Shown: in pieces, positions 1 through 64,000 of the stretch
How the letters are laid out: every line of letters begins with the position of its first letter
How positions within the stretch are numbered: position 1 is the first letter of the stretch
DNA from: Desulfobacterium sp.
Lineage (GTDB): Bacteria; Desulfobacterota; Desulfobacteria; Desulfobacterales; Desulfobacteraceae
Reading direction: 5' to 3'
NCBI GenBank assembly: GCA_016342325.1
Contig: JAEINR010000005.1
Coordinates: forward strand, 62,001-126,000
Length of the DNA: 64,000 bases
Notes under the pieces: model-generated
Database searches by the model: none
Seen by the model: only the letters and a program-made list of their open reading frames with translations
What the model was told of the DNA's origin: nothing
Translations under genes and position numbers: made by a program

Positions 1-1072
1 TGGTGAAAACGATATCAATGCCGTAGGCGGCAAAATCCAAGCGTTTTCCAAGGATCACCGGATTGTTCGGCATCCGCAGTATGGAAAAGAGATCCTCTTT
101 TGACAGGGAATCAAGGATGCACCGCACCGGAAGCCTGCCGATGAATTCGGATTCAAATCCGAATTCCACCAGATCCTCGGCCGTAAGTTGTTTAAGAACC
201 TTGTTGGCATCTCCGTTTTTTGTAAGGGAAGAGCCAAAGCCCATGGTGTGATGGGTCACCCGTCGGGTGACGATTTCGGCAAGGTCGGAAAAGGCGCCGC
301 TCATGATAAAGAGGATGTTGGCCGTGTTTACCCGGCGCTGACTCCTTTTCCCCGTTCGCTGAAAGCTCTCAAGTTCCTGCATCATGGAGACGGGATCGTG
401 GGGGACCTTGAGATCCACGTCGGTCTCTTCCATGGGTTTCAAAAGCGCCCGCTGCACGCCGGTTCGGGAGATGTCTGCTCCGTGAAGGTTGCGGCTCGAC
501 GCGATCTTGTCGATCTCATCGATATAGATGATGCCGCACTCGGCAAGCTCAATGTCATCATCCGCTTCCTTGACCAGATCCCGGACAAGGTCATCTACAT
601 CTCCGCCCACATAGCCGGTTTCGGAAAACTTGGTGGCATCGGCTTTAACAAAGGGGACGCCGATTCTCTTTGCAATGAGCTTGACCAGATAGGTCTTGCC
701 TACGCCGGTGGGGCCTAGCATGAGAATATTGGATTTGATGCTTCCGGTTATCGTGGCTTCTGAATCCCTGGATAACTCCAAGTGCTTGACCCGGTTGAAG
801 TGGGTGCAGATCTTGGTCGCTAAAACAGACTTGGCCCGCTCCTGTTTCACAATGTATTGATCCAGGTAGGCAATGAGTTCCGTGGGCTTGATGTCGAAGT
901 TTATAAGTTTTTTCCTGCCTTCGGATGTGTCTTTTCCGGAAACCGGCACCTCATTGGGTGCCAGGGAAGGGGAAACAATCTTAACGGTTCCTCCGAACTT
1001 CTTATTGAGAAACTCGCCAAGCTCCTTTTCTATCTTCTTGGGGTCGGGTATATTTTCGTTTTTCTCTTTCAT
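1..1072 (-). CDS. ClpX-family AAA+ ATPase without the zinc-finger domain (3' end outside window)
   Basis: The first about 357 residues of an AAA+ unfoldase most like ClpX. The start is the ATG at 1072. A Walker A motif (GPTGVGKT) and a Walker B (IIYIDEIDKI) are visible, as are the ClpX-type segments GYVGGDVDDLVRDL and SGAFSDLAEIV and the late segment EFIGRLPV. Canonical ClpX begins with a four-cysteine zinc finger that binds adaptors and substrates. Here residues 1-90 carry no such cysteines and instead hold a charged stretch followed by about 40 residues leading into the AAA domain. It is therefore probably a second, specialised ClpX-like protein rather than the main ClpX; no clpP is adjacent. 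The gene continues past base 1, so C-terminal features such as the IGF loop cannot be checked. Confidence 0.85.
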   Translation of the reverse strand, partial: MKEKNENIPDPKKIEKELGEFLNKKFGGTVKIVSPSLAPNEVPVSGKDTSEGRKKLINFDIKPTELIAYLDQYIVKQERAKSVLATKICTHFNRVKHLELSRDSEATITGSIKSNILMLGPTGVGKTYLVKLIAKRIGVPFVKADATKFSETGYVGGDVDDLVRDLVKEADDDIELAECGIIYIDEIDKIASSRNLHGADISRTGVQRALLKPMEETDVDLKVPHDPVSMMQELESFQRTGKRSQRRVNTANILFIMSGAFSDLAEIVTRRVTHHTMGFGSSLTKNGDANKVLKQLTAEDLVEFGFESEFIGRLPVRCILDSLSKEDLFSILRMPNNPVILGKRLDFAAYGIDIVFT

Positions 1073-1094
1073 AGTGATTTAATATAACCACAGG

Positions 1095-1251
1095 CATGGA
1101 TAAATCAAGTTTGTTTGGGTCCCTTTACCTGCTTTTTTGTAAAAAGCATACAGGGCTGTCCCGTGGACCGACGCACCACGGCTGAAGGAATGATTTTTGA
1201 CTTGAACCCCATGGCCCTGCAACCGTGGGGCCGGGCAGGTTCCCAGGTGAT
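1095..1251 (-). ncRNA. Possible structured RNA or long structured leader
   Basis: The 285-base space between tRNA-Leu and the ClpX-like gene is unusually structured when read on the minus strand. A sigma-70-like pair, TTGTCA (around 1276) and TATATC about 16 bases on, is followed by a hairpin GAACC..GGCCC..GGGCC..GGTTC. Next come a perfect 6-bp hairpin CCGTGG/CCACGG (about 1162-1182) and a GCTTTTT/AAAAAGC hairpin near 1130-1148. This could be a small RNA (a 6S-like RNA is one option, unverified) or the 5' leader of the ClpX-like gene. No convincing protein is encoded here. Confidence 0.25.
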
Positions 1252-1356
1252 ATAATGGTGGCAGCATAGGTGACAATTTATGGAAGGTGTTTTCTTCATC
1301 TGATCCTAAATAAAAGAGCCACGAACATTTATGCAATGCGCGCGGCTCTCAGTACC

Positions 1357-1441
1357 TGGTGCCGAAGGGGAGATTTGAACTCCCACGGGTCGCCCCACAC
1401 GCCCCTCAAGCGTGCGTGTCTACCAATTCCACCACTTCGGC
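1357..1441 (-). tRNA. tRNA-Leu (anticodon GAG)
   Basis: An 85-base class II tRNA with a long variable arm. The acceptor stem GCCGAAG/CTTCGGC, D-arm, anticodon stem CACGC/GCGTG with loop TTGAGGG (anticodon GAG), T-arm with GTTCAAATC and an encoded 3' ACCA are all visible. Its layout matches bacterial tRNA-Leu(GAG). Confidence 0.95.
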
Positions 1442-1531
1442 AAACTTTAACTTTTCGCAGGCGAATTGACACCTTCTCCTGTTAGAGAGGGAGGGTTTTA
1501 TATCAATTCAAGCGCAAATATCTACAGCAAG

Positions 1532-1834
1532 TTAGTTACTGTCTGTTCCAGCCGGCTGCTCAATGGGTGCAGGCGAGTCAGTCGTCATTACGGATGTCTG
1601 GGAGCTGTGACCTGACCTGTAAGCAAGGGTGAGGGATGTCAGCATGAAAATGATTGCTATTCCTGTTGTAACTTTACTTAGCAGGGTTGCCGGGCCTGAA
1701 CCGCCGAACAGTGCCTGGGACGAGGCACCACCCAGGGATGCGCCCATTCCGGCGCCTTTCCCCGTCTGGAGTAAAACAATCATGACTAGGAGAATACAGG
1801 CAGTTACGTGTATGGATAATAGTAGGGTATTCAT
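1532..1834 (-). CDS. secG: Preprotein translocase subunit SecG
   Basis: A 100-residue inner-membrane protein, the accessory subunit of the SecYEG channel that assists export of unfolded proteins. It shows the SecG signature: an N-terminal transmembrane helix, the segment LLQTGKGAGMGASLGG followed by SSQALFGGSG, and a second helix (about residues 55-75). The polar tail is short. It is the last gene of a tpiA-secG pair, starting 5 bases after the tpiA stop, and it is followed by tRNA-Leu on the same strand. Confidence 0.95.
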   Translation of the reverse strand: MNTLLLSIHVTACILLVMIVLLQTGKGAGMGASLGGASSQALFGGSGPATLLSKVTTGIAIIFMLTSLTLAYRSGHSSQTSVMTTDSPAPIEQPAGTDSN

Positions 1835-1839
1835 ATTTT

Positions 1840-2598
1840 TTATCTATCATACCTTATGATTTGAATAAATGCATCAACGTCAAGACTTGCTCCGCCAACC
1901 AGAGCACCGTCAACATCGTCCAGGGCCATCAGTTCCGAGGCATTTTTAGGTTTAACAGAGCCACCATACAGTATCCGGATTGACATCGCAAGTTCATTTC
2001 CAAATAATCTGTTGATCAAAGATCGAATGTACTCGTGGATCCCAGCCACCTGTTCAGGTGTTGCCGTCTTACCGGTTCCTATGGCCCAAACCGGTTCGTA
2101 GGCCAGAACAAGAGTACCCAAATCCCTGGAACAAAGGCTGTTTAACCCATTTGTTATCTGTTTGTCAAGAACAGAAAAAGTTTTATCATCAGCCCTTTGC
2201 TCTTCTGTTTCTCCGATGCAGAGAATCGGAATGAGGTCAGCGTCAATGGATGCTTTTACCTTCTTGCACACAGCGTCATCGGTTTCACCAAAGTACTGCC
2301 GACGTTCGGAGTGACCAATGATGGCATAATCGGCTCCGGCGGCTTTGACCATGCCTGGCGAGACTTCCCCGGTGAAGGCGCCCTCGGTTTCATGGAAGAG
2401 ATTCTGGACACCTAACTTTACGTTGGACTCCGCCAACACCCCAGAAACAAGGGGAAGACTCAGAAAAGTGGGGGCGATCATGATATCGGTATTAACAATA
2501 TCGGATGCAAGTTCAGCCAGGCGGGTTGCTGCAGCAACCGCTTCCGGTCCGGTCTTATACATCTTCCAGTTGCCCGCGATTAACGGTGTTCTGCTCAT
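1840..2598 (-). CDS. tpiA: Triosephosphate isomerase
   Basis: A cytosolic glycolytic enzyme of 252 residues that interconverts dihydroxyacetone phosphate and glyceraldehyde 3-phosphate. The family length is normal. Active-site motifs are intact: GNWKM with Lys12, IIGHSERR with the catalytic His, LAYEPVWAIGTG with the catalytic Glu, and the phosphate-binding YGGSV near the C terminus. It lies between gap and secG. The usual order in many bacteria is gap-pgk-tpiA-secG, but no pgk is present between gap and tpiA here. Confidence 0.97.
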   Translation of the reverse strand: MSRTPLIAGNWKMYKTGPEAVAAATRLAELASDIVNTDIMIAPTFLSLPLVSGVLAESNVKLGVQNLFHETEGAFTGEVSPGMVKAAGADYAIIGHSERRQYFGETDDAVCKKVKASIDADLIPILCIGETEEQRADDKTFSVLDKQITNGLNSLCSRDLGTLVLAYEPVWAIGTGKTATPEQVAGIHEYIRSLINRLFGNELAMSIRILYGGSVKPKNASELMALDDVDGALVGGASLDVDAFIQIIRYDR

Positions 2599-2651
2599 AA
2601 TGATTTCCTTAGATAATTACAAGATTCAGGCAAGTGTTGTCTCCCTGGTCC

Positions 2652-3662
<1,011 letters not shown>

Positions 3663-3731
3663 TTACCTCCTGAACGATGATTGTATAATTAATGGCGGGT
3701 AGGAGCCTGGTACCCGTTCATGGGTAAGCGG

Positions 3732-4145
3732 TTATGCCCTTTTACTTCCTTTCAGGATTCCGCTTGCAAGGGAAATACTCTTTTTTCCATGCTCTACCAA
3801 GGTTGCTGCTGCCGTTGACAGGTCCTGCTTTTCCCTGATGGCGAGGGCTTTTAGAAGAATAGGGAGGTTGACCCCCGATATCACTTCAATGGCTCCCTCC
3901 TCAAGGAAAGAGTAGCTTAAGTTAGAAGGGGTGCCGCCGAACATGTCGGTGAATATGATGACCCCTTCGTCGTTGTTAACCTTTTTAATGCCGTTCTTGA
4001 TTTTTTTGATCAAAGAATCTGCGGGTTCCTTAATATCAATTGAAACCGACACGATGTTCTCTAGGGTTGAATCAAGTATAAATTCTGCAGACTCAATCAG
4101 AGCCTCACCAAGTGTTGAATGTGTGACTATCAAAATTCCTGTCAT
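3732..4145 (-). CDS. PTS mannose-family EIIA component
   Basis: A 137-residue single-domain EIIA protein of the mannose/fructose family, which carries phosphate on a histidine in phosphotransfer relays. The N terminus GILIVTHSTLGEAL contains the phospho-acceptor (His9), and the FTDMFGGTPSNLS motif is typical of the family. Its start overlaps the rapZ stop by 4 bases, so the two are translationally coupled. No EIIB, EIIC or EIID gene is nearby, so a regulatory rather than transport role is likely. In related bacteria ptsH and ptsI often follow, but here gap comes next. Confidence 0.9.
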   Translation of the reverse strand: MTGILIVTHSTLGEALIESAEFILDSTLENIVSVSIDIKEPADSLIKKIKNGIKKVNNDEGVIIFTDMFGGTPSNLSYSFLEEGAIEVISGVNLPILLKALAIREKQDLSTAAATLVEHGKKSISLASGILKGSKRA

Positions 4146-5023
4146 TGCTCTTTTATGTCCCTGTCTATGTCTCTGTGGATAATGCCGGGTTCAAACCCCT
4201 TTTGGCCCAGGTGTTCGAAAATGCGCCTTGCAATAGCTACGCTTCTGTGACGGCCTCCGGTACACCCAACAGCTATGGTAAGATACGCCTTCCCCTCTTG
4301 TGTGTAAAGCGGAATTAGATAATCTAGGAGATTTAGGTATTTCTCCAGGAAGAGTTTGGCGGGCCTGGTTGACAATACAAATTCTTGAACGTCTGCGGAT
4401 TCTCCATTCTGCTCCTTGAGTTCCGGTACAAAAAAAGGATTGGAGAGAAACCGCATGTCACAGACAAGGTCGGCATCGTTGGGGCTTCCGTATTTAAAGC
4501 CAAAGGAGAGGACGTTGATCTTCATAGACACCCGTTTATGGGAATGTCTTTCTGCAAGCTGTTGGATTTCGGCTTTCAGTTTATGAACATTATAATTACT
4601 GGTGTCGATGACCCGCTTTGAAACCCTTCGAATGGGGCCCATGGCGGTTATTTCCGATTTTATGCTCTCAATAAGGCTCTTGTCAGGACTGACCGGGTGG
4701 TGGCGTCGGGTCTGGCTGTACCGTTTGAGAAGGGTGTTTTGATCCGCCTCAAGAAAGATGATTTCCGGTCGATGCCCCTTTTTTTTCAATGCCTCCAATA
4801 TGGAGGCGAATCGGGGTAAAAAACTGGATGCCCGGATGTCCATGACAAAGGCAAATCCGTTGATCCCGGGATCATCCTCCAGGGGAAGATCGAGAAACTT
4901 CGGCAGGAGCTCAATGGGCATGTTATCGACGCAGTAAAAGCCTGCGTCTTCAAATGCCGCCATGGCTGTGCTCTTTCCCGATCCTGAAAGACCGGTGATG
5001 ATGAAGAGTTCTTGATGATTCAT
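4142..5023 (-). CDS. rapZ: RNase adapter / nucleotide-binding protein RapZ
   Basis: A 293-residue P-loop protein. The Walker A is GLSGSGKS (residues about 13-20). The characteristic C-terminal domain begins around residue 165 and holds the FGFKYG, DMRFLSNP and VGCTGGRHRSV motifs. In enterobacteria RapZ binds the small RNA GlmZ and controls amino-sugar synthesis. In other phyla its exact role is less certain. It sits directly after ptsN (stop and start abut) inside the rpoN cluster, its classical position. Confidence 0.95.
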   Translation of the reverse strand: MNHQELFIITGLSGSGKSTAMAAFEDAGFYCVDNMPIELLPKFLDLPLEDDPGINGFAFVMDIRASSFLPRFASILEALKKKGHRPEIIFLEADQNTLLKRYSQTRRHHPVSPDKSLIESIKSEITAMGPIRRVSKRVIDTSNYNVHKLKAEIQQLAERHSHKRVSMKINVLSFGFKYGSPNDADLVCDMRFLSNPFFVPELKEQNGESADVQEFVLSTRPAKLFLEKYLNLLDYLIPLYTQEGKAYLTIAVGCTGGRHRSVAIARRIFEHLGQKGFEPGIIHRDIDRDIKEQ

Positions 5024-5482
5024 TTAGAACTCTTCATCAATTTCATGGATGATTTCCTGAATTTCATCGATGGATTCCGCTTTGATCAGACTCTCTTTAA
5101 AATGGTCTTTTTTGAGAAGTTTTGAAATCTGTGCCAGAACCTTGAGGTGGCTTCCCGTTGAATTTTCAGGCGTGATCAGCAGGAAAAAGATATGGACGGG
5201 TTTGTTGTCCAGGGAGTCAAATTCAACGCCCTTGCGGCTCAAACCAAAACCGACAACAATGGATTGGACGGAGGCGAGCTTTCCGTGTGGAATACCGATC
5301 CCGCCTCCAATCCCCGTGCTACCGAGTTGTTCCCTTTCCAAAAGTACCCTGACGATCTCATCGCTTCCGGTCTGAGCCAGGGGGGCGACCGAAGCCGCCA
5401 ATTCTTCCAACACCCCTTTTTTGTCCGAGGAGGAAAGATTGGGGATGATCGCACCCCTGGGTAAAATATCTGATAGTTTCAT
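5024..5482 (-). CDS. ptsN: PTS IIA-like nitrogen regulatory protein PtsN (EIIA-Ntr)
   Basis: A 152-residue EIIA of the fructose/nitrogen family. The phosphorylatable histidine is His66 in GGGIGIPHGK, and the family motif FFLLITPENSTGSHLKVLAQISKLL follows (shown in part: ITPENS...HLKVLA). PtsN links the nitrogen PTS to potassium and carbon/nitrogen control and is commonly encoded downstream of rpoN and hpf, as here. It is read after hpf with a 24-base gap and abuts rapZ. Confidence 0.95.
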   Translation of the reverse strand: MKLSDILPRGAIIPNLSSSDKKGVLEELAASVAPLAQTGSDEIVRVLLEREQLGSTGIGGGIGIPHGKLASVQSIVVGFGLSRKGVEFDSLDNKPVHIFFLLITPENSTGSHLKVLAQISKLLKKDHFKESLIKAESIDEIQEIIHEIDEEF

Positions 5483-5506
5483 AGAATCCTGGTCATTTGT
5501 AAATCG

Positions 5507-6046
5507 TTATCTGCGGGGCTGGATCAGTCCGAGCTTGCCATCTTTGCGCCTGTAGAGAACGTTGACTCGTTCCGTCCTCGCATTGCTGAATACAAAAAAG
5601 TTATCCTTCCCTGAGTTAAGCTCCTCGACGGCGTCATCGATATCAATGGGTTTGAAATCGATGGCTTCCATGATCACTTCCGGGGTTGATGAGGTTTCTG
5701 AAACCTCAGGGGGAGTGAGGGTGATGCCGTTATCCTTGATGCTCGTCTTGTCGCCGGACATGTGGCGCCGCACCTTTTCTTTGTTCTTCTTTATCTGGGC
5801 TGAAATCTTGTCCATGAGGGTGTCGATGGAGGAGTACATATTTTCAGACTCCTCCTTTGCATGGATCTTCAATCGATCGCAAGTCAGCGTTATCTCCGCA
5901 ATGTGCCGTATCTTTTCCACGGACAGCACCACGTTTGCTTCTCCAGGACTTTCCAGCATCTTGTCAAACCGGTCCACCTTTTTCTGAACATAGGATTTTA
6001 ATGCATCGGAGGGATCAATTCTTTTAAACGTTACGGATGTGTGCAT
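5507..6046 (-). CDS. hpf: Ribosome hibernation promoting factor, long form
   Basis: A 179-residue long-type HPF that dimerises 70S ribosomes into inactive 100S particles in stationary phase. The N-terminal S30AE domain (MHTSVTFKRID..., about residues 1-100) and the C-terminal dimerisation domain (EAIDFKPIDIDDAVEEL...GLIQPRR, about 125-179) are both present. I chose the ATG at 6046 because a good AGGGAGG-type site (complement of cctccct) sits just upstream and the family starts there. A longer in-frame extension would only run into rpoN. It follows rpoN by 10 bases. Confidence 0.93.
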   Translation of the reverse strand: MHTSVTFKRIDPSDALKSYVQKKVDRFDKMLESPGEANVVLSVEKIRHIAEITLTCDRLKIHAKEESENMYSSIDTLMDKISAQIKKNKEKVRRHMSGDKTSIKDNGITLTPPEVSETSSTPEVIMEAIDFKPIDIDDAVEELNSGKDNFFVFSNARTERVNVLYRRKDGKLGLIQPRR

Positions 6047-6056
6047 AAAAACCTCC

Positions 6057-7499
6057 CTAAAATTGTTTGCGTTTACTAGACGGAAGAATGTGAAGCATCT
6101 CCCTGTATTTGGCAACGGTTCTTCGGGCTATGTTGATGTTGGCCTCTTTCAGCAATTCTGTGAGTTTTTTGTCGCTGTAAGGGCGCTGGGGATCCTCACT
6201 GTCAATGATCTGCTTGATCTTATCCTTGACACTGGCCGAGGCCATGGAATCCTCCCCGTTTGATCTGGATATGGAGCTGTTAAAAAAATACTTTAGCTCA
6301 AACAATCCCTGGGGGGTGTAGGCATATTTGTTGGTGGTGACACGGCTGATGGTGGATTCATGCATCTCAATATCTTCGGCAACGTCCCTCAGGATCATGG
6401 GTTTCAGGTGGGTTATCCCCTTCATAAAGAATTCCCGTTGGAACTTGATAATGCTCTCCATGACCGAGTAGATTGTCTTCTGGCGCTGGTGGATGCTCTT
6501 TATGAGCCAGGAAGCGCTTTGCATCTTCTCGTTGAGATAGGTCTTGGCCTCCTTTGAAATTTCAGTGCCGTTGGATACGGCATCCTTGTACACCCGGTTG
6601 ATTCGAAGCTTGGGCAGGCCATCGTCGTTCATAACGATCTTGAATTCATCGACCTCCCGGTATACGTATATGTCCGGAATGATATAGTGGGGCTCTTCCG
6701 TGCTGAACTCACGGCCGGGTTTCGGCTCCAGGCATTTAATGACATTGACGGCTGAAACCACATGGTCGATGGATATCCCAAGATCCTTGGCAATCTTCTT
6801 GTAGTTTTTGTTCTCAAGGTTTTTTATGTGGTTGGTGATGATTTTCTCAAGTATAGGGTTATCAATGCCCAGGAGGGCTATCTGTATGAGAAGCGCCTCC
6901 CTCAGATCCCTGGCACAGACGCCGGGGGGGTCAAAGGTATGCATTTTTTTCAACATGGCTTCCACGGCTTGAACCTCGAAGGGGCCGGATTCAGCAATCT
7001 CCTCCACCGGGGCGCACAGGTAGCCGTCAAGGTCGAGGTTGCCGATGATCATGCTTCCGATATGCTCCTCTTCATCGGTGGGACTGCTCATGAGAAGCTG
7101 CCACTGGAGATGGCTATCCAGGGTCTTTTTAGCTGAGGTAAAGGCCTCGTAGTTCGGCGCTTCAGAGTAGTCCCGTTCGGTGTGAACCCTGCCCGTGGAG
7201 TTGTATTCGTTGATGTAACTCTCCCAATCGGTGTCAGGGGCTACCTTTTCATCAATGGTGACCTCTTTTATGGTCTCTTCGCTTGAATCGTTCTTTGCTT
7301 CGACATCCGGAGACTCCTCAGGGGGTTGAAGCTCCTGCACCCTCTCTTCAAGGGCGGGGTTCTCCTCAAGCTCCTGCTGGATCATCCCTGCAAGTTCAAG
7401 GCGGGAGAGCTGAAGAAGTTTAATTGCCTGCTGCAACTGGGGGGTCATCACCAACTGCTGGGTCAGGATCAAGTTTTGTTGTAGTCCTAATAATGCCAT
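6057..7499 (-). CDS. rpoN: RNA polymerase sigma-54 factor
   Basis: A 480-residue sigma-54. Region I is glutamine-rich (QQLVMTPQLQQAIKLLQLSRLEL). An acidic region II (about 55-100) and a long core-binding region III follow. The C-terminal HTH and the RpoN box ARRTVAKYREML bind the -24 element. It directs polymerase to -24/-12 promoters and needs AAA+ activators. A PilR-like activator (16521-17918) and two good -24/-12 sites in front of pilus genes lie in the same window. It starts 2 bases after the lptB stop. Confidence 0.97.
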   Translation of the reverse strand: MALLGLQQNLILTQQLVMTPQLQQAIKLLQLSRLELAGMIQQELEENPALEERVQELQPPEESPDVEAKNDSSEETIKEVTIDEKVAPDTDWESYINEYNSTGRVHTERDYSEAPNYEAFTSAKKTLDSHLQWQLLMSSPTDEEEHIGSMIIGNLDLDGYLCAPVEEIAESGPFEVQAVEAMLKKMHTFDPPGVCARDLREALLIQIALLGIDNPILEKIITNHIKNLENKNYKKIAKDLGISIDHVVSAVNVIKCLEPKPGREFSTEEPHYIIPDIYVYREVDEFKIVMNDDGLPKLRINRVYKDAVSNGTEISKEAKTYLNEKMQSASWLIKSIHQRQKTIYSVMESIIKFQREFFMKGITHLKPMILRDVAEDIEMHESTISRVTTNKYAYTPQGLFELKYFFNSSISRSNGEDSMASASVKDKIKQIIDSEDPQRPYSDKKLTELLKEANINIARRTVAKYREMLHILPSSKRKQF

Positions 7500-7501
7500 A
7501 A

Positions 7502-8224
7502 TTAGAGCCTAAATTTCTCTCCAAGATAGATTCTTCTTGCAATTTCGCTTGAAATGATCTTTTCAGGGGGGCCTGATTCGATCACGGTTCCCTGGTTCAT
7601 GATATATGCGGAATTGCACACACCCAGGGTTTCTCTAACGTTGTGGTCGGATATAAGAACGCCAATCCCCCGCTCTGTGAGCTGGGTGATGATCTTCTGG
7701 ATATCCGACACAGCCAAGGGGTCGATCCCGGCAAAGGGTTCATCCAACAGGATGAACTGGGGATCGGTTGCAAGCACCCTTGCAATTTCAAGCCGCCTTC
7801 GCTCTCCCCCGGACAAAACACTTGCCTTTTGATCTGCAAGGCGGGAGATGCCCAGTTCCTCCATGAGCCGGTCTGCTTTTCCCTGGATGTCAGGGTCGAC
7901 ATCCGGAAGCACTTCCAGGATCGCCGTAATGTTCTGTCGCACGGTGAGTTTTCTGAAGATGGACGCCTCCTGGGGTAGGTAGCCAATGCCTTTTCTTGCC
8001 CTCATGTACATTGGATAGTCTGTTATGTCGCTCCGGTCAAGGAAAACCTGACCTTTGTCAGGCTGAATCATCCCCACGGCCATGTAAAAAGTGGTTGTTT
8101 TACCCGCGCCGTTGGGCCCGAGAAGCCCGGTTACCTCACCCTGGTTGACAACGACCTCGACCCCGTTCACCACAGGCCGTCCATTATAGATCTTGACCAG
8201 TTTATTAAGAACAAGGCTTATCAT
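7502..8224 (-). CDS. lptB: LPS export ABC transporter ATPase LptB
   Basis: A 240-residue cytoplasmic ATPase that powers extraction of lipopolysaccharide from the inner membrane by LptFG. It has a Walker A GPNGAGKTT, a Q-loop GYLPQEASIFRKLTV typical of LptB, a signature LSGGERRR, a Walker B FILLDEPFAGIDP and the switch His in LISDHNVRET. The start overlaps the lptA stop by 4 bases, and lptC-lptA-lptB are contiguous. This is the conserved rpoN-linked LPS export block. Confidence 0.97.
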   Translation of the reverse strand: MISLVLNKLVKIYNGRPVVNGVEVVVNQGEVTGLLGPNGAGKTTTFYMAVGMIQPDKGQVFLDRSDITDYPMYMRARKGIGYLPQEASIFRKLTVRQNITAILEVLPDVDPDIQGKADRLMEELGISRLADQKASVLSGGERRRLEIARVLATDPQFILLDEPFAGIDPLAVSDIQKIITQLTERGIGVLISDHNVRETLGVCNSAYIMNQGTVIESGPPEKIISSEIARRIYLGEKFRL

Positions 8225-8754
8225 TCAACCTCTTTCTTATCGATTTTATCGTTGGCGTTAAAGAGCGCTTCAACACGCTTTTTCTTTCCGCTCTCCACAA
8301 CAACCCTGCCGTTGTTTTTAAACACGGTGATCTTTTTACCCGTGACAAAGCTTTCACCGGTAATCACCTTTGGAGAGCCGCCGGTAAGGATCAGCGTCTG
8401 GTTTACGGTGGTGAACACGGCCTTTTCTGCAAAGGCCTTTCGATCACCGGAGATAAATCGAACACTCCCCGTGGCAAGTATCTCTTTGATGTTTTGCTCG
8501 TCTTCTTTAGCCAGGTTTTTCTTCTCTTCGTCTTTATATAGGAAAACCTTGATTGAGTCTGCGTGGACAACGGAATCCCGGCTGGTTGCCTTGGCGTTGC
8601 CGACAAACTCGACAAAGGCGGTATCCCGTTCGGATATCATGGTGTCCGAGGTTACGTGAAGGCTTCTGTCCTCCGGAATCGTATCTTCGGCAGCCCAAAG
8701 GGCAACAGGGTTAAGAATTACCGTCCATACCACTAAAAAAATCAAATGTTTCAC
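8221..8754 (-). CDS. lptA: Lipopolysaccharide transport periplasmic protein LptA
   Basis: A 177-residue periplasmic OstA-type beta-jellyroll protein that forms the LPS bridge between LptC and LptD. It has a signal peptide (KHLIFLVVWTVILNPVALWA) with cleavage probably after WAA. Then comes the LptA pattern: LHVTSDTMISERDTAFVEFVGNA... and repeated strands, including SVRFISGDRKAFAEKAVFT. It begins inside the end of lptC (44-base overlap) and overlaps lptB by 4 bases. The sequence is divergent but the context is decisive. Confidence 0.9.
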   Translation of the reverse strand: MKHLIFLVVWTVILNPVALWAAEDTIPEDRSLHVTSDTMISERDTAFVEFVGNAKATSRDSVVHADSIKVFLYKDEEKKNLAKEDEQNIKEILATGSVRFISGDRKAFAEKAVFTTVNQTLILTGGSPKVITGESFVTGKKITVFKNNGRVVVESGKKKRVEALFNANDKIDKKEVE

Positions 8755-9316
8755 TGAATCTTCCTCTTACATTTCCTTTGAGCCTAGTCGTGCTCCTGTT
8801 GAGATCCGTCTCCATTGCATCGGCTTCAAGGAGGGATTCCTTATCCATGATCCTGATATGGACCGTTGAATAGAGTATATGTCTTTTCTTGTCATAATGC
8901 AACTCGTCAGTTTCCAGGGTATACGCTCCATGGGTGACAACGACCTTATCCGAAAAGGTCATGTCATGGGTCGTGGTATCAAGGGTTCCCCTGGCGGAAG
9001 AGAGGTTGACCTTGCCGCCGTTTTCCATGAAAAAGACCACATTGACGTCCGCCATCACAGCCCTGTTCTTATCCTTCAGAAGTTTTGCAGAGGAGGCATC
9101 CAAGGTCCACTCCTTGATCCCGTTCCTTGTGGAGGTCTGGTGCATTGAGTTCAGCATCAGAGCGGCCTTGGAGTCGATGGAGATCTCCTTGAGCACGATT
9201 TCTCCGGAGGTGAGCTTCTCTTTGTAGTAAAGTGCTACCAGGCCGACGGATAGGAAAACAAGGAGAAGAACAAAAATTGCCTTGACGGTTCTTGGAGCGT
9301 CTCGCTTAAACATCAT
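8711..9316 (-). CDS. lptC: LPS export system protein LptC
   Basis: A 201-residue bitopic inner-membrane protein that receives LPS from LptB2FG and passes it to LptA. A single N-terminal helix (about residues 10-30: VKAIFVLLLVFLSVGLVALY) is followed by a periplasmic LptC/YrbK domain with motifs such as WTLDASSAKLLKDKN and SARGTLDTTTHDMTFSDKV. It starts at an ATGATG overlapping the kdsC stop and overlaps lptA at its end, so the genes are tightly coupled. Confidence 0.9.
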   Translation of the reverse strand: MMFKRDAPRTVKAIFVLLLVFLSVGLVALYYKEKLTSGEIVLKEISIDSKAALMLNSMHQTSTRNGIKEWTLDASSAKLLKDKNRAVMADVNVVFFMENGGKVNLSSARGTLDTTTHDMTFSDKVVVTHGAYTLETDELHYDKKRHILYSTVHIRIMDKESLLEADAMETDLNRSTTRLKGNVRGRFSETFDFFSGMDGNS

Positions 9317-9846
9317 TGGGAGAACCTGGCCACAATCCCATCCCAGAGTCCCTTGGACTTTAATACGTCTTCACACACCTGGCGGATCGCACCCTCTCCG
9401 CCCCGCTGGGGGGTGATGATTCGGGCGACTTTTTTAACATCCGGGGAGGCGTCGAAAACGGTGATGGCAAGCCCCACCCGCTTCATTACGCAGAGGTCGG
9501 GCAGGTCATCTCCTGCAAACGCCGTTTCCCCGGCCGTAATCCCGGTCTGGGCAAGTATTGCTTCAAGGGCCGAAACCTTGTCTATGATGCCGTCAAAGAG
9601 AAGATCGATACCAAGGTTGTTGCATCTTGCAACAAGGGCATTGGATCTGCGGCCGGTGATGATCCCGACCCGAATCCCCGCATCCATTAGCAGTCGCAGG
9701 CCAAGGCCGTCTTTTACGCTGAAGCTCTTTATTTCGTCCCCTTGGTCGGTGTAGGTGACGGTGCCACGGGTAAGGACGCCGTCCACATCAAGAAGGAGGA
9801 GTTTTAGATTACTTAACTTTTCCTGAACGTCGGAAGGATGATTCAT
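9313..9846 (-). CDS. kdsC: 3-deoxy-D-manno-octulosonate 8-phosphate phosphatase KdsC
   Basis: A 177-residue HAD-family phosphatase that makes free Kdo for the inner LPS core. The nucleophile motif is [11 protein letters not shown] (Asp20, Asp22). IITGRRS and the Mg-binding [17 protein letters not shown] are present. There is no cap domain, as expected for the tetrameric KdsC subgroup. It overlaps kdsA upstream and lptC downstream by 4 bases each. Confidence 0.95.
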
Positions 9847-10664
9847 AGGATCGGTCCCACAGCCTTCCGGATGGCCAGCAGGGTTTCAAGGAACGGTTTC
9901 ATTTGGGCAAGGGGCAGGGAGTTGGGTCCGTCGCACAGGGCCTTGTCAGGATCAGGATGGGTTTCAATAAAGAGACCGTCTGCGCCTGCTGCAATGGCCG
10001 CCCTTGCCAGGGTCGGTGCAAATTTCCGCTCCCCTGCCGAGGAACTGCCTGCACCGCCGGGAAGTTGAACGCTGTGGGTGGCGTCAAAAACAACGGGAAC
10101 ACCAAGGCCCCGGACGATATCGATGGCCCTGAAGTCAACCACAAGGTTATTGTACCCGAAGGTGGTTCCCCTCTCGGTGATGCTGACCTGGTTGCAACCG
10201 GCGGCCTTTGCCTTTTTGATGATATTGCTGCATTCCAGGGGGGCAAGGAACTGTCCCTTTTTAATATTCAACGGCTTGCCCGTTGCAGCGGCGGCGGAAA
10301 TCAGGTCTGTCTGGCGGCACAGAAATGCCGGAATCTGAAGGATGTCAAGCACCTTTGCCGCAGGTGCCGCCTGTTCGGGTGAGTGGATGTCTGAAATGAC
10401 CTTCACCCCAAGCTCCTTCTTAATCCGTGCAAGGATCTCCAAGCCCCGTTCAAATCCCGGTCCCCTGAACGCGTCCACCGAGCTGCGGTTGGCCTTATCA
10501 AAGGAGGACTTGAACACAAAAGGAATCCCAAGCGCCTCACAGACTGTTTTCAGATGGCTTGCCGTCTCAAAGGTTGTCTCGTAGTCCTCAATGACGCAGG
10601 GGCCTGCAATGAGAAGAAACGAGTCGTTGGTGCACGGCGCGATGGTGGAAAAGTAGTTGTTCAT
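9843..10664 (-). CDS. kdsA: 3-deoxy-8-phosphooctulonate synthase (Kdo-8-P synthase)
   Basis: A 273-residue TIM-barrel enzyme condensing arabinose 5-phosphate with phosphoenolpyruvate. Motifs include [10 protein letters not shown] near the N terminus, [12 protein letters not shown], the segment [27 protein letters not shown] and [13 protein letters not shown] chose the ATG at 10664, which has a GGAG site about 10 bases upstream; a TTG one codon earlier is less likely. It is the first gene of the long minus-strand envelope operon, and its promoter must lie in 10665-10891, opposite the M23 gene. Confidence 0.96.
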
Positions 10665-10891
10665 CAAAAAAATACTCCATGGTTAATTCTATACGATGCT
10701 ATGCCGGGGCCCGGTGGTGACGGAGACGTTTCCGGCCTACATCACGACCCCGAAAACTCCCCTTAAGGCTATCTTTTGACGGTTGAAAAGTCAAGAATGG
10801 AAAATGCCTTGATAACTTGGCCTATTACTGGTATTTTAGCTGAACTTTTTATTGAAATCTTAAGATTCTCCTGAAACAATAGGTGTAATGC

Positions 10892-12271
10892 GTGAAGAAG
10901 CTGTTTATTTTCCTTTTTATTCTGATGGTTGTTCTGCCCCTGGGGTGGTTTTTTGCAAACGAGTTTGAAGGAAAGCAACCCGTCCTTTCTGTGAAACTTC
11001 CGTCAGTCTACCTCAACCGCTCCTACGAAATGTCTCTCAAAGCCACGGATCAGGGGACCGGCCTTCGTTCCATACGGGTTTCCATTGTTCAGGCAGGTAA
11101 GGAAAAAATCCTGCTGGACAAAAAATATCCACCCCTGGGTTACCAGGGTCTTTTTATCGGCTCCCAGGTTCTTGACCAGAACTTTAAAATCCCTGTGGAG
11201 TCCTGGAAATACGGCATGCAGGACGGAGAAGCCTTCTTGAAGATCACCGCCTCGGATTACTCATGGCGGGGGTGGAACCGGGGTAACACCGTGCTTATGG
11301 ACAAAAAGGTGATCATTGATACCAAACCTCCCCAAATAGAGATCCTTACCAACCGGCACAATGTGACCCGGGGTGGCGCTGGGCTTGTCATCTACCGACT
11401 CTATGAGGACGACATTACAAGCGGGGTCCAGGTGGGCCCCAATTTTTTTCCGGGATATTCTGGAATGTTCAAGAATAAAAACGTTTTTGCCGCCTTTTTC
11501 GCCTTAAGTTATGAACAGGGACCTGGAATCGACATGGTCATCAAGGCCGAAGACCCGGCAGGAAATGTTTCCAAACGGGGATTCTACCATTATATTAGGG
11601 ATCGGAAGTTCAAAAACGATATTTTAAACCTGCCGGACAGTTTTTTAAACGGAAAAATACCGGAATTTGATGTGGATACCACCGGTTTAGATCTTCAATC
11701 GGCCGAGAATCCCCTGCTGGCCAAGTTCATCCATATCAACAGCCAGGTGAGAAAAGAGAACATTGAAACGGTTCTATCGGATGCAAAGTTCACAGACAAC
11801 GTCATGATGTGGAAAGGGAGCTTTTTGAGGCTTCCGGGCTCTGCCAACCGGGCAAATTTTGCGGATCACAGAACCTACAAATATAAGGGCAGGGAGGTTG
11901 ACCGTCAGGTCCATATGGGCATTGATCTTGCCTCCATCTCCCGGGCACCCATTCCGGCAGCCAACCGGGGAAGGGTTCTTTCCACGGATCATGTGGGGAT
12001 CTTCGGCAACACTGTGGTCATCGACCACGGGTTCGGCCTCACAACCCTTTACTCTCACATGAGTTCCATTGCCGTCACCAAGGGCGACATGGTTGAGCGG
12101 GGGGACATCATCGGGAAAACCGGGGCCACAGGACTTGCGGCAGGAGATCACCTCCACTTCGGCGTTGCCGTCAACAACGTCTTTGTAAATCCCGTGGAAT
12201 GGTGGGACCGAAACTGGATTAAGAACAACATTCTTCACAATATAACCGAGGTTGAAACTGCGTTGAAATAG
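10892..12271 (+). CDS. Membrane-anchored M23 family metallopeptidase
   Basis: A 459-residue envelope protein with a GTG start. An N-terminal signal anchor (KKLFIFLFILMVVLPLGWFF) is followed by about 300 residues of beta-rich, Ig-like periplasmic sequence (LKATDQGTGLRSIRVSI..., IKAEDPAGNVSKRGF). The C-terminal LytM/M23 domain has HMGIDLAS (His and Asp zinc ligands), a Gly-rich core, YSHMSS and GDHLHFGVAVN. It is a predicted peptidoglycan endopeptidase or amidase activator. All zinc-ligand motifs look intact, so it is probably active. It is transcribed divergently from kdsA. Confidence 0.9.
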   Translation: MKKLFIFLFILMVVLPLGWFFANEFEGKQPVLSVKLPSVYLNRSYEMSLKATDQGTGLRSIRVSIVQAGKEKILLDKKYPPLGYQGLFIGSQVLDQNFKIPVESWKYGMQDGEAFLKITASDYSWRGWNRGNTVLMDKKVIIDTKPPQIEILTNRHNVTRGGAGLVIYRLYEDDITSGVQVGPNFFPGYSGMFKNKNVFAAFFALSYEQGPGIDMVIKAEDPAGNVSKRGFYHYIRDRKFKNDILNLPDSFLNGKIPEFDVDTTGLDLQSAENPLLAKFIHINSQVRKENIETVLSDAKFTDNVMMWKGSFLRLPGSANRANFADHRTYKYKGREVDRQVHMGIDLASISRAPIPAANRGRVLSTDHVGIFGNTVVIDHGFGLTTLYSHMSSIAVTKGDMVERGDIIGKTGATGLAAGDHLHFGVAVNNVFVNPVEWWDRNWIKNNILHNITEVETALK

Positions 12272-12311
12272 ACGGACAACGAAATATTATATCTAATAGT
12301 AAAGGCATGAA

Positions 12312-13472
12312 ATGGGCGATCACAAGATTAACAAGACCTATCAAGAGATCAATGAACGGATCAGAAACGGCAAGGCCGTCGTTGTAACGGCCGAAGAGAT
12401 CATCGATATCGTGAGGGAAGAGGGCCCTGTAGAGGCGGCAAGATCTGTGGATGTCGTCACCACGGGTACCTTTGCTCCCATGTGCTCCTCAGGAGCCTTC
12501 ATCAACATCGGTCATACAAAGCCACTCATTCGAACCACCGAGACCTGGTTCAACAACGTGCCGGCCTACTCGGGTGTGGCGGCCGTGGACTGTTTTCTGG
12601 GCGCCACCCAGACATCGGAGGATGATCCTTTAAACAAGCTTCATCCCGGTGAGTTCAACTACGGTGGCGGTCACGTGATCCAGGATCTTGTGGCCGGAAA
12701 AGAGATAGAACTTGTGGCAAAGAGCTACGGCACCGACTGCTATCCCAATCGAAAGATCGAAAAAATCGTCACCCTCAAAGATCTTCCCAGCGCAACCCTG
12801 TGCAACCCAAGGAACGGGTACCAGAACTACAACTGTGCCATCAACCGGACAGACAAAATCAAATACACTTACATGGGCACCCTGAAACCCGACATGGGCA
12901 ATGCCAGTTATTCTACGGCAGGAGCGCTGAGCCCGCTCTTTAACGACCCCTACCTCAAGACCATCGGACTGGGTACGCGGATATTCCTAGGCGGGGCCCA
13001 GGGGTATGTCACCTGGCAGGGCACCCAGCATAAGACCGCAGTGGATCGAACCCCCGGTGGCGTCCCGTTGACCCCTGCTGGCACCCTGTTCGTGATGGGA
13101 GACCTCAAGCAGATGTCACCGGAATGGCTGGTTGGCCAGAGCATCCGGGGCTACGGCATTTCCCTTTCCGTGGGCCTGGGTATCCCCATTCCCATTCTCA
13201 ACGAGGAGATGGTTAAATACACCGCCGTATCCGACGACGAAATCTTCACCCAGGTAGTGGATTACGGCCATGACTATCCTGAAGGCATCTCCAAGAGCTA
13301 CGGCCAGGTCAGCTATGCCGAACTCAAAAGTGGAACGATTATGATTGAGGGACGGGCCATCCAAACCGTGCCGCTGTCGAGCATGGTCCGGGCAAGGAAG
13401 ATCGCAGCTACCCTTAAACGTTCCATTGAGAAGGGCGAGTTCCTTCTTGGAGAGCCCCAGCACATGTTTTAA
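12312..13472 (+). CDS. DUF39 homocysteine biosynthesis protein
   Basis: A 386-residue protein of the DUF39 family. In methanogens and some sulfate reducers these proteins take part in making homocysteine from aspartate semialdehyde and sulfide, bypassing homoserine. Recognisable stretches are TTGTFAPMCSSGAFINIGH, NVPAYSGVAAVDCFLGATQ, HPGEFNYGGGHVIQDLVAGK and the glycine-rich GTRIFLGGAQGYVTWQGTQH. Several cysteines (in MCSSG, AVDCFLG, TDCYPN, LCNPRN) are candidates for persulfide chemistry. No C-terminal CBS domains are present. The partner NIL/ferredoxin-type protein is not adjacent. It is a useful marker of an anaerobe. Confidence 0.88.
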   Translation: MGDHKINKTYQEINERIRNGKAVVVTAEEIIDIVREEGPVEAARSVDVVTTGTFAPMCSSGAFINIGHTKPLIRTTETWFNNVPAYSGVAAVDCFLGATQTSEDDPLNKLHPGEFNYGGGHVIQDLVAGKEIELVAKSYGTDCYPNRKIEKIVTLKDLPSATLCNPRNGYQNYNCAINRTDKIKYTYMGTLKPDMGNASYSTAGALSPLFNDPYLKTIGLGTRIFLGGAQGYVTWQGTQHKTAVDRTPGGVPLTPAGTLFVMGDLKQMSPEWLVGQSIRGYGISLSVGLGIPIPILNEEMVKYTAVSDDEIFTQVVDYGHDYPEGISKSYGQVSYAELKSGTIMIEGRAIQTVPLSSMVRARKIAATLKRSIEKGEFLLGEPQHMF

Positions 13473-13622
13473 TGTAGCGGGGTCACGTTAACGGGGTCAG
13501 ACGTAGCTTATTGTAATGTTAACGGAGTCGGGCTTTGCCTATGTAACGGTTGGGGGTCAGAGTTAGCTGTGTCAATAAGCTAACTCTGACCCCCAACCAA
13601 TGTAAGCGAAACCTGACCCCAA
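13473..13622 (+). repeat. REP-like palindrome cluster
   Basis: The space between the DUF39 gene and lepB contains repeated GGGGTCAG-type words: gcggggtcac, taacggggtcag, taacggagtcgg, ttgggggtcag and, inverted, cctgacccc. It also has a perfect 21-bp inverted repeat, 13548-13568 with 13578-13598, around a 9-base loop. Words of this kind flank REP-associated (IS200-like) transposases in many proteobacteria. No transposase is present here. The hairpin could also stop transcription. Confidence 0.75.
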
Positions 13623-13637
13623 GGAAAGAAAAATAAA

Positions 13638-14261
13638 ATGAGTATTGAGAATAAAAAGAGCAGTTTGCGCGAGAATATCGAAGCCATCCTCATCGCGGTG
13701 GTACTTGCACTGTTCATTCGAACCTTTGTTGTCCAGGCATTTAAAATTCCTTCAGGATCCATGAAGAACACACTTCTCATCGGCGATCACATCCTTGTGA
13801 ACAAGTTTATCTACGGAGTGAAAATTCCGTTCACCGACGGTAAGACCCTGTTATCAATTTCAGACCCTGACCGAAAGGATATTGTTGTCTTCAAATATCC
13901 CGAAGATCCGAAAAAGGATTTTATAAAGCGGGTGGTTGGCCTTGCCGGAGACAAAATCGAGATAAAAAACAAACAGCTCTTTGTGAACGACGCCCTTCAA
14001 ACATCGGAGGAGTACGCCATCCACAAGGATCCCCGTATCATTCCGGTCCAGTTTACCGTCAGGGACAACTTCGGTCCGGTCACCGTTCCGGACCACTCGC
14101 TATTTGTCATGGGGGACAACCGGGACAACAGCCACGACTCACGGTTCTGGGGCTTTGTCGATCTTAAGGCCGTGAGGGGTAAGGCGTTCATCATCTACTG
14201 GTCCTGGAACAAAGAGGCGTTCGGGGTTCGCTGGAACAGAATCGGAGACGCGTTAAAATAG
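13638..14261 (+). CDS. lepB: Signal peptidase I
   Basis: A 207-residue inner-membrane serine protease that removes signal peptides. An N-terminal helix (about 17-35) is followed by IPSGSMKNTLLIGDHILVNKF with the nucleophile Ser. The general-base Lys lies in KDFIKRVVGLAGDKIEI, and the family box GDNRDNSHDSRFWG is present. The length is typical of a single-anchor LepB. AAGGAAAG precedes the ATG. It is followed by pyrB after 56 bases. Confidence 0.95.
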   Translation: MSIENKKSSLRENIEAILIAVVLALFIRTFVVQAFKIPSGSMKNTLLIGDHILVNKFIYGVKIPFTDGKTLLSISDPDRKDIVVFKYPEDPKKDFIKRVVGLAGDKIEIKNKQLFVNDALQTSEEYAIHKDPRIIPVQFTVRDNFGPVTVPDHSLFVMGDNRDNSHDSRFWGFVDLKAVRGKAFIIYWSWNKEAFGVRWNRIGDALK

Positions 14262-14317
14262 TACAACAGGTGGCAGACAACTCAATTCTTTAAAGACATA
14301 TAGATAGGAATCATCAC

Positions 14318-15256
14318 ATGCGCTTTGAACACAAGGATATCCTCGATATCGAATCCCTTTCCCTCCAGGATATATCCATGATTCTGGATACGGCCGAGGG
14401 GATGAAGGAGATCTCAAAGAGACCCGTAAAAAAGGTGCCGACCCTGAGGGGCAAGACCATTGTTCTCTTTTTCCAGGAACCCAGCACACGGACAAAGTCA
14501 TCCTTTGACATTGCGGCCAAGCGGCTGAGTGCCGACTCGATCTCCCTTTCCAAGAGTTCCAGCAGCATCGTCAAGGGCGAAACACTCATCGATACGGCAA
14601 GAACCCTTGAGGCCATGAATCCGGATATCATCGTCCTTCGCCATGGCTCTTCCGGCGCTCCCCATCTGATTGCAAAACGGGTAAACGCCTCGGTCATAAA
14701 CGCCGGGGACGGCATCCACGCCCATCCCACCCAAGCCCTGCTTGATCTCATGAGCGTCAAAGAGAGAAAGGGGAAAATCGAGGGACTAAAGGTCTCCATC
14801 ATCGGCGACATCAGCCACTCCAGAGTGGCACGGTCCAACATCCTCGGGTTTACAAAGATGGGGGCCACGGTCACGGTGTCCGCCCCGAAAACCATGATTC
14901 CAAAGGGAATTGAAGCGCTCGGCTGCCGGGTGGCCCCTGATATTGATTCTTGCATCGACAATGCCGATGTGGTCATGATGCTCCGGATCCAGAAGGAGCG
15001 CCAGGGGTCCATACTCTTTCCCACTGAACGGGAATATGCCGCCCTGTTCGGCCTCAATACCGAACGGCTGAAAAAAGCAAAACCCGACGCCATCATCATG
15101 CACCCGGGGCCGTTAAACCGCGGGGTTGAAATATCAAATGAGGTGGCTGACGGAAACAACTCTGTGATTTTAGACCAAGTGACCAACGGTGTGGCCCTTC
15201 GAATGGCCCTTTTTTATTTGCTTGCAGGAGGTAGCAGAAATGCTGATACGATTTAA
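14318..15256 (+). CDS. pyrB: Aspartate carbamoyltransferase, catalytic subunit
   Basis: A 312-residue cytosolic enzyme of pyrimidine synthesis. The carbamoyl phosphate motif is FQEPSTRTKSSFD, and HAHPTQALLDLM and the C-terminal MHPGPLNRGVEI are present. It overlaps pyrC by 17 bases. No pyrI regulatory subunit is encoded nearby. The neighbour context suggests that ATCase and dihydroorotase may form a complex, as in other bacteria with a pyrB-pyrC pair, but this is inference. Confidence 0.97.
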   Translation: MRFEHKDILDIESLSLQDISMILDTAEGMKEISKRPVKKVPTLRGKTIVLFFQEPSTRTKSSFDIAAKRLSADSISLSKSSSSIVKGETLIDTARTLEAMNPDIIVLRHGSSGAPHLIAKRVNASVINAGDGIHAHPTQALLDLMSVKERKGKIEGLKVSIIGDISHSRVARSNILGFTKMGATVTVSAPKTMIPKGIEALGCRVAPDIDSCIDNADVVMMLRIQKERQGSILFPTEREYAALFGLNTERLKKAKPDAIIMHPGPLNRGVEISNEVADGNNSVILDQVTNGVALRMALFYLLAGGSRNADTI

Positions 15257-16517
15257 AGGCGCACGAATTGTCGATCCTGGAAACATGGATGAAGAACAGG
15301 ATCTCCTTGTAAAGAACGGCCTTGTCCACGCCCTGATCCCGCCAACGGCGGAGGATCCGGAACCTGAGGTCAAAACAATCGATGTCACAGGGATGATACT
15401 CGTCCCCGGATTGATCGACCTCCATGTTCACCTGAGGGAGCCTGGCCACGAGTACAAGGAGACCATCGAATCGGGCTTGCGAGCCGCCGCCAAGGGGGGA
15501 TTCACCGGGGTCTGCCCCATGCCCAACACCCATCCGGTGAACGACAACGCCCAGGTGACCCAATTCATTGTCAACCGGGCCAAGGAGATCGGGCTCTCCC
15601 GGGTCTATCCCGTGGGTGCCATCAGCCTGGGTCTCAAGGGCACCACCATTTCCGAGTACAGTGACATGAAACAGGCCGGCATGGTCGCCATATCGGATGA
15701 CGGCCGTCCGGTGGAGGATTCAAGCGTCATTCGCCGGGCAATGGAGTATGCATCGGGTCTTGGTCTTCCCGTCATCTCCCATTCCGAAGATCTTTCCTTA
15801 GCCAGTGGCGGTTCCATGAACGAGGGCACCGTTGCAACCCGGCTCGGTTTAAAGGGAATACCCAATGCCGCCGAGAGCATCATGGTCATGCGGGACATTG
15901 CCATTGCAGAGCTTACCGGTGCCAGGCTCCACATCGCCCATGTCAGTTGTGAAGAGTCGGTTGATGCCATCCGCCATGGAAAAGAGCGGGGGGTCCGGGT
16001 AACATGCGAGACCGCACCCCATTATTTTACATTGACGGACCAGGCCGTGGCAGACTATGATACCCATGCCAAGATGAACCCGCCCCTTAGAACCGAAACA
16101 GACAGGCTTGCCATCATCAAGGGCCTGGAGGACGGCACCATCGACATGATCGCCACCGACCACGCACCCCACTCGAAACTTGAAAAAGAGGTGGAGTTCG
16201 ACAGTGCACTTTTCGGGATCATCGGGCTTGAAACATCGCTTTCCCTGTCGCTAAAGCTTGTTCAGGACGGGGTGATTACCATGGAAACACTGGTTGAGAA
16301 GATGTCCAGGAACCCGGCAGCGTTTCTCGGCATGGACAACCGGTTGATCCCTGGGAATGTCGCGGATATCACGGTGATCGATCCGGAAAGGTGCCATGTG
16401 ATCGATCCTGCCACCTTTGTGTCAAAGAGCAGAAATACACCGTTTTCAGGCATGGAAGTTAAGGGAGATGTCTTCTTGACAATGGTTCAGGGAGGTATCG
16501 TTTTTCAAAGGAGTTAA
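15240..16517 (+). CDS. pyrC: Dihydroorotase (class I)
   Basis: A 425-residue zinc amidohydrolase that cyclises carbamoyl aspartate. The metal-binding motif is DLHVHLREPGHEYKETIESG. Further ligands lie in SHSEDL and HIAHVSC, and the catalytic ATDHAPHS is present, so it looks catalytically intact. I chose the ATG at 15240 because an AGGAGGT site lies directly upstream. Longer in-frame extensions lie wholly inside pyrB. The next gene begins 4 bases after its stop. Confidence 0.96.
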   Translation: MLIRFKGARIVDPGNMDEEQDLLVKNGLVHALIPPTAEDPEPEVKTIDVTGMILVPGLIDLHVHLREPGHEYKETIESGLRAAAKGGFTGVCPMPNTHPVNDNAQVTQFIVNRAKEIGLSRVYPVGAISLGLKGTTISEYSDMKQAGMVAISDDGRPVEDSSVIRRAMEYASGLGLPVISHSEDLSLASGGSMNEGTVATRLGLKGIPNAAESIMVMRDIAIAELTGARLHIAHVSCEESVDAIRHGKERGVRVTCETAPHYFTLTDQAVADYDTHAKMNPPLRTETDRLAIIKGLEDGTIDMIATDHAPHSKLEKEVEFDSALFGIIGLETSLSLSLKLVQDGVITMETLVEKMSRNPAAFLGMDNRLIPGNVADITVIDPERCHVIDPATFVSKSRNTPFSGMEVKGDVFLTMVQGGIVFQRS

Positions 16518-16520
16518 GCC

Positions 16521-17918
16521 ATGGCGGCCAGAGCCCAGAGAATTCTAGTTGTCGACGACGAGTTGAGCATGCGCGAATTCCTGGAGGTGATGCTCTCCCA
16601 GGAGGGGTACGACGTCTCCTTGGCAATAAACGGCAAGCAGGCCGTCAAGGTTATTACGAACCAAAGCTTTGACCTTGTCCTGTCCGACATTCGCCTGGGC
16701 GACCTCACAGGTCTTGATGTCCTCAGGGCCGCCAAGAAAAAGGATTCCGACACCGTGGTGGTCCTCATTTCCGCATACTCCACCACGGAGATCGCAGTGG
16801 AGGCCATGAACGAAGGTGCCTTTGACTTTGTTCCCAAGCCCTTTGATAATACAGAACTTAAAGCGACCATCAGAAAAGCCCTGGAGCTGAAACAAACCGG
16901 CGGTAAAAAGCAGAGCGCTGCCGCCGGGCCTGAGCTCAACCTCCACTTTGGCAAGATCATCGGGAACAGTCCCGGAATGAGACGCATTTACGACATGATC
17001 AACCAGGTGGCCACCACCAAGACCAACGTCCTCATCTCAGGGGAGAGCGGAACCGGTAAGGAGCTCATTGCAAGGGCCATCCACGATATGAGCGACCGTT
17101 GTGACAAACCATTTGTGGTGGTGAACTGCGGCGGAATACCGGAGACCCTTATAGAGAGCGAATTTTTTGGCCATGTCAAGGGTTCGTTCACCGGGGCTAT
17201 AAACGAAAAAAAAGGGCTGTTCGAGGCGGCCCACAAGGGAACCATATTCCTTGACGAGATTGGGGAGCTTCCCCCCATGCTCCAGGTGAAACTTCTTCGG
17301 GCTGTCCAGGAGACCGTTGTCAAACCCGTGGGCAGCACCCAGGAGATCACCGTGGATGTGAGAATCGTCTCGGCCACCAACAAGCGACTGGAGCAGGAGG
17401 TGATCGAGGGTAAATTCAGGGAAGACCTCTTTTTCCGCCTGAACGTCATCCCGCTGAAGGTCCCGCCCCTGAGGGACAGAAAAGGCGATGTCCAGCTCCT
17501 TGCCAATTTTTTCACCGAAAAATACGCAAAAAAAATGAATAAGGATATCTCAAAACTGTCCTCCTACGCCATCGATTTTTTAAATAAATACAGTTTTCCG
17601 GGCAATGTCCGGGAGCTTGAAAATCTAATAGAACGAAGCGTTGCCCTCTCTTCCACCAACATTATCCTTCCCGAAAGCCTCTCCATCTCGCTGCACAAGA
17701 AGCGCCGGTGGATCGAAGGGATCAAGGGATGCCGGTTCGATCTTGACGATGTGGGGCAGGGGGTGGATCTTGACAAGATCCTCTTCTCCATTGAGGAGGC
17801 CTATCTGAAAAAAGGGATGGAGATCTCCGGGGGAAACAAGAGCAAGGCTGCCGAACTGTTGGGCCTGAGCCTGAGATCCATCCGTTACCGCTTAAGCAAG
17901 CAGGAGGAAGGGGAGTAG
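16521..17918 (+). CDS. Sigma-54 dependent response regulator, PilR-like
   Basis: A 465-residue NtrC-family activator. The receiver domain occupies residues 1-125 (acidic pocket Asp12-Asp13, phospho-acceptor Asp56 in LVLSDIRLGDLTG, Lys in PKPFDN). The AAA+ domain has GESGTGKE, the GSFTGA loop (a common variant of GAFTGA) that contacts sigma-54, and IFLDEIGELP. A C-terminal Fis-type helix-turn-helix ends the protein (GNKSKAAELLGLSLRSIRYRL). No sensor kinase is adjacent. It lies just upstream of the minor pilin operon, and both pilus promoters in this window look sigma-54 dependent, so a PilR role is likely but inferred. Confidence 0.9.
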   Translation: MAARAQRILVVDDELSMREFLEVMLSQEGYDVSLAINGKQAVKVITNQSFDLVLSDIRLGDLTGLDVLRAAKKKDSDTVVVLISAYSTTEIAVEAMNEGAFDFVPKPFDNTELKATIRKALELKQTGGKKQSAAAGPELNLHFGKIIGNSPGMRRIYDMINQVATTKTNVLISGESGTGKELIARAIHDMSDRCDKPFVVVNCGGIPETLIESEFFGHVKGSFTGAINEKKGLFEAAHKGTIFLDEIGELPPMLQVKLLRAVQETVVKPVGSTQEITVDVRIVSATNKRLEQEVIEGKFREDLFFRLNVIPLKVPPLRDRKGDVQLLANFFTEKYAKKMNKDISKLSSYAIDFLNKYSFPGNVRELENLIERSVALSSTNIILPESLSISLHKKRRWIEGIKGCRFDLDDVGQGVDLDKILFSIEEAYLKKGMEISGGNKSKAAELLGLSLRSIRYRLSKQEEGE

Positions 17919-17968
17919 AATGAATAAGCTTCCAATCGGCAATATGAATGGGAAAAGTCAACTGATGT

Positions 17969-17993
17969 AACAAGATCTGCTTCAGATCTTGTT
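17969..17993 (+). terminator. Perfect 11-bp hairpin after the PilR-like gene
   Basis: AACAAGATCTG and its exact complement surround a 3-base loop, 50 bases beyond the PilR-like stop codon. There is no run of T after it, so it may act as a weak or factor-assisted terminator or an mRNA-stabilising hairpin. Confidence 0.5.
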
Positions 17994-18272
17994 GCTTCAA
18001 ATAAATGGGCAGAAAATCTTTCATAGCTGCTATTGAAAACAGCTGTCATTAGTGAAATATAATCGTTTTGGCCGCCGATCACATATAGTATGTGTAATAT
18101 AACCGAGCATAACGTTTACAGCACAGTCATCTGATCCTCTACATGAAAATAATACTATTTTAAATTACCATCATCAAAAGGGTAATTGCTGGGCTTTCAT
18201 ATTTATCTTGTGGTGGATACAGTCGGATGCTCTGGCCATGCCGGTTATAAAAAAATTAAAAAATTTTGAATC

Positions 18273-18288
18273 AGGAACGTTATTTGCT
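18273..18288 (+). promoter_or_regulatory. Candidate sigma-54 promoter for the minor pilin operon
   Basis: AGGAAC-GTTAT-TTGCT matches the -24/-12 consensus TGGCAC-N5-TTGCW at the invariant GG and GC and at 9 of 11 defined positions, with correct spacing. It lies about 150 bases before the first pilin gene in an otherwise gene-free stretch (17919-18436). Downstream, 18310-18430 holds small hairpins (GGGCAG/CTGCCC and GTTT/AAAC), so the leader may be structured. Confidence 0.55.
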
Positions 18289-18436
18289 AAACTTATATAA
18301 TCAGAATCATTTTATATGAAAGTCCATGTGACCGAACGGGACTTTCTACCGTTGTTGTGGGCAGAGCGGTGTGTAACCAAGGCTGCCCGTGGCGATTGTT
18401 TCGTAAACGACGTTGCCATGGAGGGGAAATATAAAA

Positions 18437-19012
18437 ATGTTTTGGACTGCCGATATGACAATAAACAATAAAAACATTGGGGCGTCTGAAAGTCGGCAGT
18501 GTCCCCCGTCGGGATTCACATTGATAGAGCTGCTTTTTGTTATGGCCATTATCGGGATTCTGGTCGGAATTGCCGTGCCAAATATCCTCGCCACACTGCC
18601 TGACCTTCGGTTGAAGACAGCAGCCAAGGATCTTGTTTCCAATCTTCAAAGGGCAAGAATGGTAGCCGTCAAGGAGAACAGGTCCAACCGCCTTGTCTTT
18701 GATTCAGGTGTAACACCCGGGCGGTATTTTTTTGATTCCAATGGCAATGGGAACCTTGATGGGGGAGAGAACATTATCACCTTGTCCGGGTATAAGAATG
18801 GTATTGATTTTGGGACTGGCGGTTCAGGCGGGAACAACTGGGATGGAGATCCATGCAATCAGGTCGCCTCCTTGACCTTCTCCAGCAGGGGCACTGCAAA
18901 CACGGGTACGGTTTATTTAGACAATGATAACAACAACACCTGTTATGCCGTGACCGTCTTGACCACCGGGGGTATCAGGCTACGTAAATTCAGCGCTATC
19001 AATTGGGAATAA
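18437..19012 (+). CDS. GspH/FimT-family minor pilin
   Basis: A 191-residue prepilin. A 19-residue polar leader is followed by the type IV processing site G/FTLIELLFVMAIIGILVGIAVPN, with Glu at mature position 5. The C-terminal domain resembles GspH/FimT (VSNLQRARMVAVKENRSNRLVFD). It contains a short acidic Ca-binding-like DSNGNGNLDGGEN. I chose ATG 18437, which has a GAGGGG site 8-10 bases upstream. It is the first gene of a minor pilin operon and probably forms part of the priming complex at the pilus tip. Confidence 0.88.
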   Translation: MFWTADMTINNKNIGASESRQCPPSGFTLIELLFVMAIIGILVGIAVPNILATLPDLRLKTAAKDLVSNLQRARMVAVKENRSNRLVFDSGVTPGRYFFDSNGNGNLDGGENIITLSGYKNGIDFGTGGSGGNNWDGDPCNQVASLTFSSRGTANTGTVYLDNDNNNTCYAVTVLTTGGIRLRKFSAINWE

Positions 19013-19016
19013 CAAT

Positions 19017-19793
19017 ATGAATTTATCTGGTAAATTGTATACAGAACACGGATTCACACTTATCGAAATCCTGATTTCCCTTGCCATCTCCAGCATTGTG
19101 ATCACTGGCATTTATAACACCTACAGCTCCCAACAAGAAAGCTACATTCTCCAGGAACGGGTTGTCACCATGCATCAGAACCTGAGAGCCGCACTTGATA
19201 TCATGACTCGGGAAATCAGGATGGCGGGATATGATCCTCAAGAGAGCGGTTTGTATCAAATAGTGTCCGCCGATGAGGATGGTTTTAGCTTTGATTCAGA
19301 CTTATTAGATGATGGAGGCGCCCCAGGAGGAGGAGAAAATTTCTTTTATGAGCTCTACGACTCCAACGGGGATGGGAACGATAATACCCTGCGCCGTACG
19401 CCGGGGGGATCGGCAGTGGTGCAAGATATCGAAGCGTTAAGTTTCGCCTACGCCTATGACAGCGATGATAACGGAGCTCTGGAAGTGGACGGCGGGAACA
19501 TCAGGTGGGTTACGGACAGTGATGGTGATGGTTTATGGGATAGGCTAGACACCAACAATGACGGACTCATTGATGTCAACGATACCCCAGGAGGTACTGC
19601 AATGGGAGAAACCATGCAACTGGACACCATCAGATGTGTGAGAATCTGGCTTCTAGCACGCATTGAAAACCCCGACCGAGCTTTCAGCAACACAAGTACC
19701 TATGTCGTGGGATCCAAGCACATAGCAGTAAACGATAACACCCGACGCAAGCTCATGGTGCAAACCATTAAACTTAGGAACCTTGGATTATGA
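19017..19793 (+). CDS. pilW: Minor pilin PilW
   Basis: A 258-residue prepilin with leader and processing site G/FTLIEILISLAISSIVITGIY. PilW-type features follow: TYSSQQESYILQERVVTMHQNLRAALDIMTREIRMAGYDP. The middle holds repeated DxDxDG-type loops (DSNGDGND, DSDDNGALEVDGG, DSDGDGLWDRLDTNNDGLIDVND) typical of calcium-binding thrombospondin type 3-like repeats. The C terminus resembles other PilW proteins (IRCVRIWLLARIENPDR). It overlaps pilV by 4 bases. Confidence 0.88.
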   Translation: MNLSGKLYTEHGFTLIEILISLAISSIVITGIYNTYSSQQESYILQERVVTMHQNLRAALDIMTREIRMAGYDPQESGLYQIVSADEDGFSFDSDLLDDGGAPGGGENFFYELYDSNGDGNDNTLRRTPGGSAVVQDIEALSFAYAYDSDDNGALEVDGGNIRWVTDSDGDGLWDRLDTNNDGLIDVNDTPGGTAMGETMQLDTIRCVRIWLLARIENPDRAFSNTSTYVVGSKHIAVNDNTRRKLMVQTIKLRNLGL

Positions 19794-20263
19794 CTGTTGC
19801 GTGCGTTCCTGTAGATAATAAGGGATTTACCCTTCTGGAAATCTTGATTGCCATGGTCATTTTATCCTTCGGTCTGCTTGCCCTGGGGGGGATGCAGGTT
19901 TCCGGAATCAAGGGAAACGCCGGAGCCATGGGCTTGACAGAGGCTGCCGTTATCGGAACAAATAAGATTGAACAGCTCCTAGCGTTACCCTATGATGACC
20001 CTGAACTCAGCGATACTGACAACGACGGAACGAATCAAGATGGTGATGACAACGGCACCGATGATGACGGAGACGGTTTCGGACTGGATGACGTACCTGG
20101 AGGGGCGGATCACAGCGAAACCATCGGCAGGTATGATGTCTACTGGAATGTTGCCGTGGACGAGCCCATGGAAAACACCTTAAGAATCCGGGTCTTTGTA
20201 CAGTGGCTGGATTTTGGTAATCCCCGGCAAGTTGTATTTGATATTGTTAAGGTATCAATTTAG
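19790..20263 (+). CDS. pilV: Minor pilin PilV
   Basis: A 157-residue prepilin with site G/FTLLEILIAMVILSFGLLALGGMQ and the PilV pattern of LALGGMQ...GTNKIEQLLALPYDD. Between residues about 68 and 100 it has an almost purely Asp/Asn/Gly stretch (several DxDxDG loops), a likely calcium site like that in PilW next door. The end, RIRVFVQWLDFGNPRQVVF, is PilV-like. It is coupled to pilW by ATGA overlap. Confidence 0.88.
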   Translation: MTVACVPVDNKGFTLLEILIAMVILSFGLLALGGMQVSGIKGNAGAMGLTEAAVIGTNKIEQLLALPYDDPELSDTDNDGTNQDGDDNGTDDDGDGFGLDDVPGGADHSETIGRYDVYWNVAVDEPMENTLRIRVFVQWLDFGNPRQVVFDIVKVSI

Positions 20264-20276
20264 GAGGAAAAGTTTG

Positions 20277-20882
20277 ATGCAGTTCAGCAAAAAAAAAAGA
20301 CAACCACCTGCTTTCGCTCCCCTTGCCGATGACACTGGATCTGCCCTTCTCATTGCCATGATGATTCTCCTGGTTCTTACCATCCTCGGCATTGCAGCTA
20401 CCAACACATCCCAGATTGAGATCTTGATATCGGGAAATGACAAAATCCACAAGATGGCATTTCATAATTCCGATTCAGGCGTGTACACGGTTGCAAAGGT
20501 GATTTCAAAAGCCATTAATGACAAGGCCACCCCATATCTGAACACCGCCTCTCCCTTCACCTATGGCGACGCCGGATCATCTGACACTGCAAGCGGACGC
20601 ACTTTTTTCAGAGAACTTTCCGGATTTGAAGATTATGACACGGCTGCTGACATCTCCTTCCAAAATGACGGAACCCATACCATTGATGTGGATGTGGAAC
20701 GGCTGAAGAGCGTCAGCCTAGTCGGCGGAGGTGCGGAATTCGCAAGCGGCATGGAAGGACATGGCGCAAGTTTGAAGGGCATCTATTTCGGAATTGATTC
20801 ACTGGGCAGGGGGCCTTCCAATGCACAATCAACAGTAGGTTCCAGGTATCTCAAGGTGCTTGGAACCGCAGGAGGACTATGA
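20277..20882 (+). CDS. pilX: PilX-family minor pilin assembly protein
   Basis: A 201-residue membrane protein. An N-terminal cytosolic stretch leads into the hydrophobic helix GSALLIAMMILLVLTILGIAATNTSQIE, with the PilX-like continuation ILISGNDKIHKMAFHNSDSGVY. Processing at the usual Gly-Phe site is not obvious, as in other PilX proteins. The start at ATG 20277 follows an AGGAGG site. Its stop overlaps the pilY1 start (ATGA), coupling the pair. PilX helps place PilY1 at the pilus tip. Confidence 0.82.
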   Translation: MQFSKKKRQPPAFAPLADDTGSALLIAMMILLVLTILGIAATNTSQIEILISGNDKIHKMAFHNSDSGVYTVAKVISKAINDKATPYLNTASPFTYGDAGSSDTASGRTFFRELSGFEDYDTAADISFQNDGTHTIDVDVERLKSVSLVGGGAEFASGMEGHGASLKGIYFGIDSLGRGPSNAQSTVGSRYLKVLGTAGGL

Positions 20883-23800
20883 TCATGCTAAGAACACGAA
20901 TAGCCATAATGGCAGGCGTCTTTCTTTTTTTTGTTTCAGCGGCCCCGGGATTCTCCTATACCGAACCTGTCATGGCTGACTATACGTCATACCCCATCTT
21001 TCTCACCGAAACAGTGGAACCCAATATTTTGATCCTCCTGGACAACTCCGGCAGCATGAATTTCAACGCCTACGGTGCCTGGCCTGGGAACGGCGGTACT
21101 GTTAGTGATTCATACGGGGGAGCACCGTACAACTCGTTGGTTGTCGCTGTGTCCTCATCGGACGATGATGCCGAGGAGAGACTCTCCGACGGCTATTCGT
21201 ATTACTCCAACAATGATCTGGATATCGGCCGTGACATTGATGCCACCTACCCTGATATGCTAATAGGGATAAGATTCCAGAGTTTAAAAATTCCCCAGGG
21301 CGCTACAATCAAGAGTGCCCATGTTGAATTCACCACCCATGGTGTTTACGCTAATCCCCAGGCAGACATAACCATTGCCATCCACGGCGAAGACATAAAC
21401 AACGCTGAAGATTACGACGATAGCAGTCATGAAATATCCGGTAGAACCGCAACAAGTGCATCTGTGAACTGGACAGTCACACCCTGGAACACGGTGGATG
21501 AAACACACAACACGCCGGAGCTGAAAACCATTATTCAGGAAATAGTGGACAGAGACGATTGGGCCGAAGGTAATGCCATATCGCTGAAACTCACCAACCC
21601 CTCCGGAAGCCCCGGCAGTGGAAGGATGGCCTACAGCAGGGATGCAAGCTCGGACAAAGCGCCAAAGCTACACATCGAAATAGACCAGAAGAGTGCCACC
21701 CGTTATTATGGTTACTTCAACCCCGATTACTTCTACTCTTACACCTCTAACCTCTTTTCTCACAAGTATAAAAAGGTGGAATACATAGGGGACCCGTCGT
21801 CCGGTGGATACTGGAAGGTCGAGAATCTATCCGGCACCCCCCACAACCTCTATGACACGGAGATCGTCACCAGCGGCCTGTGGGACGGCAACTGGATGAA
21901 CTGGTGTGCCATGAGGCGGGTAGACATCCTGAGAAAGGTGCTCATGGGGGGGCTTGCAACCTCTAGGACAGGCGGTGGAAACCAGACCAATATTTGTGAA
22001 ACCCCGGACCAGTCAGATCGGGATTTCATCAGGCATTTTGACTCCACAAACAATGCCGCAGTCTCCCCCTATGACGGAGACTACTATTATGAAATGAATG
22101 ACGGGTATATTTACGTTGACACCGACTCCGATCCCTCCGACGGCGGGACCTCCTACACCTTGAAAGTCCAGAAGGAGAAAGCCTATGAGCCTGAGGATTT
22201 TCACAACTACGATAGCGGGGACAACCTGGCAGGCATCCTTCAACGCTACGGAGACAAAGCCCGGTGGGGCAACGAGTTCTTCAACAATGGAACAGGAAAT
22301 GGTGAGAGCGGCGGATACATCGCTGCCACCATAGGCACCAACATGACCTCCCTTATTACCGATCTGCAAAACACCCCATGCAACACCTATACCCCCCTGG
22401 CTGAAGCCTATTATGTAGCCACCCAATATTTCAAACAGGAGGCTGTGCAGTCAGGCCTGGATTATCCCAACAATGTCATCCCCGCCGCCAATGTGGGGGA
22501 TGATCCATACCACAACGGTACCGAGTTCGTCTCTTGCGCCAAGAGCTTTGTGATTCTCCTGACCGACGGCGCATCCACAATGGACAGTAAAATTCCAGCC
22601 AGCCTTAAGGATTTTGACAACGACGGCAAAGATATAACCTCCTGTGACGAATCCAGCAGTGACTGCAGCTATGGCAACGGAAGCGACTTTCTGGACGATA
22701 TAGCCCTCTATGCAAGAACCACGGATCTCAGGAGCAGCACCGTGGGTAAAACAGAACTTGACGGGGACCAGAATCTTATCCTCTACACGGTGTACGCCAT
22801 GGGGGATGACGATGATGCAAGACAACTTTTAAAGGATGCCGCAAGAAACGGAAGCTTCGAGGATCGGGACGGAGACAACAAACCCGACGGAGACTACACC
22901 GATCCCCCGGAGGATAGACTGGAGTGGGACAAGGACGGAGATGCCATTCCGGATACCTATTTTGAGGCCAGGGACGGTTACAAACTGGAAGAGGCTCTTG
23001 GTGCAGCCATCACCGATATCCTAAGGCGAGCGGCATCGGGAACCTCGGTTTCCATTATCTCCTCCGCCACCGAGGGAGAAGGCAACGTTATTCAGGCCTA
23101 CTTCAGACCGAATGTACCTTCTCCATCCGGACCAGGAGATATCAAATGGGTGGGCTCCCTCCAGTCCCTGTGGATTGATCCCTACGGTAACATGAGGGAG
23201 GACTCCAACATGAATAAAACCCTTGACCTGTCAGCCGATAAAATTTTGAACTTTGTCGACCAGGGAGGAGACACCAAGGTGGAGCGTTATGACGTATCCT
23301 CCACCCCTTATCCCGACTATCATTCGGCCGCAGTCATGCCAGCGGATACCGTCAATCTTACAGAAGTCCTCCCCATCTGGGAGGCTGGATCAAATCTTGA
23401 AAGCCGGGTTCCTTCAACCAGAAAAATTTTTACCTACCTGGACATGGATGGGGACGGTGTTGTGGATGAAGGCAATGTGGACGGAGAGGTGGACAGCGGG
23501 GATGATCCCTTTGACGATTCGGGGGAGTTGGTCCGGTTCAACACCGATATCCCGGCAATTAAACCCTACCTGGGTGTGGAAAGCAATGCAGCATGGAGTA
23601 ACCTGGGGCTGACCCATGGGGACAGATTCAACAATATCATCAACTTCATCAGGGGAACCAACACAGGATTTCAGGGTAGCGCTTTGATACGGGACAGAAA
23701 TCTAACCGGAATTGCGGGAAGCAGCTGGAAGCTGGGAGATATTGTTCATTCAAGCCCAATCCTTGTCACAACCCCCTATGAAAATTATGACCTGCTTTAC

Positions 23801-25549
23801 GGAGATGAGTCGTATTTTAAGTATTACAGCGAAATCGGAAACAGGGAGACTGTAATCTATGTGGGAGGCAATGATGGAATGATCCACGCCTTTACATCCT
23901 GGCAATACGATGCCGGCAATATGCAGTATATAAAACCGTCGGGAACCACCGAATCCATAGGAGACGAGCTGTGGGCTTATATTCCCCAGGCCCTGCTTCC
24001 CCATCTTAAATGGCTGCCTTCCCAGAGCTATACCCACGTCTATTACAACGATCTCAAGCTCAAGGCCTTTGATGCCAAAATCCTGCCCGATGACACCCAT
24101 TACTCGGATACGGATTCAGATGACAACTGGGGGACCTTCATTCTTGCCGGAATGAATTTCGGGGGGCGGCATATCTGGGCCAATGGTGACTTTGACGACG
24201 GTTCTGGCACCGTTACCAATGAAACCCGTCATTTTTATCCCTCCTACTCATGCCTTGACATTACCGATCCCAGAAATCCAAGGCTTTTGTGGGAGAGGTC
24301 CTACGCCATACCTGCAAGTCCCGGTCAGACAGCCGATAACGATACCGATATGGGGCTTTCAACCTCCTATCCTGCCATTATTAAAGTGGGTGAGAAGTGG
24401 TTCGCGGTTTTTGGTTCCGGACCTGACAATTTTGAGGGCACCAGCAGCACCAAGGGGCACATCTTTGTTGTGGATTTAAAAACGGGAGAACCCCATCAAA
24501 ACGGTACCGACGACTGGCTCTTTGAAACAGACGAAAATGATGCCTTCATGGCGCATCCAGCCTCCTTTGATAAAAATATGAACTTTAATGTGGACTCCAT
24601 TTACATTGGCGAGACCTATGATAACAGCGCAGGAGTCGGATTTGACTGGAAGGGGGCCCTTTACCGAATACGGGTGCCCTTTAAAAGCACTGCAACTCCA
24701 TGTACCTATGGAGATATGGACTGCGGAATTTATATCGATGATCCCAACGACGGAACCAACCCCTGGACAATTTCAAAAATGTTTGACTCACCGGCTCCTA
24801 TTACAGCAGCGCCGACCCTGAGTCTGGACAACCAGGAAAATACCTGGACGTTCTTCGGCACCGGCCGGTATATTTCAGAAGCGGACGAACTCAATACAGA
24901 TCAGCAATATATCTTCGGCCTTAAGGACCCATTTTTCAATTCCGAACATGGAACCGGAGCGGATGCCTCTTTTAACGACGGCTATTACCAAAATACCGGA
25001 AGCTCCCTGACCTTGACCCAGGGGAATCTGAGAAATACCGATGATTTTATCGTGTTGGACAACGGCGAGGTGTATGCTAACCTCACCACCTCTTTTGGTA
25101 ATTTCAGCGATCTTGAAGGTGAAGTTGAAAACCATGACGGGTGGGAAAGAGAAATTTATTATTCAGGAGAGCGGGTCATAAAAAAGGCCGCAATTATCGG
25201 CGGAACCGTGCTTGCGTCCTCTTTTATCCCCAATTCGGACATCTGCGGTTTTGGCGGTTCAAGTTATATCTACGGTCTCTACTATAAGACCGGGACTGCC
25301 TACAAAAATCCGGCATTCAAAGGGGGAATTAAAACGGTTGTAATTGACGGTGATCCCGAGGATAAGGTGGTGGATATGATAAGTCTTGGAGATGGCCTTG
25401 CTTCATCACCCGGCGTACATGTGGGAAAGCAGAAAGATGGTAAGGTCACAGCCTTTATCCAGACAAGCAAAGGCTTTATCGAAACGGAAGAGATTGACCC
25501 CGCCCTGAAAATGCGAAGCGGGATCAAGGCCTGGAGAGAAAAGGAGTAA
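20879..25549 (+). CDS. pilY1: Pilus tip adhesin / assembly factor PilY1
   Basis: A 1556-residue secreted protein with a signal peptide (IAIMAGVFLFFVSAAPGFS). The N-terminal von Willebrand A fold begins with the MIDAS motif LLDNSGSMN (about residue 55), but its later MIDAS segment FVILLTDGAST is about 500 residues away. Between them is a beta-rich insert (about 110-290: LIGIRFQSLKIPQGATIKSAHVEFTT...LHIEID), resembling DNRLRE/CBM-like modules. The C-terminal half (about 930-1500) is the PilY1 beta-propeller, with HSSPILV, YVGGNDGMIHAF, DITDPRNPRLLW and FGTGRY. Asp-rich Ca-binding loops occur around 860. It is longer than the about 1160-residue Pseudomonas protein. A good GGAGGA site precedes the start. 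Confidence 0.92.
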   Translation: MIMLRTRIAIMAGVFLFFVSAAPGFSYTEPVMADYTSYPIFLTETVEPNILILLDNSGSMNFNAYGAWPGNGGTVSDSYGGAPYNSLVVAVSSSDDDAEERLSDGYSYYSNNDLDIGRDIDATYPDMLIGIRFQSLKIPQGATIKSAHVEFTTHGVYANPQADITIAIHGEDINNAEDYDDSSHEISGRTATSASVNWTVTPWNTVDETHNTPELKTIIQEIVDRDDWAEGNAISLKLTNPSGSPGSGRMAYSRDASSDKAPKLHIEIDQKSATRYYGYFNPDYFYSYTSNLFSHKYKKVEYIGDPSSGGYWKVENLSGTPHNLYDTEIVTSGLWDGNWMNWCAMRRVDILRKVLMGGLATSRTGGGNQTNICETPDQSDRDFIRHFDSTNNAAVSPYDGDYYYEMNDGYIYVDTDSDPSDGGTSYTLKVQKEKAYEPEDFHNYDSGDNLAGILQRYGDKARWGNEFFNNGTGNGESGGYIAATIGTNMTSLITDLQNTPCNTYTPLAEAYYVATQYFKQEAVQSGLDYPNNVIPAANVGDDPYHNGTEFVSCAKSFVILLTDGASTMDSKIPASLKDFDNDGKDITSCDESSSDCSYGNGSDFLDDIALYARTTDLRSSTVGKTELDGDQNLILYTVYAMGDDDDARQLLKDAARNGSFEDRDGDNKPDGDYTDPPEDRLEWDKDGDAIPDTYFEARDGYKLEEALGAAITDILRRAASGTSVSIISSATEGEGNVIQAYFRPNVPSPSGPGDIKWVGSLQSLWIDPYGNMREDSNMNKTLDLSADKILNFVDQGGDTKVERYDVSSTPYPDYHSAAVMPADTVNLTEVLPIWEAGSNLESRVPSTRKIFTYLDMDGDGVVDEGNVDGEVDSGDDPFDDSGELVRFNTDIPAIKPYLGVESNAAWSNLGLTHGDRFNNIINFIRGTNTGFQGSALIRDRNLTGIAGSSWKLGDIVHSSPILVTTPYENYDLLYGDESYFKYYSEIGNRETVIYVGGNDGMIHAFTSWQYDAGNMQYIKPSGTTESIGDELWAYIPQALLPHLKWLPSQSYTHVYYNDLKLKAFDAKILPDDTHYSDTDSDDNWGTFILAGMNFGGRHIWANGDFDDGSGTVTNETRHFYPSYSCLDITDPRNPRLLWERSYAIPASPGQTADNDTDMGLSTSYPAIIKVGEKWFAVFGSGPDNFEGTSSTKGHIFVVDLKTGEPHQNGTDDWLFETDENDAFMAHPASFDKNMNFNVDSIYIGETYDNSAGVGFDWKGALYRIRVPFKSTATPCTYGDMDCGIYIDDPNDGTNPWTISKMFDSPAPITAAPTLSLDNQENTWTFFGTGRYISEADELNTDQQYIFGLKDPFFNSEHGTGADASFNDGYYQNTGSSLTLTQGNLRNTDDFIVLDNGEVYANLTTSFGNFSDLEGEVENHDGWEREIYYSGERVIKKAAIIGGTVLASSFIPNSDICGFGGSSYIYGLYYKTGTAYKNPAFKGGIKTVVIDGDPEDKVVDMISLGDGLASSPGVHVGKQKDGKVTAFIQTSKGFIETEEIDPALKMRSGIKAWREKE

Positions 25550-25561
25550 CAGGGAGACAAT

Positions 25562-25891
25562 ATGCGCTATCTAATCAAGGCTATAGTATTTTTTGCCATC
25601 ACACTAATGCTAACGACCACCCCCTATGCTAAGACCAAGACAGGGTCTGTTACTAAAAAAAGGTGTACAATTTTGTCCATCAACGGAGCAGCCATTCATA
25701 CCACTTGCAGGGAATACACCATGGGAGAAGAGCTCAAGCTAACAGATATCAAGGGCACGCCTCTTCTTATAAGCGATATCCCTCTGCCGTGCAAAGCTGT
25801 CATCGAATCCAAATGTCTGTCCGGCAACTGTTCCCTTGCGGTGTCCATCACCGTTGATCTGGAGGTGAAAAGTAAAACCCAACCGGAATAA
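25562..25891 (+). CDS. Small exported protein of unknown function
   Basis: A 109-residue protein with a clear signal peptide (RYLIKAIVFFAITLMLTTTPYA). The mature part is about 85 residues with five cysteines (KKRCTILS, TTCREY, PLPCKAV, SKCLSGNC), so disulfides are likely. I do not recognise the family. It starts 12 bases after pilY1 behind an AGGGAG site and is therefore probably the last gene of the minor pilin operon, possibly exported with or acting on the pilus apparatus. Confidence 0.7.
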   Translation: MRYLIKAIVFFAITLMLTTTPYAKTKTGSVTKKRCTILSINGAAIHTTCREYTMGEELKLTDIKGTPLLISDIPLPCKAVIESKCLSGNCSLAVSITVDLEVKSKTQPE

Positions 25892-25910
25892 CTTCCATGG
25901 CAGGACTGCA

Positions 25911-26019
25911 GCACTGGGTTTCACATAGTTTCAAAGTGCAAAAAAAACCACATTATGCAGTGCTTTTCTTGATGGTCAAAGCACATCCTGCGTATGCTGG
26001 AATAGTGTGAACCCAGTGC
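25911..26019. repeat. Inverted-repeat element, possible MITE or IS end relic
   Basis: Fifteen bases at 25911-25925 (gcactgggtttcaca) are repeated inverted at 26006-26019 with one base missing, about 80 bases apart. The arms lie in AT-rich, gene-poor DNA next to an IS66 remnant. The rest of 25892-26730 shows only that remnant and no other gene. Confidence 0.4.
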
Positions 26020-26286
26020 CCCTCTGGTATATACAAAAGCTATTAAAATAGGATTTTGCCAGAGTTCGGATCACAGTGAAACGTTTTTGAATATTGATCC
26101 AGCGGTAATTATTTTTAATAGCCAAAAATAATCAGGTCCATCAGATTTGTCGGATATCGTCCAAAGTCACGTTTAAATGAGATGATTCTTTTTTCTAACG
26201 TAAGCGCTCTATAAACCCCATCTTTTCAGGATTGCCAGGCCGTGTCATAGTAAGCCAACTTTTACATGAAGGAGGCTTATTCAAAT

Positions 26287-26523
26287 ATGACGGAAAATTT
26301 GCAGGAACCGGATTCGGTAAAACAACAGAGTTCTGGTGATGAACGTGAGCAGTTTTGACGATCAGATCGAGAGAAATGGGCTTCATCAGGACTCAGTCAA
26401 GCGGAGTATTGCAGACAAAACAAATTAAAGATCGCCCGTTTCGGATACTGGAAGCGCAGGTTCAGTAAGGGGAATTTGCCCATTGAATTTGTCAAGGTCC
26501 CCATGCAGGGCCTGCCAAGTTAA
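26287..26523 (+). pseudogene. IS66-family accessory protein TnpA, nonsense-interrupted
   Basis: One reading frame of 79 codons has ATG at 26287 and TAA at 26521, with a TGA in frame at codon 24. The part after the stop is typical of the small IS66 Orf1/TnpA protein: REKWASSGLSQAEYCRQNKL, then ARFGYWKRRF, then PIEFVKVP. The rest of the protein and the tnpB and tnpC genes are absent, so this is a dead fragment of an IS66-type insertion sequence. Confidence 0.7.
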
Positions 26524-26730
26524 GTCGCTTGTTGCAAAACACTGGTGTCCCCGGCTTTGCCACAACCCCGGCACTGCATACCGGTTCAGGAACCGGAGAC
26601 AAGGAAGTAACAGTCTTTACGCAATTGTCCACAGGAACAATTATTCAGACAAAAGCCAAGACAGCTAGTGTACGAAGTGCCTTGGAATCATGGATAGAGC
26701 CAAGGTAGGCATCTGCAAGGCAAATTTTAA

Positions 26731-27546
26731 TTAAGACTCTTTGCGCTTTAAGCGTAGAACCGGCGGTTCATATTTTAATATAAAATTGTTTTCTATTTTA
26801 GGTAGTTGATCTATAAATTCAGGTACAAGGTCTTCGAGTTTTTCAGGTGCAGACAAACGTTTTTTTGTATATGATGAAATGGCATTCTCAACCACCAAGG
26901 CTTTTTCAAAAATATCAATTTCCTGCTGGTATTTGACAAGCGTTTTCTCATTGTCTTCCATTGCGGCCATGGTTTTGAGCATTATAAGACCGGCTTTAAT
27001 ATTACCGCCTTCTGCCGAAAATAGCACAGCCAGGTGGGCAAACATGGGAGGAGCGTCAGGAAGTGCAGACGCCTTCTTAAAGGCCTGGGCAGATTTTAAA
27101 GGATCATTCAGATATCTGTAGAAGTTGAATGCATAAAAAAAACGAAGAATGAAATCATCCGGAAAGGTCTCGATGCCTTTGTTGAGAATAGCATTGGCTC
27201 TTTGTGCACTTTCCAGGGAAAGGGGAGTGAGAAACGATTGGCAAAAATAATAGGGATCAATAAATTCAGGATAAAGTGATGTCATGACCTCAAAATTATT
27301 TGCAAGTGTGCCGGAATAGGTTGTTTCAGGAGTCCCTGGTTTAACACCGCCTATAAACACACTGGTTTTGATAAAAATGATTTCAGAGACGAGCTGTTTG
27401 AGATATCCGGAAGTCACTCGCTGGAATTTTGTTGGCAAAGCTCTTTCAAGATTGATATTTCTGTTTGGAAAGGATTGGTTCAGACTTAAAAATATCAAAA
27501 TATAGATAACAATAAGTGTTAAAAACGTCAAACCACGCAATACCAT
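26731..27546 (-). CDS. TPR-like membrane protein linked to the pilus ABC transporter
   Basis: A 271-residue protein with one N-terminal transmembrane helix (LTFLTLIVIYILIFLSL) and a helical remainder with TPR-like pairs (SAQRANAILNKGIETFPDDF, PLKSAQAFKKASALPD, GNIKAGLIMLKTMAAMED). I chose ATG 27546, which overlaps the permease stop in a TGATG arrangement behind a GGCGGGA site. In Myxococcus the PilH/PilI ABC proteins have a third partner, PilG. This protein may play that part, but homology is not shown. AT-rich. Confidence 0.65.
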   Translation of the reverse strand: MVLRGLTFLTLIVIYILIFLSLNQSFPNRNINLERALPTKFQRVTSGYLKQLVSEIIFIKTSVFIGGVKPGTPETTYSGTLANNFEVMTSLYPEFIDPYYFCQSFLTPLSLESAQRANAILNKGIETFPDDFILRFFYAFNFYRYLNDPLKSAQAFKKASALPDAPPMFAHLAVLFSAEGGNIKAGLIMLKTMAAMEDNEKTLVKYQQEIDIFEKALVVENAISSYTKKRLSAPEKLEDLVPEFIDQLPKIENNFILKYEPPVLRLKRKES

Positions 27547-28370
27547 CAGTTTAAATCCCGCCTCTGGTACAAAATGGTGGCAAACCACAATATAATAACA
27601 ATGTAGATAGTGGATAATCCAAAGGACAGGCTGTATTCTTTTATTGGAATTATTTTTTGCGCAGATATAACCAGTGTTTTAAAATCAAGTCTTGAAAAGT
27701 CAGGGAAAATTGCGGTTAACCATTTGAGAATAAGGTTAAGCGAGTTATTTGTATTTCCCTGGGTCCCAAATAATACTGATTCGCGGACAATCGGTAGACC
27801 ATTGCAGATAAAATAATATGCAAGTGTCAGCAAAAGAACGGGAAGGTTACCGCGTATGGCTCCGGAAAAAAAGAGAATAACGGAAAGGATCATTAACTGG
27901 ATATAATACAGACCCGCAGTAGATAAAATAAATAAATAGATAGAAAGGTTCTGAAAATAAGATGGGTCAACACTGTTTTTTATGAGATTTAAAATAACCC
28001 AGCTGATTGTAGCTAAAATCAGATTCAGCAGCAAAAGTAATATCGCAAGTCCTGCAAATACGCCAAGTATATATTCTGTACGTGAGATTGGCCTGGCAAG
28101 AAATGTATGGACAACATGACGTTCACTGTCCCAGGCTGCGGCCTTGACGCCATGAATAAGAAGAAAAATAAATCCTGTAACCCAGGCAATGGAAAATAAG
28201 AAATCATTGGAGGCCCTGCCAATATCTCTGGGAATAAAATCAAAGAATAAAAGACCGCACACTTCGCCGGCAAGCGCAAATATGATGAGTCCAATAATTG
28301 CGTGGCGTCTCAGGCCATCAATAATAATTAGTTGTCCAAGACTTAGAATTCGCAAGAAACGGTTAGTCAT
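27546..28370 (-). CDS. ABC-2 type permease, PilI-like
   Basis: About 274 residues with six predicted membrane helices (for example ILILSLG-type N terminus, IAWVTGFIFLLIHGVKAAAW, FAGLAILLLLLNLILATISWVIL, YYIQLMILSVILFFSGAI and a last helix IYIVIILWFATILY). The motif SERHVVHTFLARPISRTEYILGK-like (here AWDSERHVVHTFLARPISRT) is typical of ABC-2 permeases. I chose ATG 28370, with AAAGGA 8 bases upstream; ATG 28379 is possible. It overlaps the ATPase gene by 8 bases. By position after pilA it resembles PilI of the PilGHI system. Confidence 0.75.
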   Translation of the reverse strand: MTNRFLRILSLGQLIIIDGLRRHAIIGLIIFALAGEVCGLLFFDFIPRDIGRASNDFLFSIAWVTGFIFLLIHGVKAAAWDSERHVVHTFLARPISRTEYILGVFAGLAILLLLLNLILATISWVILNLIKNSVDPSYFQNLSIYLFILSTAGLYYIQLMILSVILFFSGAIRGNLPVLLLTLAYYFICNGLPIVRESVLFGTQGNTNNSLNLILKWLTAIFPDFSRLDFKTLVISAQKIIPIKEYSLSFGLSTIYIVIILWFATILYQRRDLN

Positions 28371-29106
28371 TGCATTCATCCTTTTGCACCATACTGACAA
28401 AGGCTTCGGCCATTGATGATTTTCTTTCCTGATCAGTCAGTGCGGCCGGTGTGCCGTAAAAAAGTTTTTTCCCCTTGTGCAGAACAAGGATATCATCCAC
28501 CAATCTGTCAACATCTTCAAGAATATGCGAACAAAAAAGAATAGTTTTTCCTGCCTGTTTTAATTGTTGGATAAGGAGGATGATTTTATTCCTGCCCATG
28601 GGGTCAAGTCCACTCATGGGTTCGTCAAGGATTAGAAGCTCCGGATTGTTTATCAGTGCCAAAACAAAATTGGCCCTTTGCTGCATTCCTTTGGAATAGG
28701 TCCGTAGCGGCCTATTCCTTGTCTCCCAGAGATCAAGTTTATTCAACAATTCTTCACTACGCAGTCTTAATATTTTCCTTGGAATATTGCAGGTTGTTCC
28801 AGTGAACCCAAGCAAGTTAACAATATTCAAATTAGGTGGAAATGATGCTGTCTCTGGTAAATATCCAATGTGTTTTCTAATTGAAAACCTATTGGGTTGG
28901 TGGTCTGAAATTGTGATATTCCCTTTGTCTGGACGAATAAAATCCATGAGTAATCGAATACTTGTGGATTTTCCAGCGCCATTGGCACCAATTAAACCAA
29001 GGGTATTTCCTTTTTTGAGTGAGAAAGAAAGTCCTTGAAGTGCAGTGTTCTTTGACACAAAGAGTTCTTTTGAATAGGTTTTCCAAATGTTGTTAAATTT
29101 GATCAT
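28363..29106 (-). CDS. ABC transporter ATP-binding protein, PilH-like
   Basis: A 247-residue ATPase with Walker A GANGAGKST, Q-loop GYLPETASFPPNL, signature YSKGMQQR, Walker B LLILDEPMSGLDP and switch His CSHILEDVD. It belongs to the DrrA/CcmA-like group of ABC-2 exporters. It is encoded after pilA and a strong terminator, with a permease and a TPR-like protein following in overlapping order. This arrangement recalls Myxococcus pilA-pilGHI, where the transporter is needed for pilus assembly or pilin export. Confidence 0.8.
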   Translation of the reverse strand: MIKFNNIWKTYSKELFVSKNTALQGLSFSLKKGNTLGLIGANGAGKSTSIRLLMDFIRPDKGNITISDHQPNRFSIRKHIGYLPETASFPPNLNIVNLLGFTGTTCNIPRKILRLRSEELLNKLDLWETRNRPLRTYSKGMQQRANFVLALINNPELLILDEPMSGLDPMGRNKIILLIQQLKQAGKTILFCSHILEDVDRLVDDILVLHKGKKLFYGTPAALTDQERKSSMAEAFVSMVQKDECND

Positions 29107-29182
29107 ATAAACTTTTTTGTAGGATTGTGCTTCAAAAGCATTGGGGTTTAATTACCAATAATATAATAAAATTACACTATTT

Positions 29183-29224
29183 AAAAAAAGGCACTGATCC
29201 TAAAAATAATCAGTGCCTTTTTTT
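29183..29224. terminator. Strong bidirectional terminator after pilA
   Basis: A 16-bp perfect stem, 29183-29198 with 29209-29224, surrounds a 10-base A-rich loop. GGCACTGAT/ATCAGTGCC is flanked by A and T runs on both sides, so it can end transcription from either strand. It separates the pilA transcript from the ABC genes, which suggests that pilA is mostly monocistronic with limited read-through. Confidence 0.9.
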
Positions 29225-29260
29225 ATGTTTACTTACGTATGAATAACATTTTTTTAAAAT

Positions 29261-29854
29261 CTACTTAACTGTCCAGGGATTTCCGCTTGGTCCATTCACA
29301 CCAGTGAAATCATCAGCAGCTGTGGAAGCAGGTTCTAGAGCAAGAGCAAGTAATGTTCCATTGCTACCGGCCACTTGGTCAACATACATTGCTGAGGAAT
29401 CACCATCACTACCCACATAGGTATCTCCCTGTACATGCTTAGAGATCGCAGTGAATGTTGAGTTGACCGCAATACCAGCTCCCGCTGCATTAGTAGTGGC
29501 AACAGCGGAAACCCCATTTCCAAGGGGAACCTGTAATGTTCTATTTGTACCACCACTATCTGCGGCAGTAATCAAATCTGCTGCATCCCCAGGGCCAACA
29601 ATGAGTGCGCCGGCACCAGCAGCAGCAGCAGCAGCAGCAGCGCTTACACCATAAACTTGCCAATCTGAGAAAAAGGCGGCCTCGGATGTTGCAAGATTTC
29701 TTACATCACTTTGTGCGGACGCATTGTAGCCGCGAATCCTGTATGCAGCAAATTGTGGAATGGCAATGGCAGCCAGGATACCGATAATTGCAACAACTAT
29801 CATTAGCTCGATCAATGTAAAACCTTTTTGGTTGTTTCTCATGCTCTTAGACAT
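29261..29854 (-). CDS. pilA: Major type IV pilin PilA
   Basis: A 197-residue prepilin with a short leader (MSKSMRNNQKG) and the mature start FTLIELMIVVAIIGILAAIAIPQFAAYR, with Glu5. It has RNLATSEAAFFSDWQVYG, typical of deltaproteobacterial pilins. Unusually, residues about 72-79 are eight alanines all encoded by GCT, followed by a Gly/Ala-rich stretch. No cysteine pair closes the C terminus. A consensus sigma-54 promoter lies about 80-90 bases upstream, and AGGAGG precedes the start. Confidence 0.93.
   Translation of the reverse strand: MSKSMRNNQKGFTLIELMIVVAIIGILAAIAIPQFAAYRIRGYNASAQSDVRNLATSEAAFFSDWQVYGVSAAAAAAAAGAGALIVGPGDAADLITAADSGGTNRTLQVPLGNGVSAVATTNAAGAGIAVNSTFTAISKHVQGDTYVGSDGDSSAMYVDQVAGSNGTLLALALEPASTAADDFTGVNGPSGNPWTVK
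29618..29641 (-). repeat. (GCT)8 microsatellite inside pilA
   Basis: Eight identical GCT codons in a row encode the alanine run of the major pilin. The repeat is in frame, so slippage would change pilin length by whole alanines rather than switch the gene off. Confidence 0.9.
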
Positions 29855-29929
29855 AACGTCCTCCTAAAAAAAGTTTGGGTACAACTAACTGCTAACGATT
29901 AAACTTCATTGAACTTGATTGAATAGTAT

Positions 29930-29945
29930 TGCAAGGCATGTGCCA
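29930..29945 (-). promoter_or_regulatory. Consensus sigma-54 promoter of pilA
   Basis: Read on the minus strand, TGGCAC-ATGCC-TTGCA is a full match to the -24/-12 consensus with correct spacing. The predicted start site lies near 29918, giving a leader of about 60 bases before the pilA ATG at 29854. The remainder of the 29946-30190 gap is AT-rich. It contains a TTGACA at 30107-30112 pointing towards the lipoprotein gene, but no clear -10 partner. Confidence 0.88.
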
Positions 29946-30190
29946 GTATGGAAATATTGTTAAAGAAAACCGCCATAGCCCCATTTGCCGGTATCATTTG
30001 TGTTTTTCTAAATCCATGTTTGGTTTGATTCACCGCAATTTGTTGTTCAAGCTAACAGATTTTGTAAAACCCGTGACAAAATTTGTTTTATGGGCCCTCC
30101 CTGGGTTTGACATTTGCCACAAATAGTTTTAGAAGGGATGTATCATTTTTAAACTATCTGTTCATTAGATTATAATCCACGGAGGCTCCC

Positions 30191-30700
30191 ATGAAGATAA
30201 ACCATTACTGTACTGCCATTGCAACAACTTTCTTTGCACTTTTGATCGCCCTTTCCATATCCGGATGCGCCAACATGAATCTTGGACAGAGCAAAAAGCC
30301 CACCGAGGCCACCGTCACCAAAGCCCGGCAGACCACAGCCGTGTATTATGATTTCGAAGATGTGCTTGTACCCAAGGAGCTCGCCGTGGTCGATGAAGCA
30401 ACCTTTGTGGTGAGCACGCCGGGATATACCTCCGGCATCATCACCCTCAAGGGCAGGATTGAGAAACGCTCCCTGGTCAACTTTTTCACCAACAACATGG
30501 CCAAGGATAACTGGAGCATGCTCTCCAATATTAAAAGCCCCGGGGCCAGCATCATGGTTTTCCAGAAGGCATCCCGCTGGGCCGTGATCACCATCCGGGA
30601 CAAGGATTTCAACACCTATGTGGAAGTCGGTGTGGCACCGACCCTTGAGCAGACCCTTGAAAAAAATGCCGGCACCCAGGAAACAGACCTTTTTAACTGA
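30191..30700 (+). CDS. Predicted lipoprotein of unknown function
   Basis: A 169-residue protein with a lipoprotein signal peptide ending in the lipobox LSISGC (Cys about 27), so it is lipid-anchored. The mature domain (about 45-160) includes VYYDFEDVLVPKELAVVDEATFVV, VSTPGYTSGIITLKGRI and NFFTNNMAKDNWSMLSNIKSPGASIMVFQK. This pattern is seen in small lipoproteins of deltaproteobacteria whose role is not known to me. GGAGG precedes the start. Its TGA overlaps the coaBC ATG, so the two genes are coupled. Confidence 0.75.
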   Translation: MKINHYCTAIATTFFALLIALSISGCANMNLGQSKKPTEATVTKARQTTAVYYDFEDVLVPKELAVVDEATFVVSTPGYTSGIITLKGRIEKRSLVNFFTNNMAKDNWSMLSNIKSPGASIMVFQKASRWAVITIRDKDFNTYVEVGVAPTLEQTLEKNAGTQETDLFN

Positions 30701-31920
30701 TGCAGACAATGATGCTTAAAAATAAAAATATCATTCTTGGCGTGTGCGGCGGCATTGCCGCCTACAAGGCCGTGGAGCTTTTAAGGCTGATGACAAAGGC
30801 CGGGGCCAATGTCCGGGTGGTCATGACACAATCCGCCCTGGAATTTGTGGGGGAGACCACCTTTCGGGTGCTCTCGGAAAACGAGGTGTGCACCGGCCTT
30901 TTTAACACCAACGAGGCGTCGGTAAGACATATCGAATGGGCAAGTGAGGCCGATGCCGTTGTCATCGCCCCTGCCACGGCAAACTTTGTCGCAAACATGG
31001 CCCATGGCATGGCCAATGATGCCCTGACCACCATGCTCCTTGCCGTGACATGTCCGGTGGTGGTCTGCCCGTCCATGAACACCCACATGTATGAGAACCT
31101 GGCCCTCCAGCGGAACATTGACATCATCGAGGGGGACGGCGCATTTGTTGTGGAGCCGGGATCCGGGGAACTGGCCTGCAAGACCACCGGGGCAGGGCGC
31201 CTGCCCGAACCCGAACTCATCCTTGACCGGCTGGTTGCGGCCCTCACCCGAAAAGACCTGAAGGGGAAAAAGGTGCTGGTCACCGCCGGTCCCACCCGGG
31301 AGGCCATTGATCCCGTACGGTACGTCAGCAACCATTCCTCTGGAAAGATGGGCTATGCCATTGCAGCTGCGGCAGAGAAGAGGGGAGGTGCGGTCACCCT
31401 GGTCACCGGTCCGGTGAATCTTGAACCGCCGTTTGCCATTGAAATCGTCAAGGTCGAATCCGCCCTGGAAATGGCCGATGCCGTGCTTGCACATCTTGAC
31501 GAGAGCGATGTGGTGATCAAGGTGGCAGCGGTGGCCGACTACAGGCCCCAGGATCCAAAGACAAGCAAGATCAAGAAAAAGGACCAGGCGCCGGGGCCGA
31601 AGCAAAATAGCCTGACCCTGGAGCTTGTGGAAAATCCCGATATCCTGAGGCTTGCCGGAGAAAAGAAGCGCCACCAGTTTCTGGCAGGATTTGCCGCAGA
31701 GACAGACGACCTTGAGGCAAATGCATTGTTGAAAATGGAGAAAAAGAACCTGGACATGATCGCCGCCAACCTGGTCGGGGTTGAGGGATCCGGATTCGGC
31801 AGTGACTATAATAAGGTCAAGCTCTTTTTCCGGGACGGCACTGTCCGGGACATCCCCTCCATGGAAAAGGAGCGGGTGGCAGACGCCCTCCTTGACGAGA
31901 TCGCAACCAGATTGACCTGA
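30700..31920 (+). CDS. coaBC: Bifunctional phosphopantothenoylcysteine decarboxylase / phosphopantothenate-cysteine ligase
   Basis: A 406-residue flavoprotein of coenzyme A synthesis. The N-terminal CoaC domain (1-185) has GVCGGIAAYKAVELL, the active-site His in SVRHIEWA, PAMN-like PSMNTHMYEN and the cysteine of GELACKTTGAGRLPEP. The C-terminal CoaB domain (190-406) has VTAGPTREAIDPVRYVSNHSSGKMG and the AAVADYRP motif. Both halves look complete. It overlaps the upstream lipoprotein gene at the stop. Confidence 0.96.
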   Translation: MQTMMLKNKNIILGVCGGIAAYKAVELLRLMTKAGANVRVVMTQSALEFVGETTFRVLSENEVCTGLFNTNEASVRHIEWASEADAVVIAPATANFVANMAHGMANDALTTMLLAVTCPVVVCPSMNTHMYENLALQRNIDIIEGDGAFVVEPGSGELACKTTGAGRLPEPELILDRLVAALTRKDLKGKKVLVTAGPTREAIDPVRYVSNHSSGKMGYAIAAAAEKRGGAVTLVTGPVNLEPPFAIEIVKVESALEMADAVLAHLDESDVVIKVAAVADYRPQDPKTSKIKKKDQAPGPKQNSLTLELVENPDILRLAGEKKRHQFLAGFAAETDDLEANALLKMEKKNLDMIAANLVGVEGSGFGSDYNKVKLFFRDGTVRDIPSMEKERVADALLDEIATRLT

Positions 31921-31977
31921 CATGGACCAGCCGGAACCAAAGCGTTAAGACCCAGAGATAAGAACTTAAGAGACAAC

Positions 31978-32607
31978 ATGATGAATCACAATCCAACCGG
32001 ATCCTTGAGATCCGAATTTTTTGCTTTAGTCCAGGGGGCCAAGACCTATCTCACGCTTCGCAAAGAGACCGGGGCATTGGACATAGGTCTTTCGGAAGAA
32101 TCCATGGCAATGGTGAGATCCTGGGAAGCCAAAAAGAAAACACCGCAAGCCCCCAAACAGGAAGGGTTCACCCCCGGTTTAAGGGGGGAAGGCGATCCCC
32201 AGGCCAATCTTTTCATCGTCACGGAACAGAAAAAAAGGGGCACCTCCCCCTATGATGGTGCTGACGGCGAGCTGTTCCTGAACATCCTCAAGGCCATCGG
32301 TCTTAGCCGTGAAACGGTTTACATCTCAAGCGTTCCCGCTTCAGGGCCCATCGCAGGTGCTGTAGAGCGCATAAAACGGGAGCTCAAACTGGTGAAACCC
32401 ATGGTTGTCTGCACCCTGGGAAGACGCGCTTCCCAGACCTTGCTTGATCAGAAAATCCCCCTCCCGGATCTCAGGGGCAGGTTCCATGATTTCAATGGCA
32501 TCCCGGTGATGCCCACGTTCCATCCGTCAAGCCTGATCGAGGATGTTGCCAAGAAAAGACCGGTGTGGGAGGACATGAAGATGATCAAGGCAAGGATGGG
32601 GGGATGA
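31978..32607 (+). CDS. Uracil-DNA glycosylase family protein, degenerate family 4 type
   Basis: A 209-residue protein with a UDG-like fold. YISSVPASGPI..., LKLVKPMVVCTLGRRASQTLL, LRGRFHDFNGIPVMPTFHPSSLI and WEDMKMIKARM match the second half of family 4 uracil-DNA glycosylases, including the HPS motif. The usual catalytic GEAPGA(E/D) is replaced by FIVTEQKKRG, and the four Fe-S cysteines of family 4 enzymes are missing, since only one cysteine is present. It may have lost glycosylase activity or have another role. It lies next to xerC. Confidence 0.7.
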   Translation: MMNHNPTGSLRSEFFALVQGAKTYLTLRKETGALDIGLSEESMAMVRSWEAKKKTPQAPKQEGFTPGLRGEGDPQANLFIVTEQKKRGTSPYDGADGELFLNILKAIGLSRETVYISSVPASGPIAGAVERIKRELKLVKPMVVCTLGRRASQTLLDQKIPLPDLRGRFHDFNGIPVMPTFHPSSLIEDVAKKRPVWEDMKMIKARMGG

Positions 32608-32608
32608 C

Positions 32609-33502
32609 ATGTTAGTCGATGCATTCTTGAGTGCGCTCTCCGCTGAAAAAGGGTATTCCAAGCATACCCTGAGGGCCTATGACAACGATCTTAAGTCGTT
32701 CCTTGTGCACTGTTTTCCGGATGCCCTTGTCAAACCCGTTCCGGATGATTCGCTGTTAGCCGAAATTAAAAACGGGGGAAGCCCCCTTGTGCGTGGCTTT
32801 CTGGCAGCACTTTCTAAAAGCGGTATTTCTAAAAGAACCATTGCAAGAAGGCTCTCTGCTTTGAGAAGCTTTTTCGACCACCTCATAACCATTGGCCGCC
32901 TTGGGGACAATCCTGCAGACGGGGTGGCATCCCCCAGGTTTCCAAAGTCCATTCCCCACTTTTTGACGGTGGACAACGTGTTCAGGCTCCTTGACTCCAT
33001 TGGTTCCAAGACCCTTTTTGAAAAAAGGAACCGGGCCCTGTTTGAGCTCTTCTACTCCACCGGCATGCGGGTCTCTGAGATTTCAAACCTCAACACCCCG
33101 GACATGGATGAAGAGAACCATCTTGTCCGTGTCTTGGGAAAGGGTAACAAGGAGCGGATCGTACCCGTGGGGGACAGGGCGCTTTCAGCCCTTTTGGATT
33201 ACCGCCAGGCACTTGGTAACATCCATGGGCCCCTCTTTCTGAACAGGGACAAGAACCGACTGTCGGACAGTTCCATTCGGAATATCCTTGCCAAACTTGT
33301 CAAGGCCTGCGGGCTTAACGTGCCGGTTTCGCCCCATACCCTGCGCCACAGTTTTGCAACCCACATGCTCGACTCGGGGGCTGATATAAGGGGCATCCAG
33401 GAGATACTCGGCCATGCCAGCCTTTCCACCACCCAGGTCTATACCCATGTGACCTACGACAGGCTCATGCAGGTTTACGACAGAGCCCATCCACGACGAT
33501 AG
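32609..33502 (+). CDS. xerC: Tyrosine recombinase XerC
   Basis: A 297-residue site-specific recombinase that resolves chromosome dimers at dif. The N-terminal SAM-like core-binding domain spans about 1-95. The catalytic domain shows STGMRVSEISNL (Arg), GKGNKERIVPVG (Lys), SPHTLRHSFATHMLD (His-x-x-Arg) and LGHASLSTTQVYTHV (His and nucleophile Tyr). Linkage xerC-hslV-hslU is conserved in many bacteria (for example codV-clpQ-clpY), which favours a housekeeping Xer protein over an integrase. Confidence 0.92.
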   Translation: MLVDAFLSALSAEKGYSKHTLRAYDNDLKSFLVHCFPDALVKPVPDDSLLAEIKNGGSPLVRGFLAALSKSGISKRTIARRLSALRSFFDHLITIGRLGDNPADGVASPRFPKSIPHFLTVDNVFRLLDSIGSKTLFEKRNRALFELFYSTGMRVSEISNLNTPDMDEENHLVRVLGKGNKERIVPVGDRALSALLDYRQALGNIHGPLFLNRDKNRLSDSSIRNILAKLVKACGLNVPVSPHTLRHSFATHMLDSGADIRGIQEILGHASLSTTQVYTHVTYDRLMQVYDRAHPRR

Positions 33503-33521
33503 AAATTAAAAAGGTGAATTT

Positions 33522-34058
33522 ATGACAGAAACATTCCATGGTACAACCATATTGGCCCTTCGTCACAAGGGCAGGGTGATCGTGGCCGGTGACGGCCAGG
33601 TAACCCTTGGCGCCATCGTGACAAAACACAAGGCAAAAAAGGTGAGACGGATCTACAACGACCAGATCATCACAGGATTTGCCGGTGCCACGGCCGATGC
33701 CCTCACCCTTTCCGAAAAGCTTGAGCAAAAGCTTGAACAGTACAACGGCAACCTCACAAGGGCCGCAGTTGAGCTTGCAAGGGAATGGCGAACGGACAAA
33801 TATTTGCGCAAGCTCGAGGCCATGATGATTGCCGCCGATGAGCAGTACACCTACCTTCTTTCCGGCAACGGAGATGTGATAGAGCCCGATGACGGGGTGA
33901 TCAGCATCGGATCCGGTAGCACCGCAGCCCAGGCCGCAGCCCAGGCCCTGGTCGGTCACACGGATCTTGATCCCCTGACCATTGTGACCGAGGCCATGAA
34001 GATCGCATCGGCCCTTTGCATCTATACCAATAACCACATAACCATTGAAGAGATTTAG
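33522..34058 (+). CDS. hslV: ATP-dependent protease subunit HslV
   Basis: A 178-residue proteasome-like peptidase. The catalytic threonine is exposed after removal of a short propeptide, MTETFHG, before [23 protein letters not shown]. Typical stretches [31 protein letters not shown] and the C-terminal [13 protein letters not shown] are present. It forms the HslVU protease with the ATPase encoded 2 bases downstream. Confidence 0.96.
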
Positions 34059-34060
34059 TA

Positions 34061-35425
34061 ATGAGTGACCTGAAGCCCAAAGAGATCGTCAAGGAGCTTG
34101 ACCGGTACATCATCGGTCAGAACAATGCCAAGAAATCCGTAGCCATTGCCCTGAGAAACAGATGGCGGCGACGCCAGGTTTCCGATGATCTGCGGGATGA
34201 GATTGCGCCCAAGAACATCATCCTCATCGGCTCCACAGGTGTCGGAAAAACGGAAATTGCACGGCGCCTTGCCCGGTTGACAGACTCTCCTTTCTATAAG
34301 GTGGAGGCTTCCAAGTTCACCGAGGTAGGGTATGTGGGCCGGGACGTGGAATCCATGATCCGGGATCTTGTGGAGCTGACGGTGAACAACCTCAAGATAC
34401 GCCAACAGGAACAGGTCCAGGAGAAGGCCGCAGCCATTGCCGAGGAGCGGATCCTGGATATGCTGCTGCCGGAGTCGGGAAGTCCCGATGTCTCAAACAG
34501 CGACGCCGAGCCCCATCTTGAGATCGTCTCGACAACCTCCACAAAGCCCTCCACCCGGGAGAAGCTTCGCAAGATGCTCCGGAGCGGAAAGCTCGATTCC
34601 CGGTTTGTGGACATTGACATCACGGGCCAGTCCATGCCCATGGTCGAGATCTTCTCCAACACCGGCATGGAAGAGATGGGGATCAACATGAAGGACATGC
34701 TGGGCAACATCCTTCCCAAGAACACCAAACGGCGCAAGGTCAAGGTGTCGGAAGCCATGAAACTCCTCACCCAGGAGGAGGCGGCCCACCTTGTGGACAT
34801 GGAACAGGTTACCGCCGAAGCCGTGGAGATGGTAGAGCAGTCCGGCATCATCTTCCTGGACGAGATCGACAAGATAGCGAGCAAGGGAAACGCCCAGGGA
34901 CCGGAGGTCTCCAAGGAAGGGGTCCAGCGGGATCTGCTGCCCATTGTTGAGGGCAGTTCCGTCCCCACAAAGTACGGCACGGTCAAGACCGACCACATCC
35001 TATTCATCGCCTCCGGCGCCTTTCACATGTCAAAACCCTCGGACCTGATCCCCGAGCTCCAGGGACGGTTTCCCATCCGGGTGGAGCTTGACAACCTTGG
35101 CAAGGACGAGTTTGCACGGATACTTACTGAGCCCAAGAATGCCCTGATCCTTCAGTACATGGCCCTGCTGAGGACCGAAGGGGTCGAGCTGGAATTCACC
35201 CAGGATGCCGTGGATAAAATCGCCTCCATTGCCGTGGATGTGAACGAGCGCACCGAAAACATCGGCGCCCGCAGACTCCACACCCTCATGGAAAAACTTT
35301 TGGAGGAGATCCTCTTTACCGCCCCGGATGTTGCGGAGAAGAATATCATCGTGGATGCCGCTTTTGTGGAGGAGCAACTCATGGAGATCGTGAAAGATGA
35401 GGATCTGTCGAGGTATATTTTATGA
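34061..35425 (+). CDS. hslU: ATP-dependent protease ATPase subunit HslU
   Basis: A 454-residue AAA+ unfoldase. N-terminal [34 protein letters not shown], Walker [23 protein letters not shown], an intermediate I-domain (about 110-245), Walker [12 protein letters not shown] and the C-terminal ...EDLSRYIL that docks into HslV are all visible. Its stop overlaps the argB ATG. Expression with the arg genes may therefore be coupled. Confidence 0.97.
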
Positions 35426-36315
35426 CAATGAACGTAGCTGACATACTGATAGAGGCGCTGCCCTACATTAAGCAGTTTTCCGGCAAGACCATTGTTGTGA
35501 AGTACGGCGGTCATGCCATGGTGGACGAAAAGCTTAAGCAGGATTTTGCAAGCGACATCACCCTGTTGAAATATATCGGCCTCAAACCCGTGGTGGTCCA
35601 CGGGGGAGGGCCCCAGATCAACAAGGTCCTGGATGCCATGGGCATCACCTCGACCTTTGTCCGGGGCATGCGGTATACCGACGACAAGACCATGGACGTA
35701 GTGGAGATGGTGCTGGGGGGCAAGGTCAACAAGGAGATCGTGGCCGGTATCAACGCCAAGGGCGGCCGGGCCGCAGGACTCACCGGAAAGGACGGGGGCC
35801 TGATCACCGCGGAAAAGATGACCATTGTGGACGCATCCGATACGGACAAGCCCCCTGAGATCATCGATCCCGGCATGGTGGGACGTGTCACAGCCATTGA
35901 TCCCGAGATCATCCATACCCTGGCGGACAAGGGCTTTATCCCTGTGATCGCCCCTGTGGGCGTGGGAACAGCGGGCGAGACTTACAACATCAATGCCGAC
36001 CTTGTGGCCTCAAAGATCGCATCCGCCCTTAAGGCGGAACGCCTGATTCTCCTCACCGATGTGGACGGCCTTTTGAACGCCAAATCTGAGCTTGTCTCCT
36101 CCGCTGATGCTGAGAAGATCCACACCATGATCAAGACCGAAGAGATCAAGGGGGGCATGATTCCCAAGATGGAGTGCGCCCTGGAAGCCCTTGCCAACGG
36201 CGTTGAAAAAGCGCATATCATTAACGGCACAAGATCCCATGCCCTGCTGCTGGAGCTGTTCACCGATTCCGGCATCGGCACCCAGGTCTTTTTGCAATCC
36301 CAACACCAGGAGTAA
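35422..36315 (+). CDS. argB: Acetylglutamate kinase
   Basis: A 297-residue amino acid kinase for the second step of arginine synthesis. [22 protein letters not shown], the [12 protein letters not shown] segment, and LLTDVDGLL are present, with [14 protein letters not shown] near the C terminus. The N-terminal helix (about 1-20) before the kinase fold is the kind found in hexameric, arginine-sensitive NAGKs, so feedback inhibition is plausible. It is first in argB-argD-argF-argG-argH. Confidence 0.96.
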
Positions 36316-36318
36316 ACC

Positions 36319-37494
36319 ATGGATACCATCAAAAATACCGACACCTGCATCTTTAATACCTATGCCAGGATTCCCGTTGTCTTTGTCAAGGGCGAGGGCG
36401 CAACCCTCTGGGACGATCAGGGCAACCGGTACACCGATTTTCTGGCCGGCATTGCTGTTGCAAGCCTTGGCCATTGCCATCCTGCTGTGACAAAGGCCAT
36501 TGCAGACCAGGCAGCCACCCTGGTCCATGTGTCCAACCTTTATTACACCGAGCCCCAGGCCGAGCTTGCCCGGCTGCTTGTGGAGAAAAGCTTTGCCGAC
36601 AAGGTTTTTTTTGCAAACTCCGGGGCCGAGGCCAACGAAGCGGCCATCAAGCTTGCCAGGCGTTATTTCAAAGAAAAGGGAGATCCTGGCCGGTTCAAGA
36701 TCATCACCATGGCACAGTCCTTCCACGGCAGAACCATGGCCACCCTGTCCGCAACAGGCCAGGACAAGATCAAGGAAGGGTTTTCTCCCCTGGTGGAAGG
36801 TTTTGTCCACTGCCCGTTAAACAACATGGAGGCCCTTAAGGCCCTTGCAGACGACACGGTCTGCGCCGTGATGATGGAGTGCATCCAGGGGGAGGGAGGC
36901 GTTGTTTCCGTTGACCCCGACTATCTCAAGGCGGTGAGGCAACTGTGCGACGACAAGGGCATCCTGCTCATCTTTGACGAGGTTCAGACGGGCATGGGCC
37001 GTTGCGGCACCCTGTTCGCCCATGAGCTCTTTGACGTGAAACCCGACATCATGACCCTGGCAAAGGCCTTGGGGAACGGGCTTCCCATCGGGGCCATGCT
37101 TGCCACTGATGGGGCGGCCAAGGGGTTCAGCTTCGGCAGCCACGGGTCAACTTTTGGCGGCACCCCCCTGGTCACCCGGGCCGCCCTGGAGGTGCTCAAA
37201 ATCATCTCCCATCCCGACTTTCTCAAGGATACCCGGGACAAGGGCACTTACTTAAAGGATAAGCTCACATCGCTCATGGCGAACCATCCCTCCATCAAGG
37301 CCATCAGGGGAAAAGGACTGCTTGTGGGCATGGAACTTGACGGGGATGCCGGTGGGATCGTCACCCAGGCCATGAAAAAAGGCTTTATTCTTAACGCGAT
37401 TCAGGGTAAAGTTTTACGATTTGCTCCCCCTCTGGTGATTACCAGGGAGGAAATTGACGCACTTGTTACGGCCCTTGATGGCCTGCTTGAATAA
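36319..37494 (+). CDS. argD: Acetylornithine aminotransferase
   Basis: A 391-residue class III PLP aminotransferase. FANSGAEANEAAIKLAR, FHGRTMATLSATGQ, IFDEVQTGMGRCG and the PLP-lysine segment LAKALGNGLPIGAML are intact. It converts N-acetylglutamate semialdehyde to N-acetylornithine and in many bacteria also serves lysine synthesis. It is separated from argB by 3 bases and from argF by 12. Confidence 0.96.
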   Translation: MDTIKNTDTCIFNTYARIPVVFVKGEGATLWDDQGNRYTDFLAGIAVASLGHCHPAVTKAIADQAATLVHVSNLYYTEPQAELARLLVEKSFADKVFFANSGAEANEAAIKLARRYFKEKGDPGRFKIITMAQSFHGRTMATLSATGQDKIKEGFSPLVEGFVHCPLNNMEALKALADDTVCAVMMECIQGEGGVVSVDPDYLKAVRQLCDDKGILLIFDEVQTGMGRCGTLFAHELFDVKPDIMTLAKALGNGLPIGAMLATDGAAKGFSFGSHGSTFGGTPLVTRAALEVLKIISHPDFLKDTRDKGTYLKDKLTSLMANHPSIKAIRGKGLLVGMELDGDAGGIVTQAMKKGFILNAIQGKVLRFAPPLVITREEIDALVTALDGLLE

Positions 37495-37506
37495 GGAGAA
37501 GAACCC

Positions 37507-38430
37507 ATGAAAAAAGACCTACTCTCGCTTCTTGATCTGGAAAAAGATGATCTTATCCAACTTCTTGAACGGGCCATACTGTACAAAAAAAGGTTCAACC
37601 AGGGCATTCCCGACCGCAATCTCACCGGCAAAACCCTGGGCCTTATCTTTGATAAAAAATCCACCCGTACCCGGGTCGCCTTTGAAACAGCCATGATCCA
37701 GATGGGTGGAACCCCCATTTACATGAGCACCCAGGACACCCAGATCTCCAGGAACGAGCCCGCCTGCGACACGGCCAGGGTTCTTTCCCGGTACATGGAC
37801 GTCCTTGCCATGCGCACCTTTGACCATGAGATGGTCGAAGAGTTTGCTGCAGCATCAACCATTCCCGTGATCAATGCCTTGACCGACCTGTTCCATCCCT
37901 GCCAGATTTTGAGCGACATCATGACGGTGATCGAGAGCAAGGGCGGATACCAGGGCAAAAAGATCGTCTGGGTGGGTGACGGCAACAACGTGGCCAACTC
38001 ATGGATCAATGCTGCGGCCATCCTCGACCTTGAGCTCACCGTGGCCACCCCGGAAGCCTACCAGGTGCCGGAAGAGACCCGCTTAAAAGCGTTGGAGCGG
38101 GGCGGCAGGCAGATCGTTTTTTCCAACGATCCCAAAGAGGCCGTTAAAAACGCCGACGTCATCTACACCGACGTGTGGGCCAGCATGGGCCAGGAGGAGG
38201 AGCAGGATACACGGGTGGATGACTTTGATGGGTTCCAGGTCAACAAGGAACTTGTTTCAAAGGCAAAAGATGACGTCACCGTCATGCATTGCCTGCCCGC
38301 CCACAGGGGAGAAGAGATCACCGAAGAGATCCTTGAAGCCCCCGGGGCCGTGTTCTGGGACCAGGCCGAAAACAAGCGCCACATGCACAAAGCCATACTT
38401 GAAACATTGATACGTAACAACCAGAAATAA
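37507..38430 (+). CDS. argF: Ornithine carbamoyltransferase
   Basis: A 307-residue anabolic OTCase. The carbamoyl phosphate loop is KKSTRTRVAFETAM. FHPCQILSDIMT, the ornithine-binding DVWASMGQE and HCLPAHRGEEI are present. Differences from pyrB in this window (HPCQ instead of HPTQ, and the HCLPAHRG motif) separate the two carbamoyltransferases clearly. A GC-rich hairpin follows before argG. Confidence 0.96.
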   Translation: MKKDLLSLLDLEKDDLIQLLERAILYKKRFNQGIPDRNLTGKTLGLIFDKKSTRTRVAFETAMIQMGGTPIYMSTQDTQISRNEPACDTARVLSRYMDVLAMRTFDHEMVEEFAAASTIPVINALTDLFHPCQILSDIMTVIESKGGYQGKKIVWVGDGNNVANSWINAAAILDLELTVATPEAYQVPEETRLKALERGGRQIVFSNDPKEAVKNADVIYTDVWASMGQEEEQDTRVDDFDGFQVNKELVSKAKDDVTVMHCLPAHRGEEITEEILEAPGAVFWDQAENKRHMHKAILETLIRNNQK

Positions 38431-38437
38431 CCGGTAG

Positions 38438-38466
38438 GGCCGGAGCGGGGTTACCTGCTTCCGGCC
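38438..38466 (+). terminator. GC-rich hairpin between argF and argG
   Basis: GGCCGGA pairs with TCCGGCC, and the inner GCGGG/CCTGC extends the stem to about 12 bp around a GTTA loop. No T-run follows; the next bases are A-rich. It could be a partial terminator, a processing site or an mRNA stabiliser that lets argGH be expressed apart from argBDF. Confidence 0.5.
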
Positions 38467-38535
38467 ACAACAAAAAAAGAAAGTCACTAGTTGGTTTAAA
38501 GAAGACTTTCATATAAAAAAAACTGGAGTTTTACC

Positions 38536-39747
38536 ATGTCCGACATAAATAAAGTTGTTCTTGCCTATTCAGGGGGGCTTGATACCTCTGTTATCCTGAA
38601 ATGGCTCATCGAGACCTACCAGTGCGAGGTGGTCACCATGACCGCAGATCTCGGCCAGGAAGAGGAGCTGGACGGCCTTGAGGAAAAGGCCCTTAAGACC
38701 GGTGCTGTCAAGGCCTATGTTGAGGATCTGAGGGAAGAGTTTATTAAAGACTACGTGTTCCCGGCCTTCAGGGCCAACGCCATCTACGAAGGCCAGTACC
38801 TCCTGGGAACCTCCATTGCCCGTCCCCTGATCGCCAAGCGCCAGATCGAGATTGCCGCAGCAGAAGGCGCCGATGCCGTGAGCCACGGTGCCACGGGCAA
38901 GGGCAACGACCAGGTGCGGTTTGAGCTGGGATACCTGGCCCTCAATCCGGGCATCAAGATTGTCGCCCCCTGGCGTGACTGGGATCTCACCTCCAGGACA
39001 CGGCTCATGGAGTTTGCAAAAGAGCACGGTATCGAGGTACCCCAGACCAAGGCAAAGCCCTACAGTACCGACCGGAACATGCTCCACATCAGTTACGAGG
39101 GCGGTGTGCTCGAGGATCCCTGGGCCGAGGCCACGGACGACATGTACACCATGTCCATCAGACCCGAGGATGCCCCGGACACCCCCGAGATCATCGAGAT
39201 CGACTTCAAGAACGGAGATCCGGTTGCCATCAACGGCAAAGTAATGTCCCCGGCAGTTCTGTTCAAGGAGCTCAACACCCTTGCCGGCAGAAACGGCATC
39301 GGCCGCATCGACCTTGTTGAGAACCGCTTTGTCGGCATGAAATCAAGGGGCGTGTACGAGACCCCGGGCGGTACCATCCTGAGGCTTGCCCACATGAACA
39401 TGGAATCCATCACCCTGGACCGTGAGGTTGCCCATCTTCGGGATTCACTGATTCCCAAGTATGCCGAGCTCGTCTACAACGGCTTCTGGTTCTCCCCTGA
39501 GATGCAGCTTCTCCAGAACATGATCGACGACACCCAGAAGACCGTGTCCGGAACGGTCAGGCTCAAGCTCTACAAGGGCGGATGCCATCTCCTTGGCAGG
39601 CGCTCCGACGAGAGCCTCTATGACGAGTCATTTGCCACCTTTGAGGACGACGACGTCTACACCCAGAAGGATGCGGAAGGATTCATCAGGCTCAACGCCC
39701 TTCGCCTCAGAATCCGAAAGCTTGCCCTGCAGAGGAGAAAAGGCTGA
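38536..39747 (+). CDS. argG: Argininosuccinate synthase
   Basis: A 403-residue enzyme joining citrulline and aspartate with ATP. The ATP loop [15 protein letters not shown], the [17 protein letters not shown] motif, APWRDWD, and [11 protein letters not shown] are intact. A 105-base gap with a hairpin precedes it, and a CTGGAG site lies before the ATG. argH follows after one base, so argG-argH form a tight pair. Confidence 0.97.
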
Positions 39748-39748
39748 T

Positions 39749-41134
39749 ATGGGAAAGAAACCGTGGGACGGAAGGTTCTCCCAGGACACAGATGCCATGG
39801 TGGAGCGCTTCACATCGTCCATTGATGTGGATAAGGAGCTCTACGCCTATGATATCGAAGGCAGCATCGCCCATCTGACCATGCTTGCCCATGGGGGCAT
39901 CATCACCGAGGATGAGGCCGCTGCCCTGCGGGAAGGCCTTGGCCGGGTAAAGGAGAAGATCTCAAACAACGAACTCGAGTTCTCCGATACCCTGGAAGAT
40001 ATCCACATGCATGTGGAGAGCGCCCTTGGGGATGAGGCCGGTAACGTGGCAAGAAAACTCCACACCGGCAGGAGCCGTAACGACCAGGTGGCCCTGGACG
40101 CACGCATGTACCTTAAGGCTGAGACCCTCGCCATTATTGAGGGCCTGTTTGCCCTCCAGAAAGTCCTGGTTGAGATGGCCGAAAAGCACAAGGATGTGGT
40201 CATGCCCGGCTACACCCACATGCAGCGGGCCCAGCCCGTGCTCTTTGCCCATCATCTCATGGCCTACTATGAGATGTTCAAGCGGGACCGGGAGCGCATG
40301 GAGGATTCCCTGAAGCGTACCGATGTGATGCCCCTGGGCTCTGCCGCCCTTGCCGGCACCACATTTCCCTTAAACCGGGAGTTGACTCGGAAGCTTCTCG
40401 GGTTTGCCAAGGTGTCGGACAACAGCATGGACTCGGTCTCGGACCGTGATTTCTCCATGGAGTTCATCTCGGCCGCTTCCATCTGCATGATCCACCTCTC
40501 ACGGTTTTCAGAAGAGCTTGTGCTGTGGTCGTCCTCCGAGTTTGCCTTTATCACCATCTCGGATGCCTTCACCACCGGCTCAAGCATCATGCCCCAGAAG
40601 AAGAATCCGGATGTGGCTGAGCTTGTCCGGGGCAAGACCGCCCGGGTGGTGGGCAACCTCATGGCCATCATCACCCTGATGAAATCCCTGCCCCTTGCTT
40701 ACAACCGGGACATGCAGGAGGACAAGGAGCCCTTGTTCGACACGGTCAACACCCTCAAGGCCTGTGTGGATATCTACACCCGCATGCTGCCCAACATCAA
40801 GGTGAACAAAGAGACCATGCTCGAAGCATCCCAACACGGGTTCCTCAACGCCACGGATCTGGCGGATTATCTTGTGGTGAAAGGGGTGCCCTTCCGGGAG
40901 GCCCACTCCATCTCAGGAAAGTCCGTGGCCTATGCCCTTGAAAACAACAAGGAGCTCCATGACCTCACCGTGGACGAGTTCAAAAAGTTCTCCGACCTCA
41001 TCGATTCAGATGTGTTCGAGTTCCTCTCCATCGAGAAGATGATCTCAAGGAGGGTCACCCACGGGGGCACCGGATACGACAACGTTCAACAGGCCATTAA
41101 ACAGGCTGAACAGGACCTGAAGAGAGCGGAATGA
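39749..41134 (+). CDS. argH: Argininosuccinate lyase
   Basis: A 461-residue fumarase-superfamily enzyme that releases arginine and fumarate. KPWDGRFSQDTDAMVERFTSS at the start, HTGRSRNDQVALDARM, GYTHMQRAQPV and the signature GSSIMPQKKNPDVAEL (catalytic Ser in the flexible loop) are present. The ATG at 39749 immediately follows the argG stop and has AGAGGAGA upstream. Longer in-frame starts lie inside argG and were rejected. Confidence 0.97.
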   Translation: MGKKPWDGRFSQDTDAMVERFTSSIDVDKELYAYDIEGSIAHLTMLAHGGIITEDEAAALREGLGRVKEKISNNELEFSDTLEDIHMHVESALGDEAGNVARKLHTGRSRNDQVALDARMYLKAETLAIIEGLFALQKVLVEMAEKHKDVVMPGYTHMQRAQPVLFAHHLMAYYEMFKRDRERMEDSLKRTDVMPLGSAALAGTTFPLNRELTRKLLGFAKVSDNSMDSVSDRDFSMEFISAASICMIHLSRFSEELVLWSSSEFAFITISDAFTTGSSIMPQKKNPDVAELVRGKTARVVGNLMAIITLMKSLPLAYNRDMQEDKEPLFDTVNTLKACVDIYTRMLPNIKVNKETMLEASQHGFLNATDLADYLVVKGVPFREAHSISGKSVAYALENNKELHDLTVDEFKKFSDLIDSDVFEFLSIEKMISRRVTHGGTGYDNVQQAIKQAEQDLKRAE

Positions 41135-41538
41135 AACAACACCTGTACCGAGCAACACTATTCATACTGATCGTACTCCCCATGATCACTGTTGTGGGGT
41201 GCGGGATAAAGGGGCCGCCCCTTCCCTCCATTGAGGCGATGGTCAAGGCGCCCACCGGCCTTGCCTTTGCCCTGGAAGGGGAGACAGCGACCCTGACTTG
41301 GTCCCATGAAAAAGGGAAACAGGCCGGGTTCGAGATTGCCCGGGCGACCCTTGCATCCGACGGGTGCGAGGGCTGCCCCCTGCGGTTCATCCCCCTGGAC
41401 ACGGTGGATGCCCGGACCTTTGAGTTCACCACCAGAGTCAAGCCGGGACTTAAGTACTACTTTCGCGTTCGTGCCTTTACCGACGCCCAGGTGTACAGTG
41501 AATCGTCAAACACCGTTCAGATCGAGTTGGAACCATGA
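41131..41538 (+). CDS. LptM-like lipoprotein with fibronectin type III-like domain
   Basis: A 135-residue lipoprotein. The signal peptide ends at the lipobox VVGC, and the mature N terminus reads CGIKGPPLPS, close to the CGxKGPL motif of LptM/YifL, which helps mature the LPS translocon LptDE. The rest (about 45-135) is a single FnIII-like beta sandwich (APTGLAFALEGETATLTWSHE..., YYFRVRAFTDAQVYSESSNTV) with a CEGC pair. It overlaps argH and folK by 4 bases on each side. Confidence 0.78.
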   Translation: MKQHLYRATLFILIVLPMITVVGCGIKGPPLPSIEAMVKAPTGLAFALEGETATLTWSHEKGKQAGFEIARATLASDGCEGCPLRFIPLDTVDARTFEFTTRVKPGLKYYFRVRAFTDAQVYSESSNTVQIELEP

Positions 41539-42038
41539 CAAGGGCATATCTCTCCATCGGATCCAATCTCGGGGATAAATATGAAAACTGCCTCCAGGGC
41601 GTCGACAAGGTCGACGCCCTGGAACAGACCCGGGTGGTGGGTGTGTCCAAGTTCTACCGGACCGAACCCGTGGACTTCCTCGACCAGGCATGGTTTGTCA
41701 ACGGCGCATTAAAGATCGAAACGACGCTTGCCCCCCTTTTGCTCATTCAGCGCCTCAAAGAGACTGAACGCCTCATGGGCCAGATGGAAAAAGAGGTAAG
41801 GTTCGGCCCCAGGATCATCGACCTTGACATCATCTTTTACGGCACCACCGTAATGGATACCAATATCCTCACCATCCCCCACCCGAGGATGCATGAACGA
41901 TGCTTTGTGTTGAAACCCCTTTGTGACCTGGAAACTGACATGGTTCACCCCGTTCTCGGGGAGACCATGGCGGGGCTTTTAAAACGCATAGAAAACGACC
42001 ATGGCCAAGAGGTCATGGAATACATTAAAGGAGGTTAA
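41535..42038 (+). CDS. folK: 2-amino-4-hydroxy-6-hydroxymethyldihydropteridine pyrophosphokinase
   Basis: A 167-residue HPPK enzyme of folate synthesis. [16 protein letters not shown] at the N terminus, [12 protein letters not shown], the signature [14 protein letters not shown] and [19 protein letters not shown] are intact. The family length is normal and no FolB or FolP domain is fused. It is coupled to the upstream lipoprotein gene and followed after 2 bases by the transaldolase-like gene. Confidence 0.95.
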
Positions 42039-42040
42039 CA

Positions 42041-42688
42041 ATGAAGTTTTTCATCGATACCGCCAACATTGAAGAGATCAAGGATGCCAATGCCATGGGC
42101 ATGGTGGACGGGGTGACAACCAACCCCTCGTTGATTGCAAAGGAAGCAGGCGAGTTCACCGACATCATCAAGGAGATCTGCTCCATTGTCGAGGGCCCGG
42201 TCAGCGCCGAGGTGATCAGCCTTGACTATGACGGCATGGTCAAGGAAGCGAGGGAGCTTGCCAAGATCGCCGCCAACATCGTTGTCAAGATCCCCATGAC
42301 CATCGAAGGGCTCAAGGCCGTCCGGACCCTGGCCGCAGAGGGCATCAAGACCAACGTTACCCTCATCTTTTCAGCAAACCAGGCCCTCATGGCAGCCAAG
42401 GCCGGTGCCACCTATGCAAGTCCCTTTGTGGGAAGGCTCGACGACCTCTCCCTCAACGGCATGGCACTCATCGAGGAGATCTCCGAGATCTATTCAAACT
42501 ACATGTTTGACACCCAGATCATCGTTGCAAGCATTCGCAACCCCCTCCATGTGCTCAATTCAGCCCTCATCGGCGCCGATGTTGCAACCATTCCCCACAA
42601 GGTCCTGAGTTCCCTTGCAGCACATCCCATGACAGACAAGGGAATCGAATCATTCATGTCAGACTGGAAAAAGAAAGAGAATAAATAG
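42041..42688 (+). CDS. Fructose-6-phosphate aldolase / transaldolase (TalC-MipB type)
   Basis: A 215-residue small transaldolase-family protein. [35 protein letters not shown], the Schiff-base lysine in [40 protein letters not shown] and the C-terminal [23 protein letters not shown] mark the TalC/FSA subgroup. In most bacteria of this type it acts as a transaldolase in the pentose phosphate pathway. Sequence alone does not decide between transaldolase and fructose-6-phosphate aldolase. An AAAGGAGG site precedes the start. Confidence 0.93.
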
Positions 42689-42693
42689 AAACT

Positions 42694-43260
42694 ATGACCT
42701 GGCAAGAAAAGCTTAAAAAATTTGTTCTGCACCCCAACTTCATGACCCTGTCAAGGATCGTGGCAACCCCCATCCTTGTGGTCCTTTTGATGTATCCCGG
42801 CAAAGTGACGGCATTTATAGCGGCCCTTGTGTTTTCCGCCGCCGCCATAACCGACTATTTTGACGGCTATCTTGCAAGAAAGTGGGGGCTTGTCTCAAAT
42901 CTGGGTAAAATCCTTGATCCCCTTGCAGACAAGCTCCTGGTCTCATCGGCATTCATCATGCTGGTTGCCCTCGGCTACATGCCCGCCTGGATCGCCTGCG
43001 CCATCATCGGCAGGGAACTTGCCGTCACAGGCCTCAGATGCGTCATAATAGAGAACGGAGAGGATGTGGCAGCCTCATGGCTCGGTAAATACAAAACCGG
43101 CTTCCAGATCGCCTGTATCATTCCCTTGCTCCTTCACTATTCCTATCTAGGCATAAATTTCCACGCCATCGGAACCGTGCTGCTCTATGGAGCCCTTGTT
43201 TTTACCATCTGGTCCGGGGCGGATTACTTCATCAGATTTAGAAAATTAATCACTTTCTAA
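42694..43260 (+). CDS. pgsA: CDP-diacylglycerol-glycerol-3-phosphate 3-phosphatidyltransferase
   Basis: A 188-residue integral membrane enzyme making phosphatidylglycerol phosphate. The N terminus LHPNFMTLSRIVATPILVVLL and the CDP-alcohol phosphatidyltransferase signature D-x2-D-G-x2-A-R-x8-G-x3-D-x3-D (in DYFDGYLARKWGLVSNLG then KILDPLADK) are intact, with four to five helices. It is the last protein gene of the plus-strand housekeeping run, 58 bases before the tRNA cluster. Confidence 0.95.
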   Translation: MTWQEKLKKFVLHPNFMTLSRIVATPILVVLLMYPGKVTAFIAALVFSAAAITDYFDGYLARKWGLVSNLGKILDPLADKLLVSSAFIMLVALGYMPAWIACAIIGRELAVTGLRCVIIENGEDVAASWLGKYKTGFQIACIIPLLLHYSYLGINFHAIGTVLLYGALVFTIWSGADYFIRFRKLITF

Positions 43261-43318
43261 TGATTGATGTTGACAAAGCTAATGGATGGGGGTATAACGC
43301 TCTTGTTTTTAGCACTGA

Positions 43319-43393
43319 GCGGGAATAACTCAGTGGTAGAGTGCGACCTTGCCAAGGTCGAAGTCGCGGGTTCAAATCCCGTTTCCCGCTCCA
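43319..43393 (+). tRNA. tRNA-Gly (GCC), copy 1
   Basis: 75 bases with acceptor GCGGGAA/TTCCCGC, anticodon loop TTGCCAA (anticodon GCC), T-loop TTCAAAT and encoded TCCA. Confidence 0.97.
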
Positions 43394-43399
43394 CCCAAA

Positions 43400-43474
43400 G
43401 GCGGCTTGGCCAAGTGGTAAGGCGACGGCCTGCAAAGCCGTTATTCTCCGGTTCAAATCCGGAAGCCGCCTCCA
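43400..43474 (+). tRNA. tRNA-Cys (GCA), copy 1
   Basis: 75 bases with acceptor GGCGGCT/AGCCGCC, anticodon loop CTGCAAA (anticodon GCA) and encoded TCCA. It starts 6 bases after the tRNA-Gly. Confidence 0.97.
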
Positions 43475-43535
43475 AAAATAAATAAAGACTCTAAAGGGTT
43501 TGAGTAATACTTCAAACCCTTATATGCAGCACTGA

Positions 43536-43610
43536 GCGGGAATAACTCAGTGGTAGAGTGCGACCTTGCCAAGGTCGAAGTCGCGGGTTCAAATCCCGTT
43601 TCCCGCTCCA
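43536..43610 (+). tRNA. tRNA-Gly (GCC), copy 2
   Basis: Identical to copy 1, exactly 217 bases downstream. Confidence 0.97.
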
Positions 43611-43616
43611 CCCAAA

Positions 43617-43691
43617 GGCGGCTTGGCCAAGTGGTAAGGCGACGGCCTGCAAAGCCGTTATTCTCCGGTTCAAATCCGGAAGCCGCCTCCA
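43617..43691 (+). tRNA. tRNA-Cys (GCA), copy 2
   Basis: Identical to the first tRNA-Cys, exactly 217 bases downstream. Confidence 0.97.
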
Positions 43692-43752
43692 AAAATAAAT
43701 AAAGACTCTAAAGGGTTTGAGTAATACTTCAAACCCTTATATGCAGCACTGA

Positions 43753-43827
43753 GCGGGAATAACTCAGTGGTAGAGTGCGACCTTGCCAAGGTCGAAGTCG
43801 CGGGTTCAAATCCCGTTTCCCGCTCCA
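43753..43827 (+). tRNA. tRNA-Gly (GCC), copy 3
   Basis: Identical to copies 1 and 2. The duplication ends one base after its CCA, and accessory DNA begins there, so this tRNA 3' end is a candidate island attachment site. Confidence 0.97.
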
Positions 43828-44158
43828 CTCCCAATGGAACCCCATCTATTTCGTACAAAACCTGCAAACCAACCTTTCTTACTATTCACAAAGCAGACTC
43901 TCCTTATCTTCACCCTTCAAAATTACTATACAATCGTTCCAAATTATCTTATGTCACAGGCTTAAATTCGATACACGGTTTTGAACGTCCAACGTCAGAT
44001 GCGATATCCGAAGGTGAAGAGCCGGCATTGACCAGGATTGAATTGTATGAGAATATGTAAAACGATAATTTGAAACACGGTTGAGCGCAATCGATTTGTT
44101 TTGGCGGATTGATAATACTCAGCCTGGATAACGGAATTACAACAGGAGATAACCCCAT
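43828..44158 (+). other. Gene-free spacer after the tRNA cluster
   Basis: AT-rich DNA with no convincing gene. A frame ending at 44060 reads HGFERPTSDAISEGEEPAL and could be the tail of a lost gene, but I do not recognise it. An AGGAGA site at its right end belongs to yajD. Confidence 0.5.
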
Positions 44159-44536
44159 ATGGCATCAAATACAAATAAAACCAACACAAGCAGGGTTGCG
44201 GAAATGATGCGCAGCCAGAAGGATCGTGAAGGTACGTATCGGGAGCGTGCCCTCAAACTTTACCCCTGGATCTGCGGCCACTGCTGCCGGGAGTTCACCA
44301 GCAAGAATCTCCGCGAGTTGACAGTACACCATAAAGATCACAACCATGATAACAATCCTCCGGACGGCACCAACTGGGAGCTGTTGTGCATCTACTGCCA
44401 CGACAACGAACACTCCCGGGACCAGGTGGCCGATGCCTATGATACAACCTCATCCGCCAAGTCCTCGGATTCGGATTCAGATAACGATTTTACTGATAAT
44501 CCGTTTGCCGGACTGTCCAATTTGATAAAGGATTAA
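44159..44536 (+). CDS. yajD: HNH nuclease family protein YajD
   Basis: A 125-residue HNH protein closely resembling Escherichia coli YajD. YRERALKLYPWICGHCCREF, NLRELTVHHKDHNHDNNPPDG and NWELLCIYCHDNEHS give the zinc-binding CxxC pairs and the HH...N...H nuclease core. The C terminus ends NPFAGLSNLIKD, as in YajD. The cellular role is unknown. It is a free-standing gene with its own AGGAGA ribosome site and no close neighbours. Confidence 0.9.
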   Translation: MASNTNKTNTSRVAEMMRSQKDREGTYRERALKLYPWICGHCCREFTSKNLRELTVHHKDHNHDNNPPDGTNWELLCIYCHDNEHSRDQVADAYDTTSSAKSSDSDSDNDFTDNPFAGLSNLIKD

Positions 44537-44921
44537 TGGCCCGACGTTAGATTCCGCAGGGAGGGGGATGCATAGGCCCGATTACAAAGATTTTACCGGT
44601 GGATTCCCTCTCGCTGCTTCTCGTCTTCTCGTCTTCTCGTCTCTTACCGTATCCTCACTTGAGGGACCCGTCTTATCGGGTGACCACTATAGTCGCCATA
44701 TCATCCATGAACTGCTGGTATCGTTCCGCTTCTATCCGCTAATCAAAGGTCTGGGTGAACACAAAATATTTGTTTTCTTAAGAGCATGGCCGAAGATGAT
44801 CGCCTCGGTGACGTGGTCTTTCTTGAAAAGTCCCTGGAGGCCAAGAGTGGCTTGGGCAGGCCGTCCATGGGGAAGGCGAAAACGATCCTGACTTATAGGG
44901 ATATGAAATATTGGAATCGCT
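44537..44921 (+). other. Spacer with short tandem repeat and a possible small ORF
   Basis: Three copies of the 8-mer TCTCGTCT run from 44619 to 44642. A 55-codon frame, ATG 44786 to TGA 44953, reads MAEDDRLGDVVFLEKSLEAK at its start and has good codon usage, but its ribosome site is weak and it overlaps the next gene. It may be a fragment of an older gene. Base composition drops sharply around 44900. Confidence 0.4.
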
Positions 44922-45989
44922 ATGCTACTTCTTCCTTTAAATACGGTGATTGAACTTATCGGATTCGGGAGTCCCACATCCACTCTATATAAAATGTCCA
45001 ATAGTTCAGAATTTGAATTTAAATTCTCAGAAAGAACTTTTAGTGATGTGCTTAAAGGGAAGAAGAAGCCTTCGAAGGCTTTTATCGATAATTTCAATGA
45101 GTTCTTATCTTATTCTTCAGGAGGAGAGATAATAGATGTTGAATCGTTTATGGACATCGACATTGACCAATACATTTCACCGTGGGTAATCGCAGTAAGT
45201 AGTTGGAGAAAATCTATTAGCGCTGATATGTTTCCATTTACTCAAAAAGAGATTTTACGTATAGCCGAAATTGAACAAAGTATAGTGAATGAATGCAGGC
45301 TCACGGATGATTTTGAATATAGGAATGAAATAATATTCAACAATCCTTTTGTTCAATCTATTTTAAACAAAACAGAATTAAATGATATCCGAAATTCAAA
45401 AAGCTATAATGAATTCGGTAAAGCACTCTTTCTTATTAGTTTAAAAAATTCTTTTTATGTGTTGGCTTGCCTGGAATCAGAATTTATCCGCGCTAATATC
45501 GATCATTTCAAATCAACAGAGTCCCGAATAACTCAGTATTTATTACCGATAAAAAAAAATGGTAAAGTTAAATGTCCTCTTCAGCGCTTATTCGACTATT
45601 GGAGCAAGAAAAATAAGATCTCTTTTACAGCTATGGCTAAAGTGATTAGTGGGAATGTTAAAGAGACAACTACTGATACTGGGAGAATACATAAGCAGAG
45701 GAGGAAATTCATTAAATGGCGGGCAGGAGAACATAATCCTAACTCTAAAGATATAGAAAATATATTGTTAAGTTTCTCTCCTGAAATGAGTGAATCGGAT
45801 TTGGAAATCGGAATGAATATTTACCGGACAGCATTATCTTTAACAAAATTATTTGTCGAATTGGGTAAATTTGGGATGTGCCAAGACACGGATGATTTGA
45901 TTGCTTTTTTCAACAACTATACAGATGTTTATGCTGATGCAAATAAAAAGCTAACCTGCTATTTAAACGATAGCACCGGTCCTGGATAA
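44922..45989 (+). CDS. Unrecognised AT-rich protein with two possible helix-turn-helix segments
   Basis: A 355-residue soluble protein with no family I can name. Two regions look alike and HTH-like: residues about 10-65 (VIELIGFGSPTSTLYKM..., SERTFSDVLKGKKKPSKAF) and about 220-285 (LFDYWSKKNKISFTAMAKVI, then RRKFIKWRAGEHNPNSKDIE). Both combine a possible recognition helix with a lysine-rich basic turn, as in Cro/XRE-type domains. The middle (80-210) is helical. The gene is much more AT-rich than its surroundings, suggesting recent transfer. A regulatory role for the neighbouring defence operon is possible but unsupported. Confidence 0.7.
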   Translation: MLLLPLNTVIELIGFGSPTSTLYKMSNSSEFEFKFSERTFSDVLKGKKKPSKAFIDNFNEFLSYSSGGEIIDVESFMDIDIDQYISPWVIAVSSWRKSISADMFPFTQKEILRIAEIEQSIVNECRLTDDFEYRNEIIFNNPFVQSILNKTELNDIRNSKSYNEFGKALFLISLKNSFYVLACLESEFIRANIDHFKSTESRITQYLLPIKKNGKVKCPLQRLFDYWSKKNKISFTAMAKVISGNVKETTTDTGRIHKQRRKFIKWRAGEHNPNSKDIENILLSFSPEMSESDLEIGMNIYRTALSLTKLFVELGKFGMCQDTDDLIAFFNNYTDVYADANKKLTCYLNDSTGPG

Positions 45990-45994
45990 TGGAT

Positions 45995-46034
45995 GAGAGG
46001 CTGTGATCCACAGATCCGTTGGATCAAGCCTCTC
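45995..46034. terminator. Convergent bidirectional hairpin terminator
   Basis: GAGAGGCT and AGCCTCTC, plus TGATCCA and TGGATCA, form an interrupted stem of about 15 bp around a 7-9 base loop. It lies 6 bases after the AT-rich gene on the plus strand and just past the stop of a small minus-strand ORF, as expected for a shared terminator. Confidence 0.7.
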
Positions 46035-46041
46035 GTTTCAT

Positions 46042-46182
46042 TTATGAACTGTCTCCTATGTATGTGTCATTATTTGGATTGTGGGTGTCTGCCCAATCAT
46101 CCATATCTGCATCGTTGTTGGGGTTATTGATATCAGACCATGTGTCAAGTTCCTCTTGGGTCAAATCTGATGTGTCTACCAT
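46042..46182 (-). CDS. 46-residue acidic small protein
   Basis: A short minus-strand ORF, ATG 46182 to TAA, beginning MVDTSDLTQEELDTWSDINN. It is strongly acidic and holds an internal repeat, NNPNNDADMDDWADT then HNPNNDTYIGDSS. A weak AAGGAAC site lies upstream. It follows a basic 42-residue ORF by 30 bases and ends at a hairpin terminator. The plus-strand frame here is a hydrophobic shadow and is less credible. Function unknown. Confidence 0.5.
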   Translation of the reverse strand: MVDTSDLTQEELDTWSDINNPNNDADMDDWADTHNPNNDTYIGDSS

Positions 46183-46212
46183 TTGTTGTTCCTTATTTTT
46201 TGGGGTTGTTGA

Positions 46213-46341
46213 CTATTTGTTTTCCTCGATTGCCATGAACCTTGTCGTATGTTTTGTTCGTCCCCTTTGTTTGTATTTGTTTGGTCCGCTTTGTGATTTG
46301 CCTGAGTTTTTGTTAAATTCTTTTTGTTGCCCATTGTTCAT
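46213..46341 (-). CDS. 42-residue basic small protein
   Basis: A minus-strand ORF, ATG 46341 to TAG, with a strong AAGGAG site just upstream. It reads MNNGQQKEFNKNSGKSQSGP and continues Lys/Arg-rich (KYKQRGRTKHTTRFMAIEENK). It is basic, while the next ORF is acidic, so the two could bind each other. No homology recognised. Confidence 0.5.
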   Translation of the reverse strand: MNNGQQKEFNKNSGKSQSGPNKYKQRGRTKHTTRFMAIEENK

Positions 46342-46706
46342 CTCCTTATTTAAAATTAACGTTAACCCTCTTTCTTTATAATTGATTTTAAACGTCTACG
46401 GCAGTGCCGTTTTATGGAAAAGTTGATTTTTCTTAAAAAATATTTATTAAAAGATGGAGTGGATGCAAATATCCGTTTTTATATAGAGTTCAGGATTGTC
46501 TTCTTTCTGAAACGACTCGCTTGTTGGCAGAAAACTATTTATCCAGACAAAGAAATTATTTATGGCGCTGAATATAGGCCATTAGATCATAATTTAAATT
46601 GGAATAGACCTTTACAAGCACTATCAATACTGGTAATGGCTCATTTCAAGATCCTTTAGTAGGAAGGTCATTGGAAATTGGGTTGTTCTTGTTGAGGTGA
46701 AAATAG
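46342..46706. other. AT-rich region upstream of the defence operon
   Basis: A short hairpin, ACGGC-AGT-GCCGT followed by TTTTA, at 46398-46414 looks like a small terminator on the plus strand. An 81-codon frame at 46414-46659 has poor composition and no ribosome site, so it is probably not a gene. The promoter of the defence operon should be here, but no clear -35/-10 pair is visible. AGGTGA at about 46695 is the ribosome site of the next gene. Confidence 0.4.
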
Positions 46707-49619
46707 ATGGTTGATAGGCAGATGATTGTGGCACCCGGGGCCCGAATTGAAGTTCGAGATGCGGAATGGCTGGTACGCCGGGTGGATAAGACAGAGACAA
46801 AGGGCCAGGCGCTCCACGTTGTGGGGATGTCCGAGCTTGTGAAAGGCAAGGAGGCGGTTTTTCTCTCCGATGCTGAAGCCAAGACCCAGCATAATATCAA
46901 AGTTCTGGATCCGGCAGATACCAAGCTTGTGATGGACGAATCCCCTGGATTTTCTTCAAGCAGACTGTACGTGGAAAGCCTGCTGAGAAAAACACCTCCC
47001 ACGGATACGAGCCTTTATGTGGGTCATAAGGCGGCCATGGACGTGCTTCCATTTCAGTTGGAACCTGCGGCCCATGCCCTGGAGCAACCCCGCCAGCGGA
47101 TTCTCATAGCCGATGCTGTGGGGCTTGGCAAGACCATTACCTGCGGGATACTTCTTTCGGAGCTGATTCGCAGGGGCAAGGGAAAGCGGATTCTTGTGGT
47201 GGCGGTCAAAAGCCTCTTGACCCAGTTTCAAAAAGAGATGTGGTCCCGGTTTACCATTCCCCTGACCCGGCTTGATTCGATAGGTCTTCAGCGGGTACGG
47301 AATCATATTCCCACCAACCACAATCCGTTCCACTATTTTGATCGTTCCATCATCAGCGTGGATACCCTGAAGCAGGACAACGAGTACCGGGTTTACCTGG
47401 AGAACGCCCATTGGGACATTATTGTGATCGATGAGGCCCACAACGTTGCAGAACGAGGGGAGAATGCCTCCCAAAGGGCAAAGCTTGCCAGACTTCTCGC
47501 CGGTAAATCCGATAGTCTCATCCTTCTTTCTGCCACCCCCCATGACGGCCGGGCAAAGAGTTTCGCTTCCCTCATGAACATGCTGGATCCCACCGCCATT
47601 GCCGATCCCGATGATTACGGTCCCGAGGATATTCGCGGTTTGTTTATCCGACGATTTAAAAAAGATATCCAGAGTCAGGTGGCGGGCAGCTTTAAGGAGC
47701 GGGAGATCCGAAAGATTCCTGTCCCGGCTTCCCTGGAAGAGGAGGAGGCCTTTAAAACCCTTGGGTCCATGATATTTCACAAGCTGGACCAGCACAAGGG
47801 CGGAGGGCGGCTCTTTAGAACCACCCTGGAGAAGTCCCTGTTTTCTTCACCTGCCGCCTGTTTGCAGACCATTGTAAACAGGATTGGAAAACTTGAGAAA
47901 GAGCATGGCCAAGAACATCAAAAAGATCATCCGGATATCCCGGCCCTTGAAGAGCTGTCCCAAAGGGTGGCAGCCATCATCCCTTCCGCCTTTACCAAGT
48001 TCGGCAAGCTCGTTGCGGTGCTCAAGGACAAGAAAAATCCACTCTTTTGGAACGGTAAAGAGACCACCGACCGGCTGGTCGTATTCACCGAAAGGGTGGA
48101 GACCCTCAAGTTTTTGAAAGAACACCTGCCCAAGGCGTTGAAACTGAAAAACAACCAGGTCGCAACCCTCATGGGAACCGATAGCGATCAGGATCAGCAG
48201 CGGGTGGTGGAGGAGTTTGGTAAAGATTCCTCCACTGTGAGGCTTCTTATTGCCACGGATGTGGCGTCGGAAGGCATCAACCTTCATTACCTGTCCCACC
48301 GTATGATCCATTTTGATATTCCCTGGTCCCTCATGGTGTTCCAGCAGCGGAACGGCCGAATCGACCGCTACGGCCAGGAGTTCACCCCCCAGATCACCTA
48401 TCTTGCGACCCAGAGCGAGGACGCAAAGATCAGGGGCGATTTCCGCATCCTGGATCTTCTGATCGAAAAGGATGAAGAGGCCCAGAGGAACATTGGAGAT
48501 CCCTCAGTCTTTATGGGTGTTTTTGATGAGACCCTGGAGGAGGCAATCACTGCCCGGGCCATGGAAAGCGGTCTCTCTCCTGAGTCCTTTGAAGAGACCA
48601 TGGAAAAGAAGAGAAAAGAGATCCCCGGGGGACTCTTTGCCGAGGGCTTTGATCTCAATGCCCTTTGCTTTGACCAAGACGATTCTTCTGCAAAAGAGGT
48701 GAAACCAGCGGTTACAAAGGCATCCATGCCCTCCCTTTATACCGACGATTTCCATTATGCCCGAAGCGCTCTCTCCATTGCATCTAAAAATGGCGTTACA
48801 AGTCAAGTGGACGCAGACCTTCGTCTCATAACAATAGATGCAACCGACGATCTTCTATACCGTTTCCGCTTGCTTCCCAGGGAGATGCGCCCAAAGGACA
48901 ATCGCTTTTTGCTGACGGACCAGACCGATCTGATCCAGAAAGAGATTGCCAGGGCCAGAAAAGAGGAACATGCCTGGCCGAAGGTCCAATATCTGTGGGA
49001 ACTTCACCCGGTGATGGAGTGGCTCTCGGACAAGGTGTTGGCCGGGGTCGGACGCCACGAAGCTCCGGTGATCAACCTTGAAACAGGCCTCACCCCCGGG
49101 GAGACCCTTTATCTTCTTTCAGGACTGATTCCCAACCGCAAAGGCCATCCCCTTATCCAGCACTGGTTCGGGATCTCCTTACAAAAAGAGACAGGCGCTC
49201 TTGGGGCCGAAGATTTCAGTTTCAAGTCCACCCGCCAGCTGGAGGAGATTTTAACCGCAACAGGATTTGGGCGAAAAGAGATTCCCAACCCGGGAAAGGC
49301 TTTGGACCTTACATCCCTCCAGAAAAATCTGAAACAGGTGGTTGACAGGGCAAATGGAGTGATGAAAGCAAGAAGGCAGGCCTTTGGAAAGGATATGGGG
49401 CCGAAACTTGAAGAGCATCTCAATCGATTACGCAATCTTGAAAAGCGCCATAAACAGCGTATCCAAAGGGTCTTTGGTCCTGCCACTCCGGAAAAACTGG
49501 GAGAAAAGCTTAGGGATGTGGAATCCACCTTTTCAGAATACACCACCTGGGTGGAAGAGACCCTTGAGACCGAGGATGCCCCTTATATTAAGGTGGTTGC
49601 CGTGTTTACCAGAGAATAG
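46707..49619 (+). CDS. SNF2-type helicase, DrmD-like
   Basis: A 970-residue SF2 translocase. N-terminal 130 residues with an SH3/Tudor-like start (VAPGARIEVRDAEWLVRRVD). Walker A ADAVGLGKT at about 135-143, DEAH at 242-245 and SAT at 275-277. A helicase C domain has LIATDVASEGINLHYLSHRM and QQRNGRIDRYGQ at about 515-560. A helical C-terminal region of about 350 residues follows. This architecture and size match DrmD, the SNF2 helicase of class 1 DISARM, and the next gene is a DrmMI-like methylase. It could also be the helicase of another methylase-linked defence system. First gene of the operon; methylase starts 9 bases later. Confidence 0.85.
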   Translation: MVDRQMIVAPGARIEVRDAEWLVRRVDKTETKGQALHVVGMSELVKGKEAVFLSDAEAKTQHNIKVLDPADTKLVMDESPGFSSSRLYVESLLRKTPPTDTSLYVGHKAAMDVLPFQLEPAAHALEQPRQRILIADAVGLGKTITCGILLSELIRRGKGKRILVVAVKSLLTQFQKEMWSRFTIPLTRLDSIGLQRVRNHIPTNHNPFHYFDRSIISVDTLKQDNEYRVYLENAHWDIIVIDEAHNVAERGENASQRAKLARLLAGKSDSLILLSATPHDGRAKSFASLMNMLDPTAIADPDDYGPEDIRGLFIRRFKKDIQSQVAGSFKEREIRKIPVPASLEEEEAFKTLGSMIFHKLDQHKGGGRLFRTTLEKSLFSSPAACLQTIVNRIGKLEKEHGQEHQKDHPDIPALEELSQRVAAIIPSAFTKFGKLVAVLKDKKNPLFWNGKETTDRLVVFTERVETLKFLKEHLPKALKLKNNQVATLMGTDSDQDQQRVVEEFGKDSSTVRLLIATDVASEGINLHYLSHRMIHFDIPWSLMVFQQRNGRIDRYGQEFTPQITYLATQSEDAKIRGDFRILDLLIEKDEEAQRNIGDPSVFMGVFDETLEEAITARAMESGLSPESFEETMEKKRKEIPGGLFAEGFDLNALCFDQDDSSAKEVKPAVTKASMPSLYTDDFHYARSALSIASKNGVTSQVDADLRLITIDATDDLLYRFRLLPREMRPKDNRFLLTDQTDLIQKEIARARKEEHAWPKVQYLWELHPVMEWLSDKVLAGVGRHEAPVINLETGLTPGETLYLLSGLIPNRKGHPLIQHWFGISLQKETGALGAEDFSFKSTRQLEEILTATGFGRKEIPNPGKALDLTSLQKNLKQVVDRANGVMKARRQAFGKDMGPKLEEHLNRLRNLEKRHKQRIQRVFGPATPEKLGEKLRDVESTFSEYTTWVEETLETEDAPYIKVVAVFTRE

Positions 49620-49628
49620 GATACCACC

Positions 49629-52600
49629 ATGGATTTGACAGGAATAACCAACGAGAACGAATACTACAGCCACCACTACATCTCCGCCATCCTTGAAGGG
49701 GACCTGAAGGAACTTTTTAAAAACTGGAACATCCTTGAAAAAGAGGAGGGGCAAAAATCACCTCCCACCCTTTTGAAACAGGCGGCAAGCGCCTATTTCT
49801 CCTTACGTAAAAAAAAGGGTGAAGAGCAGGGGATTATCCGAAAAGAACTCCAGGAGCTGGTGCTCACAGCCCTTGGGTTTTCTTGCACCCGGGTTTGCCG
49901 GGAGCTTGAATCCGGCGGCACCATCTCCCTGCTTTGTGAGGTGCAAAAAAAAAGCGGTGCCCCCATGCTCTGGGTCATGGAAGCTGTGGACCCCCTTGCC
50001 GAAGCCACAGACCCTTTGACTCTCTTTCCCCACAAGGGGCTTCTCTCAGCCCCTGACCTGTACAAAGGGGAGACCCTTGAATCCCTTCTCACAAGGGAGA
50101 TCTTTGCCCGGCCTGAACCGCCCCGGTTTGTTATTATGCTCTCCATGGACCAGCTGGTGCTCATCGACCGCACAAAGTGGAACAGCAAACGATTCCTGCG
50201 GTTCGATCTTGCCGAGATCTTCAGCCGGAAAGAAACCTCCACACTCAAGGCCATGGCAGCCCTCATCCACCGGGATTCCCTTGTTCCTGAAAACGGCCTG
50301 GCCCTCCTTGACACCCTGGACGAGAACGCCCATAAACACGCATTTGGGGTGTCTGAAGACCTGAAATACGCCCTCAGGGAATCCATCGAACTCCTGGGCA
50401 ACGAAGCGGTTTACTACATGATGGAAGTTCAAAAAACAGGGGTCTTCAAGGGCCGTCTGGATGAGAATCAGCTCTCCCTTGAGTGCCTGCGCTACATGTA
50501 CCGGCTCCTCTTTCTCTTTTACATAGAAGCCCGTCCGGAGCTTGGGTTTGTGCCGGTAAAGAGTCACGCCTACCAGAGCGGTTACAGTCTTGAGTCATTA
50601 AGAGATCTTGAGATGATCCAGCTTTCCACGGAAGAGTCCCAGAACGGCACCTACTTCCATGAAACCCTCTCCCTTCTCTTTTCCATGATCTGGGAGGGTT
50701 TTTGCCCCACATCTCCCAGGGGGGAAACACCCCCCCGCATCCATACCTTTGAGATCGCCCCCTTAAAGGCCCATCTTTTTGATCCTGCTCGTCTGTCCCT
50801 GCTTTCCAAGGTGAAATTTAGAAACCATGTGCTCCAGAAGGTGATCCAAAACATGTCACTTTCCAGGGAGAAGAAGGGGAAACAAAACCGCCGGGGCCGC
50901 ATCAGCTATGCCCAGCTCGGCATCAACCAGTTGGGAGCGGTCTACGAGGCCCTGCTCTGTTACCGTGGCTTCTTTGCCCAGGAAGAACTCTATGAGGTAA
51001 AACCTGTCAAGGACAACTCGGACGAGCTTGGAACCGCCTACTTTGTAAAAAAAGAGGACCTGGACAAGTACACCGAGGCGGAAAAGCGTTTTGATGAAGA
51101 GACAGGCCTCCTTGTCTGTCATCCAAAGGGAAAGTTCATCTACCGCATGGCAGGCAGGGACAGGGAAAAATCAGCCTCCTACTACACCCCTGAAGTGCTC
51201 ACCCGCTGCCTTGTCAAGTATGCCTTAAAGGAGCTGCTCCAGGACAAAAGCGCCGATGACATCCTCAATCTCAAGATCTGCGAGCCTGCCATGGGGTCGG
51301 CCGCCTTTTTGAACGAGGCCGTTAACCAGCTTTCCGACGCCTACATGGACAAAAAGCAGACAGAGCGTCAAGAACGCCTGTCAGCCGCCGAATACGCCCA
51401 GGAAAGCCAGAATGTGAAGCTTTTTATTGCCGACAACAACTGCTTCGGCATTGACATGAACCCCGTGGCAGTGGAGCTTGCCGAGGTGAGTCTCTGGCTC
51501 AATGTCATTGCCGACGGTGCCCACGTGCCTTGGTTCGGCAATCAGATCATCTGCGGCAACTCCCTCATCGGTGCCCGCAGGCAGACCTTTAAGTCAGATC
51601 TTTTGCGAAGGGGCAAGAAAGGCGATCCCGTCTGGCTCACCTCTGTGCCGGAGAGGGTGATGCCCGGCACCCCAAGGCCCCAAGGATCGATCTACCATTT
51701 TCTCCTTCCTGACAAGGGCATGACAGATTACACGGACAAGGCCGTTAAATCCCTTGTCCCAAAAAAGATTGCAGCCGTCAAACAATGGAAAAAGGAGTTT
51801 ATCAAACCCTTTTCCCCAGGAGAGATCAACCAGCTTGAGAAGCTCTCTGAAGCCGTGGACAACCTTTATGACGAACACGTTAAAAAATCCCGTGAGCTGA
51901 GACAGCTGACCCGGGATCCCATGGCCATTTATGGCCAGCCTCCGGAAAAAGGCCATGCCACCAGCGTCCAGCAAAAAGACCGGCTCTTCGACGCGGAGCA
52001 GCTCTCCCAGGGACTTCGAAGATCCACCCCCTACAAACGCCTCAAGCTTGCCATGGATTATTGGTGCGCCCTCTGGTTCTGGCCCCTGGAAAAGGAAGAT
52101 CTCCTTCCCACCCGGGACGAAGCCATCAACGATATGATGAATATCCTTTTGGGTGGAGTATTCGAAACGGTTCCAGGCGTCCAGCTTCTCCTGGATCTTG
52201 ATATGCCCGAGGAGGAAAAGAAGCCCGTACAGCAGGAGCTTCCCTTCAACACCGACCTGGGGCTTGTGAACGTGGATGATCTCACCCGCAACTTCCCCCG
52301 ACTTGAAGAGGTGGCAAAAATTGCAGAACGCCAGCGGTTCCTCCACTGGGAGCTTGAGTTTGCCGACATCTTCCAAGACCACGGGGGCTTTGATCTCATG
52401 CTCGGGAACCCACCCTGGCTTAAGGTGGAGTGGAACGAGGGCGGCATCCTGGGTGACAAGGAGCCGGAACTTGTCCTGAGAAAAGTCTCCGCATCCAATC
52501 TTGCCAAGCTCAGGGAAGAGACCATTAAAAAATACGATCTTCTTTCAGACTATCTGGCAGAGTACCAAGGCGCTGAAGGAACCCAGGCCTTTCTCAATGC

Positions 52601-54353
52601 CCTCCAGAACTACCCCATGCTCAAGGGAATCCAGACTAATCTCTATAAATGCTTTCTTCCCCAGGCGTGGATGTGGGGAACAGGGGTTTCAGCTTTTCTC
52701 CACCCGGAAGGGATTTATGATGATTCAAAGGGGGGAGGTTTAAGGCAGGAGATTTATCCCAGGCTGAGGGCACATTTTCAGTTTCATAATGAATTATTGC
52801 TGTTCCCGATCGGAAATACACGAAAATATAGTATTAATATATTTTCAAATATTCAAAAGGATATCGTTTTCAAAAACATTTCTAATCTTGTTCATCCCAA
52901 GACTATTGATGAAAGTTATTCAAATGATGCTTCCCGGTTTGTTCCAGGAATAAAAAATGATAAGGATCAATGGAGCATAGAAGGACATCCTCATCGGATC
53001 ATAGAAGTAACAGAAGTCGAATTGAAACTTTTTGCTTCCCTCTATGATGTCGCTGGTACTCCTTCCAACGCTGCCCGTCTCCCAGCTATTCATGCAGAGG
53101 AATTACTTGGCGTTCTGGATAAATTTGCGGCGCAGCCTAAGCGATTGGGGGATTTTAAAGGGGAGTACCTATCCCTTGAAATGTGGCATGAAACCAATGC
53201 TCAGAAAGATGGGACCATTCGCCGTGACACCCGTTTCCCAGACCGTCCATCGGAGTGGGTTCTTTCCGGGCCCCATTTCTTTGTAGGGAATCCATTCTTT
53301 CAAACACCACGAGCCATATGTAAAACTCACAGGGCTTATGATAACCTCGACCTATCAGCTCTTCCGGATGATTATCTGCCCCGCACAAACTATGTTCCGG
53401 CCTGTGATTCCGGGGTGTATTTGGAGCGGACACCCAAAGTGCCATGGGAGGAGAACCGACCGGTTACGGATTTTTATCGTTTTTGTGCACGAGGAATGTT
53501 ATCCCAAAGTGGAGAGAGAACTTTGATTTGTAGTCTTCTTCCGACTGGTTCAGGTCATATTCATGGAGTTCAATCAACAGTCTTTAAGGATAATAGTCTG
53601 TTGTTATATACACATACTTTTAGTTGCAGCCTTCTTGCAGATTTTTTTATCAAATCAACAGGTAATGCCAATTTGCATTTTCTTTGGCATTCATTTCCAC
53701 TTATAACGATTGATAATCGCATTTTGTTGAGAGGACTTGTTTTGAGTTGTTTGTCGTCTCATTATAGTTCTCTTTGGCGAGAGGCTTGGTGCTCAAAAAA
53801 TATAAATGAAACATGGACTAAAAACGATCCGCGACTTTCCGACGGCTTTTTTTCCAACCTCACTCCAGAATGGCACCGTGACTGTGCTCTGCGCACCGAT
53901 TATGCCCGGCGGCAGGCACTGGTTGAGATCGATGTGCTGGTATCTATGGCCCTGGGACTAACCCTGGAGGAGCTAAAGACCATTTATCGCATTCAGTTTC
54001 CTGTGATGCGCCAGTACGAGGCAGATACCTGGTACGACGCCAACGGTCGGATTGTCTTCACCAACTCCAAGGGACTCACCGGAGTGGGGCTTCCAAGAAA
54101 AGCCAATAAAAAGGACGCTGCCTACGGAATCGACACCCCGGACAGACAAGAGTCGGGTATCCCCCTGGGCTGGGAGGATATCAAGGAGTTAAAGGCGGGA
54201 ACCGTGACCAAGACTTTCATGGACGATACCCTTCCCGGCGGTCCTGTTGAGCGGACCATCGCCTATGTGGCCCCCTTTGACCGGTGCAACCGGGAGGAGG
54301 ATTATGAGATCGCATGGGCCGCATTTAAAGCAAGAGATGGGGAAGCAAAATAA
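49629..54353 (+). CDS. Large N6-adenine DNA methyltransferase, DrmMI/Eco57I-like
   Basis: A 1574-residue class gamma-type adenine methylase. A long N-terminal region (1-500) is followed by SAM-binding motif I, ICEPAMGSAAFLNEAV (about 550-565), FGIDMNPVAVELAEVSLWLNVI, and the catalytic NPPW at residues 927-930 (LMLGNPPWLKVEW). The probable target-recognition part, about 1050-1400, is markedly AT-rich in DNA (52790-53010 and 53480-53830), unlike the rest. No separate nuclease motif is obvious. The size and SNF2 partner match class 1 DISARM, where the methylase marks self DNA. PglX-like or Eco57I-type alternatives are possible. Confidence 0.87.
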   Translation: MDLTGITNENEYYSHHYISAILEGDLKELFKNWNILEKEEGQKSPPTLLKQAASAYFSLRKKKGEEQGIIRKELQELVLTALGFSCTRVCRELESGGTISLLCEVQKKSGAPMLWVMEAVDPLAEATDPLTLFPHKGLLSAPDLYKGETLESLLTREIFARPEPPRFVIMLSMDQLVLIDRTKWNSKRFLRFDLAEIFSRKETSTLKAMAALIHRDSLVPENGLALLDTLDENAHKHAFGVSEDLKYALRESIELLGNEAVYYMMEVQKTGVFKGRLDENQLSLECLRYMYRLLFLFYIEARPELGFVPVKSHAYQSGYSLESLRDLEMIQLSTEESQNGTYFHETLSLLFSMIWEGFCPTSPRGETPPRIHTFEIAPLKAHLFDPARLSLLSKVKFRNHVLQKVIQNMSLSREKKGKQNRRGRISYAQLGINQLGAVYEALLCYRGFFAQEELYEVKPVKDNSDELGTAYFVKKEDLDKYTEAEKRFDEETGLLVCHPKGKFIYRMAGRDREKSASYYTPEVLTRCLVKYALKELLQDKSADDILNLKICEPAMGSAAFLNEAVNQLSDAYMDKKQTERQERLSAAEYAQESQNVKLFIADNNCFGIDMNPVAVELAEVSLWLNVIADGAHVPWFGNQIICGNSLIGARRQTFKSDLLRRGKKGDPVWLTSVPERVMPGTPRPQGSIYHFLLPDKGMTDYTDKAVKSLVPKKIAAVKQWKKEFIKPFSPGEINQLEKLSEAVDNLYDEHVKKSRELRQLTRDPMAIYGQPPEKGHATSVQQKDRLFDAEQLSQGLRRSTPYKRLKLAMDYWCALWFWPLEKEDLLPTRDEAINDMMNILLGGVFETVPGVQLLLDLDMPEEEKKPVQQELPFNTDLGLVNVDDLTRNFPRLEEVAKIAERQRFLHWELEFADIFQDHGGFDLMLGNPPWLKVEWNEGGILGDKEPELVLRKVSASNLAKLREETIKKYDLLSDYLAEYQGAEGTQAFLNALQNYPMLKGIQTNLYKCFLPQAWMWGTGVSAFLHPEGIYDDSKGGGLRQEIYPRLRAHFQFHNELLLFPIGNTRKYSINIFSNIQKDIVFKNISNLVHPKTIDESYSNDASRFVPGIKNDKDQWSIEGHPHRIIEVTEVELKLFASLYDVAGTPSNAARLPAIHAEELLGVLDKFAAQPKRLGDFKGEYLSLEMWHETNAQKDGTIRRDTRFPDRPSEWVLSGPHFFVGNPFFQTPRAICKTHRAYDNLDLSALPDDYLPRTNYVPACDSGVYLERTPKVPWEENRPVTDFYRFCARGMLSQSGERTLICSLLPTGSGHIHGVQSTVFKDNSLLLYTHTFSCSLLADFFIKSTGNANLHFLWHSFPLITIDNRILLRGLVLSCLSSHYSSLWREAWCSKNINETWTKNDPRLSDGFFSNLTPEWHRDCALRTDYARRQALVEIDVLVSMALGLTLEELKTIYRIQFPVMRQYEADTWYDANGRIVFTNSKGLTGVGLPRKANKKDAAYGIDTPDRQESGIPLGWEDIKELKAGTVTKTFMDDTLPGGPVERTIAYVAPFDRCNREEDYEIAWAAFKARDGEAK

Positions 54354-54387
54354 TGGCTTTGGATAAATATACAAGAAGGAAGTTATA

Positions 54388-55047
54388 ATGAACAAAGATA
54401 GATTGTTTGACCATCTTAAAACACAAGAGCACTCAAAGCTGTTAGAACTTTTAAGTTCGGCCTTTGAAGCCATGGATACCTGTCAACGACATGATGTGTT
54501 TGGAAAACTCATCAAAGAGATCCCACCATCCCCGGTTGACGGTGAAGAGTTATTGGGCGATATCGAAGCATTCCATTCAAGCTCCATGGCCGGGTATTAT
54601 TATGAACCATTTAACATCAATTCAAAGAATTTTTCAGACATCCCGGAAGAAACTGAGAAATGGTTCGATGAAATAGGTGACCACCTTGAAGACAGTTCCA
54701 GATTAACAGATCAGGGTGACCATGATATTGCTGTTCAGTGCTTTAAACTGCTCCATGAACTGATAGATAAAATGGAAGACGGTGAAGAAATTGTCTTTGC
54801 CGAAGAGTATGGCACATGGATGATTACCGGTGATGAAAAACGGTTCGTCAATTCATATTTAACTTCGTTATCAGCGATATCTACCCCTGAAGAGTATGCT
54901 GCAGGTTCAATTCCATTAATTAAACGGGATAGCTATGAAAGTTTTCATAATAAGGTATATTCTACAGCCTTGAAGTTAGCTGCCAAAGAACAAAAGGCCC
55001 TCCTGAAAAAGGAAGTAAAAATACAAATGATTAGAACAGGTCTTTAA
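54388..55047 (+). CDS. Acidic 219-residue protein of unknown function in the defence operon
   Basis: A helical acidic protein, start supported by AAGGAAG upstream. It reads MNKDRLFDHLKTQEHSKLLE, then FEAMDTCQRHDVFGKLIKEI, FHSSSMAGYYYEPFNINSKN, FDEIGDHLEDSSRLTDQGDH and MEDGEEIVFAEEYGTWMITG. No signal peptide, membrane helix or catalytic motif is visible. I do not recognise the family. It lies 34 bases after the methylase and about 55 bases before the coupled leader of the SF1 gene, so it is co-transcribed. Its composition is a little more AT-rich than its neighbours. Confidence 0.75.
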   Translation: MNKDRLFDHLKTQEHSKLLELLSSAFEAMDTCQRHDVFGKLIKEIPPSPVDGEELLGDIEAFHSSSMAGYYYEPFNINSKNFSDIPEETEKWFDEIGDHLEDSSRLTDQGDHDIAVQCFKLLHELIDKMEDGEEIVFAEEYGTWMITGDEKRFVNSYLTSLSAISTPEEYAAGSIPLIKRDSYESFHNKVYSTALKLAAKEQKALLKKEVKIQMIRTGL

Positions 55048-55102
55048 TACCCTGGATATAGTTTGTAACTCATATTAATAATCAACTGAAAAGAAAAAGG
55101 CC

Positions 55103-55136
55103 ATGTACCCATCCGTTGTAGTTCAGCAGGTTGAGG
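55103..55136 (+). repeat. Direct repeat, left copy
   Basis: About 34 bases beginning atgtacccatccgttgtag match 58485-58518 with one or two mismatches. A weaker resemblance continues for about 20 bases (ggattttc in both). The two copies flank the SF1 helicase-PLD gene. Confidence 0.9.
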
Positions 55137-55177
55137 AGAATACCTGGGATTTTCCTTTGTCCATGGTGGTTTCATGA
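55103..55177 (+). CDS. 24-codon leader ORF, remnant of the downstream helicase gene start
   Basis: ATG 55103 to TGA 55175 encodes MYPSVVVQQVEENTWDFPLS plus four residues. Its first 11 residues equal the start of the large helicase at 58485 (MYPSVVVQQVE). An AAAAAGG site precedes it. Its TGA overlaps the ATG of the SF1 gene (ATGA), so ribosomes finishing the leader can restart there. It looks like a decayed duplicate that now couples translation. Confidence 0.6.
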   Translation: MYPSVVVQQVEENTWDFPLSMVVS

Positions 55178-58100
55178 TGGAGAGACCATATACTTCGTTC
55201 AAGATTGAAGCTCTGGAGACCCTTGCCAAAGGAAATTGGCACGATTCAGAGGTGCTGTCGATCATTAACCGGGAACTTGGATTTCGAAAGACCCGTAGGG
55301 CCATGGAGCTCAAAGAGCGTATTTCCAAAGAGCTTTTGAAAAGGGAGACAGGCGGTAATTCCGATGATCTGGTGGGCAATTTTATCAAGGCTTTGTCCAT
55401 TGAGATCCAGGCGGCTCAAAAGCAGAGTTTTACCTCAACTGTGGATTTGAGGAATGGAGAGCGGGTGGAGTCCGGCAGCGAAGGGCATATTTACGCCTTT
55501 CCCAACCCGGACGGGTTAAGCCTTCGGGACGATACGCCGGTGGTGCTTGTGACCGGGGGGCAGGAAAAGGATGGAACGCTGGTGTCTGTTTCGGACGAGC
55601 GGATTCTCGTTTTGCTGGCAGAGGACCTGGGAGAATCTTTGGCCTTTGTAAAGCTTCGTACTGACACCACTTTTTTGTTGAAGCGTCTTAAGGAGAGGCT
55701 TCAAACCCTTGGCCGGGGCGAGGGAAAGTTTAATCTTTCCATGATCCGAAAAGGCATGGGGATGGCGCCTTCAACGTCTTTGCCGTCTGGCGTGAATATT
55801 AAAAATGGGGAATTGAACAAGGCCCAGCTCCAGGCGGTCGAGGCCGCCTGTAACCGTGATTTTACTTTTTTATGGGGACCTCCCGGAACGGGCAAGACCG
55901 CCACCATGGCCCGGGTAGTCGAAACTTACTACCGGGCGGGTATGCGGGTGCTCCTTGTCTCCAACACAAACCTGGCAGTGGATGTCCTTCTGGAGAAGCT
56001 GTGCGAGCGCCTGAAAGGGTCGTGTGAAGCGTTTGAAAAAGGGGCGGTGCTTCGGTTTGGCAGGATGGTCAAGGAGGAGTTGAAAGAGCGTTTTGGGGCC
56101 TATGTTGATGTGGGCCTGGCTGTGGAGAGATTGTCCAAGCCCCTTAAAAAGGAGAGGAGCGATCTTCAGCAGGACATTGAACGGCTGGACAAGGAGCATG
56201 AGAATAACAGGCTCTTGATGGCCAAATGGGAAGAGCGTGAGGTCCTGAAGAGGAAGGATTCCCAAATCCGCACCGACCTCCTGGTAATACACGATAAGAT
56301 GTGCAGCATCGACCAGGATCTGCTTGGGGGTAAGGCCAGGCTTTCAGCCCTGCATGATGAATTTGAAAAGGCAAAATCTGCCGGAATGCTGCGCCGTTTA
56401 TTCACCGGCTTGAATCCGGAAAAGATCAAACGGCGGATAGCCGACCAGGAGCTTCAAAATGAGAGTGCTGCAAGGACAATTCTGGAGATTCAGGGCCGTC
56501 AAAAAAATTTACTTGTCAAAGCCAGGGAGCTGGTTCGACAAATTAAAGCTATGAATCGCTCTTTGGACAAGGTTCAACTCCATGTGCTCAAAAGGAAGAT
56601 GGAGGTTTACCCGGAAAAGCGGGTTGCCTTGAAACGTCGTATCCAGGAAATCCACAATGAGTTGGGTCAGATAAGAGAAGAGGTCCTTAAATCCTGCCGG
56701 GTCGTGGCCGCAACTGCCACCCAGACTTTTCTGAAACCCGGATCTTTCAAGTCATTTGACGCTGTGGTGGTGGATGAGGCCTCCATGCTGATTCTTCCTG
56801 CCGTGGGCTATGTGCTGGGGCTTGCAAAAAAAAGAGCTGTGGTGGCCGGAGACTTTCGGCAGCTTCCGCCCATTGTTGTTTCCAAGAAGGATGATACGGT
56901 CAAGGAATGGGTGGGGCAGGATATTTTTTCCAAGGCGGGGATCGACGAAGCTGTGGGCAGGGGAACTCCTCCCGTGGAGCTTGTGCAGCTCACACGGCAA
57001 TATCGCATGGAAGAGAAGATCTGCGATCTCATCAATCTGCTTTTTTATGACGGAAGCCTTGAGACGGACCCTTGCGCCGGTTCCAGGAAAGGGGCCTTGG
57101 GGTATCCGGATTTTTTAGATTCTCCCCTTACCCTGGTAAACACCTCGGCCCAATATCCGTTTGCCAACATCAAGCCCGGAACCTATTCCCGTTATAATGT
57201 ACTCCATGCCGTGGGGGTGAGGAACCTTTGCTGTTATCTCAAAGAAAAAGGGTACGTCTCCGGCATGGAAGACTTTGGTGTGATCACTCCCTATTCGGCC
57301 CAGGCGGATTTTTTGGCAAGTTTGGTCAAGGAAAAGGGTGTGGAAGGTGTGACCTGCGGAACCGTGCATCGGTTCCAGGGCAATGAAAAGGATATCATCC
57401 TGTTTGATACCACGGACGGTTATGGCATGTGGAACCCCGGAATCTTTTTGAAGTCCGGGCATTTAAAGGAAGACGGGGCCAAGCTTTTGAACGTGGCCCT
57501 CAGCCGTGCCAGGAGCCGGTTGGTTGTCTTTGCCAACTGCGACTATCTTAAAGCTAAGCTGCCCCAAGGCGCGTTCCTGCGGAAGGTGATGGGATTCATG
57601 GAGGAACAGGGCAGGGTGATACCCTTGGAATCCATCCTCTCCCTGGGCCCAAATGATCTTGGAGACATTGCCATTCCAGGTATGGAAGGGTTTTCTTTTG
57701 ACCCGTCTAAAACCGGGCTTTTTGATGAAACCACCTTTGATAGAGCCTTTTTGCATGATCTTGGCAATGCAAGAAAGACCGTGGTGATTTTTTCCGGGTT
57801 CTGCACCCCTGCCCGGGTGGGGGTGTGGGCTGACATGTTCCGGCAGAAATTGAACCAGGGCGTCAGGATCCGCATTGTGACAAGACCGCCCCAAAACCAG
57901 GGGACGATACGGGTGGAATCAGTGAACGAAGCCCTCCACTTTTTGGACAAGCTTGGGGTGGTGGTGGATCTTCGATACAGCATCCATGAAAAGATCTGTT
58001 TCATTGATGACGAGGTGCTATGGCACGGATCGCTGAACCCCTTATCCCATACGGGAAGAACCGATGAATCAATGATGCGGATTAAAAGCCGGGAAGCTTG

Positions 58101-58503
58101 CCGCATTACAGCCGAGCATTCCCTTTATCGAAACAGGCCGGGTAAGAAAAACAGTGAAGATTTGATGGATCTTTTGGTTGCCCGGGAAAATCCTGTTTGC
58201 CAGTCCTGTGGCTCACCAACGGTTTTTCATGTCAGGGGGAAACATGGTCCTTATTTTAACTGCCTTTTAAACTGTGGATGGTCTGTTGATTTAAAAAGGG
58301 CGGGTAAACCTGCTCCAAAGGGAGGCGTGGTCCAGGTACCAGGGACTCCTGCATCTGGGAAAACGTGTCCGAAATGCGGATGCCCCATGGTGGTTAGAAA
58401 CGGAAAATTCGGTCAATTTTGGGGGTGCAAGGGGTACCCGGAGTGTAAAAATACAGAGAAATTAAAAATGGAAAGTGATATCACATGTACCCATCCGTTG
58501 TAG
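55174..58503 (+). CDS. SF1 helicase fused to PLD nuclease and zinc ribbons (MkoC-like)
   Basis: A 1109-residue multidomain protein. Residues 1-220 form an N-terminal domain. The SF1 (Dna2/Upf1-like, COG1112 type) helicase has GPPGTGKT at 235-242, a coiled-coil insert about 330-500, DEAS at 534-537, then QLTRQYRMEEK, GTVHRFQGNEKD and NVALSRARSRL. A phospholipase D domain about 840-975 carries one complete HxK(x4)D(x6)GSxN motif (His938, Lys940, Asp945, Asn955). Two zinc ribbons end the protein: CQSCG...CLLNC and a topoisomerase-type CPKCG...CKGYPEC. Helicase plus PLD in one chain recalls Mokosh type II; the PLD recalls DrmC. The C-terminal CTHPL is encoded by the right direct repeat. Confidence 0.88.
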   Translation: MMERPYTSFKIEALETLAKGNWHDSEVLSIINRELGFRKTRRAMELKERISKELLKRETGGNSDDLVGNFIKALSIEIQAAQKQSFTSTVDLRNGERVESGSEGHIYAFPNPDGLSLRDDTPVVLVTGGQEKDGTLVSVSDERILVLLAEDLGESLAFVKLRTDTTFLLKRLKERLQTLGRGEGKFNLSMIRKGMGMAPSTSLPSGVNIKNGELNKAQLQAVEAACNRDFTFLWGPPGTGKTATMARVVETYYRAGMRVLLVSNTNLAVDVLLEKLCERLKGSCEAFEKGAVLRFGRMVKEELKERFGAYVDVGLAVERLSKPLKKERSDLQQDIERLDKEHENNRLLMAKWEEREVLKRKDSQIRTDLLVIHDKMCSIDQDLLGGKARLSALHDEFEKAKSAGMLRRLFTGLNPEKIKRRIADQELQNESAARTILEIQGRQKNLLVKARELVRQIKAMNRSLDKVQLHVLKRKMEVYPEKRVALKRRIQEIHNELGQIREEVLKSCRVVAATATQTFLKPGSFKSFDAVVVDEASMLILPAVGYVLGLAKKRAVVAGDFRQLPPIVVSKKDDTVKEWVGQDIFSKAGIDEAVGRGTPPVELVQLTRQYRMEEKICDLINLLFYDGSLETDPCAGSRKGALGYPDFLDSPLTLVNTSAQYPFANIKPGTYSRYNVLHAVGVRNLCCYLKEKGYVSGMEDFGVITPYSAQADFLASLVKEKGVEGVTCGTVHRFQGNEKDIILFDTTDGYGMWNPGIFLKSGHLKEDGAKLLNVALSRARSRLVVFANCDYLKAKLPQGAFLRKVMGFMEEQGRVIPLESILSLGPNDLGDIAIPGMEGFSFDPSKTGLFDETTFDRAFLHDLGNARKTVVIFSGFCTPARVGVWADMFRQKLNQGVRIRIVTRPPQNQGTIRVESVNEALHFLDKLGVVVDLRYSIHEKICFIDDEVLWHGSLNPLSHTGRTDESMMRIKSREACRITAEHSLYRNRPGKKNSEDLMDLLVARENPVCQSCGSPTVFHVRGKHGPYFNCLLNCGWSVDLKRAGKPAPKGGVVQVPGTPASGKTCPKCGCPMVVRNGKFGQFWGCKGYPECKNTEKLKMESDITCTHPL

Positions 58504-58518
58504 TCCAGCAGGTTGAGC
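58485..58518 (+). repeat. Direct repeat, right copy
   Basis: The partner of 55103-55136. It encodes both the last codons of the SF1 gene and, in another frame, the first codons of the next helicase. Confidence 0.9.
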
Positions 58519-61500
58519 AGGGAATTCAGGATTTTCTTCGAACCACCTTCTCCATCTCAACTCCCCATTTCCATGATGTGATGGAGGGCTTTCTGGCTGA
58601 AAATGCTCTTTTTGCAGGGCCCTATCTCTCCCTTGCCCTTCCTTTCAAGCAGGGCAGGTCGGGCAGGGACAGGTTCTCCTCATTCAGGATGAAATATCTC
58701 CCCCATGCCCACCAGGAGCAGTCCTTTGACAATCTTTCCGGGTCTTCTCCCGTGTCCACCCTGGTGGCAACGGGAACCGGGTCCGGTAAGACAGAGTGCT
58801 TTCTCTACCCGATTCTCCATCATTGCTGGCTCCATCGCCATGAGCCGGGGGTGAAGGCGATTCTGATCTATCCCATGAACGCCCTTGCCACGGATCAGGC
58901 CGGACGAATTGCAAGGGAGATCGCAGGGTCTCCTGAGCTTTCGGGAGAGGTGTCGGCGGGGCTTTATGTGGGAAGCCGTGAGGCCGAGCCCAAAAAAAAG
59001 ATGGGCAAAGAGTTTGTGATCACCTGTAAGGAGACATTGAGAAAATCCCCGCCGGATATTCTTCTTACGAACTACAAGATGCTGGATTATCTTCTTACCC
59101 GACCCCAGGATGCCAAGCTTTGGGCGAACAACGGGCCGGATGCCCTGAAATATCTTGTGGTGGATGAACTCCACACCTTTGACGGGGCCCAGGGGACGGA
59201 TCTTGCCTGCTTGATCAGAAGGCTCAAGGATAGGCTGAAGGTTCCTGAAAAGAGTCTCTGCTGTGTGGGAACCTCGGCAACCCTGGGAAGCGAGTCAGAG
59301 GCGGAAAAACTCAGATTCTATGCACAACGCATTTTTGGAGAGCCTTTTGGTGAAACAGCCCTGATAACCGAATCCCGGAAGTCGGCAGGGGAGTTTTTGG
59401 GCGATGCCCTCATCGATAATATGATCGTGCCGGGGCCGGAGCTGGAGCCGTGGATGGACCCGGAAAGTTTTGATAGCCAAGACGCCTATCTTCTGAAGCA
59501 ATACCAGCTCTGGTTTGATGAAGAGCCTGGGGATCTGAAGGATGATTGGCGTGTCGCCCTGGGGGATAAACTTAAGAGTCATCTTCTTTTCCAGAACATG
59601 GTCAAGAGCTTAAAGGGGCGGATCGTTTCCGTTTCGGAACTGTGGACCGATCTTTCCGGGATCATCAAAGGGGCGGAATCGGCCACGGCAAGTTACCCCA
59701 AACGACTTCTGGGGAGCCTTATCGCCCTTGTATCCCTGGCCCGGTCCTGTGATGAAAATAATAGGGGAGAGCGGTTTTATAAGTCTTTTGTGGATGTCCG
59801 GGTACAGCACTGGCTCCGGGAACTTGGAAGAATGGTGGTGTCGACCGGGAAAGATCCTAAACTTGCCTACTCCGATGATTTGACGGACCAGGACAGCTGC
59901 CGCCATCTGCCGGTGGTGCATTGCCGTGAGTGCGGGGCCATGGGGTGGCTGGGAGTTCGCAAGAAAATGGAAGATACCTTGATTCCCAATTTAAGGCAGA
60001 TCTATAATGCCTTTTTTTCCCAAAAGGATGAGGGACGAATCTATCTTTTTCCTGAAGAGGAGAACCTGGAACGGGCAGGGCTCAAGGGGAAAGTCGTTCA
60101 TTTTTGCGGCAACTGCCTTCATTATAATGTCGGCAAGGAGGGACAATCATGTTCGGAGTGTGGAAACGAAGAACTGGTGCGGGTTTTTGTCCCTGAACGC
60201 TCCAACACCACCTGTCCCTATTGCCAGGCCCACAGAAGTTTGACCCTTTTGGGGTCCAGGGCGGCAAGCCTGACAAGCGTCATGATCTCCCAGCTCTATG
60301 CCTCTTCATTCAATGACGACAAAAAGCTCATCACTTTTTCCGATAATGTGCAGGATGCGGCCCACCGGGCTGGGTTCTTCGGTGCCAGGACCTGGGGTTT
60401 TAATCTGAGGGTGGCGCTCCAGAAGGTTGTGGATGGGGAAGGGGAGGTTACCCTTGGGGATCTTTCCAAAGGGTTCATCAATTACTGGAAAAAAGAGTTC
60501 TCCAAAGAGGAGTACATCTCCACATTTATCGCCCCCAATATGGAGTGGTTTGCAGACTACGATCATCTTATTTCAAAGGGGAGTCTGCCCCAAAAGTCAA
60601 ACCTGATGGAAAAGGTGGACCAGCGGCTTCACTGGGAGATCATATCCGAGTACGGGTTTGATTCAAGAATAGGCAGAACCCTTGAAAAGTCAGGCACATC
60701 CATGGCCCATGCAGATCCGAAACTGTTGGACGGCGCGTGCCGGGACCTTTTGTTCAGGCTTCAAAACGAGGTTGAGGCGTGCCGGGGGGTAGAATTAGAT
60801 AAGGTGCGTTGCCTGGTCTGCGGGGTGGTGAACCATTTAAGAACCAACGGGGCCGTGTACATTCCTTTTCTGGAAGGCTATCTCAAGGATTGGGGCAATG
60901 ATTTTTTAATCTCGACCAAGAGAATCAGTTGGATGCAGGGTATCGGGCCAACAACCCGGGCTCCAAAATTTTTGACCGACCGGTTTATCCTGAAAAACAG
61001 GAATGGAACCATCCGGTTTATCGGCCTGACCAATCCGTCACAAAAGACCTGGTGCCAATCCTGGGTGCAGAAGATTCTTTTTGCGGATGATATTTTGGAA
61101 AGTCCCGAAACTACCGATGTTCTGGGGCTGACGATTTCAGCGCTTGTGGCCCAGGGCCTTCTCAAGGAGATTGTTTCCGATCAGTTCAAAATATGGGGGC
61201 TTGTTCCGGAAGCCCTCAAGATCACCACCCGGGTGGGGCAGATGAAATGCAATCGCTGCGGTCATCTAATGTCTGCGGCCGGGGCCGAGTTCAACGACTG
61301 GGAGGGAGCTCCCTGCATCAGAAAAAGCTGCCACGGAACCTATGCAGTTCATTCCAAAGAGCCTGACTATTACGGTAAGCTATTTAAAAAGGGGGATGTG
61401 GCAAGGCTGTTCACCCGGGAGCATACGGGACTTCTGGACCGGGACACCCGTGAGGAAATTGAAAGGATGTTCAAAGCCGGGGAGGAGGACCGGAAACCCT

Positions 61501-64000
61501 GGTCTCCCAATCTTTTGTCCTGTACTCCCACCATGGAGATGGGAATCGATATCGGGGATCTTTCCGCCACCATTCAGTGCTCAGTCCCGCCTGCCCAGGC
61601 CAACTACCTGCAACGCATCGGCCGTGCCGGGCGTAAAACCGGGAACGCCCTGAACCTGACCGTGGCCAACCTGAGGCCCCACGATCTCTATTTCTTTACG
61701 GATCCCATTTTAATGCTGGCAGGATCCGTGGAGACCCCCGGGGTGTTTCTGGACGCGGCAGCGGTTCTTGAACGGCAGTTCACGGCCTTTTGTTTTGATC
61801 GCTGGGTGGCACAGGGTGTTCCTGATTCTGCCCTTCCCCAGCGCCTTGGAAGCGTTCTTGATACGGTGAAAAAAAAGGACCCGCTGAAGTTCCCCCACAC
61901 GCTTTTAAGGTTTGTTGAAAACAACCTGACCATTTTATTGAAAGATTTCATCAACCTGTTTAAAGATCCGGCCTTGAGTTCTGAAGCTGTGGATCATGTG
62001 GAAAAATTTGCCTCAAGTGACGGAGATGGCAGCCTTGGTTGCAAGATCCTGGATGGTTTAATTTATCTTATAAAAGATCGGGACAGACTTAAATCACGTA
62101 TCAGGGGCATCACCACCAGCATTAAAAAAAGAGAGACAGACAAGGCCAAGGGCAAAAACAGCGATGATGAAATCCAGGAGATGAAACAGGAGAAGTCGGG
62201 TCTTCAGGAACTGGTCAAGAGCATCAACAGCAAAAATATCTTTAATTTTTTTACCGATGAGGGATTCCTTCCCAACTACGCCTTTCCTGAACAGGGCGTG
62301 ACCCTTCACTCCATTATTTACCGGTACAGAAAATCCGTGGTGGATGGGGAAAAGAGATACGACACCTTTAATTTCGAATATGAGAGGGGGGCTGGCAGTG
62401 CCCTGTCCGAACTTGCACCCAACAACACCTTTTATGCCGGTGGCCGGAGGGTGACGGTGGATCAGGTGGATCTTCAACTCTCCCCGCCTGAACTCTGGCG
62501 GTTCTGCGCCGATTGCTCCTACGGGGAGCTGGCAGGCACCAAGGCCCCTTCCTCCTCATGTCCCCGGTGCGGCAATGAAATGTGGGCCGATTCCGGGCGG
62601 CAACTTCAGATGATTCGTCTGAGGCAGGTTTTTGCAACCACCCCGGATGACAGGAGCCGTATCGTTGATGACAGGGATGAAAGGGATCCAAGCTTCTATG
62701 TCAAGCACCTGTTGATGGACTATGAACCCATTGCGGTGGAGAAGGCCTGGCAGTTGACGGCGGAAGATGCGATCTTCGGATATGCTTATCTTTCCAAGGC
62801 CGTTTTCCGGGAGGTTAACTTTGGTCCCTCAAACGGTGAGGGAGATTCTTTGAAACTTGCCGGTGAAGAGATCCACAGCCCTGGATTCAAACTCTGCCGT
62901 CATTGCGGAAAGGTTCCGGATGCCAGGGGTAATAATGCACACTCCTGGACCTGTCCTGCCCGTAGCCTCGAAAAGGATGACACCTACCTTGAATGCGCCT
63001 ATCTCTACAGGGATTTTTCTTCCGAGGCCGTGAAGGTTCTTCTGCCCATCAGTGGCATAGAGGGCTCGGATGTAAGGCTTCAGTCGTTTATCGCAGCCTT
63101 TCATCTGGGACTGAAGCGGCAGTTTGGCGGGGACATCGATCATTTGAGGAGCATGCTCCATACGGAACCATTCCGGGAATCGGGTTTAAGGGTTCAATAC
63201 CTGGTGATTTACGATACCGTTCCCGGCGGTACGGGCTATCTGAAAGAACTGATAAAACCTGGAAAGCTCTTGAATGTACTGGAAATAGCCCTTGAAGTTC
63301 TGGAAAATTGTGCCTGTGCCGCTGATGAAAAAAAAGACGGGTGCTACGGTTGTCTCTACGGATATAGAAACAGCCGTTCCATGTCGGCAATTTCTCGAAG
63401 GACGGCGGTTTCCATGTTAAAGGATATCCTCAAAGATAGAGAGAGCATCCGGGAAGTTGCAAAGATTTCCAAGAAGAACATGAACTCGCTTTTTGATTCT
63501 GATCTTGAAGAGCGGTTTGTAGAGGCTCTCCGACGCCGAAACACGCCTGGTAAGCCTGTGGGCATGGTCAAAAAGGTGGTCAACGGTTCCCCCGGCTTTC
63601 TGCTCACCATTGGAGAGGGTGAGCAGAAGATTCGCTGGCAGGTAGTCCAGCAGGTGGAGCTGGGACAGGCCCTGGGGGTGAGTGTCGAATCCCGTGCCGA
63701 TTTTGTCTTTTATCCGGTCAGGCAGAAACCTGAAATAAAACCGATGGTGGTATTCACAGATGGGTATGCCTTTCATAAAGATCGGGTTGGAAAGGATATG
63801 GCCCAGCGCATGGCCATTGCCCAAAGCGATCAATTCCATGTCTGGTCCTTGACGTTCAAGGATGTCCAGAACGAATTTAAATCCATACACTACCCCTGGT
63901 TCAAAGAGTGGTTTACGGAGCGGGGAATGCTTGCCAATCGAAATCTTGGCAAATTCTGGAACGGATTTAAACTAGAACACCAGGATAAGCTCAAAGGAAT
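58485..64000 (+). CDS. DEAD/DEAH helicase with DUF1998 and VSR-like C terminus, DruE-like (3' end outside window)
   Basis: An open frame of at least 1838 residues with no stop before the window ends. ATG 58485 overlaps the SF1 gene by 19 bases. SF2 helicase: TGTGSGKT (96-103), DELH (227-230), TSATLGSE, and QRIGRAGR (1043-1050). Several CxxC pairs suggest zinc sites (CRECG, CGNC, CPYC, CNRCG, CPRCG). DUF1998 signature: YDTVPGGTGYLKEL (about 1576) and GCYGCLYGYRN (about 1619). At about 1740-1800, SRADFVFYP and VVFTDGYAFH resemble a VSR/PD-(D/E)xK-type nuclease fold. Helicase plus DUF1998 in one chain fits DruE of Druantia, or a fusion of DISARM DrmA and DrmB. Confidence 0.88.
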   Translation, partial: MYPSVVVQQVEQGIQDFLRTTFSISTPHFHDVMEGFLAENALFAGPYLSLALPFKQGRSGRDRFSSFRMKYLPHAHQEQSFDNLSGSSPVSTLVATGTGSGKTECFLYPILHHCWLHRHEPGVKAILIYPMNALATDQAGRIAREIAGSPELSGEVSAGLYVGSREAEPKKKMGKEFVITCKETLRKSPPDILLTNYKMLDYLLTRPQDAKLWANNGPDALKYLVVDELHTFDGAQGTDLACLIRRLKDRLKVPEKSLCCVGTSATLGSESEAEKLRFYAQRIFGEPFGETALITESRKSAGEFLGDALIDNMIVPGPELEPWMDPESFDSQDAYLLKQYQLWFDEEPGDLKDDWRVALGDKLKSHLLFQNMVKSLKGRIVSVSELWTDLSGIIKGAESATASYPKRLLGSLIALVSLARSCDENNRGERFYKSFVDVRVQHWLRELGRMVVSTGKDPKLAYSDDLTDQDSCRHLPVVHCRECGAMGWLGVRKKMEDTLIPNLRQIYNAFFSQKDEGRIYLFPEEENLERAGLKGKVVHFCGNCLHYNVGKEGQSCSECGNEELVRVFVPERSNTTCPYCQAHRSLTLLGSRAASLTSVMISQLYASSFNDDKKLITFSDNVQDAAHRAGFFGARTWGFNLRVALQKVVDGEGEVTLGDLSKGFINYWKKEFSKEEYISTFIAPNMEWFADYDHLISKGSLPQKSNLMEKVDQRLHWEIISEYGFDSRIGRTLEKSGTSMAHADPKLLDGACRDLLFRLQNEVEACRGVELDKVRCLVCGVVNHLRTNGAVYIPFLEGYLKDWGNDFLISTKRISWMQGIGPTTRAPKFLTDRFILKNRNGTIRFIGLTNPSQKTWCQSWVQKILFADDILESPETTDVLGLTISALVAQGLLKEIVSDQFKIWGLVPEALKITTRVGQMKCNRCGHLMSAAGAEFNDWEGAPCIRKSCHGTYAVHSKEPDYYGKLFKKGDVARLFTREHTGLLDRDTREEIERMFKAGEEDRKPWSPNLLSCTPTMEMGIDIGDLSATIQCSVPPAQANYLQRIGRAGRKTGNALNLTVANLRPHDLYFFTDPILMLAGSVETPGVFLDAAAVLERQFTAFCFDRWVAQGVPDSALPQRLGSVLDTVKKKDPLKFPHTLLRFVENNLTILLKDFINLFKDPALSSEAVDHVEKFASSDGDGSLGCKILDGLIYLIKDRDRLKSRIRGITTSIKKRETDKAKGKNSDDEIQEMKQEKSGLQELVKSINSKNIFNFFTDEGFLPNYAFPEQGVTLHSIIYRYRKSVVDGEKRYDTFNFEYERGAGSALSELAPNNTFYAGGRRVTVDQVDLQLSPPELWRFCADCSYGELAGTKAPSSSCPRCGNEMWADSGRQLQMIRLRQVFATTPDDRSRIVDDRDERDPSFYVKHLLMDYEPIAVEKAWQLTAEDAIFGYAYLSKAVFREVNFGPSNGEGDSLKLAGEEIHSPGFKLCRHCGKVPDARGNNAHSWTCPARSLEKDDTYLECAYLYRDFSSEAVKVLLPISGIEGSDVRLQSFIAAFHLGLKRQFGGDIDHLRSMLHTEPFRESGLRVQYLVIYDTVPGGTGYLKELIKPGKLLNVLEIALEVLENCACAADEKKDGCYGCLYGYRNSRSMSAISRRTAVSMLKDILKDRESIREVAKISKKNMNSLFDSDLEERFVEALRRRNTPGKPVGMVKKVVNGSPGFLLTIGEGEQKIRWQVVQQVELGQALGVSVESRADFVFYPVRQKPEIKPMVVFTDGYAFHKDRVGKDMAQRMAIAQSDQFHVWSLTFKDVQNEFKSIHYPWFKEWFTERGMLANRNLGKFWNGFKLEHQDKLKG

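Follow-up and report, generated by a model that had tools for sequence, protein, structure and literature searches.

Five tRNA genes lie in a tandem array behind pgsA in Desulfobacterium sp., and they probably arose by a local and fairly recent tandem duplication of an ancestral pgsA-linked unit that comprised tRNA-Gly(GCC) and tRNA-Cys(GCA) genes. The window, that is, the whole 64,000-nt stretch of DNA that was analysed (C23:62001-126000), comes from a 6.67-Mb draft genome in 205 contigs (G000), which we compared with two congeners, G002 and the two-contig genome G001. Features are collected in Table 1.

Structure of the array

Tandem Repeats Finder reports one array (43311-43828; period, 217; copies, 2.4; matches, 100%; indels, 0%; score, 1036), in which the gene order is Gly(GCC)-Cys(GCA)-Gly-Cys-Gly. 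ARAGORN calls the five tRNA genes, and Rfam agrees on all of them but ends each 3 nt earlier. Units 1 and 2 are the same at every letter, each with 67 nt outside the tRNA genes; the third copy matches them exactly for 84 nt, to 43828, and then diverges. An earlier note had described an exact 217-bp head-to-tail duplication of a Gly/Cys unit with a third tRNA-Gly, identical even in the spacers, and this is borne out to the base. A 26-nt probe from the tRNA-Gly 3′ end, with up to three mismatches allowed, matched the window three times, always in the array, and gave no match in 100 shuffled sequences. The repeat is far beyond chance.

Table 1. Features of the array and its surroundings (window coordinates)
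Feature	Position	Strand	Basis or remark
pgsA (CDP-alcohol phosphatidyltransferase family), conserved upstream neighbour	42694-43260	+	Pfam PF01066, E 1.2e-43
Probable sigma-70 promoter, TTGACA-17-TATAAC, outside the repeated unit	43270-43298	+	Read directly
Unit 1, 217 bp: leader, tRNA-Gly, tRNA-Cys, hairpin spacer	43311-43527	+	Tandem Repeats Finder
tRNA-Gly(GCC) copy 1, CCA encoded	43319-43393	+	ARAGORN, Rfam
tRNA-Cys(GCA) copy 1, CCA encoded	43400-43474	+	ARAGORN, Rfam
Hairpin of unit 1, -14.1 kcal/mol, z -3.1	43494-43521	+	Probably once a terminator stem; the usual T-run is absent
Unit 2, same as unit 1	43528-43744	+	Tandem Repeats Finder
tRNA-Gly(GCC) copy 2	43536-43610	+	ARAGORN, Rfam
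tRNA-Cys(GCA) copy 2	43617-43691	+	ARAGORN, Rfam
Hairpin of unit 2	43711-43738	+	
Partial unit 3, 84 nt: leader and tRNA-Gly copy 3	43745-43828	+	ARAGORN, Rfam
tRNA-Gly copy 3	43753-43827	+	ARAGORN, Rfam
Non-syntenic right flank: HNH protein, then defence-like cluster that continues past the window as far as a type I Zorya operon	44159-64000	+	

Arrays carried by phages or plasmids hold many different tRNAs; this one has only two types, at a conserved locus behind pgsA, and we rejected that class. Elsewhere in the genome, a tRNA-Leu(GAG) at window 1357-1441 and two other tRNA matches (C186:21798-21879 and C189:28274-28355) have an equal Rfam score (53.7 bits) and are perhaps further duplicates.

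Conservation of the pgsA locus

Relatives of pgsA number at least 577 in genome contigs, and the best 80 loci were kept for a survey of tRNA genes; their labels are mostly Desulfobacterales, Desulfobacteraceae or Deltaproteobacteria, with two Sporosarcina. The nearest (L023) is evidently on the same contig as G002:C48. Among these best 80, tRNA-Gly(GCC) and then tRNA-Cys(GCA) follow pgsA at 57 loci: 51 with the pair within 1.5 kb, four more near a contig end, a locus where the pair occurs twice and another where two tRNA-Ser follow it. Nine loci have tRNA-Gly only (four at contig ends; at L039 the Cys gene falls just past the 1.5-kb limit), and 14 have neither member within 1.5 kb (four at contig ends; at L074 the Gly gene lies further on).

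The same order and anticodons are found in Escherichia coli K-12, as pgsA-glyW-cysT-leuZ. As there, pgsA lies directly upstream in Desulfobacterium, with Gly(GCC) then Cys(GCA) on one strand; the difference is that E. coli adds tRNA-Leu(UAA) and keeps the pair single, whereas here the pair is repeated and no Leu gene follows. A search of E. coli DNA gave 80-90% matches to tRNA-Gly in 5375 of 5426 genomes, with no place covering 80% of the query. Because of the 57 loci and E. coli K-12, the pair behind pgsA is taken to be old, and the single-copy state is most likely ancestral.

Copy number among relatives

Searched with the 217-bp unit, 85 of 86 genomes of the family gave a match, and 72 gave a joined Gly-Cys match; by count of the matches listed, G000 alone has two of these. 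Since many of the 86 genomes are fragmented drafts that can hide repeats, we restricted the search for repeats to genomes of at most six contigs. Exactly one joined match is present in each of the 15 other genomes of this kind, G001 included, so the unit is single copy in these relatives. Each of the 15 has one more near-identical tRNA-Gly elsewhere, and in the one-contig genome G022 the extra tRNA-Gly genes number two, in tandem and 110 bp apart. In the G000 assembly, tRNA-Gly genes of this kind number four (three in the array and one solitary), against two in 14 of the 15 genomes. One unit is seen in G002, whose contig ends there, inside the hairpin behind tRNA-Cys (end of L105, G002:C48:36469). 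Copy number differs between species.

A second case of local duplication of the pair is found in the complete chromosome of Desulfonema magnum 4be13 (L084), where it stands head to tail behind pgsA as Gly-Cys-Gly-Cys with a period of 232 bp; together with the tandem tRNA-Gly alone in G022, this serves as a precedent. In D. magnum the tRNA-bearing stretches are 97% identical and the remaining spacer has diverged, whereas the Desulfobacterium spacers are identical; the first D. magnum hairpin keeps its T-run and there is no third Gly, whereas the Desulfobacterium hairpins have no T-run and a third Gly is present. The D. magnum duplication is an independent event and probably an older one. Two Desulfoluna loci (L068 and L076) also have a second tRNA-Gly/tRNA-Cys pair, about 2.4-2.6 kb downstream of the first. 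This second pair has the same orientation as the first in D. spongiiphila (86% identical over 333 bp) and the opposite one in D. limicola (94% over 339 bp).

Tandem duplication is reported to have changed the tRNA gene set of Pseudomonas fluorescens SBW25, and its authors add that such events may help to explain why genomes carry several identical tRNA copies (PMC7661048). The SBW25 duplications, as given there, are of 45-290 kb segments under laboratory selection, compared with a unit of 217 bp here. Among the papers listed in a literature search, none dealt, by title or abstract opening, with this array or with tRNA-Cys islands in this family.

Promoter, terminator and junction

The probable promoter recurs in G001 and G002 with equal spacing and near-identical hexamers. 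A consensus scan of 43200-44200 returned no promoter, under a rule that demands T at the last -10 position, unlike TATAAC; the same scan, which asks for a T-rich tail, returned one terminator-like site (44078-44093) and none in the spacers.

Behind tRNA-Cys, 24 of the 26 family loci for which 80 nt of downstream sequence were retrieved have a run of at least five T, counted anywhere in nt 16-80 after the gene, whether or not directly after a stem. These loci are the best matches of the locus search and not all 72 genomes with a joined match; of 31 rows tabulated, the two window units (L109) were kept apart and three loci at contig ends (L105, L118 and L134) were dropped. The exceptions are G001 (L103), with four T behind its stem, and L120, with three. 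Scoring the lowest-energy hairpin instead (hairpin, 73/84; T-rich tail, 32/84) is a poor measure, as that hairpin often swallows the T-run. The T-run, usually behind a stem, looks like the normal terminator after tRNA-Cys in the family.

In the G000 spacer, the stem's CCCTT gives way to ATATGC and then to the leader of the following copy. The terminator thus seems to have been severed at the junction, immediately after its stem, with loss of the T-run; for the 6 nt ATATGC, no known source was found. The first copy alone has a recognisable promoter and the inner hairpins have no T-run, and this one promoter most likely reads through the weakened hairpins into all copies, so that the array is probably one read-through transcript.

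Origin and age of the copies

All three tRNA-Gly copies of the array have the 8-nt leader AGCACTGA, while both congeners have AACGCTGA, and the sequence that precedes the solitary tRNA-Gly of G000 is unlike the array leader. Because this leader is common to the three copies and differs from that of the congeners and from the upstream sequence of the solitary gene, the copies derive from the pgsA locus itself, after the split from G002 or with later homogenisation. Copying from the solitary locus was rejected: its upstream sequence differs, and copies 2 and 3 carry the leader of the pgsA locus.

The tRNA parts say little about age, since tRNA sequences barely change in the family (near-full solitary tRNA-Gly matches listed there are 97-100% identical), and the evidence on age comes from the 67 non-tRNA nt of each unit. 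There, units 1 and 2 have no differences, against 17 substitutions at 58 aligned sites plus four gap positions between the unit and that of G002, a count that may be too high as the alignment behind Cys is poor. If both rates of change are equal, the last common state of the copies would lie well inside the time since the split. The earlier note's suggestion that the duplication is very recent or has been kept uniform gains support from this comparison and from the array's own leader.

The junction sequence shows that a join just behind the terminator stem after tRNA-Cys placed a second leader and tRNA-Gly there. With direct tRNA-Gly copies then 217 bp apart, unequal homologous recombination or replication slippage could add or drop Cys-Gly units. 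The copies encode identical tRNAs, and most likely provide redundant extra dosage. One observation goes against a simple duplication: the array ends in tRNA-Gly and not in Cys with the ancestral right flank, so that a further event must have shaped its right end, one for which we found no mechanism.

Assembly and copy number

The earlier note warned that the array could be collapsed or expanded in the assembly, a justified worry, as two further contigs of this 205-contig draft end in the same 78-bp core of tRNA-Gly. One (C186) starts at unit position 7 and the other (C194) stops at position 82, so that suffix and prefix overlap by 76 nt, and the stretch common to all contexts is 78 nt (unit positions 6 to 83). 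Both ends fit a graph with k=77, a value we infer from them. The number of turns around the 217-bp loop was probably the assembler's choice, and the true number of units may differ from 2.4, with Gly-Cys-Gly as the minimum.

It is accordingly a serious possibility, if short of an even one, that the array is an artefact in number, with the true Cys-Gly turns one or more than two and two chosen by the assembler from coverage or read pairs. The contig ends in the 78-bp core fit such a miscount, as does an exact period of 217 bp that exceeds 77, and the contamination of the draft (4.36%, CheckM-like) would allow a mixture of strains. However, contamination values are similar in the two congeners (4 and 3), and the contig crosses the whole array and reaches unique sequence at either end, a hint that read pairs supported it. 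The earlier note held that a different copy number in long reads would make the duplication an artefact. This does not follow, since a wrong count would not in itself undo the duplication: only 61 nt separate tRNA-Cys from the tRNA-Gly after it, a distance that single reads should span. The junctions of the array are probably real at read level, because they are short enough to fit one k-mer.

Apparent islands at tRNA genes

An alternative to local duplication is that the extra copies came with an island integrated site-specifically at a tRNA 3′ end, its left end being the third tRNA-Gly. Two features favour this: the right flank, which is non-syntenic, has many defence-like genes, and in six relatives the adjacent tRNA-Cys seems to serve as a site of island integration. 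These six of the 15 relatives (G014, G016, G027, G028, G030 and G031, all of genus g4; loci L141-L153) have seven tRNA-Cys fragments in all (50-59 nt, 93-97% identical, all ending at the last base), which lie 41-198 kb downstream from the intact gene; each fragment has a tyrosine integrase gene within about 0.3 kb. These seven integrases are 85-91% identical to the query from G028 (or are that query), none this close occurs in the other 11 of the 17 genomes searched, and matches of 36-38% were found in G025, G029 and G058 and a second time in G016. The fragments and integrases of g4 look like the marks of islands of about 41-140 kb integrated at the 3′ end of the pgsA-linked tRNA-Cys, with two apparent islands in a row in G016.

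We nevertheless consider an island origin of the array unlikely. The assembled G000 has no partial tRNA-Gly or tRNA-Cys elsewhere at E 0.001, so no attR (a 3′ tRNA fragment) was found there for the far end of the right flank, an end that may lie beyond C23; no 14-mer is shared with the remaining window or with C23 up to the contig end. Of 13 PF00589 matches in G000, one is on C23 and is upstream of the array; none lies downstream of it, C23 having been covered to the contig end. Searches at 1e-30 for the integrase family of the tRNA-Cys islands gave nothing in G000, G001 or G002. As G000 has neither such a fragment nor such a match, we take the tRNA-Cys islands as context for the array and not as its origin.

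The right flank

A wrong join in the assembly, by which pgsA and the array would really continue into C186 while the solitary locus joined the defence region, is very unlikely. The same 78-bp stretch is indeed common to all these paths, but G001 and G002 each have a solitary tRNA-Gly whose two sides are collinear with C194 and C186, and these two contigs therefore belong together; by elimination, the pgsA-linked array should lead to the HNH side.

The first gene on that side encodes an HNH protein (PF01844) with a weak PADLOC match to ZorE (8e-7). It is followed by genes for a 355-aa protein without a Pfam or PADLOC match, an SNF2 helicase (best PADLOC match, DrmD), a type IIG-like restriction-methyltransferase (from the PADLOC scan only), a 219-aa protein without a match, a PLD/AAA helicase and a DruE-like helicase of 2101 aa that starts inside the window. 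Beyond the window come a UvrD-like helicase and a type I Zorya operon, ZorA-ZorB-ZorC-ZorD (L137:11039-18949). The defence-like cluster extends over window 44159-64000 and L137 1-18949. Near the start of the flank, about 230 bp (window 44645-44877) have counterparts of about 69% similarity at other places in G001 and G002.

Relatives of the HNH gene are present in five of eight genomes searched, G000 included; in G001 the relative is at another place, and G002 has none. The flank at this position in G001 differs: as DNA, its 6.1 kb gave only two matches of 44-45 nt in G000 and none in G002 (40/47 and 40/42 first-look candidates scored). Because it differs from the flank in G000 and is absent at the DNA level from G000 and G002, the right side of the pgsA-linked tRNA locus is considered variable.

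The neighbourhood also invites a more elaborate reading, to which we attach scarcely any credence, in which the array, next to a defence island, acts as a labile device for tRNA dosage. The direct tRNA-Gly repeats would recombine and so change the number of Gly and Cys genes, the extra copies would buffer tRNA damage by the cell's own or phage nucleases, and, as the hairpins have no T-run, transcription from a single promoter would cover all copies and continue in the direction of the island. Its basis is the neighbourhood alone. Phage homing endonucleases are reported to amplify anti-defence genes where Septu cleaves tRNA-Tyr (PMC13096335), a case which shows that tRNA damage and gene amplification can meet.

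Significance

The array is an ordinary recent local duplication of a conserved tRNA unit. Its significance is small: the widely conserved pgsA-Gly-Cys neighbourhood can duplicate locally, and the array gives a readable junction in which a terminator stem is joined to the next leader. It also illustrates that a draft assembly can report such an array without proving its length. Of broader use is the observation that, in this family, large islands seem to have inserted repeatedly at the pgsA-linked tRNA-Cys.
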